Source of the DNA: Limisphaerales bacterium
GTDB taxonomy: Bacteria; Verrucomicrobiota; Verrucomicrobiia; Limisphaerales; UBA11358
Assembly: GCA_025362675.1 (NCBI GenBank)
Contig: JANYFN010000242.1
Location: forward strand, 1-39,926
Direction of reading: 5' to 3'
Length of the DNA: 39,926 bases
Under the pieces are notes generated by a model. That model saw only the letters and a program-made list of their open reading frames with translations, had not been told where the DNA came from and did not search any database. The position numbers and the translations under genes were made by a program. Each line of letters opens with the position of its first letter. The first letter of the stretch is position 1. Positions 1 to 39,926 of this stretch are shown piece by piece.

Positions 1-440
1 ATCGCGCCGTTACGACGATGGAAGCCTTTCGCACCGTGCGTCGAATCACCACCGGCGAACCGGTGACGCTTCACGACACCTTCAAAGCCGCGACCTTTGG
101 TCGTGCCGATGGCATCAATGTAATCGCCGGGCGCAAATAAATCCGCGCCGACTTTCTCGCCCGCTTTGACTTCTTTCGTGAAGTCGCGGAATTCCTTGAT
201 GCGTTTGACGGCCGTGCCGTTGTGCTTCTTGATGTGACCGAGCAACGGTTTGGTGACGCGTTGTTCTTTCTGCTCATCGAAGCCGAGTTGAACGGAGTTG
301 TAACCGTCCTTACCCGCCTGCGTTTTCACTTGCAAGACGTGGTTGGGACCGGCGAGAACGACCGTGACGGGAATCAAATCACCCGCCGAATTATAAACGC
401 GCGTGTGACCAAGTTTTTTTCCTAATAATCCTAGTGGCAT
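1..440 (-). CDS. rplC: 50S ribosomal protein L3, partial (C-terminus off the left edge)
   Basis: Translating the minus strand from the ATG at 440 gives MPLGLLGKKLGHTRVYN, the typical L3 start, which replaces the more usual GMTQIF-type motif with GHTRVYN. It continues into the L3 signatures KGRGFEGVVKRHRFAGG and STHGAKGFHRRNGAI near the window edge. About 146 codons are present; the family is about 200-230 residues, so the C-terminus lies beyond base 1. A clear Shine-Dalgarno GGAG sits at 449-452. L3 binds 23S rRNA early in 50S assembly near the peptidyl-transferase centre. It follows rpsJ by 12 nt on the same strand, the canonical S10 operon order, so the two are almost certainly cotranscribed. 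Confidence 0.97.
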   Translation of the reverse strand, partial: MPLGLLGKKLGHTRVYNSAGDLIPVTVVLAGPNHVLQVKTQAGKDGYNSVQLGFDEQKEQRVTKPLLGHIKKHNGTAVKRIKEFRDFTKEVKAGEKVGADLFAPGDYIDAIGTTKGRGFEGVVKRHRFAGGDSTHGAKGFHRRNGA

Positions 441-452
441 GGTGGGTTCTCC

Positions 453-758
453 TTAAATTTTGATGGTGATGTCCACACCGGCAGGCAAATTGAGTTTCTT
501 CAATTCGTCCACGGTCTTCGCGGTCGGATCGAGAATATCAATCAACCGTTTATGGGTGCGTTGTTCAAAGGTTTCCTGCGACTTCTTGTCGGAGTGCGGG
601 GAACGTTGAACGGTGAACTTCTCGATGCGGGTCGGAAGCGGGATCGGCCCGGCGACGCGTGCGCCAGTGCGTTTGACAGTCTCGGCAATATCGCGTGCCG
701 ATTGGTCTATGACGCGATAGTCATAGGCCTTTAGACGGATTCGAATACGTTGAGCCAT
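453..758 (-). CDS. rpsJ: 30S ribosomal protein S10 (NusE)
   Basis: 101 residues starting [18 protein letters not shown], the S10 N-terminus, with the conserved [19 protein letters not shown] segment in the middle and a C-terminus ending in VDITIKI. The reading frame is open 17 codons further upstream, but homology places the start at the ATG at 758. The preceding bases show no strong Shine-Dalgarno. S10 is a 30S head protein and also, as NusE, a transcription antitermination factor. It is the first gene of the S10 operon and here has no elongation factor gene just upstream, so the str operon is not adjacent. Confidence 0.97.
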
Positions 759-1132
759 ATAAAGAACAATTGTCTGGTTTTGGTTAACGGACGTCCACTC
801 TCCGGCCATCGGAAAGCGGGCGTGAATAATAACAACTACCCTTCCGCCTGCAATCTATTTTTTGAGAATTTTTAAGGTGCGCTCGTGGCACACAAGCAAG
901 AGCGACCAGGGGAAAATACGCAAAAGCACAGCGCAGTGGAGAAATAGCGTTTTTTGCGACATACTTTATTTACGCTAAAGTAGCGGCGGCAACACCGCTT
1001 CTGAAATCCAACTGCAGCCCGCAATTTTTATCTTCCCATATTATCATGTTCTGCGCGTGTTTATTTAATTCAATCACCCTTCAAAACCCGCTCCCCAGAC
1101 ATTCCCATCCGCACTCCGGTTAAAAAAACAAA
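759..1132. other. Intergenic region upstream of the S10 operon
   Basis: About 370 bases without a convincing gene. It must hold the promoter and leader of the leftward S10 operon. I see AT-rich stretches (for example around 955-975 and 1035-1060) but no box pair good enough to name. No leader hairpin of the L4-regulated type could be identified by eye. Confidence 0.5.
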
Positions 1133-1158
1133 AACGGCGCGGATTGCTCCGCGCCGTT
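1133..1158 (-). terminator. Rho-independent terminator of the response-regulator gene
   Basis: A perfect 10-bp GC-rich stem (AACGGCGCGG with CCGCGCCGTT) and a 6-nt loop. On the minus strand it is followed by a T-rich run (positions 1132 down to about 1121). It lies 25 nt after the stop of the response-regulator gene and separates it from the S10 operon. Confidence 0.9.
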
Positions 1159-1182
1159 GGCTCCTTGTTTTTCGGTGTCCCC

Positions 1183-1848
1183 TTACTCCTCCCCGGCGGC
1201 ATCCTGATTCCATTCAGGATAAATTTCTTCCGGCAACTGCCCGCGCTGGATCAAGTCCTGTAAATCACGGATGATGGTTTTTCGCGAAACATCGAAATCG
1301 CGCGCGAGGTTGGAAATATTCGGACGCTCCTTAGTTGAGCGCAGGCATTTGATCATTTCGTGCTGACGCGAGAGGCGTTCCGTAAAGCGGCGGTCAGGTT
1401 CGGACACTGCTAATTTCTCAGCGCGTTCGAGCGATTGCAACGCGGCGACCGTTTCGCCGAGGCCGCACTCCGTCAACGCGATCTCCACGGTGCGGTCCAA
1501 TTCGTCGAGATCGACCGGTTTTTCCAAAATGTAATGCGCCGAGCGCGGACCTTGCAGGGCCGTCAGTTTTTCGCGGATTTGTAGCGTGCCGGAAATCATG
1601 ATGATGGGAACGTGCGCAGCGACCGCTTTGAGTTTTGGCAAAAACTCCACGCCCTTCTCGCCCGCGTCCAAAATGTTATCTAGGATGATGAGGTCGGGCC
1701 GCGTCTCGGCGATCGTTTTGAGCGCGGCGCTGCCGGTGGCAACACATGTCAGGCGATAACCGCGCAAGGCCTTGCCGTAAAGCCTAAGTTGTTTCGGGTC
1801 GTCTTCGACAATCAAAATCGAGGCCATATTTTCTTCAGTCGCCGTCAT
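1183..1848 (-). CDS. Response regulator, receiver domain plus C-terminal HTH
   Basis: 221 residues. Residues 9-125 form a CheY-like receiver: acidic pocket E15-D16-D17, phospho-acceptor D57 in LIILDN, S86 in MISGT, and K110 in ILEKP. A helical linker (about 128-160) leads to a DeoR/HTH_11-like helix-turn-helix at about 178-203 (NISNLARDFDVSRKTIIRDL). It therefore looks like a cytoplasmic DNA-binding output partner. An internal ATG at 1827 (MASILIVEDD) is an equally good start and fits the usual receiver beginning better. It lies downstream of, and on the same strand as, the WD40 histidine kinase, with about 270 nt between them, suggesting a cognate pair. The HTH output is not of the OmpR, NarL or NtrC type. 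Confidence 0.85.
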   Translation of the reverse strand: MTATEENMASILIVEDDPKQLRLYGKALRGYRLTCVATGSAALKTIAETRPDLIILDNILDAGEKGVEFLPKLKAVAAHVPIIMISGTLQIREKLTALQGPRSAHYILEKPVDLDELDRTVEIALTECGLGETVAALQSLERAEKLAVSEPDRRFTERLSRQHEMIKCLRSTKERPNISNLARDFDVSRKTIIRDLQDLIQRGQLPEEIYPEWNQDAAGEE

Positions 1849-1922
1849 CTAAAATAGATTACGGCAGGTTTGGATTTTGGGAACTGTGCGTCTCGCGCAC
1901 AGGGGGGCGATCAGCTTGGGTT

Positions 1923-2129
1923 TTAGTTTTTAGAGTGGCGATTGTCCGGTGATGTTGGGCCTGGGGTTTTGATGGCCCCGAAGCCGTTTTTACAATTCCA
2001 CGAGCTGGTGGGCCAAGCATCTAGCGCCAATTTTTTGGTGCGTTTTTTGAATTCAGTTTCAGTCATTTGAATCAACATTTTGCTTTGTTTGTTTACGGTA
2101 TCAGGTGGAAAAAATCCAAAATCAAGCAT
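1923..2129 (-). CDS. Small open frame overlapping the kinase stop, doubtful
   Basis: 68 codons. The ATG (2127-2129) lies just inside the kinase C-terminus, before the kinase stop codon at 2122-2124, a geometry that could allow translational coupling. The product is basic, has no recognisable domain, no signal peptide and no convincing codon bias. It may be chance. It fills most of the gap between the kinase and the response regulator. Confidence 0.2.
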   Translation of the reverse strand: MLDFGFFPPDTVNKQSKMLIQMTETEFKKRTKKLALDAWPTSSWNCKNGFGAIKTPGPTSPDNRHSKN

Positions 2130-5100
2130 CCAAAGTCGTCACGGGCACGACAATCGTGAAGGTTGCGCCTTTATCCGCCTCGCTTTCCACACTCAAGCCA
2201 AGGCCGTCCTGTTCCGCGATAGAATGAACCAATGATAAACCCAATCCCGTTCCGGCTTTCGCGCCCGAACGTTTCGTCGTGAAGAACGGTTCAAATAAGC
2301 GCAGTTGATTTTCCGGCGCTATGCCCGGCCCCGAATCCGCCACCGAGAGTTCAATAAATTCTTTCGCCTCGGTGGGGCGCAATGCGTAACGCTTCAGCGG
2401 AATGCCCCCGCGCTTATGCAATGTGATTTTTAATTTGCCTTTGCCCTGCATCGCCTCCGATGCATTGACTACGAGGTTTAATAGTATTTGCTCCAGCCTT
2501 CCGCGGCTCACCTTCACCTTTGGCACTGCGCGATCCAACTCCAAGGTCAGCGCGATACCACTCAAAAATTCCTTGCTCAAAAGCGACACTGTATCTTCCA
2601 CCACACTGCTGATATCCGTCGGGCCAACGACTGTATCTTCAGTGCGCGCGTAACCCAGCATTGACCCGACCACATTCTTGCCCTGCATCACGGCTTGTTC
2701 AATGTCCGCAACGTTTTCCTGAATGTCCCCGTTGGTTTTGGTCTCACGCCCGATGAGCTTATTCGACATGCGGATGACCGAGAGCAAATTGTTGAAATCG
2801 TGCGCGATGCCAGTGGCGAGTGAGCCAAGCGCCTGCATTTTTTGGCTGTGCATCAATTCAACTTTGGCAATTTCCAATTCGCGATTTCGCAAGGCTGACT
2901 TTGTTTCCGCTGCGAGATAACCGGCGATGGCCTCACGATGACGGCGCAAACTCGCCAACGCAAAAAGTGCCGCCAGACAAAATCCCGCGAGGCTCACGAT
3001 CAAAGTGGCGCGCACCGTCGAACTCGCGTTCGGCTTCGTCGCCGCGATTTCCGGCGTGTTCGGTTGCGCCGTTCGCCAATCGAGATTCAACGTCGCCAGT
3101 TTTTTTCGCAACACATCCAGGTGCCACACTTGCAATTTATCGGTCGCACTCGCCGTCACCATCACCGTGCCATCAAGCGACATTCGCAAGCTATTCACGC
3201 TCTGCAACTGCGGCGCGATCAAATCGGCATACGGTTCATTCGTCAGCGCATTTCGGAGTTGCGCCAACTGGCGCGTGCGCGTCACGGCGATTTCGTCACT
3301 GTCGCGCATGAAGGCCAGTGAGCCTTGCGTAACACCATTTTCATCGCGATTAAAACTGTTCAGCAATTTCCAATCATCCACCGACCAAATGGCGAAGGTC
3401 GCCGTGCCCGCCGTGCCCAAGCGCCGTCCATCCGGGCTGAACACCACTACCGCACTGCGAAACGGTAACGTTGCTACGAGCGCTCCGGTATGCGTGTCCC
3501 AGACCATCGGATGATCCTCGGCGCCGATGCCGAAACCGGTCACCGCCCAGCGTCCATCCGGGCTGATGGCAAAACGTCCCGCTCCCGTGGCACTGCCCGG
3601 CGTGCGCAAACTGATTTGCCGAAAATGTTCCGCGAGAAAAACCGGCGCCGTGTTCGTAGTGAGATTCAAAACGGCCAGCCGTAAATCGCTCAGTTCCACC
3701 AACGCCCAATGGCCATCAAGGCTTAAGGCGATGGCTCGGGCGCCTTTGCCCTCGGGCAGCGCCACTATTTCAGTTGCCGCCGGATCGATTTTCCCGCCCG
3801 CGTCATCGGTTGAAAACGGCCAGCGTTCCAGCGTGCCACCGCGACAAATGTAAAGGGCGGCTTCATCCGGCGTGATGCGCGCGGACATGAAATTAGTGCC
3901 GGGAAAAAAAGTTTCCCGAGAATCGTTTTTCAAATCCCAGATGCGAATGCCCTTGCTTTGCGTGGCGATACACCAGCGGCCGCTCGGCGAAAGATCTACG
4001 GAGAGAAACGCCCCCTCGCTTTTTGGGCAGACGAGCAGATCGTAACTCTCGCTACTCCTCAGCCGCCAGATGCCGTAACCCTCCGACGGCTTCCAAAAAC
4101 CAATGCGCTGGCCGTCCCGGGAAAAAACATTGGCCAGTCCTTCCGTCGCCACCACCAAGGTTTGTCCCTGCGCCACATCCCAAAAGCGCGTCGTGCCATC
4201 GCGTGAACCCGACGCGAGCAGTTTGCCGTCAGGACTGAACGTCAGGCGCACACACGGTTCGCTATGACCGCGCAGAATCCGCGTGCTGCCGTTAGCCTGA
4301 TCCCACAAATAAACATCGCCATCCTCCGTGGAACCGGCCAGCCGCGTGCCGTCCGGCGACCACGCGACCGCATAAATGCGCGTCGGCGTTTCCAATTTTT
4401 GGAACGGCGTCTCCGCTGGGTAACGGCATAGCTCCACGCGGTTATCAGTCGCGATCGCGACCTCCATCGTTCCCGGTCGAAACCGGAACGGGCGCGTCCC
4501 GACATGAATGGCACTGCTGATTTTAGTTTTAGCCGCAAAATCAAAAATAGAAATCTGTCCCGCTGCGTCCGCATCACCAAAACTAAATTTGTCCCCGGCC
4601 GGCCAAAAAGTCATGCCCGCGACTTGCACATTCGTCGCTTCCAATCCGGAGGTGATAATTTTTTCCTGCGTCACTAAATCCCAAACGACCATCGCGCCGC
4701 CGGAATAACGCGCGGCGAGCTTGCTGCCGTCCGGGCTGAAGACCACGCTGCGCACCGGCAGCCGCGTGCCGGCCCCGAGCGCTTGCGCCGAAAGCATCTG
4801 GCGGTTAGTGGACGCATCCTTCGTGCTGCCCAAAAATACTTCGCCCGCCGTATTGCCATAAGCGAAATATGCCAAAGCACTATCCAACTCCACTTGATCA
4901 ATGCCGGCGGGAACTGAGCGCAGCGGCTGGTCAATTTCAATATCCGCCAACGCCAGACTCGCCATGGCTTCCGAGCGTAGCGCCGCATTTTTACGGATGA
5001 CGGCGGCATTGCTGACCACGTTGAAAATTTTCTCACGCCGGCCAGCCTCCGGGATCAGTCGCACCGCGCGCGCTTGGGCCACGTAAGAATTCCACAGCCG

Positions 5101-5310
5101 TTCAGTGCTCGCCGCCTCCGCCTGTTCCGCGCGGGAAAAATTCCGCGCGGCATGAAACCCCGCGATCACGGCGGCGACGGCTAAGCCGAAAACTGCCAGC
5201 AGGATGAAACCCACGGCACGATTGGCGCGGTTCAAATCATGGCGCATGGATTCGCGCGTGGCGGCCAAACCATCGTTTCCAAAGTTGTGGGCTGGAAAAT
5301 CCTGTTTCAT
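2122..5310 (-). CDS. WD40-propeller sensor histidine kinase
   Basis: 1062 residues. A membrane segment at about 33-52 (FILLAVFGLAVAAVIAGF) is followed by a helical stretch of the kind seen before WD40 repeats in planctomycete and verrucomicrobial Ser/Thr kinases. About 600 residues of WD40-like blades follow; FSPDG/WSPDG...VWD-type motifs recur at about 190-212, 308-335, 341-380, 440-460, 580-610, 620-645 and 715-738. A second membrane segment at about 776-797 leads to the cytoplasmic kinase: HisKA with H837 (GIAHDFNN), N-box NLVVNASEAM (945-), DSGPGI (992-), FEPFFTTK, and GTGLGL (1020-1025). The catalytic part resembles NtrB/FixL-type kinases. The topology puts the propeller outside the cytoplasm as the sensor. 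The ligand is unknown. The likely partner is the response regulator downstream. Confidence 0.92.
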   Translation of the reverse strand: MKQDFPAHNFGNDGLAATRESMRHDLNRANRAVGFILLAVFGLAVAAVIAGFHAARNFSRAEQAEAASTERLWNSYVAQARAVRLIPEAGRREKIFNVVSNAAVIRKNAALRSEAMASLALADIEIDQPLRSVPAGIDQVELDSALAYFAYGNTAGEVFLGSTKDASTNRQMLSAQALGAGTRLPVRSVVFSPDGSKLAARYSGGAMVVWDLVTQEKIITSGLEATNVQVAGMTFWPAGDKFSFGDADAAGQISIFDFAAKTKISSAIHVGTRPFRFRPGTMEVAIATDNRVELCRYPAETPFQKLETPTRIYAVAWSPDGTRLAGSTEDGDVYLWDQANGSTRILRGHSEPCVRLTFSPDGKLLASGSRDGTTRFWDVAQGQTLVVATEGLANVFSRDGQRIGFWKPSEGYGIWRLRSSESYDLLVCPKSEGAFLSVDLSPSGRWCIATQSKGIRIWDLKNDSRETFFPGTNFMSARITPDEAALYICRGGTLERWPFSTDDAGGKIDPAATEIVALPEGKGARAIALSLDGHWALVELSDLRLAVLNLTTNTAPVFLAEHFRQISLRTPGSATGAGRFAISPDGRWAVTGFGIGAEDHPMVWDTHTGALVATLPFRSAVVVFSPDGRRLGTAGTATFAIWSVDDWKLLNSFNRDENGVTQGSLAFMRDSDEIAVTRTRQLAQLRNALTNEPYADLIAPQLQSVNSLRMSLDGTVMVTASATDKLQVWHLDVLRKKLATLNLDWRTAQPNTPEIAATKPNASSTVRATLIVSLAGFCLAALFALASLRRHREAIAGYLAAETKSALRNRELEIAKVELMHSQKMQALGSLATGIAHDFNNLLSVIRMSNKLIGRETKTNGDIQENVADIEQAVMQGKNVVGSMLGYARTEDTVVGPTDISSVVEDTVSLLSKEFLSGIALTLELDRAVPKVKVSRGRLEQILLNLVVNASEAMQGKGKLKITLHKRGGIPLKRYALRPTEAKEFIELSVADSGPGIAPENQLRLFEPFFTTKRSGAKAGTGLGLSLVHSIAEQDGLGLSVESEADKGATFTIVVPVTTLDA

Positions 5311-5849
5311 AGTGGACTGATTTAAGGACTTTGACCGGCCTTGTTCCGCAGGTCAATAAGGTAGCCAGCGAAATATGATTTTATTTTTCCGGCATAGCCT
5401 TTTACCACTCTTGCGGCCAACACCCGTGCGGATTGACAGACTTTAGCCCTTCCAATTTTAATGTCTCTGACACAATGCCCCACTACGAAGAGGTGAAAAG
5501 TTAAAACTGCTTCTGGTAAGTCCGGGAGAGCCGACCGCCATTTTAGAAATCATGCGGTGCGCGGATTTATTATTTGTCGCTCGTCCGCTCGCTGGCCGAC
5601 TTGTCGTTCGCCTCGAATCAATAGATGTTTCGCGGCCACACTTACGCGCATCACCTCGCGTCGGCTTAATTAACCCAACTGCTGGTTTGCGGCCAAAGAA
5701 AATTAAACGCGACCAGCTTTCGTCTTGTTTTGGATTTTGTGATGGCGTAAGCTTTGCTTGATTAGGGTTGCAACTTTATTGCAGCTTTTCAGGCTCAAGC
5801 AAGTTATTGCAGATGAAGTAGCAGTTGAAGTCCCTGAAATCAATAGGTT
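5311..5849. other. Intergenic region between the kinase and tRNA-Ser
   Basis: About 540 bases with no convincing gene. It must contain the kinase promoter (minus strand) and the tRNA promoter (plus strand). A perfect 8-bp inverted repeat (TTGCTTGA at 5754-5761, TCAAGCAA at 5795-5802) could form a long-loop hairpin, but no T-run follows. A 69-codon open frame at 5552-5761 has no recognisable features and is not called. Confidence 0.5.
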
Positions 5850-5942
5850 GGAGAGATGGCCGAGTGGCTGAAGGCGCTAGTTTGCTAAACTGGTATACCT
5901 CTTAAAAGGGTATCGGGGGTTCGAATCCCCCTCTCTCCGCCA
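5850..5942 (+). tRNA. tRNA-Ser(GCT)
   Basis: A complete class II tRNA. The acceptor stem GGAGAGA (5850-5856) pairs with TCTCTCC (5932-5938), followed by discriminator G at 5939 and encoded CCA at 5940-5942. Anticodon GCT is at 5884-5886 in loop TTGCTAA, closed by CTAGT/ACTGG. A long variable arm follows, typical of serine tRNAs, and the T-arm is GGGGGTTCGAATCCCCC. It reads AGC and AGT codons. Remnants of an excisionase-like gene begin about 80 nt beyond its 3' end, so it is a plausible past integration site. Confidence 0.98.
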
Positions 5943-6021
5943 CTTTGATTTCATTGGGTTTTTCTTAAAATAGGGGCTAAGTGGCAACACCCACTGGCAA
6001 CCAATCCATCTACATTTAGGG

Positions 6022-6369
6022 CTATTTGCCGGTTTCTTTGACGTCGGATTTCGACTCTTTTTCACACCGCTCAATGAAGGCCAGTATGCTGGCCAGGTGA
6101 AAAAGCCGGACGCCTTTCATCCGCCCCGGCTAGCGGATGGAAACGGATCGGGTGAATCCTTTGCCCGCCCAATCATACAATTTTGGCCGGGTGCAACCCG
6201 AATAAAATTCGTGGCCGATTTTTGGTGCGCGCACCCAGACCGGCAAACCACCTTGTGGATCTGCTATCAATTCCTTTACCCGGGGCCGAAAGCTCTGGCC
6301 GCCATTTTCGGCGTCCCCAGAGAAGGCGACGGAGTTTTTCAGTTTGAGTTGGGTGTTAGCCGTGGCCAT
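6022..6369 (-). pseudogene. Excisionase-like HTH protein broken by an in-frame amber codon
   Basis: The minus-strand frame from ATG 6369 encodes a small basic protein with an excisionase/MerR-like core: LPVWVRAPKIGHEFYSGC, then TRPKLYDWAGKGFTRSVSIR. It is cut by TAG at 6130-6132. The same frame then continues for 35 codons (PGRMKGVRLFHLASILAFIE and on) to a TAG at 6022-6024. These two halves are the expected N- and C-terminal parts of this family, with the usual E of the R-E-P-G turn replaced by the stop (GAG to TAG). Such proteins accompany tyrosine recombinases in verrucomicrobial genomes. Its place beside tRNA-Ser fits a decayed integrated element. A sequencing error at one base is the main alternative. 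Confidence 0.75.
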
Positions 6370-6375
6370 TACCAA

Positions 6376-6714
6376 AATTTACCAGAAACAATTTCCCGAA
6401 ATGTGAGTGGTATTCACATTCGCCAGAAATACTTTTGGTGAAATAACGGCATGAGTTTATTCAGCCAACTGCCACTGGTAAGAATCATTCAGCCTTCGAA
6501 CATCCTTGAAAAGACCCTCCCAAAAAACCTGCAAGCTGACTCGCGAGTTGGCAGGGTAAATTCCCAGCAACGAACCAAGTCACTGCTCGTCCGCATTATC
6601 GCGGGATTCTTAAGCCCGCGACACGTTTGTGTTAATGGCAGGAAACAAGCCGCTGTGCTCGAGGGCGTGGCAACACTTCCAGGCGACAGCAACCAGAAAG
6701 CAAACCATAAAACG
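6376..6714. other. Non-coding stretch inside the island remnant
   Basis: About 340 bases where no frame looks like a real gene; open frames on both strands have unlike-protein composition. One hairpin stands out: CGCGGG (6600-6605) with CCCGCG (6615-6620) around a 9-nt loop, with no T-run, so it is not a standard terminator. Confidence 0.4.
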
Positions 6715-6725
6715 AAAGGAATATT

Positions 6726-6999
6726 ATGAATCCAACAGGCCAAACACCCACAAACGTCGATCCTACATCCCTATTGGTTTGATCCGAAGCGCAAGCCATC
6801 CGAGGGAGCGGTGTTCTACAATTTCACAGAGACAGGAAGTTATCTGTTCTTTCCGTCGGCAAAGAATTTGATCGCCGGAATTGCACAGTGTTATGAGCTG
6901 GAGGCATTTTACATCAAACCAAATTCTTCGCCGCCGGAACTAGACGAGGATTATGGATTGGCGATAAAATTTTGGGAGAGATTCGGAGTAAGCAATTAG
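6726..6999 (+). pseudogene. Small hypothetical gene with an apparent one-base frameshift
   Basis: A good Shine-Dalgarno AAAGGA (6715-6720) precedes ATG 6726, which opens MNPTGQTPTNVDPTS and then meets TGA. One base out of frame, the sequence reads YWFDPKRKPSEGAVFYNF and on to a TAG at 6997-6999, with protein-like composition (aromatics, GSYLFFPSAKNLIAGIAQCY). Dropping one C from the CCC run at 6769-6771 would join both parts into about 90 residues. An alternative is a shorter gene starting at GTG 6811. I do not recognise a family. It lies between the excisionase-like pseudogene and the ABC genes, on the opposite strand to both. Confidence 0.4.
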
Positions 7000-7052
7000 C
7001 AAAGACATCAAGGTATCAAGAACTACCGGCCGCGAATCCGGAGAAATAAACA

Positions 7053-8249
7053 TCACAACGGTCGCAGGCTTTGCTTGTTGGCACTGGTGCGAGAAGGAGG
7101 ACGAAAGCCATGTTGACCGGTGAGTGCCCAAGCCTGCAACGTTGGCCCGCCCGCCAGCAACAAATACCAGATGAAAGCAAAAGTGCCGGATTCACTAAGC
7201 GCAAAAGCCGAGCCCGAATGTTTGATCAAAGTGGCACCGAGGATGCCGACAATCGCCACGAACACCGGGGTCAAAAATATCTGATCATATCCGGGCACCA
7301 AGATTCGACCCCACACAAAGCGGGCCCAGAAATGGAAGGGAGCCGTGGTGCCATTTAGATATATTCCCAACCGCATAAAGGCAGCAATGAAAGCAAAAAT
7401 CATGAATAACTCCGGTGTGGGCTCAGCATTGGTAGATCGAAGAAGGCAATAGGACCACCAGCCGAAAAGTGCCGCCAGACTGATACAGACCGATTGTGAC
7501 ATTGTAACCGATTTTAATTTTGGGCTGAGCGCCATCAATGGCCATCCCAAGCTGGATTGCACAGCTCCGTTTAGACTTCCGAAGTCGAGTCGTATGTCTG
7601 TCTGGAAAACAGAGCTCGCAGGACGATTAAACAAGCTCCGAAAATTCCAGGGGAACGATCTCAAGCTGCGGCGATGACCATCCCAAATGACGATGACAAT
7701 GCAGACCAAAAGAAATGCGACCGTCCAACCATTCACTTCTGGAAGCATTAACGTCGGCCAAAGAAACCCGAGCAGGAGACAAGATAACCATTGTCGCGTT
7801 GCTGCCAGCAGAAACGTCATGCCAATAAGATAAATAAAGAAAAATACAATCGCCGGGGAGAAAGGATCCGCGTGCGCGTGAAATTTAGCGATGGCCATCA
7901 GCGCAGCGATGAGGATGACGTCCTGAAATACCGGATGGACTGGACCCATGGGCAAGGGCCGTTCGGCGGTCCAGGGAGTGGATTTTAACCAGTCGGCATG
8001 GGCTTGATTGCAGACCGGATGGAAACGGACTAGACGAAAGAAAGCATAGAGCGCTGCGGCCATCCCAAGAATCACCATTCGAATGTTTTTTACCTCCGGT
8101 GAATCCGAAACGAGTGCGTTATTTATGTGTAGCGGGCGTTCAATGAACCACAAGCCGGCGGTTACCATTCCGTAAGACAGGATGAAACTCCACACCACAA
8201 ATGGTGGAGGCCACACGGCATTGGAAGACAGGACGAGCCGAGGTTTCAT
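7053..8249 (-). CDS. ABC transporter permease-like membrane protein
   Basis: 398 residues, strongly hydrophobic, with about eight to ten predicted membrane segments (for example around 17-37, 58-76, 108-125, 131-150, 155-170, 173-190, 250-270, 280-298, 325-345, 355-375). The start overlaps the stop of the ATPase gene by 4 nt (ATGA), so the two are translationally coupled and presumably form one exporter or membrane-modifying ABC complex of the ABC-2 general type. No substrate can be inferred. It has no signal peptide beyond the first membrane helix. It lies between decayed integrase/excisionase pieces, so it may be cargo of an old island. Confidence 0.75.
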   Translation of the reverse strand: MKPRLVLSSNAVWPPPFVVWSFILSYGMVTAGLWFIERPLHINNALVSDSPEVKNIRMVILGMAAALYAFFRLVRFHPVCNQAHADWLKSTPWTAERPLPMGPVHPVFQDVILIAALMAIAKFHAHADPFSPAIVFFFIYLIGMTFLLAATRQWLSCLLLGFLWPTLMLPEVNGWTVAFLLVCIVIVIWDGHRRSLRSFPWNFRSLFNRPASSVFQTDIRLDFGSLNGAVQSSLGWPLMALSPKLKSVTMSQSVCISLAALFGWWSYCLLRSTNAEPTPELFMIFAFIAAFMRLGIYLNGTTAPFHFWARFVWGRILVPGYDQIFLTPVFVAIVGILGATLIKHSGSAFALSESGTFAFIWYLLLAGGPTLQAWALTGQHGFRPPSRTSANKQSLRPL

Positions 8250-9022
8250 GACTTGGGACGATTAAAATAATTTTCGATATTCGCCAGTGTTTTGGGATGC
8301 ACCAATTCCGCAAAAACTTCCGGTAACGATGAGCAACCGGTTTTCGCGCGCAAATTCTGCAACGTGTCATAGGCAACGACCCGCGTATCCGCCAATACCA
8401 AAATCTGATGCGCGAGCTCTTCGATCAGTTCGGGGATCTGCGAAGCCATGAACACAGTGAATTTTCCACTTTCCGCTAAGTGTTTCAGGACGCGCCCCAG
8501 TGCAAGAATGCCCGAAGGGTCCAGGCCTCCGGTAAACGGTTCATCCAAAATCATCAGTGGTGCTTCGGTTACCAGAGTTCCGCAAATGGCCACTTTCTTT
8601 TTCTGACCGTTCGAACAAGTGCGGATGGGAGAATCTCCTTTTTCCACGAGCTGAAATAAATTCAGCAGACGATCAATGTGGTCCATGAGATGACTTGGCT
8701 CGATGTCGTATAGTTGCCCGATGGCCATCAGCCATTCGCGGACGGTCATAAATTCGGGAAGCCACGGATGGTCGGGCAGAAAGACCATTTGTTTACGGAT
8801 GCGCAATTCCGCGTCTTCACTGCTACGTCGGATTAATCCGTTGATTTCAACGTGACCATGGGCGGGTGAGATGATGCCAGCAATGATGCCCAAGAGGGTG
8901 CTTTTACCGACACCATTTTGGCCCATGACGGTGACCAACTTCCCCATTGGGACACTAAAATTGATGTCGGTCAAAACCGGTCGCACACCGTAATGATGGC
9001 TGACGTTGCTGACGTTGATCAT
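8246..9022 (-). CDS. ABC transporter ATP-binding protein
   Basis: 258 residues. Walker A GQNGVGKST (about 36-44), Q-loop region around MVFLPDHPWLP, Walker B LMILDEPF, and a D-loop GGLDPSG. The signature motif is unusual: CSNGQKKKV in place of LSGGQ, and the switch position after Walker B reads ASQIPE rather than the common SSH. The fold matches ABC-2/CcmA-like export ATPases. It drives the multi-spanning protein encoded by the overlapping downstream gene. A 39-codon open frame ends 17 nt upstream. The retained catalytic motifs argue that it is functional although flanked by pseudogene debris. Confidence 0.88.
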   Translation of the reverse strand: MINVSNVSHHYGVRPVLTDINFSVPMGKLVTVMGQNGVGKSTLLGIIAGIISPAHGHVEINGLIRRSSEDAELRIRKQMVFLPDHPWLPEFMTVREWLMAIGQLYDIEPSHLMDHIDRLLNLFQLVEKGDSPIRTCSNGQKKKVAICGTLVTEAPLMILDEPFTGGLDPSGILALGRVLKHLAESGKFTVFMASQIPELIEELAHQILVLADTRVVAYDTLQNLRAKTGCSSLPEVFAELVHPKTLANIENYFNRPKS

Positions 9023-9038
9023 AAATGATGATTCCTAG

Positions 9039-9158
9039 TTAACTCTGACCGGCAAAATAATCCGTCCAATTGTCTGGATAGTCCATGATAAACGGCGCTC
9101 CGTTTTGGAAACGAAAGTCAGAATACCGCCCGATTAAAAACCCAAAGTTATTCTGCAT
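9039..9158 (-). CDS. Possible 39-residue peptide before the ABC genes
   Basis: ATG 9158 opens a 39-codon frame (beginning MQNNFGFLIGRYSDFRFQNG and ending NWTDYFAGQS) that stops 16 nt before the ABC ATPase start. Composition is protein-like and rich in aromatic residues, but there is no clear ribosome-binding site. It could be a small first gene of the ABC operon or the C-terminal scrap of a truncated gene. In-frame upstream codons stay open for only about 9 codons. Confidence 0.3.
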   Translation of the reverse strand: MQNNFGFLIGRYSDFRFQNGAPFIMDYPDNWTDYFAGQS

Positions 9159-9310
9159 CGGCTTGGGCGTATGCGCTTCCAAACATTATTGCAATTGCAG
9201 ATTGGGTTGATGCGGGCTCGCTCTTCGGTGTCTGTCTCAAGTGCGACAAATTTAAAGCTGCTCCTTTATTAGGGCGATTTTTATTTCCATGCGGGCAGCC
9301 CGAAACTTGT

Positions 9311-9403
9311 TCATTCGGGCTTGAGATTATGGTTGGTGTCATTGAGGACAGAATTCGCCTCCGTCTCACACCGCTCAATAAAGTCAAGAATGCTGGCAAG
9401 ATG
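9311..9403 (-). pseudogene. C-terminal scrap of a second excisionase-like gene
   Basis: Thirty codons reading HLASILDFIERCETEANSVL... to TGA at 9311-9313. They match the tail of the pseudogene at 6022-6369 (HLASILAFIERCEKESKS): 30 of 35 bases are identical over the core (9366-9400 against 6061-6095, by eye). No start or N-terminus is present. At 9403/9404 the sequence switches abruptly to an integrase-like fragment. Confidence 0.7.
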
Positions 9404-9549
9404 CGGACGATCTTGAGCAAAACATTGGCCGTGCTTCGCGATACACGCTTCGCTTGTTTGTCACGAAAGCGGGCAATGTCATCCTGACGAATCAAGCTCA
9501 TGTCTTGATCTGCTTTGATAAGAGCTTCAATTCCACTAACGACGGCTTT
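9404..9549 (-). pseudogene. N-terminal fragment of a tyrosine recombinase (core-binding region)
   Basis: The frame from 9549 reads KAVVSGIEALIKADQDMSLI and continues QDDIARFRDKQAKRVSRSTA then NVLLKIVR. The pattern of a FRD helix followed by a (R)VSxSTAN turn is that of the SAM-like N-terminal domain of phage-type integrases. It then breaks at 9403. The catalytic domain (R...HxxR...Y) is absent. The fragment directly follows the TAG of the RND gene and is in the same frame. With the excisionase-like scrap next to it, this marks a deletion junction. Confidence 0.6.
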
Positions 9550-12500
9550 CTAGTTTTGGGAATCGACGCGTGCCACGCTCGCCGAAAGTTGCTGATTTGA
9601 CCAACCACCGCCGAGCGCCTTGATCAGTTGAACGGAGGCGATTAAACGCCGACCGGCGAGCTGGGCGTTGGCGCGTTCCGCCGTCAATGTATCGCGGCTC
9701 GCGTCCACAACTTCGATGTAGGCGACGATGCCGGAACGATAGCGATCGGTGGCGAGTTCCGAGGCGCGGCGGGCGCTGGCGACGGCGCGTTGCTGGGCTT
9801 CCGCTTGGATGGCAAAATGATAAATGCCGGACAAACTATTTTCCACTTCGCCAAAGGCCACGAGGACTTGCTGGCGATAAAGCGCAGTCGATTGTTGAAG
9901 CGCCGCCCGCGAATATTTGTAATTCGCCTTGTTCCGTCCGCCCGCAAAAATCGGGAGCGAAAGGCTTGGCCCGATGGACCAAGTGCGGCTGTCCCAGTTG
10001 AACAACGATGAAAGATCGCCGCTCAAATATCCGGCCGACCCTGTGAGCGTCAGCACGGGGAAAAAGGAGGCCTTGGCCACGCCTATCTTGGCATTAGATG
10101 AAGCAAGCTGGCGTTCGGCTTGAGCGACGTCGGGCCGGCGTTCCAATAAATCAGACGGTAACCCAGCGGGAATTATAGGAGGTTGCGGATTCCAATTCGG
10201 GTCATACACGGCGGCGAGCTTGAAGCTGGACGGATTTTCGCCGACCAAAATGGCGATGGCGTTTTCCAATTCATCGCGGCGATGAGCGAGCGACGCGGCT
10301 TCGGCCTCCGTGCTGGCGAGTTCGGTTTCCGCCTGTGCGACGTCAAGTTCGCTGCCGATGCCGCCTTCCAAACGACTGCGCACAAGCCGCACTTGTTCAT
10401 GCCGCAAAGCAATCGTGCCATTGACGGTAGCAATTTCTGCGTCGAGCGAACGCAGTGAAAAATAATTTTGCGCCACGTCGGATTGAAGGGTGAGCAGCAC
10501 GTTATAAAAATCCGCGAGCGACGCTTGCGCGTCGGCGTGCGCGCCCTGAAAAAGGCGGCGGATACGCCCCCACAAATCCACTTCGTAGCTCAAATCCAAA
10601 GGCGTTCTAAAAGTGTTCGCCGTGATATTGCCGAAGCTAGGATTAGCGTTGGGCGAATAACCTTCCCGCGAAAAACTCGGATCCAAATTTAAGTTCGGCA
10701 TCAATTGGCTGCGCGCGATACGCGCCGTGGCGCGTGCCTCGTCCACGCGCGCGACGGCAGCTTTGAGTTGCTGGTTGGCTTGCACCGCCTGTGTTTCCAG
10801 CGCGTTCAGATTAGTGTCGCCGAAAATTTCCCACCAATTTCCTTTCGGCACATGGTCGAGCGGCTGGCCTGCTTTCCATGAACCGAAATCCACGGCTTTG
10901 TAATTTGCGGGAACAGCATTCGTCGGCTGTTTATAGTCCGGGCCGACGGTTGACCAATTAGCTTTCGCAGACCCGACCGCGAACAGCAGGGCAATCGTAA
11001 TGATGCCAGTCACAGCCGCGCTGGAGCCGAGTAATGCACTTTTAGTTTCAGGCGTCACCGGTTTTTTCTTCCAGCCAATTTTCATCAGCGTCACATAAAA
11101 TACCGGCGTTAAAAATAAACCAAAAACGGTGACGCCAATCATGCCGGAGAACACGGCGACACCCATCGCCTGACGCATTTCCGCGCCCGCGCCATGTGCG
11201 ACGACGAGCGGGAAAACACCCGCGATAAATGCGATGCTCGTCATTAAAATTGGACGCAAACGCAGGCGGCACGCTTCGATGGCCGCGGCGAACGGCGACA
11301 TACCTTCGTCCTGTTTAATTTTGGCAAATTCAATAATTAAAATTGCGTTTTTGCACGCGAGACCGACCAGCACGATGAGACCAATCTGCGTGAAAATATT
11401 ATTATCGCTGCCTTTGAGCCACACGCCGGTGATGGCGAACAGCAGACACATTGGCACGATCAAAATAATCGCGAGCGGCAGACGAAAACTTTCGTAAAGC
11501 GCGGCCAGCACGAGGAACACGAGCAGCAAGCACAACGGATAAACGTAGATGGCGGCATCGCCCGCAAGGATGCGCTGGTAGGTGAGTTCGGTCCATTCAT
11601 ACGACATGCCGCGTGGTAGATTTTCCGTTGCGAGTTTGGACATCAACGCTTCGGCTTGCCCCGAACTAAAACCGGGCGCAGGGCCACCGTTGATTTCCGC
11701 CGCCGGATAACCGTTGTAGCGCATCACGCGGTCGGGGCCGTGCGATTCCGTGACTTTCACGACTGCACCGAGTGGCACCATTTGCCCGCGATCATTGCGT
11801 GTTTTCAACTGCGTGATGTCAGCGGCGTGGGCGCGAAACGGTGCGTCCGCCTGCGCGATGACTTCGTAAGTGCGACCGAATTTGTTGAAGTCATTCACAT
11901 ATAGCGAGCCGAGATAAATCTGCATCGTCTCGAAAAGATTTTGCAGCGGCACGCCCTGAGTTTTCGCTTTTTCGCGATCAACGTTCGCGTCCAACTGCGG
12001 CACGTTCACGGTGAATCCCGAAAACGTTCCGGCCAGTCCAGGTGTCGCGCGGCTCTTGCCGATGACGGCCTGCAAGTTTTGATACAGCGCGTCGTAGCCG
12101 AGGTCGGCGCGGTCTTCGACATACAATTTGAATCCACCAATCGTGCCGAGACCCATGACGGCGGGCGGCGGCACAGCGAGGACAAACGCATCTTGGATCA
12201 CGCTCAATTTTTGGTTGAGCGCACCCGCGATGGCCGGCCCGCTCAAGTTCGGCGTCGTGCGTTCTTCAAACGGTTTCAACGTAAAGAAAACGATGCCGGC
12301 ATTCGGCGCGACGCTGAATCCGCTGATGCTTAATCCCGGAAACGCGACAGCCGATTCCACGCCGGGTTGTTTCAAACCGATGTCCGACATCCGGCGGATC
12401 ACCGCTTCGGTGCGATCAAGCGAAGAGCCGTCCGGCAGTTGCGCGAACGCGACGAGATATTGTTTATCCTGCGTCGGCACGAAGCCGGTCGGGATTTTAT

Positions 12501-14193
12501 CAAAGCTCCAGCCGGTCAGGAAAACGAGTCCACCATAAACGACGAGCGCGATCGCACTCTTGCGTAAAACACTGGCGACGCCGGTGGAATATTTTTCGCC
12601 CGCCCACGCGAACGCGCGGTTAAACGGATTGAAGAACCAGCCGAACATTTTTTCCATCGCGCGCGACAACCAATCTTTCGGCGCTTTATGATCCTTCAGC
12701 AACACCGCACAAAGCGCGGGCGAAAGTGTCAGCGAATTGAACGCGGAGATGACGGTGGAAATCGCAATCGTCAGCGCGAATTGCTTGTAGAACTGGCCGG
12801 TCAAGCCGGTGATGAACGCCGTCGGCACAAACACCGCGCATAACACGAGCGCCGTGGCGACGATTGGTCCGGTCACTTCTTTCATCGCCTGCCGCGCCGC
12901 GTCGTGCGCCGACAAACCGCGCGCGATATTTCGCTCCACATTTTCGACGACGACGATGGCGTCGTCCACCACGATGCCGATGGCCAGCACGAGACCGAAG
13001 AGCGAAAGCGCGTTGATACTAAACCCGAACGCGAGCATGATCGTGAACGTGCCGATGAGCGAAACCGGCACGGCGGCGAGCGGAATGATCGCCGCACGCC
13101 ACGTCTGCAAGAAAATGATGACGACGATGACGACGAGAATAATCGCTTCGCAGAGCGTGTGAATCACGGCCTCGATGGAATGCCGCACGAAAACCGTCGG
13201 GTCATAAACGACGTTGTAATCCAAGCCTTCGGGGAAATTTCTCTTCAACTCCGCCATCTTGGCGCGGACGTTTTTGGAAAGTTCCAACGCATTCGCCCCG
13301 GGCGTCTGGAAGATCGGGATCGCCACCGCTGTCTTGTTATCCAGCAAGGATTGTAGCGCGTAACTGCCAGCGCCGAGTTCGATGCGCGCGACATCTTTGA
13401 GCAACGTTTTTTCGCCATTCGCGCCGGTCTTGACGATGACGTTGCCGAATTCTTCTTCGGAAATCAGACGACCTTTCACATTCACCTGCATCTCAAAATT
13501 CGCCGGACTGCTCAAGGGTTGCTGGCCGATGACGCCGCCAGCGACTTGCACATTTTGTTCGCGGATGGCCGCGACGATGTCGCTGGCGGTGAGATTGCGC
13601 GCGGCAATTTTGTCTGGGTTCAACCAGATGCGCATCGCGTAATCGCCGGAGCCGAACAGTTCCACGTCGCCTGCGCCAGGAATGCGCGCGAGCACGTCCT
13701 TGATCTGCAACGTGGCGTAGTTGCGGATATAAACTTTGTCGTAACGATTGTCGGGCGAAAACAAATGGACCACCATCGTGAGATCGGGCGATTGCTTGGT
13801 GGTCGTGACGCCGAGCGTGCGGACTTCTTCGGGCAATTTCGGCAGCGCCTGCGCCACGCGATTTTGCACCTGCACCTGCGCCTTGTCCGGGTCCGTGCCG
13901 AGATTAAACGTGATGGTCAGCGTCATTACGCCATCGCCGGTCGCCTGCGAAAACATGTAGAGCGAACCTTCAACGCCGTTGATGGCCTGTTCGAGCGGCG
14001 ACGCGACGGTCTCCGCGATGGTCTTCGGATTCGCGCCGGGATACGTCGCCTTCACGACAATCGTCGGCGGCACGACTTCGGGATATTCGCTGATGGGCAG
14101 CTTGAACATCGCGATCAATCCCATGATGAAAATGGCGATGGACAACACGCCGGCGAAAATCGGGCGCTTGATAAAATAATGTGAAAAGTTCAT
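9550..14193 (-). CDS. RND efflux pump fused to an outer-membrane factor
   Basis: 1547 residues, about 500 longer than an HAE1/AcrB-type pump. Residues 1 to about 1045 are a full RND protein: start MNFSHYFIKRPIFAGVLSIA, typical porter-domain text, and the TM4 proton-relay pair DD near residue 408 (GIVVDDAIVVVENVERN), ending VFYVTLMKIGWKKK. After a short linker comes a hydrophobic stretch VTGIITIALLFAVGSAKA (about 1058-1077), then NWSTVGPDYKQP, the start of a NodT/OprM-type outer-membrane factor whose two repeats run to the C-terminus. The hydrophobic stretch looks like a retained signal peptide; AKA-NW resembles a signal peptidase I site, and the lipobox Cys usual in NodT proteins is absent. 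It follows the fusion-protein gene by 80 nt. The whole tripartite pump is thus made from two genes. Confidence 0.93.
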   Translation of the reverse strand: MNFSHYFIKRPIFAGVLSIAIFIMGLIAMFKLPISEYPEVVPPTIVVKATYPGANPKTIAETVASPLEQAINGVEGSLYMFSQATGDGVMTLTITFNLGTDPDKAQVQVQNRVAQALPKLPEEVRTLGVTTTKQSPDLTMVVHLFSPDNRYDKVYIRNYATLQIKDVLARIPGAGDVELFGSGDYAMRIWLNPDKIAARNLTASDIVAAIREQNVQVAGGVIGQQPLSSPANFEMQVNVKGRLISEEEFGNVIVKTGANGEKTLLKDVARIELGAGSYALQSLLDNKTAVAIPIFQTPGANALELSKNVRAKMAELKRNFPEGLDYNVVYDPTVFVRHSIEAVIHTLCEAIILVVIVVIIFLQTWRAAIIPLAAVPVSLIGTFTIMLAFGFSINALSLFGLVLAIGIVVDDAIVVVENVERNIARGLSAHDAARQAMKEVTGPIVATALVLCAVFVPTAFITGLTGQFYKQFALTIAISTVISAFNSLTLSPALCAVLLKDHKAPKDWLSRAMEKMFGWFFNPFNRAFAWAGEKYSTGVASVLRKSAIALVVYGGLVFLTGWSFDKIPTGFVPTQDKQYLVAFAQLPDGSSLDRTEAVIRRMSDIGLKQPGVESAVAFPGLSISGFSVAPNAGIVFFTLKPFEERTTPNLSGPAIAGALNQKLSVIQDAFVLAVPPPAVMGLGTIGGFKLYVEDRADLGYDALYQNLQAVIGKSRATPGLAGTFSGFTVNVPQLDANVDREKAKTQGVPLQNLFETMQIYLGSLYVNDFNKFGRTYEVIAQADAPFRAHAADITQLKTRNDRGQMVPLGAVVKVTESHGPDRVMRYNGYPAAEINGGPAPGFSSGQAEALMSKLATENLPRGMSYEWTELTYQRILAGDAAIYVYPLCLLLVFLVLAALYESFRLPLAIILIVPMCLLFAITGVWLKGSDNNIFTQIGLIVLVGLACKNAILIIEFAKIKQDEGMSPFAAAIEACRLRLRPILMTSIAFIAGVFPLVVAHGAGAEMRQAMGVAVFSGMIGVTVFGLFLTPVFYVTLMKIGWKKKPVTPETKSALLGSSAAVTGIITIALLFAVGSAKANWSTVGPDYKQPTNAVPANYKAVDFGSWKAGQPLDHVPKGNWWEIFGDTNLNALETQAVQANQQLKAAVARVDEARATARIARSQLMPNLNLDPSFSREGYSPNANPSFGNITANTFRTPLDLSYEVDLWGRIRRLFQGAHADAQASLADFYNVLLTLQSDVAQNYFSLRSLDAEIATVNGTIALRHEQVRLVRSRLEGGIGSELDVAQAETELASTEAEAASLAHRRDELENAIAILVGENPSSFKLAAVYDPNWNPQPPIIPAGLPSDLLERRPDVAQAERQLASSNAKIGVAKASFFPVLTLTGSAGYLSGDLSSLFNWDSRTWSIGPSLSLPIFAGGRNKANYKYSRAALQQSTALYRQQVLVAFGEVENSLSGIYHFAIQAEAQQRAVASARRASELATDRYRSGIVAYIEVVDASRDTLTAERANAQLAGRRLIASVQLIKALGGGWSNQQLSASVARVDSQN

Positions 14194-14273
14194 AAAGTTT
14201 TAGGGCAGGGCGGAGCGCGAAACTCCATTTTTGGGAATCTTCTTAAGTTGGAAATTGGATTAAGAATCAAAAA

Positions 14274-15416
14274 TCACCGCTGGGCAATTTTAAGTTTCTC
14301 AGCCGTCAGCTTTTCAGCGGCGGCCACTTCCGGCTCCGGCGTCACGGGCATTCCGGGACGAACGTGCGACAAACCATTGACGACAATTTTTTCTCCCGCC
14401 GTCAGGCCGGAACGCACGATGCGTTTGCCGTCCACGAGCGGCCCGAGTTCCACGGCCTGATACTGCACCGTGTTCGTCGAACTCAACGTGAGCACAAATT
14501 TATTCGCCTGATCTGTGCCGATGGCGCGTTCATCCACGAGCAAAACCGAATGACGTTCGCTCAAAGGAATGCGGATGCGCGCAAACAATCCCGGCACAAT
14601 GCGGTCGTCGTCGTTCGGAAAAACGGCGCGCAAAAGAATGCTGCCCGTGTTCGGATCGAGGCGGTTATCGAACGATTCAATGTAGCCTTTGTGCGGAAAA
14701 TCCGATTCGTCCGCGAGCTGTAATTCAACCGGAATTTTTCCACCATCCGTCGCGCCCAATTTTTTTGAATACACCAGATTGTTAAACTTAAGCAGCGTGT
14801 CTTCGTCAATATCTGCATACACATAAACTGGATTGACGGAAACCACGGTCGTGAGCAACGACGCGGAACCCGCATTGCCACTGACGTAATTGCCTTCCGT
14901 CATCAGCGCGCGGCTCACGCGACCATCAATCGGCGCTTTTACTTCCGTGTATTCCAGATCGAGCTTCGCCGAATCCAACGCAGCCTTCGCCACGTTGGCG
15001 CGCGATTTGCGCGCGCCCGCGTCTTCAGCGGAAATCGCGTTGTTGGCGAGCAATTTTGCAGTCCGGTCGTTTTCGCTTTTGGCTTGGTCGTATTCCGCTT
15101 GGCGCTGATCAAACACCGCTTGATTCCAACGCGGATCAATGACGAACAGCACGTCACCTTTCTTCACCAATTGGCCGGATTGAAAACGCACTTCCTGAAT
15201 GTAGCCGGAAACGCGCGGGCGAATTTCCACCGATTCCACCGGCTCCGTGCGTCCACTGAAACCGCTCCATTCGACGATTTCTTTTTGCTCTACCGGCGCA
15301 ACCGTCACAGACGGCGGCGGCGGACTTTGCGGGGCGGTTTTCTGGCTGCAACCGGTGGCCAGCAGCGCGAGGCTCAAACTGGAAACCGACGTGAATAAAT
15401 AAAATTTGGATTTCAT
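14274..15416 (-). CDS. RND membrane-fusion (periplasmic adaptor) lipoprotein
   Basis: 380 residues from ATG 15416. The frame is open 46 codons further upstream, but MKSKFYLFTSVSSLSLALLA is a clean lipoprotein signal with lipobox LATGC (Cys 23). The body is AcrA/HlyD-like: a lipoyl half-motif near GYIQEVRFQSGQLVKKGDVL, a coiled-coil hairpin rich in A, K, E and Q (about 90-150), the second lipoyl half at APIDGRVSRALMTEGNYV, then beta-barrel and membrane-proximal parts. It bridges the inner-membrane pump and the outer-membrane factor. It is followed by the RND-OMF gene and preceded by the small unknown gene, all on one strand, so one operon. Confidence 0.93.
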   Translation of the reverse strand: MKSKFYLFTSVSSLSLALLATGCSQKTAPQSPPPPSVTVAPVEQKEIVEWSGFSGRTEPVESVEIRPRVSGYIQEVRFQSGQLVKKGDVLFVIDPRWNQAVFDQRQAEYDQAKSENDRTAKLLANNAISAEDAGARKSRANVAKAALDSAKLDLEYTEVKAPIDGRVSRALMTEGNYVSGNAGSASLLTTVVSVNPVYVYADIDEDTLLKFNNLVYSKKLGATDGGKIPVELQLADESDFPHKGYIESFDNRLDPNTGSILLRAVFPNDDDRIVPGLFARIRIPLSERHSVLLVDERAIGTDQANKFVLTLSSTNTVQYQAVELGPLVDGKRIVRSGLTAGEKIVVNGLSHVRPGMPVTPEPEVAAAEKLTAEKLKIAQR

Positions 15417-15462
15417 GATAATTGTAAAACTTAGATTGGGTTGTTCGGATCCATCAGCTTCA

Positions 15463-15783
15463 TCAGACGCCTCCGGCGAAAGTCGTCCGCCGTTGTTGTA
15501 AAAACTGTTGCCGTGACTGCCACGCAGACACCGCTTGGATTTTTTCCGCCGCAAGCGATGGAAATAACAGATGCGGATACTCCGTTTGAAAGGCCAGCGC
15601 CTCGGCTTCGTTCAAAGCCAGTTGGAATAAATGTGCGTGCGATTCCAAAGTTTCCTCAAACTCGTTCGCGATTTTATTTTTGGCCGACTCAATCCCGGCA
15701 AGCAATTTCTTACAGGATTGCACGCAGCGACCGGCAATGGTTTGTTCGGCATTAAAATTTTCATTGGTATGGTTGGTATTCAT
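15463..15783 (-). CDS. Small helical protein of unknown function in the efflux operon
   Basis: 106 residues from ATG 15783; the frame is open 13 codons more upstream, but that would overlap a candidate operator. It has no signal peptide or membrane segment, is mostly predicted helix, and has a C..C pair (RCVQSCKK, around residues 20-24). The composition is protein-like. It is not a family I recognise. Its position between tetR and the adaptor gene, after its own operator-like site, suggests cotranscription with the pump. It could be a regulator accessory, a stress protein or an unrelated passenger. Confidence 0.6.
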   Translation of the reverse strand: MNTNHTNENFNAEQTIAGRCVQSCKKLLAGIESAKNKIANEFEETLESHAHLFQLALNEAEALAFQTEYPHLLFPSLAAEKIQAVSAWQSRQQFLQQRRTTFAGGV

Positions 15784-15796
15784 AATTTGTATAGTT

Positions 15797-15810
15797 GTCC
15801 ATTTAGTAAA
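15797..15810. promoter_or_regulatory. Candidate TetR operator before the efflux genes
   Basis: GTCCATTTAGTAAA matches the site upstream of tetR (GACCAATTAGTCAA) at 11 of 14 positions. It lies between the tetR stop and the next gene start, where an operator for the pump genes would be expected. Found by eye; function is inferred. Confidence 0.4.
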
Positions 15811-15833
15811 GTATATTGTCAAAAAAAATCAAA

Positions 15834-16442
15834 TCAGGCGGCTGCGGTTTCCTTCACGCCAAGAATCGTAAGAATTCCACTGTGAGCTTCGCGCAACACT
15901 TCCACATTGTTTTGAATGCGCGCCTGGGTCAGCAAGCCTTCGTAATAAGCCAGCAACATCCGCGCTTTGGCACCGGCATCGGGCGCGTGAATCTCGCCGG
16001 CAGCGTGCGCGTCGCGGATGGCAGATTCAACATACTTGCGTTTTTGATCCATGATGCCCTGAATTTTTTTCTGCAACGCGTCTTCCTGCGTGCAGATTTC
16101 CGAACCGAGCGTGACCTGCGGACAACCCAGAACCCGCCCGTGCTTAGCTTTGATTTCACGCTGAAATTTATAGCCAAAATCGAAGTATTTGTTCAACCGT
16201 TCCAGTGGCGGAACCGTCGGCGAGAAAATGGAGTCCAGTTCAATGCGCTTGGTTTTCCAGCTTTCTTCAAAGGCTTCGGCGGCGAGTTCCGATTTGGAAT
16301 CGAAGAAATAGTAGAAGCTGCCTTTTTTGACGCCCGCCTTCTCGCAAATATTATCAATGGTTGTGCTGCCATACGAGCCGGACCAGATCAGCTCCAGCAC
16401 GGCATCCATCAATCTTTGTTTGGCATCACTAACGCGGCCCAT
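15834..16442 (-). CDS. TetR/AcrR-family transcriptional regulator
   Basis: 202 residues. The N-terminal HTH is typical: SDAKQRLMDAVLELIWSGSY, then TTIDNICEKAGVKKGSFYYF (about 27-46) and FDSKSELAAEAF. The C-terminal ligand domain is all-helical and carries two Cys (in VLGCPQ and SEICTQED). TetR proteins of this type repress multidrug pumps and release DNA on binding a drug. It heads the same strand as the efflux genes. A near-palindrome GACCAATTAGTC lies 66 nt upstream, overlapping a possible minus-strand -35 (TTGACT), and a similar site follows the gene, which suggests autorepression and pump repression. Confidence 0.92.
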   Translation of the reverse strand: MGRVSDAKQRLMDAVLELIWSGSYGSTTIDNICEKAGVKKGSFYYFFDSKSELAAEAFEESWKTKRIELDSIFSPTVPPLERLNKYFDFGYKFQREIKAKHGRVLGCPQVTLGSEICTQEDALQKKIQGIMDQKRKYVESAIRDAHAAGEIHAPDAGAKARMLLAYYEGLLTQARIQNNVEVLREAHSGILTILGVKETAAA

Positions 16443-16507
16443 AATCTTTTATTTATTTTGCGTTCAGCTTATTCGGAACCGAAGCGCACTTTTAAATTAA
16501 TATAATA

Positions 16508-16519
16508 GACCAATTAGTC
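16508..16519. promoter_or_regulatory. Candidate TetR operator upstream of tetR
   Basis: GACCAATTAGTC is a 12-bp inverted repeat with a single mismatched pair. It overlaps a minus-strand TTGACT (16521-16516), followed by AT-rich sequence that could hold a -10, so binding would block tetR transcription. A related site occurs at 15797-15810. Confidence 0.45.
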
Positions 16520-16743
16520 AACTACTATTTTAAGTTTTTAGTTTTGTGAGATTTGGCCAATTTAAAAGGTATATTGGTTTTACGCCGATTGTCTGGAACA
16601 GAAAGATGAGAACACTCCCAAGACTGCGGTAATGATTAACCTGATTTAAAAATTTACATGTTCAAATGCGCCCAAAGATCGGCCGCAAAAAATAAATAAA
16701 AAAACTTGCGCAATTTTATTCTGCAACTATTGTGGTAACAGTT

Positions 16744-17166
16744 ATGGCAAACAATCTTCAGTTCTCGATTGCGGTTCACCTGCTGGCCGGGCTGGCCTGC
16801 GGGTGTGACCAGAAGGGGGTTACGTCCGGTCATCTCGCGGAGAGCGTGAACACCAGCGCCAGCTTTGTGCGGCGGACTTTGGCTAAGTTATCCAAGGCTG
16901 GACTCGTGGAGACGGCTACGGGCAAAGCCGGTGCGTGCTGGCTGGCCAAAGATGCCAAGAACATTTCCCTGTTGGATATTTATCAGGCTGTGGATGCGCC
17001 CAAAGCGTTTGCCATCCACGGTTACTCCGAGCAGAAAGCGTGTTTTGTAAGCTGCCACATCAAGGCCGCATTGGAAAAAGCGCTGACCAAAACGCAGAAA
17101 GCGATGGCGGCGAGTCTGGCTGAAATCAGTCTGGCTCAGATCGTTTCCGACGTGAAGAAAAAATAA
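16744..17166 (+). CDS. Rrf2-family transcriptional regulator
   Basis: About 140 residues. The winged-helix start NLQFSIAVHLLAGLACG, then SGHLAESVNTSASFVRRTLA and KLSKAGLVETATGKAGACWL, is the Rrf2 DNA-binding region, and the C-terminal helix contains CFVSCHIKAALEKAL. Rrf2 proteins often sense redox or metal state through cysteines; here C-F-V-S-C replaces the three-Cys Fe-S pattern of IscR/NsrR, so a thiol switch (YwnA-like) is more likely than an Fe-S cluster. An upstream GTG (16732) is in frame, but a TTGCGC...TATTGT promoter-like pair (16706-16733) overlaps it, favouring ATG 16744 and a very short leader. It precedes an SDR, a DUF5069 protein and a thioredoxin. Confidence 0.88.
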   Translation: MANNLQFSIAVHLLAGLACGCDQKGVTSGHLAESVNTSASFVRRTLAKLSKAGLVETATGKAGACWLAKDAKNISLLDIYQAVDAPKAFAIHGYSEQKACFVSCHIKAALEKALTKTQKAMAASLAEISLAQIVSDVKKK

Positions 17167-17184
17167 TTTTTTACCTTATATTGT

Positions 17185-17197
17185 TACTTATTAAGTA
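17185..17197. promoter_or_regulatory. Perfect palindrome before the SDR gene, candidate operator
   Basis: TACTTA-T-TAAGTA, a perfect 6-bp inverted repeat around one base, lies in the 80-nt gap between the Rrf2 gene and the SDR gene. The position suits an operator for the SDR-DUF5069-thioredoxin unit, perhaps bound by the Rrf2 protein. The match of protein to site is inference. Confidence 0.4.
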
Positions 17198-17246
17198 GCA
17201 GATAATGACCAAACAACAATAAACCAAAAACAAAAATAACAAAGTT

Positions 17247-18011
17247 ATGAGCAACCACATCACGAAAAAACTCGCCGGCAAGGTGGCCGTTGTCACGGGC
17301 GCATCCAAAGGTATTGGTGCAGCCATCGCCACGCACCTGGCGGCAGAAGGCGCAGCGGTCGTCGTCAACTATGCCTCCAGTAAATCTGGCGCGGACAAGG
17401 TCGTCGCAGCCATCACTGGCACGGGCGGCAAGGCCATTGCCGTTCAAGCAGACGTTTCCAAATCAGCGGACATCGGAAAATTATTTTCCGAAACCAAAAT
17501 AGCGTTTGGCCACCTTGACATTCTGGTGAACAACGCTGGTGTCTATGAATTTGGCCCGCTGGAAAATGTCACCGAAGAACATTTCCACAAGCAATTCAAT
17601 TTGAATGTGCTTGGTCTGCTGCTCACCACGAAGGAAGCCGTGAAACATTTCACGTCTGCCGGTGGCAGCATCGTCAACATCAGCTCCGTGGTCGGCATCA
17701 ATCCGGCACCCAACGCTTCGGTTTACAGCGCCACCAAAGGCGCGGTGGATGCCATCACCAAATCGCTAGCCAAGGAACTTGGCCCGAAAAAAATCCGGGT
17801 GAACTCGCTCAATCCCGGCATGATCGAAACGGAAGGGCTGCATACCGCCGGCTTTCTCGGAACAGATTTTCACAAACAGATTATCGCGCAGACACCGCTA
17901 GGACGCATCGGCCAGCCCGATGACACCGCCAAAGTCGCCGTGTTTCTCGCGTCGGACGATTCCGGCTGGGTCACGGGCGAAACGCTTTTGGTTTCCGGCG
18001 GAAACCTGTGA
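17247..18011 (+). CDS. Short-chain dehydrogenase/reductase (SDR)
   Basis: 254 residues, a classical SDR. The nucleotide-binding TGASKGIG motif is near residue 18, NNAG near 95, the catalytic Ser at ISS (about 147), and YSATK (Tyr/Lys) near 160. LNPGMIETEG follows and the C-terminus is VSGGNL. The family reduces or oxidises carbonyl/hydroxyl groups with NAD(P)H; sequence style is that of FabG/glucose-1-dehydrogenase-like enzymes. The substrate cannot be told. Context after an Rrf2 regulator and before a thioredoxin suggests detoxification of reactive carbonyls or quinones rather than fatty-acid synthesis. It is preceded by the palindrome at 17185-17197. Confidence 0.92.
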   Translation: MSNHITKKLAGKVAVVTGASKGIGAAIATHLAAEGAAVVVNYASSKSGADKVVAAITGTGGKAIAVQADVSKSADIGKLFSETKIAFGHLDILVNNAGVYEFGPLENVTEEHFHKQFNLNVLGLLLTTKEAVKHFTSAGGSIVNISSVVGINPAPNASVYSATKGAVDAITKSLAKELGPKKIRVNSLNPGMIETEGLHTAGFLGTDFHKQIIAQTPLGRIGQPDDTAKVAVFLASDDSGWVTGETLLVSGGNL

Positions 18012-18054
18012 GGTCGAAATCAAATTTTAATTTTGTAACTGATTTGAAATTTTT

Positions 18055-18516
18055 ATGAGCACAACCAATTCCACATCGGATCTCACTCAACGCCCGCCGC
18101 GCAGTCCGCGCGTGCGGCTGGGCGGATATGTTTTGTTGCCGCGCATCCTCGACAAAGGCCGGGCCGCACTCGCTGGCAAACTGGGTGAATATCATTACGG
18201 CGGCAAGGGCATGGACCGGCATTTTTTCAACTTCGTTGGCCTCGACCACGAAGCCCTGGCCAAAGAAATCGCGAAGGGCGGCGGTGACGGCCAATTGCTC
18301 GCGTGGGTTCAAGCCAATGCGAAACATGAGCGCCAGCCGTGGGAAATCGCTGCTTGGAGCGAATATCACCTTCGCCGCACGCCGGACAGCGACTACGAGA
18401 CGCTTACGGACTTCGCGGATGAGGTGAAGAAATTTAACCCGACGCGCGAGGATATCAGCACTTGGTTCGACCTCCTTGACCTCGACGACTACTGCTCGTT
18501 CGGCGGCAAGGCGTGA
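18055..18516 (+). CDS. DUF5069-type protein of unknown function
   Basis: 153 residues, soluble, no signal peptide. It begins with a short variable tail and then DLTQRPPRSPRVRLGGYVLL-PRILDKGRA, the characteristic opening of DUF5069 proteins, common in Verrucomicrobiota and Planctomycetes. Further conserved-looking parts are MDRHFFNF, a WVQAN segment and a C-terminal DLLDLDDYCSFGGKA. No catalytic motif is evident. It sits 43 nt after the SDR and 35 nt before the thioredoxin on the same strand, so it probably works in the same redox unit. Confidence 0.78.
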   Translation: MSTTNSTSDLTQRPPRSPRVRLGGYVLLPRILDKGRAALAGKLGEYHYGGKGMDRHFFNFVGLDHEALAKEIAKGGGDGQLLAWVQANAKHERQPWEIAAWSEYHLRRTPDSDYETLTDFADEVKKFNPTREDISTWFDLLDLDDYCSFGGKA

Positions 18517-18551
18517 ACCGTAAATAAATAATTATAACAATAATTTGAATT

Positions 18552-18884
18552 ATGAAACCGACCATTGAAATCAACGAATCGAACTTTGAAATCGAGGTTC
18601 TCCAATCGGATCAACCCGTGCTGGTGGACTTTTGGGCTGAGTGGTGTGGGCCGTGCAAAATGCTCGTGCCCGTGCTTGACGAAATTGCCGTGGAGCAAGC
18701 CGGTCGGGTAAAAATCGCCAAAGTGAACGTGGACGCCAATCCCGCCCTGGCCGCGCGTTTTGGCATTCAATCTATTCCCACCTTGCTCTATTTTGCGGAT
18801 GGCGAAGTGCGGGATAAAACTGTCGGCGTCGCCGGCAAGCGAGCCATTGTCTCCAAGCTGGAAAAACTGGCCGTGCCAACTTGA
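18552..18884 (+). CDS. trxA: Thioredoxin
   Basis: 110 residues with the active-site WCGPC (about 31-35) in [12 protein letters not shown], the cis-Pro in SIPTLLYF (about 76), and normal thioredoxin length. It is a cytoplasmic dithiol reductase. It is the last gene of the Rrf2-SDR-DUF5069-thioredoxin run. No clear terminator follows; the convergent urtA-like pseudogene ends about 100 nt downstream. Confidence 0.95.
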
Positions 18885-18988
18885 ATCTTAAACTCTAACT
18901 GCGCCTTTAAAACTCGCTGATCCGAACGCGTTGAATTTCATACAGCGCTTTTTTCGTTTCTCGAATCCGTGAGACAACGGAGCGCAGA

Positions 18989-20224
18989 TCATTGCTCTGC
19001 GCTCTGCAAACGATGAGTCTCGCCGACGAATGGCTCGCCGACGACCTGCTGGAAGGTCTCCAGAATCTTGAATTGGCCATTGGCCCTGGTTTCACCAATG
19101 TAAACATTCTTAGTGCAATGATGGTTGGCTTGGACGGTGATCTTTCCGCCTGGACCCTGAAAGCTGATATCGCCGGACTCCAGCACTTTGCGCACCGCGT
19201 CCACGTCAAACGTGCCGGCTTTTTCGACCGCTTTCTTCCAGAGATAAACGCCGTTGTAAGAAAGGACAATCGGGCTGTCCACGGCGCGCTTTTCCTTGAT
19301 AACGCCAGGATAACTTTCAGTTTTCAGCCAACCATACCAGTTTTTAAGGAAGGTTTTGTTTCCCGGTGTTTTGAGCGACATGAAATAACTCCAGCAACCA
19401 AGCTCCCCGACCAGGTTCTTGGTTGGCAGACTGCGGAGTTCGTCCTCCGCCAAGCTGAAAGAAACCACCGGACAATCCGCCGCCTTCAAACCGGCGGCCA
19501 CGATTTTCTTGAAGAAGGGGACGTTGGAATCGCCATTGATCGTATTGATCACGCAGGCATCACCGTTGGCGGCGAATTGTTTGATGTCCGCGACAATCTG
19601 CTGAAAGTCGGTATGACTGAACGGAACATATTTACCGGCGGAGATAACTTTGCCGGAATCATCCTTGCGGAAGCCGCCGCCAATATCGTCGGCCGGAATG
19701 CCACGCCACAGCAGATATTTGTAGAGGATCAAATTCGTGGTTTGCGGATAAACGTAATCGGTGCCGAGCAGGTAGAATTTTTTTTTGCCTTGGGCGAGCA
19801 GGTAATCCAAAGCCGGTATGGCCTGTTGGTTGACCGTTTCGGCAATGTAGAAAATGTTTTTGGACAATTCTTCCCCTTCATATTGGACGGGATAGAACAG
19901 CAATCCGTTCTCCTTTTCAAAAACGGGCTGCACGAATTTACGGCTCACCGAGGTTCAGCAGCCAAAGGTCACCGCGACTTTGTCTTCCACCAGAAGTTCC
20001 TTGGCTTTTTCGGCGAACAGTGGCCAGTTAGACGCGCCGTCAACAATCACCGGATCGATTTTGTAGGATCTGTCGCCTATCTTGATGCCGCCAGCATTAT
20101 TGATTTCATCAAAGGCAAATAACAAAACATCGCGCAAGGAGGTCTCACTGATCGCCATCGTTCCGCTTAAGGAATGGAGCACGCCTACTTTGACGGTATC
20201 TTGAGCCTTTAATTCCGCTTCCGT
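18989..20224 (-). pseudogene. urtA: Second urtA copy, interrupted by an in-frame TGA
   Basis: The minus strand encodes a urea-binding protein of the UrtA family closely similar to the plus-strand copy beside it. Shared text includes [36 protein letters not shown] and YVYPQTT. The frame is broken at 19955-19957, where TTTGGCTGC-TGA stands for the FGCW of the intact copy, so a Trp codon TGG became TGA. Reading resumes in the same frame ([15 protein letters not shown]) to 18989. Upstream of KAQDTVKV (about 20206) the frame runs into sequence that is antisense to the other copy, with no start codon or signal peptide visible, so the 5' end is also damaged. The C-terminal tail diverges. Confidence 0.85.
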
Positions 20225-21527
20225 GACGCGCTTCCGACAGAGCTTCAGCAGGGCAGATCCAGTCAGGTTGAGTGGGCGGCTTCGGGAACACACGAATCCC
20301 CAAGTCCGCTCGAATACCTTGCGCCCATACGGCATCCTGCACTCGCTCTCCGGCACGATGGCGATCAGCGAAACCTCGTTGCGCGACGTGCTGCTCTTTA
20401 CATTCGATGAGATCAATGCCGCTGGCGGCGTTAAGCTCGGCGACCAATCCTACAAGATCGAACCGGTCGTGGTGGACGGCGCGTCCAACTGGCCGCTGTT
20501 CGCAGAAAAAGCCAAGCAGTTGCTCGAACAGGACAAGGTCGCCGTCACGTTCGGTTGCTGGACCTCGGTGAGCCGCAAGTCCGTGCTGCCCGTGTTTGAA
20601 AAGGACAACGGGATGCTGTTCTATCCCGTGCAATACGAAGGGGAAGAATTGTCCAAAAATATTTTCTACACCGCCGAGGCTGTGAATCAACAGGCCACGC
20701 CGGCGGTGGATTATTTGCTCAAGCAAGGTAAGAAAAAATTCTACCTGCTCGGCACGGACTACGTTTATCCGCAAACCACTTGTTTGATTCTCTACAAGTA
20801 TTTGTTGCTGCACGGCATCCCGGCGGAAAATATCGGTGGCGGTTTCCGCAAGGATGATTCCGGCAAAGTCATCTCCGCTGGCAAATACGTTCCGTTCAGT
20901 CACACGGATTTCCAGCAGATCGTCGCGGACATCAAGCAATTCGCCGCCAGCGGTGATGCGTGTGTGATTAATTTGATCAACGGCGATTCCAACGTCCCGT
21001 TCTTCAAGGAAATTGCCGCCGCCGGTCTCACCGCTGCTGATTGCCCCGTGGTTTCCTTCAGCTTGGCGGAAGACGAACTCCGCGCGCTGCCGACGAAGGA
21101 TCTCGTGGGCGAACTCGGTTGCTGGACTTACTTCATGTCCATCAACACACCTGCGAACACCAGCTTCCTCAAGAACTGGGACGCCTGGCTCGCGACCCAG
21201 ACACATCCCGGTGTCGTGAAAGAAAAGCGTGCGATGGACAGCCCGATGGTGCTTTCTTACAACGGCGTGTATCTCTGGAAAGCCGCCGTGGAAAAAGCCG
21301 GCACGTTCGACGTGGATAAGGTGCGTGACGTTTTGGAAGCCGGTGTGAGCTTCGCCGGACCCGGCGGCAGCACCACGATGCAGAAAAACCATCACACCAC
21401 CAAGGATGTCTTCATCGGCGAAACCAAGGCCAACGGCCAGTTCAAAATTCTGGAGACCTTTCCGCAAGTCGTGGGCGAACCGTTCTTGCTCAAAGGCCTC
21501 GACGCGAAACTGGCCGCCGCCAAATAA
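20223..21527 (+). CDS. urtA: Urea ABC transporter substrate-binding protein UrtA, 5' end replaced
   Basis: The body is a complete Urt[21 protein letters not shown] at the N-terminus, [45 protein letters not shown], then the urea-binding-type C-terminal lobe ending FPQVVGEPF. It should deliver urea to the UrtBC permease. Homology starts only at Gly (20331). Before it, the frame reads [28 protein letters not shown]..., with no hydrophobic signal sequence; possible starts are GTG 20223, TTG 20268 and TTG 20319. So the export signal has been lost, or the real 5' end is misassembled. It is followed by a terminator-like hairpin and urtB. Confidence 0.85.
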
Positions 21528-21593
21528 AATCATAGTGCTGTTCCTCCAACGGCTGCGTCCATTCAGCCTTGAAAATTAGCACTGTTCCAAATG

Positions 21594-21627
21594 AAAGGGC
21601 GGGGGGCCAAAACCTCCGCCCTTTTTT
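21594..21627 (+). terminator. Hairpin with T-run between urtA and urtB
   Basis: AAAGGGCGG (21594-21602) pairs with CCGCCCTTT (21616-21624), followed by a run of six T (21622-21627). It ends three bases before the urtB ATG. It has full rho-independent terminator form, so it probably lowers urtB-E expression relative to urtA, which is a common arrangement for binding-protein-dependent transporters. Confidence 0.75.
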
Positions 21628-21630
21628 AGA

Positions 21631-23367
21631 ATGAAACAAAGCACTAAAATATATTTCACATTGCTCTGCGGGTTGCTGGGCATGCTCACCGTATCCGTGG
21701 CGGAAGATTCTGCGGTTCGCGAAAATTTGTCGCGCAGCATTTTGTCCGAGGGCGCAGAGCAACGGCAGCAGGTCGCGGCGCTCGCCGACACCGGCTCCAA
21801 GCTCGTGCATGACGTGCTCGTGGCGTGGACGCGCGACAACGTTTTTCTCGTCACCACCGGCGCGGTGAAAATTCCTGTGCTGCTTGAAGACCTGACCGAT
21901 CCCAACGGCAAGGCGCGCGCCATCGTGATCGCCGATGGAAAATTTTTGCTTGATGAAAATAAAAAGGAACTTCGTTTCGGGCCGACGGAGCTGACGGCTG
22001 CCGAAACAGATTCCGCCCTGCGCGGCGTCATTCAGCAGACGCTGGATTCGCTGGCGCTGGCCGATCCCAATCCAGATTCTCGCAGGAACGCCATCTTGAA
22101 ACTCGGCAATTCGCACAAGTTGAAAAATATTGCCGTGCTGCAAACGCGGCTCGCCAAGGAAACCGATGCGAGTGTCCGCCGAAGCATCAACGAAGCCATC
22201 GCCATGCTGCAATTGGGCGACCGCGATCCAAAAATTCAAAGCGCCGCTGCGCACCAACTTGCCGCGCTCAAATCCATCGGCAGCCTCGACATGGTGACGG
22301 CGCTCGCCAACAACAAGTCCGCCGCGCCCGAAGTCGTGCAGGCCGCGAACCAAGCCATCGTCAAGATTGACGGGCACATTGGCGTCGTGAATTTTTTCGG
22401 CACGATTTTTCGCGGGCTCAGCTTAGGTTCAATTTTGCTCGTCGTCGCGCTCGGTCTTGCGATCACGTTCGGCTTGATGGGCATCATCAACATGGCGCAT
22501 GGCGAGATGATTGCGGTCGGTGCCTACACCACTTACGTCGTGCAAAATATTTTCGGCGCGGGCTTCGCATTTTCCGTCAACCTGCCGTTCACATTTTTTG
22601 GTCATCCGCTCGGTTTCGGTTTGCATCTGCCCGGCATGAACGCGACGGGCGCATTTTATGAAAGTTATTTTCTCTTCGCGCTGCCGTTGAGTTTTATGAT
22701 GGCGGCGTTGGTGGGGCTGGTGCTGGAACGCACGGTCATCCGTTTTCTTTACCGGCGTCCGCTGGAATCGCTGCTGGCGACGTGGGGCGTTTCGCTCGTG
22801 ATGCAACAGTTGTTCCGCATGGTTTTTGGCGCGAACAATGTGCAAGTCAGTTCGCCGAACTGGTTGCAAGGACATTTCACCATCAATGACGTTTTGCTCG
22901 GCTACAATCGCGTATTCGTCATCGCGTTCGCCGTTTTGATCGTCATCGGCACTTGGCTGCTGCTGACAAAGACTCCGCTTGGCCTGCTGATTCGTGCGGT
23001 GATGCAAAACCGCGACATGGCCGCGTGCATGGGCGTGCGCACGGCGCGCGTGAACATGATGACGTTCGCGTTCGGCTCCGGTCTCGCGGGACTCGCGGGC
23101 GCGTTCCTCTCGCAGATCGGTAACGTCGGACCGAGCCTCGGCCAAAGTTACATTGTGGATAGTTTTATGACCGTGGTGGTGGGCGGCGTCGGCAGCATCG
23201 TGGGCACGGTGTATGCCTCTGCCGGCATTGGCACGAGCGACCAGATTTTGCAACAAGTCACCGGCTCGCCGGTCACGGGAAAAATCGTGGTGCTCGTGTG
23301 CATCATCTTGTTTTTGCAATGGAAACCCGGCGGATTATTTTCCATCCGCAGCCGCAACCTTGATTGA
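21631..23367 (+). CDS. urtB: Urea ABC transporter permease UrtB
   Basis: 578 residues. A signal peptide (1-24, ending SVAED) is followed by about 220 residues of soluble HEAT-like helical domain (IAVLQTRLAKETDASVRRSI), then the LivH-type permease: FGLMGIINMAHGEMIAVGAY is the hallmark, then eight or so membrane helices ending in the KPGGLFSIRSRNLD tail. UrtB pairs with UrtC in the inner membrane. The ATG directly follows the terminator hairpin, with no room for a normal ribosome-binding site beyond the T-run. Confidence 0.95.
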   Translation: MKQSTKIYFTLLCGLLGMLTVSVAEDSAVRENLSRSILSEGAEQRQQVAALADTGSKLVHDVLVAWTRDNVFLVTTGAVKIPVLLEDLTDPNGKARAIVIADGKFLLDENKKELRFGPTELTAAETDSALRGVIQQTLDSLALADPNPDSRRNAILKLGNSHKLKNIAVLQTRLAKETDASVRRSINEAIAMLQLGDRDPKIQSAAAHQLAALKSIGSLDMVTALANNKSAAPEVVQAANQAIVKIDGHIGVVNFFGTIFRGLSLGSILLVVALGLAITFGLMGIINMAHGEMIAVGAYTTYVVQNIFGAGFAFSVNLPFTFFGHPLGFGLHLPGMNATGAFYESYFLFALPLSFMMAALVGLVLERTVIRFLYRRPLESLLATWGVSLVMQQLFRMVFGANNVQVSSPNWLQGHFTINDVLLGYNRVFVIAFAVLIVIGTWLLLTKTPLGLLIRAVMQNRDMAACMGVRTARVNMMTFAFGSGLAGLAGAFLSQIGNVGPSLGQSYIVDSFMTVVVGGVGSIVGTVYASAGIGTSDQILQQVTGSPVTGKIVVLVCIILFLQWKPGGLFSIRSRNLD

Positions 23368-23373
23368 ATTTAT

Positions 23374-23476
23374 GATTCACGATTTACGATTTACAAACTA
23401 TGGAATTTTTTTAACGCGCCGCTTCGTGGTGGATTCACTGACGCTCAAGCGACTCGTCAATCGTCAATCGTAAATT
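23374..23476. repeat. Inverted heptanucleotide arrays between urtB and urtC
   Basis: Three heptamers, GATTCAC GATTTAC GATTTAC, lie at 23374-23394. Their inverted counterparts GTCAATC GTCAATC GTAAATT are at 23456-23476, which read AATTTAC GATTGAC GATTGAC on the other strand. The arms could pair to form a long stem around a 61-nt loop, just before the urtC ATG at 23481. Confidence 0.7.
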
Positions 23477-23480
23477 AGAA

Positions 23481-24629
23481 ATGCGTTTATTTTCCAAATG
23501 GGAGCTGATCGGCGTCGGCGCGGCAGTGCTGTTGATGCTCGTCATTCTGCCGTGTCTCAATGCGTTCACGCCGGAATCGAGCTGGCTGCACGTCAGCAAT
23601 TTCACCATCACCGTCTATGGAAAATACCTCTGCTACGCGATGCTCGCGATTAGCGTGGATTTGCTGTGGGGCTACACCGGGCTGTTGAGTCTAGGTCAGT
23701 CGCTGTTCTTTGCGCTCGGCGGCTACATGATGGGCATGTATCTCATGCGCATGATTGGCGACCTCGGCCAATATCATCAGCCGATTCCTGACTTCCTCGT
23801 TTTTCTCGGCTGGAGCACGCTGCCGGCATTTTGGAAACCGTTCTCCAGTTTACCGTTTGCAATGCTGATGGCTATCGTGCTGCCCGGCCTGCTGGCAGGA
23901 ATTTTCGGCTACCTCGCGTTTCGCTCGCGGATTCGCGGCGTCTATTTTTCCATCCTCACGCAGGCGCTGACTTACGCGGCGTGCCTGCTGTTTTTCCGCA
24001 ACAGTCTTTTGCTCGGCGGCAACAACGGCTTCACCGATTTCAAATTTATTCTCGGCCACGATACCCGCGAGCCGGCCACGCAACGCGGACTGTTCGTTGC
24101 GTCGGGCGTCGCGCTGCTGCTCGTCTATCTGTTTTGCAAATGGCTCACGACGACAAAATTCGGCAAGGTGAAGCGCGCCATCCGCGACAGCGAAAACCGC
24201 GTGATGTTCTCCGGCTATTCCACGGCGAATTTCAAGCTGTTCATCTTCGTGCTGGCGTCGCTCATCGCGTCACTCGCTGGCGTGCTGTATGTGCCGCAGG
24301 TCGGCATCATCAATCCCAGTGAAATGTCCACCGACAAATCCCTCGAAGCCGTCGTGTGGGTGGCCGTCGGCGGACGCGGCACGCTCGTCGGCCCGGTCAT
24401 CGGCGCGTTCGCAGTGAACGCCATGAAAAGCTGGGCCACGCGCGCCTATCCCGATCTCTGGCTGATGTTTTTGGGGACGATGTTCATCGTCGTGACGATT
24501 TTCATGCCGAAAGGAATCGTCGGTTTACCCGCGCAGTTGAAAGCGGTTTATCAAAAAATGGCGCAGAAAAATAACGCGGGATTTCCCGTGCCGGTGGATG
24601 CGGCGGTGCAACCCGTCAAACCCGAATGA
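23481..24629 (+). CDS. urtC: Urea ABC transporter permease UrtC
   Basis: 382 residues, LivM-type permease: an N-terminal membrane helix, then [20 protein letters not shown], the [20 protein letters not shown] segment, the NNGFTDF motif, and a C-terminal [19 protein letters not shown] block. It forms the second half of the urea channel with UrtB. Its last codons overlap the urtD start by 4 nt (ATGA), so the two are translationally coupled. Confidence 0.95.
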
Positions 24630-25396
24630 CTCAAGATCCTCCAACTACGAAATTCGTTCTGACACTCGAAGGTGTGAACAAAACCTTCGACGGTTTCAAG
24701 GCGATTTCTGATCTGAATTTCTACATGGACAAGGGCGAACTCCGCACCATCATTGGTCCAAATGGCGCGGGCAAAAGCACGATGATGGACATCATCACCG
24801 GCCGCACCCGGCCGGACACCGGCAAGGTCGAGTTTGATTTCAACACCGACCTGACCACGATGAACGTGCCGGAAATCAACCGCCTCGGCATCGGACGAAA
24901 ATTTCAAACGCCCTCGGTTTACATTCATCACACCGTTTTTGAAAACTTGCTGCTCTCGCTCAAGGGCCCGCGCGGAGTTTTCCAAGCCTTGTTTGCGCGG
25001 ACAACTTCCGAGCAACGCGACCGCATCGAGGCCGTTTTGAAAACCATCGGGCTGACCGCGAAAAAAGATGACCTTGCCGGTTCACTTTCGCACGGCCAAA
25101 AGCAGTGGCTCGAAATCGGAATGCTCCTCGCGCAAGACCCGAAGCTGTTGCTCGTGGACGAACCCGCCGCTGGCATGACCGACGAGGAAACGCACAAGAC
25201 CGGCGAGCTCCTGTTGAGCCTCGAAGGCAAGCATAGCATCATCGTCATCGAGCACGACATGGCCTTCGTGCGCCAGATCGCGCGCAAAGTCACCGTGCTG
25301 CATCAAGGCCACGTCCTTTGCGAAGGCACGGTGGATGAAGTCCAAAATGACGAACGCGTGAAGGAAGTTTATCTTGGTCGCAAAAAGAAAAATTAA
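24626..25396 (+). CDS. urtD: Urea ABC transporter ATP-binding protein UrtD
   Basis: 256 residues, LivG-type. Walker [10 protein letters not shown], the [10 protein letters not shown]-loop region typical of branched-chain amide transporters, signature [12 protein letters not shown], Walker [12 protein letters not shown], and switch His in IEHDM. The H in the signature and the Q-K-Q-W-L-E pattern are characteristic of UrtD. It overlaps urtC by 4 nt. A repeat-rich spacer separates it from urtE. Confidence 0.95.
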
Positions 25397-25435
25397 ACCA
25401 CGAGTGAACACGGAAAAACATAGATCGGAAAAGTG

Positions 25436-25498
25436 TCCGCAGATTTCGCAGATTCACGCAGATAAAAATAATCTGCGAAAATCGGTGTCATCTGCGGA
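25436..25498. repeat. Inverted repeats of a CGCAGAT-type family between urtD and urtE
   Basis: TCCGCAGAT (25436-25444) is inverted as ATCTGCGGA (25490-25498). Inside, CGCAGAT (25457-25463) and ATCTGCG (25471-25477) form a second hairpin around AAAAATA. Variants of the CGCAGATT unit are repeated in tandem between them. This is a repeat type often seen in intergenic spacers. It may act as a processing site within the urt transcript. Confidence 0.7.
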
Positions 25499-25543
25499 TA
25501 AAATGTTTTCCCCCATCTGTTTTTCACCAGTGGCTGAAAACAA

Positions 25544-26236
25544 ATGTTAGCTCTCTCCAACATCAACGTCAGCTACGACGGCTCGCGGATTTTGCGCGGC
25601 GTGACTCTCACCGTGCCAGAAAAAAGCCTCGTCTGCCTCATGGGCCGCAACGGCGTCGGCAAAACCACGACGCTCAAATCCATCGTCGGCCTCGTCAAGC
25701 CGGAAGCTGGCTCGGTGCAACTGCTGGGCAAAGAATTGACCGGCCTCGCGCCCGACGCGCGCGCCCGCGAAGGCATCGGGTTCGTGCCGCAAGGTCGCGA
25801 TATTTTTCCACATCTCACCGTTTGGGAAAATTTGAAGATTAGCCTGGTCGTTCACGGCACAAAGTCAGATCAAGTGGATCGCGTGTTGGAACTGTTTCCC
25901 ATCCTCAAGGAATTTCTTCAACGCAAAGGCGGCGTGTTAAGCGGCGGCCAACAACAGCAACTCGCGATTGCCCGCGCGTTGCTGACCGATCCGAAAATTT
26001 TGATCCTCGACGAACCGACCGAAGGCATCCAGCCGAACATCATTGACCTCATCGGCGACACGCTTTTGAAAATAAAAAAGGAAGGCAAGATCAGCATCCT
26101 GCTCGTCGAACAGTATTTGGATTTTTGCCTCGCCGTCGGCGACAGCTTTTACATCATGGATCGCGGCGCGGTGGTGGCGGAAGGCCCGATCGCGCATCTG
26201 AACGATGATGTCGTCAAAAAGCATCTGACGGTTTAG
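25544..26236 (+). CDS. urtE: Urea ABC transporter ATP-binding protein UrtE
   Basis: 230 residues, LivF-type. Walker A GRNGVGKTT, VPQGRDIFPHLTVWENL, signature LSGGQQQQLAIARAL, Walker B ILILDEPTEGIQP, and LVEQYLDF, where Q takes the place of the switch His, as is usual in LivF/UrtE. QGRDIFPHLTV and the EGIQP motif are typical of UrtE. It completes the five-gene urea importer. Confidence 0.95.
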   Translation: MLALSNINVSYDGSRILRGVTLTVPEKSLVCLMGRNGVGKTTTLKSIVGLVKPEAGSVQLLGKELTGLAPDARAREGIGFVPQGRDIFPHLTVWENLKISLVVHGTKSDQVDRVLELFPILKEFLQRKGGVLSGGQQQQLAIARALLTDPKILILDEPTEGIQPNIIDLIGDTLLKIKKEGKISILLVEQYLDFCLAVGDSFYIMDRGAVVAEGPIAHLNDDVVKKHLTV

Positions 26237-26282
26237 CTGAAACTGAAAAGATGACTGAAACACAATTCACCGAACACAAAAA

Positions 26283-26885
26283 ATGAAAACAACAAATCGC
26301 AAAACTTTTTGGTTTCAACGCGCGTTACTATTTTCGGCGTTCTTGATGCCGTCGTTCGCGCAGGCGCATCCGGGACACATCGGCCAGGCGCAAAGTTTTG
26401 GCAACGGTCTTGCCCATCCGTTTTCGGGACTGGATCATTTGTGCGCGATGCTGGCCGTCGGCCTGTGGGCGGCGCAGCTCGGCGGACGGATGCGCTGGTT
26501 GCTGCCCATGACTTTTGTCACCGTGATGCTTGCAGGCGGCGTGCTGGGTTTGAACGGAGTGAACATTCCCGTCGCGGAGCAGGGTATCGCGGCATCGTTG
26601 CTGGTGCTGGGAATTTTCATCGCCGCCGCCGTGCGATTGCCCACGATGGCGGGCATGGTGGTAGGGGGTTTGTTCGCGCTCTTTCACGGCTACGCCCACG
26701 GCGCGGAAATGCCGGCGTCAGCCGCCGGTGTTTCTTACGCGTTCGGTTTTGTCACGGCTTCCGCCAGTTTGCATCTCATCGGTCTCGGTCTTGGTCTCGC
26801 CGCACAACGATTGGATGCCTCGCGCTGGATTCGCTTCGCTGGTGCCGGCATTGCTGCGTGCGGGATTTATTTTTGCGGAGCATGA
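26283..26885 (+). CDS. ureJ: HupE/UreJ-type nickel permease
   Basis: 200 residues. A signal peptide (ending SFAQA, about 28) is followed by HPGH, then LAHPFSGLDHLCAMLAVGLW, the HPxxGxDHxxxM metal motif of HupE/UreJ, and about six membrane helices including a second FHGYAHGAEMP metal motif. It probably imports nickel for urease. It follows urtE by 46 nt and precedes ureD, linking urea import to nickel supply. Confidence 0.93.
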   Translation: MKTTNRKTFWFQRALLFSAFLMPSFAQAHPGHIGQAQSFGNGLAHPFSGLDHLCAMLAVGLWAAQLGGRMRWLLPMTFVTVMLAGGVLGLNGVNIPVAEQGIAASLLVLGIFIAAAVRLPTMAGMVVGGLFALFHGYAHGAEMPASAAGVSYAFGFVTASASLHLIGLGLGLAAQRLDASRWIRFAGAGIAACGIYFCGA

Positions 26886-26936
26886 TGAGTGGTCGCGGCT
26901 GGACGTTGGCGCAGTTTGCCAGATAAACTTTGAACC

Positions 26937-27788
26937 ATGATCATGTCTTTGACTGAACCGGTGGAGACGTGCAGCCAGCGCGGACACGCGGAACTGACTG
27001 TTGAACTGGTTGCCGGTCAAAGTGCGATCACCACGGCCTTCGCCCGCAGCCCGATGAAGTTGCTCACGCCGCGCTCGCGCGGTCAAAGCGCTTGGGCTTA
27101 CACCAGCAGCTTCGGCGGCGGCTTGGTGGCTGGCGATCAGACGCAGCTTAAACTTCACATTGGCCCAGACGCGCGCTGTTTTCTCGGCACGCAGGCTTCC
27201 ACCAAAATTTATCGCAATCCCGCCCGGCGCGCGTGCGGGCACGTCACCTCGGCCACGCTCGCGGAAAATTCTTTGCTCATCTTCGCGCCTGATCCCGTGC
27301 AACCGTTCGCCGGTTCCAGCTATTCGCAACGACAGGAATTTCACCTCGCCACCGCTGCCGGTTTGGTGCTGGTGGATTGGTTCAGCGCTGGCCGCGCCGC
27401 GCGTGGCGAACGTTGGGCGTTCAACCATTTTCAAAGTCGCAACGACATTTTCATCGGCGGTGAACAGGTTTTTATGGATTCGCTTTTGTTGAATCCCTCC
27501 GGCGCGTCGCCGCTTTCCGCTCATGTCACCGGCCGGTTCAATTGTTTCGCGACGCTGCTGCTCATGGGCGAGCCGCTGAAAAATGCCGCCGCGGATTTGC
27601 TCGCACAGGTTTCCACTATGCCAGTCAAACGCAGCGCACCGCTGATTTGCAGTGCCAGTGCCATCCGCCACGGCACCGTGTTGCGCGTGGCGGGCGAAGG
27701 AGTCGAGGCTGTCGGACGTGAGCTACATCAGCATCTGATGTTTGCGCGCGACCTGCTTGGCGACGATCCGTGGGCACGCAAGTGGTGA
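26937..27788 (+). CDS. ureD: Urease accessory protein UreD
   Basis: 283 residues from ATG 26937 (ATG 26943 is as likely). UreD marks are present: MKLLTPRSRGQSAWAYTSSF, GGGLVAGDQ, FLGTQASTKIYRN, FAPDPVQPFAGSSYSQRQEF and the GEQVFMDSLLLN segment. UreD (UreH) is the scaffold that holds UreF and UreG on the apo-urease and carries nickel through its tunnel. It is the first of the accessory genes and stands directly before the structural genes, as in many ure clusters. Confidence 0.94.
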   Translation: MIMSLTEPVETCSQRGHAELTVELVAGQSAITTAFARSPMKLLTPRSRGQSAWAYTSSFGGGLVAGDQTQLKLHIGPDARCFLGTQASTKIYRNPARRACGHVTSATLAENSLLIFAPDPVQPFAGSSYSQRQEFHLATAAGLVLVDWFSAGRAARGERWAFNHFQSRNDIFIGGEQVFMDSLLLNPSGASPLSAHVTGRFNCFATLLLMGEPLKNAAADLLAQVSTMPVKRSAPLICSASAIRHGTVLRVAGEGVEAVGRELHQHLMFARDLLGDDPWARKW

Positions 27789-27800
27789 CCTGATTTTGTT

Positions 27801-28556
27801 ATGCACCTCTCTCCTCGTGAAATTGACAAGCTGCTGTTGCACAACGCCGGGTTTCTCGCGCAGAAACGCCTCGCGCGTGGGCTGCGGCTGAATCATCCCG
27901 AAAGCGTCGCGCTCATCGCCACGGTGCTTTTGGAATTCATCCGCGATGACAAGAGCGTCGCCGAGCTGATGAATCTCGGACGGCAATTGCTGGGCCGTAA
28001 CCAAGTCATGTCCGGCGTGCCGGAAATGATTTACGATGTGCAAGTGGAAGGAACTTTTCCCGACGGCTCGAAGCTCGTAACCGTGCATCATCCGATTGCG
28101 AGCGCGAATGGTGATTTGAAACTCGCACTGCATGGAAGTTTTTTGCCGGTGCCGGATTTGAAAATGTTCAAATCCGTTGCGGACGAACCCATTCCGGGTT
28201 CAACCGAAATCAAAGACGGCGAGATCGAACTCAACGCCGGTCGCGCGACGGCAGAAATTCGCGTCACGAATCTCGGCGACCGTCCGATCCAAGTCGGCAG
28301 CCATTACCATTTCATCGAGACGAACGCGGCGCTGAAATTTGATCGCGGCGTGGCCTATGGCAAACGGCTCGACATTCCAGCGGGAACGGCAGTGCGCTTT
28401 GAACCGGGTGAGACGAAAACTGTGAAGCTCGTTGAAATCGCGGGCAAAAAAATCATTCGCGGTGGCAATAATTTGGCGAGTGGAAAAGTTTCCGCTGCCG
28501 GGAAAAATGCAGCGTTGAAACAAATCAAAGCGAAAGGATTTTCCCATGTCGCATAA
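27801..28556 (+). CDS. ureAB: Fused urease gamma and beta subunits (UreA-UreB)
   Basis: 251 residues. Residues 1-100 are the gamma subunit ([20 protein letters not shown], with [13 protein letters not shown] and [20 protein letters not shown]). After a linker, residues about 130-230 are the beta subunit ([43 protein letters not shown]). Most bacteria have two separate proteins; the fused form is known from Helicobacter UreA and some other phyla. Its last 11 nt overlap ureC, and Shine-Dalgarno AAAGGA for ureC lies inside its end. Confidence 0.95.
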
Positions 28557-30261
28557 AATGAAACGCAGCCACTACGCCGATATGTTCGGCCCGACGACCG
28601 GAGACAAAGTCCGGCTCGGCGACACGTCGCTCATCCTCGAAGTCGAAAAGGATTTCACGGTCTATGGCGACGAATGCAAATTCGGCGGCGGCAAAGTCAT
28701 CCGCGAAGGCATGGGGCAGGCTGCGGGCGTCGGCGCGAAAGACGCGCTCGATTGTGTCATCACCAACGCGCTGATTGTTGATTACACTGGAATTTACAAA
28801 GCGGACATCGGCATCAAAAACGGTTTGATCTCCGGCATCGGCAAGGCGGGCAATCCCGACGTGATGGCGGGCGTGACCAAAAAAATGATCATCGGCGTCA
28901 CCACCGAAGTCATCGCGGGCGAAGGTCTCATCATCACGGCGGGCGGACTCGACACGCACATCCATTTCATCTGTCCGCAGCAGGCGCACGAAGCCATCGC
29001 CGCCGGACTCACGACGATGGTTGGCGGCGGCACCGGCCCGGCGGTCGGCACTTGCGCCACGACTTGCACGCCTTCGCCATTTTATTTTAAGGCGATGTTG
29101 CAAGCAGTGGATTCGCTCCCGCTCAATTTCGGTTTCACCGGCAAAGGCAATACGGCGATGCCGGAAGGTTTGCGCGATCAAATCGAGGCTGGCGCGATTG
29201 GTTTGAAATTGCACGAAGACTGGGGAACGACGCCTGCCGCGATTGATTGCTGTTTGAGCGTGGCGGACAAGCACGACATTCAAGTGACGATTCACACGGA
29301 CACGTTGAACGAATCCACTTTTGTCGAAGGAACAATCGCCGCGTTCAAGGGCCGCACGATTCACACCTATCACAGCGAAGGCGCGGGCGGCGGTCATGCG
29401 CCGGACATCATCCGCATTTGCGGCGAACCAAACGTGCTGCCGAGTTCCACCAACCCGACGAAACCTTACACGGTCAACACGATTGACGAGCATCTCGACA
29501 TGCTCATGGTGTGTCATCACCTAGATCCGAATCTGCCCGAGGACGTGGCGTTCGCAGAGAGTCGCATTCGAGGCGAGACGATTGCGGCGGAAGATATTTT
29601 GCACGACCTCGGTGCGATCAGCATGATGAGTTCGGATTCACAGGCGATGGGCCGCATCGGCGAAGTCATCACGCGGTCGTGGCAGACGGCGGATAAAATG
29701 AAGCAGCAACGCGGTCGGCTCGCAGAAGAAAATGGTGACAACGACAACGTCCGCATCAAACGTTACATTTCCAAATACACGATTAACCCCGCGCTAGCGC
29801 ACGGCATGGCGCACATCATCGGCTCGATTGAAATCGGCAAACTTGCGGATTTGGTTTTGTGGAAACCTTCGATGTTCGGCGCGAAACCGGAGATGGTCAT
29901 CAAAGGCGGCATCATCGCGTGGGCGCAGATGGGCGATCCGAACGCGAGCATTCCGACGCCGCAACCGGTGTTCATGCGTCCGATGTTCGGCGCGTTTGGC
30001 CGCGCGACGGGCATGAGTTCCATCGCGTTCGTCAGCCAGCTCGCGAAGCAGAAAAGCGTGGGGAAAAGTTACGGCCTGACCAAGCGCATCGAAGCGGTGA
30101 AAGGCTGCCGCAAAGTCGGCAAGAAGGATTTGAAGTGGAACAACGCGATGCCGAAGATCACCGTTGATCCTGAAACTTACGAGGTGCGCGCCGATGGCGA
30201 ATTGCTGACGTGCGAGCCGGCGAAAATTCTGCCGTTGGCGCAGCGGTATCAATTGTTTTGA
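28546..30261 (+). CDS. ureC: Urease alpha subunit
   Basis: 571 residues, the normal length. The nickel ligands and active site are all present: GLDTHIHF (two His), GLKLHEDWG with the lysine that becomes carbamylated, [24 protein letters not shown], the flap [20 protein letters not shown] with the catalytic His, and the metal Asp in SSDSQAMGR. It hydrolyses urea to ammonia and carbamate in the cytoplasm. Start ATG 28546 has AAAGGA 7 nt upstream. The stop is 3 nt before the ureF GTG. Confidence 0.97.
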
Positions 30262-30264
30262 GTT

Positions 30265-31116
30265 GTGGGCAAAATCACAACAACTTCGCAGCGCGAGAAA
30301 TTTGTTCTCATTAACACCGCGCTTCAGCGCGGTGTGGGACGAACGGCTCGGCAGAAAGCCGTTTCAACGGCTTTCCGCGCGAACGGGAAAACCGCTGAAG
30401 CAGTTCAGAGTCCACGCAAACAAAACACCGGGCTGAAGCCCGGTGTTAATGAGAGTGCCAAGCAGAACATCTCTGATTTCCTCATCTGGCAACTCGTGGA
30501 CTCCGCGTTTCCCACCGGCGGTTTTGCACACTCGCTCGGCTTGGAAGCCGCGTGGCAGCACGGCGAAGTTCGCAACCGTGCGGAGTTGGTTTCTTTCGTC
30601 GAAGCCGGTTTGCTTCAATTGGGTCACGCGAGTTTGCCGTTTGTTTTGGCGGCGTTTGATGAACCCGAAAAACTTGCCGAGTGCGATCAGCTTTGCGACG
30701 CGTTCACGTCAAACCATGTCGCCAACCGCGCGAGCCGCGCGCAGGGCCGGGCGTTTTTGACGGCGGTGGAACGGATTTTTAAATCCGAAATCCAAAATCC
30801 GAAATCCGAAATCCACTTCGCCCACTTCGCGCCGGTGTTTGGCGCATGCCTGCGCCGGCTCGAGGTTTCGCGCGACACCACCGCGCGGATATTTTTTTTC
30901 AGCCACCTTCGCAGCGTGCTCGCGGCGGCGGTGCGGTTGAACTGTGTCGGGCCGATGGAGGCGCAGATGTTGCAACATCGCCTGACGCCAAAGCTGGAAG
31001 AAATTTTGGAACGATGTTCATCGTTGAGTGTTGACGACCTCGCCCAAACTTCGCCGCTGCTGGATTTGTGGCAGGGCGCACAAGACCGGCTTTACTCGCG
31101 GCTGTTCCAAAGTTAA
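30265..31116 (+). CDS. ureF: Urease accessory protein UreF with repeat-derived insertions
   Basis: 283 residues, some 55-60 longer than usual. The UreF core starts only at about residue 70: [20 protein letters not shown], then [12 protein letters not shown], the helical middle, and a C-terminal [16 protein letters not shown]. Residues 15-63 are encoded by a REP/BIME-like element (30307-30453) and residues about 173-184 ([12 protein letters not shown]) by a heptanucleotide array (30781-30815), both read in frame. GTG 30265, 3 nt after the ureC stop, is the best available start; no ATG is in frame before the core. UreF acts with UreD and UreG to insert nickel. Whether the long version still works is uncertain. 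Confidence 0.88.
30307..30453. repeat. REP/BIME-like element inside ureF
   Basis: Outer arms CTCATTAACACCG (30307-30319) and CGGTGTTAATGAG (30441-30453) are perfect 13-bp inverses. Each arm is itself part of a GC-rich hairpin: ACACCGCGCTTCAGCGCGGTGT on the left and ACACCGGGCTGAAGCCCGGTGT on the right. A third perfect hairpin (GAAAGCCGTT, TC, AACGGCTTTC) lies at 30354-30375. The element is 147 bp, a multiple of three, and has no stop in the ureF frame. This is the form of repeats mobilised by RAYT transposases. Confidence 0.85.
30781..30815. repeat. Heptanucleotide tandem array inside ureF
   Basis: Five perfect or near-perfect copies of AAATCC(G/A) in a row. The translated peptide (K-S-E-I-Q-N-P type) is the known signature of short tandemly repeated heptamers like those of cyanobacteria. 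Normally such arrays are intergenic; here the array is within the coding frame. Confidence 0.85.
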
Positions 31117-31124
31117 ATTTTTTT

Positions 31125-31859
31125 ATGAAACTACTGTTACATTTCCATCCACCCGACGGCAATGGCCACGTGCATGATCACGCCGACAGTCCCGGACATT
31201 TTCACGAACGCGAACTGCCGCTGGATCGCGACTTCAAACAGCGCGCGTTCACCGTTGGCGTCGGCGGGCCGGTCGGCAGCGGCAAGACGGCGCTGATGTT
31301 GCAATTGTGCAAACGATTGCGCGCCACAATGAACCTCGCCGCCGTGACGAATGACATTTTCACCAAGGAAGACGGGGAGTTTCTCACGAAGCACCACGCG
31401 CTGCCGGCGGAGCGGATTCGCGCCGTGCAGACTGGCGGTTGTCCGCACACGGCCATTCGCGAGGACATTTCCGCGAACCTGCTCGCGCTGGAAGAGCTGC
31501 ACAAAAAATTCAATCCGCAGATTCTTTTCATCGAATCCGGCGGCGACAACCTGGCCGCGTGCTTCAGCCGTGAGCTGGCAGATTTCACGATTCAGGTGAT
31601 TGACGTTTGTGGCGGCGACAAAATTCCGCGCAAGGGTGGTCCCGGCATCACGCAATCCGACTTACTGGTCATCAACAAAACCGATCTGGCGGCGGGTGTG
31701 GGCGCCGACTTGAAAGTGATGGAGCAGGACACCAAAAAAATGCGTGGCTCCGGCCCGTTTGTTTTTGCCCAGGTGAAACACGGCGTGGGCGTGGATGAAA
31801 TTATCGCCCACGTTGTCCACGCCTGGCAGCACGCGGCTGGAATTCCCCACGGGAAATGA
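31125..31859 (+). CDS. ureG: Urease accessory GTPase UreG with a His-rich N-terminus
   Basis: 244 residues from ATG 31125; the frame is open 19 codons more upstream but that overlaps ureF. The GTPase core has P-loop [13 protein letters not shown], the nickel site [25 protein letters not shown], and INKTDLA. Residues 1-33 add a His-rich leader ([20 protein letters not shown]) with seven His. UreG hydrolyses GTP to drive nickel transfer into urease. No ureE is found in the window, so the leader may serve as the nickel store. Confidence 0.95.
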
Positions 31860-32315
31860 GCCAGCCAAATCTCAGCGTGTGCCGGTAGCACCAATTTTTC
31901 AGCAAATGAATTTTTTGCGGGTGAAGCGAATTTTGTAACGCGCGGTAAATTTTTCCGGTGGTAAAACATTTCATAGTGCGAAGGCCATTTCTGGCGCAGC
32001 GCCGGTGGGCAACTATCAAGTGATTTCCGCTGCGCCCGTCGGCGCGACAGACAAGGGATACGTTGCCGCAGTGACAGTTCTCCCAGAATAAGCGGTCTGG
32101 GTTCATGCCGTCGGCCGATAAAATTGCTTCTTCACCCAGGTTGAAAAAACCTGATTAAGTTCCGGAAATTATTCGGAAGCTGCGATGACTGCGCGCGGGG
32201 TGAGTTGGCTGGAATATTTTGGAATTTAAGGTCTGCCCAAAGGCGGCGTTATAAATCATCGCGGACAAACTCCTTAATCGTTTTTGACGACAGGCTTTTG
32301 TTGCTCCACAGAATT
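31860..32315. other. Spacer between ureG and the GH operon, with a possible gene scrap
   Basis: About 455 bases. A plus-strand frame from 31939 to TAA 32089-32091 (51 codons, including KAISGAAPVGNYQVISAAPV and ending VAAVTVLPE) has protein-like composition but no start, so it could be the tail of a lost secreted-protein gene or chance. Both flanking operons converge here; no clear terminator hairpin was seen for either. Confidence 0.3.
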
Positions 32316-33455
32316 TCACTTTACCGTGGATGGAGTTTCCGCCAGCGCTTTTTTGACATGCACGCCAAACTTTGGCGTGGGCGTGTAATTCCAGTCGGAA
32401 ATCAAAGCCGGCCCGGCTCCGGGATGCAGATCCCACGCCGTCCAGGACCAGCGATGTTCCTCGAGCGCTTTCAGGACGTGCAGCAGCCAGTTATCCGAGG
32501 GATCTACTTTGCCCGGCCCGGCATTGCCCCCAAATTCGCTGACGATCACCGGGAATTTAGCCGAGGCGGTTTCCATTTTGGCAATCCACGCATCCACGCT
32601 GTCGTTTTTGCTGTCGTAACAATGGTTGGCGTAGATCACGCCGTTCCCGTGCGGATCGAAAAGCTGCCGGCCCTCGAGAATACCGGAAAAGTCATACGCC
32701 CAATCCAAACCGCCCGCGATGACCACGTTCTTCGCACCGGTCGCGCGCACGGTATCGAGCAAAGCCTGCATGCCCACGGCCTGAAATGTTTTTGGGTCGC
32801 GCATTTGCCGGCGATTATTCGGCTGGTCGGTGATGGTGCCGCCCTGCAGCCAGACCTCCCACGACACATCGTGCGGCTCGTTATACAAATCGAAAATCAC
32901 CGCCGGATGGTTCGCATAGACCGGTGCAAAATCCTTCCAGAACGCCACGCTGTTGGAATCGGGCATCGAATGTTGACCGATGTTCTTGCCCCACTCGTTG
33001 CAATCCGACCAGTGCAAATCCAGAATGATATAACAGCGATTGGTCGTGCAGATGTCCACGATTTGCTGGATCAACTCGCGATACGATTTGCCGCCATCGG
33101 TCTGTTCCGGCGCTTGGCCAAACCAGCGGTCCTGCGTGAGCGGGAGGCGGATGATATTCACCTGCCAGTCGTGAATCGCCGTATCGACAGTTTCAAGAAT
33201 GTGCCCCTGACCGTCGCTCGACCATTCCATGCTGGCGGTGTTCACGCCCCGTAGCAAAACCGGCTGCCCCTGACTGTTGAGAATTTTTGTGCCGACGACT
33301 TTGAGCGGCAGCGGGGCATTCCCAGCCGCGCGGTTTTGTAAAGAGGTGCAACCCGCCACGAGGCCCAGGCTGGCAGACAAAACCGCGCAAACAAATCCGT
33401 TAAGAACGTTCGTGCCTTTGCGCCTTTGCGCCTTTGCGTGAAAAATCTTCGGCAT
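32316..33455 (-). CDS. GH5-family glycoside hydrolase lipoprotein
   Basis: 379 residues from ATG 33455 (TTG 33467 is possible). A lipoprotein signal ends at lipobox LVAGC (Cys 36), followed by LLRGVNTASMEW. The GH5 catalytic pair is present: acid/base Glu 193 in FDLYNEPHD and nucleophile Glu 307 in VIVSEFGGN; DLHWSD and ANHCYDS motifs complete the (beta/alpha)8 active site. The family cleaves beta-glucans, mannans and related polysaccharides; specificity cannot be read from sequence. The n-region of the signal is encoded by an 8-bp repeat (KIFHAKAQRRKG). It is the last gene of the minus-strand glycosidase run. Confidence 0.92.
   Translation of the reverse strand: MPKIFHAKAQRRKGTNVLNGFVCAVLSASLGLVAGCTSLQNRAAGNAPLPLKVVGTKILNSQGQPVLLRGVNTASMEWSSDGQGHILETVDTAIHDWQVNIIRLPLTQDRWFGQAPEQTDGGKSYRELIQQIVDICTTNRCYIILDLHWSDCNEWGKNIGQHSMPDSNSVAFWKDFAPVYANHPAVIFDLYNEPHDVSWEVWLQGGTITDQPNNRRQMRDPKTFQAVGMQALLDTVRATGAKNVVIAGGLDWAYDFSGILEGRQLFDPHGNGVIYANHCYDSKNDSVDAWIAKMETASAKFPVIVSEFGGNAGPGKVDPSDNWLLHVLKALEEHRWSWTAWDLHPGAGPALISDWNYTPTPKFGVHVKKALAETPSTVK
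33415..33438. repeat. Three 8-bp tandem repeats in the GH5 leader
   Basis: CCTTTGCG three times (GGCGCAAA-type read on the coding strand). It encodes the HAKAQRRKG-like stretch of the signal peptide n-region, a peptide known from such repeats, and adds exactly eight codons. Confidence 0.75.
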
Positions 33456-33481
33456 AGATTCGGTCAATGGTTGTGGGCAAT

Positions 33482-36418
33482 TTATTTCAAAAATCCGTCC
33501 AACGCGGGAACCAACACGTCCGCCCAGATTTGATAACCTTTTTCATTCGGGTGCAACAAGTCGGGAAACATTTCGCGCGGCAGCGTGCCGTCCGGCGCAA
33601 GAAACTTTTCACCGAGATCGAGGAATTTTATTTTGTCATCCGCGAGTTGCGAAATTCCGGCGTTCACCGTTTTGACTTGGTCGCGGATGGGATCATTTTT
33701 TTGACCCCGCGGAAAAATGCCGAACAGAATTATTTTCGTCGCGGGCAAATGAAATTGAATCCGCCGCACCAGATTAGAAATGCCCGCGATGATTTCCGGC
33801 GTCGAGTTGCGTGGCGAGCCGTCGTCTTCGTTGCCGGAATTATTTGTGCCGATGAGCAAGACGACCACTTTGGGCGCGATGTTTTCGAGTTCGCCATTCT
33901 CAATGCGCCACAAAACATTCTGAATGCGATCGTAGCCGATGCCGAAGTTTGCAGCGCGGCGCGGCGCAAATTTTTCCGACCAGATTTTGCTGCCACCATT
34001 GCCCCAGCGCCAGCCGTCGGTGATGGAATCGCCAATGAATAAAAGGTCAATACCACCTTTTTTTGCGTCGGCTACATAACCTTCATGGCGGGAAATCCAG
34101 TTCGTTGGAAAATCGCGCGGCGTCGGAATTAGCGCGGTGTTCACTGCCGGTTTCGCCGTGGTTTTTTTCAACGCGGCTTCCAATTCAGTAATAGCCGTCA
34201 GTTGGTTTGGGCTCAAACCGTCGGCATTTTTCAACTGTTCCAAAACTGTTTGCGTCGTCGCGGAATCGTTCGCGTTCACGGCGGCAACGAGACCGTCCCA
34301 AATGTTTTTCGCTTCGGGCGAACCGGAATTAAAATCATCGGCGTGCGCGGCGACAATTTCTTTTGGTGTTTTTGATGCGGCCTGAATCGCCGCATACATC
34401 GGCGCAGCGTCTTGCGGAAAAACTGTCGGCTCCGGCTTCACGCCGTTAACGGAATTGATGATGAGATCGTCGAACAGCGCGGTGTTGCGCGCGTTGCCCT
34501 CGCCGCCGGTGACGAGTCCAGCCATGCCGCTCGCGTAAGTGCGGTCGCCCACGGACAAAATTTGTTTGCCGTCCACGAACGCGGTGAGGTTCGTGCCGGA
34601 AAATTGCAGCTTCACATTGTGCCAGGTGTTCGTGCCAATTTCGCCGACGGAAGCGGTGGCCAGTTGGTTTCCGGGCGCACCGTTTTTGGTTTGCGTGGAA
34701 AGCCAGAGCGAGCAAGTGCCATCGGCATCGAGGCGCACATAATAACCTTTCGGATTGCAGCCATAACCGCCGCCGGTGTTGCTGACGCGACCAAGCAAGC
34801 CCGCCCAGCCGCCGTGTTCGAGATTCACGTCCGCGCTGACTTCGTAATCCGTCCAATGCTCATCGCCGATAATGGTGTAGGGCATCCATTCCGGCGCCCA
34901 GCTCTGCGCTTTTTCGGCGACGACCTGGCGCAGACATTTTCCGTTTCCATCCGGGCGATCCGCGATTTCAAATCCGCCGGAAATGTCCGCCGTGTAATGC
35001 GGCAAGTAGCCAAATGATTTCGCGTCGGCGTAGTGATCAAAATTTTCATGATACGGAAACGGAAAATTTTTCGCAGCGGGCTGCTCGGCGAACGAACCTT
35101 TCTGCTGGCCGCTCGTGGTGGAGAGGCTGTAAATGGAATTTGGTTCAAGCGTGATCGAAAATGAACCGTTGACCGGCGTGAGGTCGTCGAGCTTCACGAA
35201 CTGTTCTTTTTCATTGCTGCGCCAGACGCAGATTTTTCCCGCCGCCAATCCGCCGCTGACTTGAAACGCGATGGTCTGATTCACCGCGCTACCTTTGGTT
35301 TCGAGAATTGTGCTGAAATCCTTACCCGAAGCCAGCGTCACAAAACTGCCGCCGTCATTGAGGTTTCCGCACGCGCCGTCCACATATTTCCAACCGACCG
35401 CAACGAATTGGCCGTAGTGCGCGTAAGCCCAGAGCGCAGGATGGATTTTATATTCGCCGCTCCACGGCGTCGCGGCGGCGAGCGTGGTGACGTCAAAAAA
35501 CGGTTCGATGGGATAGGTCGAGGCTTCGAGATACCAGCACAGAATTTTGGTCACGCCGTTGGAAATAAAATTCTGGTTGAACACCTGCACCAGACTGATT
35601 TCACAATCAAAACCTTTTTTATAGACGTGCTCCTCGCTGTTCCAAATCGGCTTATGCATTTCGTCGGCCATTACTTTAACGGCGTCCGGCGTGCCGACTT
35701 CCGACATAGTGTGATTACTGATGATGTCCACGGCCTTCCGCAACTCGGCGTCGTTGGTCAGATTTTTTGTCCAATTCCATTTGTCTTTGCCCCAGTTGTC
35801 GAAGCCGTGCAGCCGGACTTTTTCCAGCCCGGCGCGGTCCAGCGTGGCACGCAATTTTTTGGCGAAATTTTCGTTCACGCCTTTCTCGTTGCGGCAGCCG
35901 ATGGCATCGAAGGTCAAGCCGTGTTCGTGCTGGAGGCCCTGAATCCATTGGGCGTAATAGTCACACATATCCTGCGACCAAAAATTGTTATTGCCGACCC
36001 AATGTGGACAGCCCCACGCCACGCCGTCGAGCGTGATAGCCGGATTGCGATTTTTCGCCTCGCGCATGAGCCACCATTCGTAGCCGCGAAAATAATTTTC
36101 ATCGCCGCGAAAATGCGCGTGGCTCAATTCTGAGCCTTGCGTGGAATTACCGTCGCCGGGAATCTCCACGAACAGTGCGGACATCGCCGCACCGAACTTG
36201 GGCTTGAACAAATAATCCAAAATCTGGCTGCGTTGCGGCTCGACATAATCCTTTAGCAAAACCGAGGTCGCGCCGCCGCCGCTCACGCCGCCAATGCCGT
36301 CGAAGGTCTTGCCGCCATTGGTGACGGTGATAGAAATGGTCTGGTCACCGAAAACCGGAATGCAGAAAACGGCGGCGAGGACGCAAAAGAAATTTTTTTT
36401 TGAAGTAAAAATGATCAT
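33482..36418 (-). CDS. GH59 galactocerebrosidase-like enzyme fused to an SGNH/GDSL esterase
   Basis: 978 residues. A signal peptide (1-24, ending VFG) is followed by FDGIGGVSGGGATSVLLKDY and PQRSQILDYLFKPKFGA, nearly the wording of animal galactosylceramidase, and ENYFRGYEWWLM. The acid/base is probably Glu 178 (GCRNEKG) and the nucleophile Glu 262 (IWNSEEH), by comparison with human GALC Glu 182 and 258. The beta-sandwich and lectin-like domain run to about 660 (IIGDEHWTDYEVSADVNLE). A helical linker (about 665-770) leads to an SGNH hydrolase (788-978): GDSIT (Ser 798), GTNN (857-), and catalytic Asp 953/His 956 in DLLHP. The protein is secreted and should remove beta-galactose and an acyl or acetyl group. 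It lies between the GH2 and GH5 genes with 4- to 26-nt gaps. Confidence 0.93.
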   Translation of the reverse strand: MIIFTSKKNFFCVLAAVFCIPVFGDQTISITVTNGGKTFDGIGGVSGGGATSVLLKDYVEPQRSQILDYLFKPKFGAAMSALFVEIPGDGNSTQGSELSHAHFRGDENYFRGYEWWLMREAKNRNPAITLDGVAWGCPHWVGNNNFWSQDMCDYYAQWIQGLQHEHGLTFDAIGCRNEKGVNENFAKKLRATLDRAGLEKVRLHGFDNWGKDKWNWTKNLTNDAELRKAVDIISNHTMSEVGTPDAVKVMADEMHKPIWNSEEHVYKKGFDCEISLVQVFNQNFISNGVTKILCWYLEASTYPIEPFFDVTTLAAATPWSGEYKIHPALWAYAHYGQFVAVGWKYVDGACGNLNDGGSFVTLASGKDFSTILETKGSAVNQTIAFQVSGGLAAGKICVWRSNEKEQFVKLDDLTPVNGSFSITLEPNSIYSLSTTSGQQKGSFAEQPAAKNFPFPYHENFDHYADAKSFGYLPHYTADISGGFEIADRPDGNGKCLRQVVAEKAQSWAPEWMPYTIIGDEHWTDYEVSADVNLEHGGWAGLLGRVSNTGGGYGCNPKGYYVRLDADGTCSLWLSTQTKNGAPGNQLATASVGEIGTNTWHNVKLQFSGTNLTAFVDGKQILSVGDRTYASGMAGLVTGGEGNARNTALFDDLIINSVNGVKPEPTVFPQDAAPMYAAIQAASKTPKEIVAAHADDFNSGSPEAKNIWDGLVAAVNANDSATTQTVLEQLKNADGLSPNQLTAITELEAALKKTTAKPAVNTALIPTPRDFPTNWISRHEGYVADAKKGGIDLLFIGDSITDGWRWGNGGSKIWSEKFAPRRAANFGIGYDRIQNVLWRIENGELENIAPKVVVLLIGTNNSGNEDDGSPRNSTPEIIAGISNLVRRIQFHLPATKIILFGIFPRGQKNDPIRDQVKTVNAGISQLADDKIKFLDLGEKFLAPDGTLPREMFPDLLHPNEKGYQIWADVLVPALDGFLK

Positions 36419-36422
36419 GAAA

Positions 36423-39254
36423 TTATTTCAGCGGATTTACGCCCACTGCTTTCGATAGTTGAATGTTATCTGAATTTTTCGGCAGCGCGCCAAAATAAAA
36501 ACTGACCGCGCCGTGATATTCACCGCTGGCCTGGGTCAGCATCCCTTGCGGGCCGCCGTCCTCCGCGCCGTGAAACTTGCTGCCGATGGGCGGGATGATT
36601 TCCAGAAACGCCAGCCCTGATTCCGGCAACGGCACAGCGGCTTTGCCCTGGATTTTTTTCGGCGGAAACTCCGGCGTCAGCACTTGCACAAACGCGGCCG
36701 GATTTTCCGGCACGGCGGTGATGAGACCCTCGGTGGTCGCGAGTTGCAGCCAGCGCACGCCCGAGAAACACCCTTTGAATTCAGGGTAAAGCCAGCCGCG
36801 ATGGCCGGTGATGGTGTTGTTGTAATCGTTTTCCCAAACATTGAGCGTGCCGCCCGGACGCCGATTTTGCCAGACGCGATACGGCCCATTGCCCAGCCAC
36901 TTTTTGTGCTTCACTTGCGTCTCGGGATAATCAAAAACCACTCCCGTAAATTCCTTCGGCCCGGTGGCGGCGTAAGTGTAGTCGCACTGAATCCAGCCGT
37001 TGCCGCGCACACGCCAGACGACGCGCGTCAAATCTCCGGTGTAGTTTGCGGTGACAATCAAATCCGCGCCGTCGCTTGATTTTTCAACTTTCGTCAGCGT
37101 CGCGCTGCCGGATGCGGGGCGCGGCCCGTTAGCGAGTGAAAAATTTTGCGCGCCACGTTTCACGCTGATGAGTTGCCCGTTTTGTTTACTGAATTGCACA
37201 GCTAGTTTGCCAACGCTGGCTTCAATCACATCCGACGTTTCAGTGGCGCTCGGAGAATTTTTCGTGGACGCGCTGATAGCTTGGCGGAAATTGTCCGCGT
37301 TCGCCAACGGCCAAACCCAGGTCCATAGTTCGCGGCCAGCCGGATCGCTGACGCGGAGGGACAACGCATCGGCCGCCGACCAATCCTTCGGCAGATTGAG
37401 CTCGATGAGGCCGCTGTTCGCCGGCGCGATGGACGGAACGATTGCCTTGCCGTGCGAAATTATTTTGAACCCGGCGGCGGATTCGGATGGGCTGCGAAAT
37501 TTGCGAAGCTCCCAAGTGAAGTCGCATTTTTGAGCATCGGTGAAGCTGTAGCGATTTTCCACGGTCAGATTGCCGTCAAAATTTTCCGGCAGCGTTTTGT
37601 TCGTGACGATCAACGGCGACCAGAGTTCCTTGATCGTAAAAAAACTGGATTCCTTTTCGCGGTGCGGACCGACGATGCCATCGGGCGCATTGTTGGTGGC
37701 GACATCAATTTCGCCGCTGTCGGGACGCTTTATTCCCTCGTCGAGAAACGCCCAGATGAAGCCGCCGCCGAGAACTTTGCTTGCGTGCATCATCGTCCAA
37801 TAATCTTCCAAGCCCGCGCCCGCGCCGCCATCGAAAAGGCCGTGCATGAATTCCGTGGGCATATAAATCACATTCGTGGCGCACATTTTTTGCGCGGCGG
37901 CATACGTCCGGTAATGTGCCGTGTTCACGCCACGAAAATTTTCCCACGGGTGCAACACATGACGTTGTTGCGGATCCCACATCGCAAAATCATCGTCCAG
38001 TTCGCGATTCCAGCCGCCTTCGTTGCCGTTGTCCCAAAACAAAATGCACGGATGATTCACATCGCGGACGACCGTTTCCTCGACGAGCTTGTGGCCGACT
38101 TCGGAATCGTAACTTTTCTGCCAGCCGCCGAGTTCATCGAGAACATACAAACCTAGCTCGTCGCAGAGATCGAGAAATTGTGCGTCCGGCGGATAGTGCG
38201 ACATCCGCACGGCATTCATGTTCATTTCTTTCAACAAGCCAATGTCCAGACGATGCACAGTCTCGCTCAAGGTGCGGCCCGTCTCCGGCCAAAAAGAATG
38301 GCGGTCGCAGCCTTGCAAAATCAGGCGGTGGCCGTTGACGTAGAGGCCGTCGCCCGCGCGGACTTCCATCGTGCGAAAACCAAATCGTTCGCTGACTTGA
38401 TGCAAAACTTTACCGCCTTGCTTGAGCTGGATTTGAACGCGATAAAGGTTTGGAGTTTCCGCCGTCCACTGGCGCGGCGCGGAAATTTGCGTTTTCAAAA
38501 TCGTTTTGTTTCCGGTCAACGGCTGCTGGAATACACCGCCAACAGGATTGCCTTTAAGGTCGGTGATTTGCGCTTCGATGCTGTCCGCGCCCGCCGTGGC
38601 GTTGGCGAAAACATCCACGCTGAACGCGCCGTCGGCTTGGGCATTAATCGCGAGTCGCTCGATGAATTGCGCGGGCACGGCCTCCAAATAAACCGGACGA
38701 TAAATGCCGCCGAAGATCCAGAAATCCGACTGACGCTCGGCGCGGTTGACGGAGTTGTTGGCGGAATGTTTGTCCACCGTGACTTCCAAATTATTTTGCG
38801 CGCCGAATTTCACGAGCGAGGTGACGTCGTATTTGAAACGATAAAAACTCCCCTGATGCAGCGGGCCGACGGACTGGCCGTTGATGGCGGCGCGCGTGTC
38901 GGTCATCACGCCTTCAAACACGAGGAAGATTTTTTTGCCCGACCAATTTTTCGGAACTTTGAACGCGTGCTCGTAACGCCCTTGTTCAATTGGCTCGTTC
39001 AAGTTGTCGTGCGAATAATGCAGCGTGCCGAAACCTTGCATCTCCCAGTTCGCCGGCACGGCGATGTTGGTCCAATAGCCCGACTGCCAGCCGGCGGTGC
39101 AGAAAAATTTCCACGGCACGGTATGATCTTTGTCTGTGCCGGATAAAAATTGGCGCTGCGTTTCTTGACCGAACACGGGCATTGCGAACAGGCAGGTCAA
39201 AAGCATCAGCAGAACTTCCGACCGGAAAAAATTACGGAGATTGCTTTTTTTCAT
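36423..39254 (-). CDS. GH2-family beta-galactosidase-like enzyme
   Basis: 943 residues with a signal peptide (ending PVFGQ, about 30). The GH2 order is clear: sugar-binding jelly-roll domain (VPANWEMQGFGTLHYSHDN), Ig-like domain, then the TIM barrel with GCDRHSFWPETGRTLS, acid/base Glu 412 in DNGNEGGWN and nucleophile Glu 468 in MPTEFMHG. C-terminal domains resemble the beta-galactosidase small chain (ITAVPENPAAFVQVLTPEFP). Secreted GH2 enzymes of this kind take beta-galactosides or related sugars from oligosaccharide ends. It is 4 nt upstream of GH59-SGNH and 6 nt after the propeller-like gene, so cotranscribed. Confidence 0.93.
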   Translation of the reverse strand: MKKSNLRNFFRSEVLLMLLTCLFAMPVFGQETQRQFLSGTDKDHTVPWKFFCTAGWQSGYWTNIAVPANWEMQGFGTLHYSHDNLNEPIEQGRYEHAFKVPKNWSGKKIFLVFEGVMTDTRAAINGQSVGPLHQGSFYRFKYDVTSLVKFGAQNNLEVTVDKHSANNSVNRAERQSDFWIFGGIYRPVYLEAVPAQFIERLAINAQADGAFSVDVFANATAGADSIEAQITDLKGNPVGGVFQQPLTGNKTILKTQISAPRQWTAETPNLYRVQIQLKQGGKVLHQVSERFGFRTMEVRAGDGLYVNGHRLILQGCDRHSFWPETGRTLSETVHRLDIGLLKEMNMNAVRMSHYPPDAQFLDLCDELGLYVLDELGGWQKSYDSEVGHKLVEETVVRDVNHPCILFWDNGNEGGWNRELDDDFAMWDPQQRHVLHPWENFRGVNTAHYRTYAAAQKMCATNVIYMPTEFMHGLFDGGAGAGLEDYWTMMHASKVLGGGFIWAFLDEGIKRPDSGEIDVATNNAPDGIVGPHREKESSFFTIKELWSPLIVTNKTLPENFDGNLTVENRYSFTDAQKCDFTWELRKFRSPSESAAGFKIISHGKAIVPSIAPANSGLIELNLPKDWSAADALSLRVSDPAGRELWTWVWPLANADNFRQAISASTKNSPSATETSDVIEASVGKLAVQFSKQNGQLISVKRGAQNFSLANGPRPASGSATLTKVEKSSDGADLIVTANYTGDLTRVVWRVRGNGWIQCDYTYAATGPKEFTGVVFDYPETQVKHKKWLGNGPYRVWQNRRPGGTLNVWENDYNNTITGHRGWLYPEFKGCFSGVRWLQLATTEGLITAVPENPAAFVQVLTPEFPPKKIQGKAAVPLPESGLAFLEIIPPIGSKFHGAEDGGPQGMLTQASGEYHGAVSFYFGALPKNSDNIQLSKAVGVNPLK

Positions 39255-39260
39255 TTCAAA

Positions 39261-39926
39261 TCAGCGTTGCAAGTCGCCGGGATTTTCGGGCACACCGGGA
39301 TCATCCAGCATTTGCACCGCGCTGGCCGGGCCGAGATTAGCCCAATCTTTAAGCGCCCAAACGACGCGTTTGTCCGGCGTGACTTCGATCAACTGGCAGT
39401 TCGCGCCATTGCCGCCACGCGAGCAGAGGATCGTGTTGCCGTTCGCGAGCCGGACGCAGCTTTGCGAGCCTTTGAAGCTGATGCCGGGCGGCAAATCTTT
39501 TTTCAAATCAAACTCCCAGACAGTTTCGCTTTTTGAATTCACCTCGCGCGTGACTTCATCTTTTTCGCCGGTGATGAGCGTGTTGCCATTGTGCAGACGA
39601 ACCGCCGCCCACGGCGAGGCGATGGGATACGACCAAATTTCTTTGAAGTTTTTATCATACTCCACGACCTTCGCTTTCGAGAGAAACGAGGCGAGATAAG
39701 TGCCGCTGGCCGTCTGCCGCCAGCGCCGGAATTGCCCGTGAACATTCGTCCCGGCATCAGGAATGACGCGGTCAATTTCGGTGATGCCGGTTTTTTTATT
39801 GATGAGCATCATGCGCGGCGGCGTGCCGTTGCGGACGAGCAACACTTTGTCCGGGCCGATGGGTTGGACAGAGTGAATCTCTGTTCCCTTGGGCGCGTCG
39901 AGCCGCCAGACGACTTTCTTTTGCGG
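39261..39926 (-). CDS. Propeller-like secreted protein, partial (N-terminus off the right edge)
   Basis: The minus-strand frame is open to the window edge; 222 codons with stop are visible. The product has repeated beta-strand units with short motifs of the PQQ/NHL-like type: VVWRLDAP at the edge, KVVEYDKNFKEIWSYPI, RLHNGNTLITG, RLANGNTILCS, RVVWALKDWANLG. This resembles single-propeller proteins common in Verrucomicrobiota. No catalytic motif is visible. It ends 6 nt before the GH2 gene, so it is probably in the operon and may bind glycan or act as a partner. Confidence 0.7.
   Translation of the reverse strand, partial: PQKKVVWRLDAPKGTEIHSVQPIGPDKVLLVRNGTPPRMMLINKKTGITEIDRVIPDAGTNVHGQFRRWRQTASGTYLASFLSKAKVVEYDKNFKEIWSYPIASPWAAVRLHNGNTLITGEKDEVTREVNSKSETVWEFDLKKDLPPGISFKGSQSCVRLANGNTILCSRGGNGANCQLIEVTPDKRVVWALKDWANLGPASAVQMLDDPGVPENPGDLQR

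Follow-up and report, generated by a model that had tools for sequence, protein, structure and literature searches.

A GH59-SGNH fusion protein from a Limisphaerales bacterium, probably a bifunctional galactosidase and esterase merged from three genes

GH59 is known mainly through the human Krabbe-disease enzyme, galactocerebrosidase (GALC), and the roles of its bacterial relatives are largely unreported in the papers that we searched, among which we found no characterization of a bacterial GH59 enzyme. GALC needs saposin A to present its lipid (PMC5764952), and mutation of its Arg380 (R380W) inactivates the enzyme (PMC5031207). On the esterase side, a 2026 paper described CE25, an acetylesterase of the SGNH type that acts on mannan and whose expression accompanies that of an epimerase (BcCE25 from Bacteroides cellulosilyticus; PMC13276840). 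Fusions of glycosidases to esterases are already known, and the pairing of GH59 with SGNH appears to be new and lineage-specific; the papers searched held no report of it, and the initial annotation was likewise aware of no characterized enzyme of this build.

Here we describe such a fusion in a 39,926-nucleotide stretch of DNA (the window) from one draft assembly (306 contigs) of a bog-type verrucomicrobial genome. The fusion gene, its parts and its neighbors are as follows.

39261..39926, minus strand: upstream ORF cut by the window and contig end, PQQ/propeller-like by eye (inspection)
36423..39254, minus strand: GH2 exo-beta-galactosidase-like enzyme, 4 bp upstream of the fusion (BT4156 profile)
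33482..36418, minus strand: fusion gene of GH59, helical domain and SGNH esterase, 978 aa (Pfam, AlphaFold2 model)
36347..36418, minus strand: N-terminal signal peptide, approximately residues 1-24, ending ...AAVFCIPVFG before DQ (type I by eye; low pLDDT over 1-22)
35408..36304, minus strand: GH59 catalytic TIM barrel, residues 39-337, with acid/base E178 and nucleophile E262 (Pfam, alignment, fold)
35111..35407, minus strand: GH59 beta-sandwich, approximately residues 338-436, without the C378/R380 loop of GALC (Pfam, alignment, fold)
34448..35053, minus strand: GH59 C-terminal lectin-like domain, approximately residues 456-657 (Pfam, model, fold)
34157..34393, minus strand: four-helix domain, residues 676-754, whose homologue is a free-standing small lipoprotein (sequence comparison, model)
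34115..34156, minus strand: flexible hinge, residues 755-768, pLDDT below 50 (model)
33485..34114, minus strand: SGNH esterase domain, residues 769-978, with S798, Y829 (replacing Gly), N859, D953 and H956 (Pfam, alignment, fold)
32316..33467, minus strand: GH5 lipoprotein with NEP and SEFG catalytic motifs, 14 bp downstream of the fusion (profile, sequence)

The fusion is read as a single ATG-started frame with zero internal stops. Pfam recognizes Glyco_hydro_59 at residues 39-337 (9e-92, with PF02057 matched over its full length, 1-294), Glyco_hydro_59M at 349-438, Glyco_hydro_59_C at 480-640 and Lipase_GDSL_2 at 794-964 (2e-29), and returned no significant match for the helical piece. By sequence, residues 36-567 come closest among solved proteins to mouse galactocerebrosidase, and residues 763-963 to the brain PAF-acetylhydrolase Ib catalytic subunits (1.7e-54 for the SGNH half in a profile search). 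The AlphaFold2 model (mean pLDDT 90.4, below 50 solely at the N-terminus, 1-22, and in the hinge) backs both folds, the GH59 part aligning with mouse GALC 3zr5 at Z 43.1 over 606 residues and the SGNH part with PAF-acetylhydrolase Ib 1vyh at Z 27.8 over 207 residues (VIA-align). The joining of a GH59 fold to an SGNH domain that the initial annotation had read from the letters is thus real, as is its likeness to animal galactosylceramidase, mouse GALC being the closest solved relative. The fusion is well formed, and we regard its architecture, catalytic residues and gene histories as established.

In the GH59 half the three-domain fold of GALC (mouse 3zr5/4ccc) is entire over residues 26-657, at 36% identity. 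E178 and E262 are the counterparts of GALC E182 and E258 and are invariant in the 36 bacterial relatives that we aligned, which also keep several galactose-site residues; Thr93, Trp135, Asn181 and Trp291 of GALC have their counterparts in the window protein. On the other hand, Phe307 stands for Tyr303 and Val265 for Ser261. We predict this half to be a retaining exo-beta-galactosidase. In the SGNH half the GDS serine S798, N859 of block III and D953 and H956 of block V are all present in the alignment, adding the asparagine to the three residues first pointed out, and these Ser/Asn/Asp/His positions are invariant across 29 SGNH relatives. They align with those of the PAF-acetylhydrolase Ib catalytic subunits (1wab, 1vyh; 37% identity), but unlike these the window domain is secreted, fused to a glycosidase, carries Tyr829 in place of Gly74 and an extra loop, GNEDDGSPRNSTPE, and has its kin in mannan operons. 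We predict this half to be an O-acetylesterase.

The ancestry of the esterase is informative with regard to substrate. In the SGNH tree the window domain forms a clade with four others (support 97/96). Each of these four resides in an operon that encodes a GH5 most similar, among solved proteins, to endo-mannanases, together with a GH27 alpha-galactosidase and a cellobiose 2-epimerase-like protein; the operon of the closest relative (G010, 79%) adds a GPH sugar symporter. A set of mannanase, cellobiose 2-epimerase and GH27 is a hallmark of beta-mannan utilization (compare PMC13276840, PMC6385246). The same genome carries, on contig C112, a mannan-type operon of a two-component system, a GH5 that is a paralogue of the window GH5 (78% identical), an SSF transporter, a mannanase-type GH5 and an epimerase; the SGNH gene is absent from it. 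By operon context alone the window domain can be likened to the beta-mannan acetylesterases (CE25, SGNH-type, PMC13276840; also CE2 and CE17) through the association with epimerase and mannan, although none seen there is joined to GH59.

Around the fusion itself, the GH2 and GH5 genes named at the outset as operon partners do lie on the same strand, with gaps of 4 and 14 bp, and this GH2-fusion-GH5 cluster may continue past the contig end. The GH2 protein scores 886 bits against the profile of the exo-beta-1,4-galactosidase BT4156, under the profile cut-off of 1700. We looked for a defence link of the locus and found none. The neighbors of other GH59 genes are GH26 and a GH35-like enzyme (L006), GH27, GH95 and GH2 (L145), GH78 (L018), GH28, GH115 and a SASA/BD-FAE esterase (L138), GH28 (L193), a BD-FAE and SGNH esterase (L144), a GDSL protein (L143) and GH2 (L015, L016, L017), and the GH59-GH5 order recurs in L013. 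These neighbors vary between pectin, xylan and mannan, and synteny therefore does not fix the substrate. Esterases nevertheless adjoin GH59 in three loci (L138, L143, L144), and such adjacency of galactosidase and esterase as separate genes supports a shared substrate. In two of these loci the protein immediately upstream of GH59 is itself a double esterase (L138 10967-12628, SASA and BD-FAE; L144 2591-4021, BD-FAE and SGNH).

We consider the fusion protein to be probably a secreted bifunctional beta-galactosidase/O-acetylesterase for acetylated plant glycans, merged from three genes, with activities and substrate predicted. The GH59 and SGNH catalytic parts would be held together by the small helical module and the flexible hinge, and would strip terminal beta-galactose and blocking acetyls from a single polysaccharide of the plant cell wall, or from oligosaccharides of it, which would in turn clear the way for the GH2 and GH5 partners. 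The fusion would thereby link the GH59 enzymes of bacteria with plant polysaccharides that are O-acetylated, and yields a concrete list of candidate substrates. Perhaps the best of these is an acetylated galactoglucomannan whose side chains are beta-Gal-(1,2)-alpha-Gal, followed by pectic galactan; the former agrees with the descent of the esterase and with the GH5 paralogue. Such a side chain occurs in the beta-galactoglucomannan (beta-GGM) of primary walls (PMC9614514, PMC11662442), and it would offer a target for a beta-galactosidase. Although speculative, one may envisage a new multicatalytic design in which a GH59 beta-galactosidase and a mannan-type acetylesterase are linked via a captured lipoprotein helical module and built for acetylated beta-GGM. 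We put this forward only tentatively; if true, it would be the first function for a bacterial GH59 (per the papers searched) and a dedicated bacterial tool against this recently described side chain.

The same bifunctional enzyme might instead act on acetylated pectin, namely RG-I with beta-galactan side chains. RG-I is acetylated, the GH2 partner resembles BT4156, an exo-beta-1,4-galactosidase of pectic RG-I, and GH28 (L138, L193) and GH78 (L018) adjoin GH59 elsewhere. However, mannan-type operons house the kin of the SGNH domain as well as the GH5 paralogue, and no pectin lyase, GH28 or GH105 was noticed among the window proteins scanned. We regard a pectic substrate as the less likely one, though a serious alternative in view of the GH2.

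A different doubt concerns whether the esterase half matters at all. Both active sites had been thought intact, and the catalytic residues of both are indeed kept; the block-II Gly of SGNH hydrolases, though, is replaced by Tyr829, and esterase activity could be altered by a Tyr at this oxyanion position. With its fold and profile fit, the domain is a member of the SGNH superfamily with one motif residue altered. The block-II position is Gly in 21 of the 29 relatives, Tyr or Trp in the five-member clade and Ala or Ser in three, and we read Tyr829 as the mark of a subfamily and not of decay because the four closest relatives, all operonic, also have Tyr or Trp there. The oxyanion contact is made by a backbone NH. 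Across the GH59, SGNH and GH5 parts, pairwise dN/dS values lie at 0.13-0.16 (roughly 0.15-0.16 where the esterase half is concerned); although they mix pre- and post-fusion time, they argue for a maintained function of all three. Given also the invariant Ser/Asn/Asp/His set, we find it improbable that the esterase is an inactive passenger to a GH59 half that alone matters, notwithstanding the lost Gly and a fusion seen once.

With GALC and PAF-acetylhydrolase Ib as the closest solved relatives of the two halves, it is natural to ask if the protein is a glycolipid enzyme, whose GH59 domain would degalactosylate galactosylceramide or plant galactolipids and whose PAF-AH-like domain would deacylate the lipid. 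Here the differences from GALC weigh heavily. The Arg380/Cys378 loop is absent from the window protein and from every bacterial GH59 aligned (n=36), and the window protein differs further in its additional helical and SGNH domains, its setting in a bacterial polysaccharide operon and the presumed lack of a saposin. GALC depends on saposin A (PMC5764952). Saposins are not known from bacteria, and the whole operonic context is polysaccharide-related. A glycolipid substrate is improbable. The coupling of de-galactosylation to de-acylation proposed in the initial annotation remains plausible, but its galactosylceramide or glycolipid side is unsupported in view of the missing Arg380 loop and the mannan and plant-polysaccharide contexts.

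Returning to the bifunctional polysaccharide enzyme, its origin can be traced within its own genus. In a congeneric genome (G032) the GH59 is 68% identical to that of the window and ends at ...PMYKP, and a separate ORF of 125 aa directly after it encodes a lipoprotein that, in its mature portion, corresponds to residues 684-753 of the fusion protein. Relatives of this lipoprotein bearing a lipobox occur in several genomes of the genus. The SGNH piece is a gene of its own in its nearest relatives (in G010 an N-run precedes it, leaving its upstream edge unread), and the window SGNH start coincides with the post-signal-peptide start of free-standing relatives (AENTAVIPVPRTFPTNW against AVNTALIPTPRDFPTNW). 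At the joints approximately 45 aa including the lipoprotein signal are missing, as is the SGNH signal. A lost stop, a frameshift or a sequencing error was considered as the cause and rejected because both inner signal peptides are gone; of the two misgivings attached to the initial reading, that the fusion might be confined to this genome and might stem from such an error, the former holds for the genomes scanned and the latter does not. We envisage instead that three genes merged in frame, the lipoprotein gene already standing beside GH59 in a relative and the SGNH gene having its nearest kin in beta-mannan operons; the most economical reading is that a unit of SGNH and GH5 related to the mannan operon has come to lie behind GH59. 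The fusion would thus show how three genes can become one multicatalytic enzyme when internal signal peptides are lost, and the operons that probably served as donors can still be seen within the same genus. An assembly chimera of neighboring or unrelated genes, for which the occurrence in one assembly only might be cited, is scarcely credible given two joints in frame at domain edges, two missing inner signal peptides, the independent GH59-helical adjacency in G032 and an SGNH-GH5 association that makes sense from the mannan operon.

As to recurrence across genomes, the loci read contained 112 GH59 ORFs, counting duplicates, and no second GH59-SGNH ORF was seen in this set. Our non-exhaustive scans took in 320 genomes of the order and 387 of the phylum, with long-ORF follow-ups, besides a pattern scan over the contigs of GTDB species; phyla beyond its own were covered solely by the pattern scan. 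Long GH59 ORFs elsewhere end in discoidin-like (F5/8) or other tails and not in SGNH. Among known fusions of glycosidases to carbohydrate esterases, which likewise place both enzymes on one chain, the window protein differs in its GH59 glycosidase, the lipoprotein-derived helical module between its halves and its local three-gene origin. One such fusion, of 1067 aa and with the same SGNH family, joins a GH3-like enzyme (by eye) to SGNH beside GH43-like genes (by eye) in Microbulbifer (L055 3256-6456), and tandem PAF-AH-like SGNH domains within one ORF were found in Kiritimatiellae and rumen bacteria (L057, L059).

Elsewhere in the window, the ORF at 9550-14193 (minus strand, 1547 aa) fuses a whole RND permease of the AcrB family (residues 3-1036) to a NodT/TolC-type outer-membrane efflux protein (1083-1530), and a single chain thus holds pump components of both membranes, inner and outer. 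Another at 2122-5310 (minus strand, 1062 aa) combines WD40 beta-propeller repeats (approximately 134-493) with a C-terminal histidine kinase (approximately 800-1060). Finally, an ABC permease of the branched-chain amino-acid/urea type (21631-23367, plus strand) has HEAT repeats at its N-terminus and belongs to a cluster that includes a urease alpha subunit (28546-30261).
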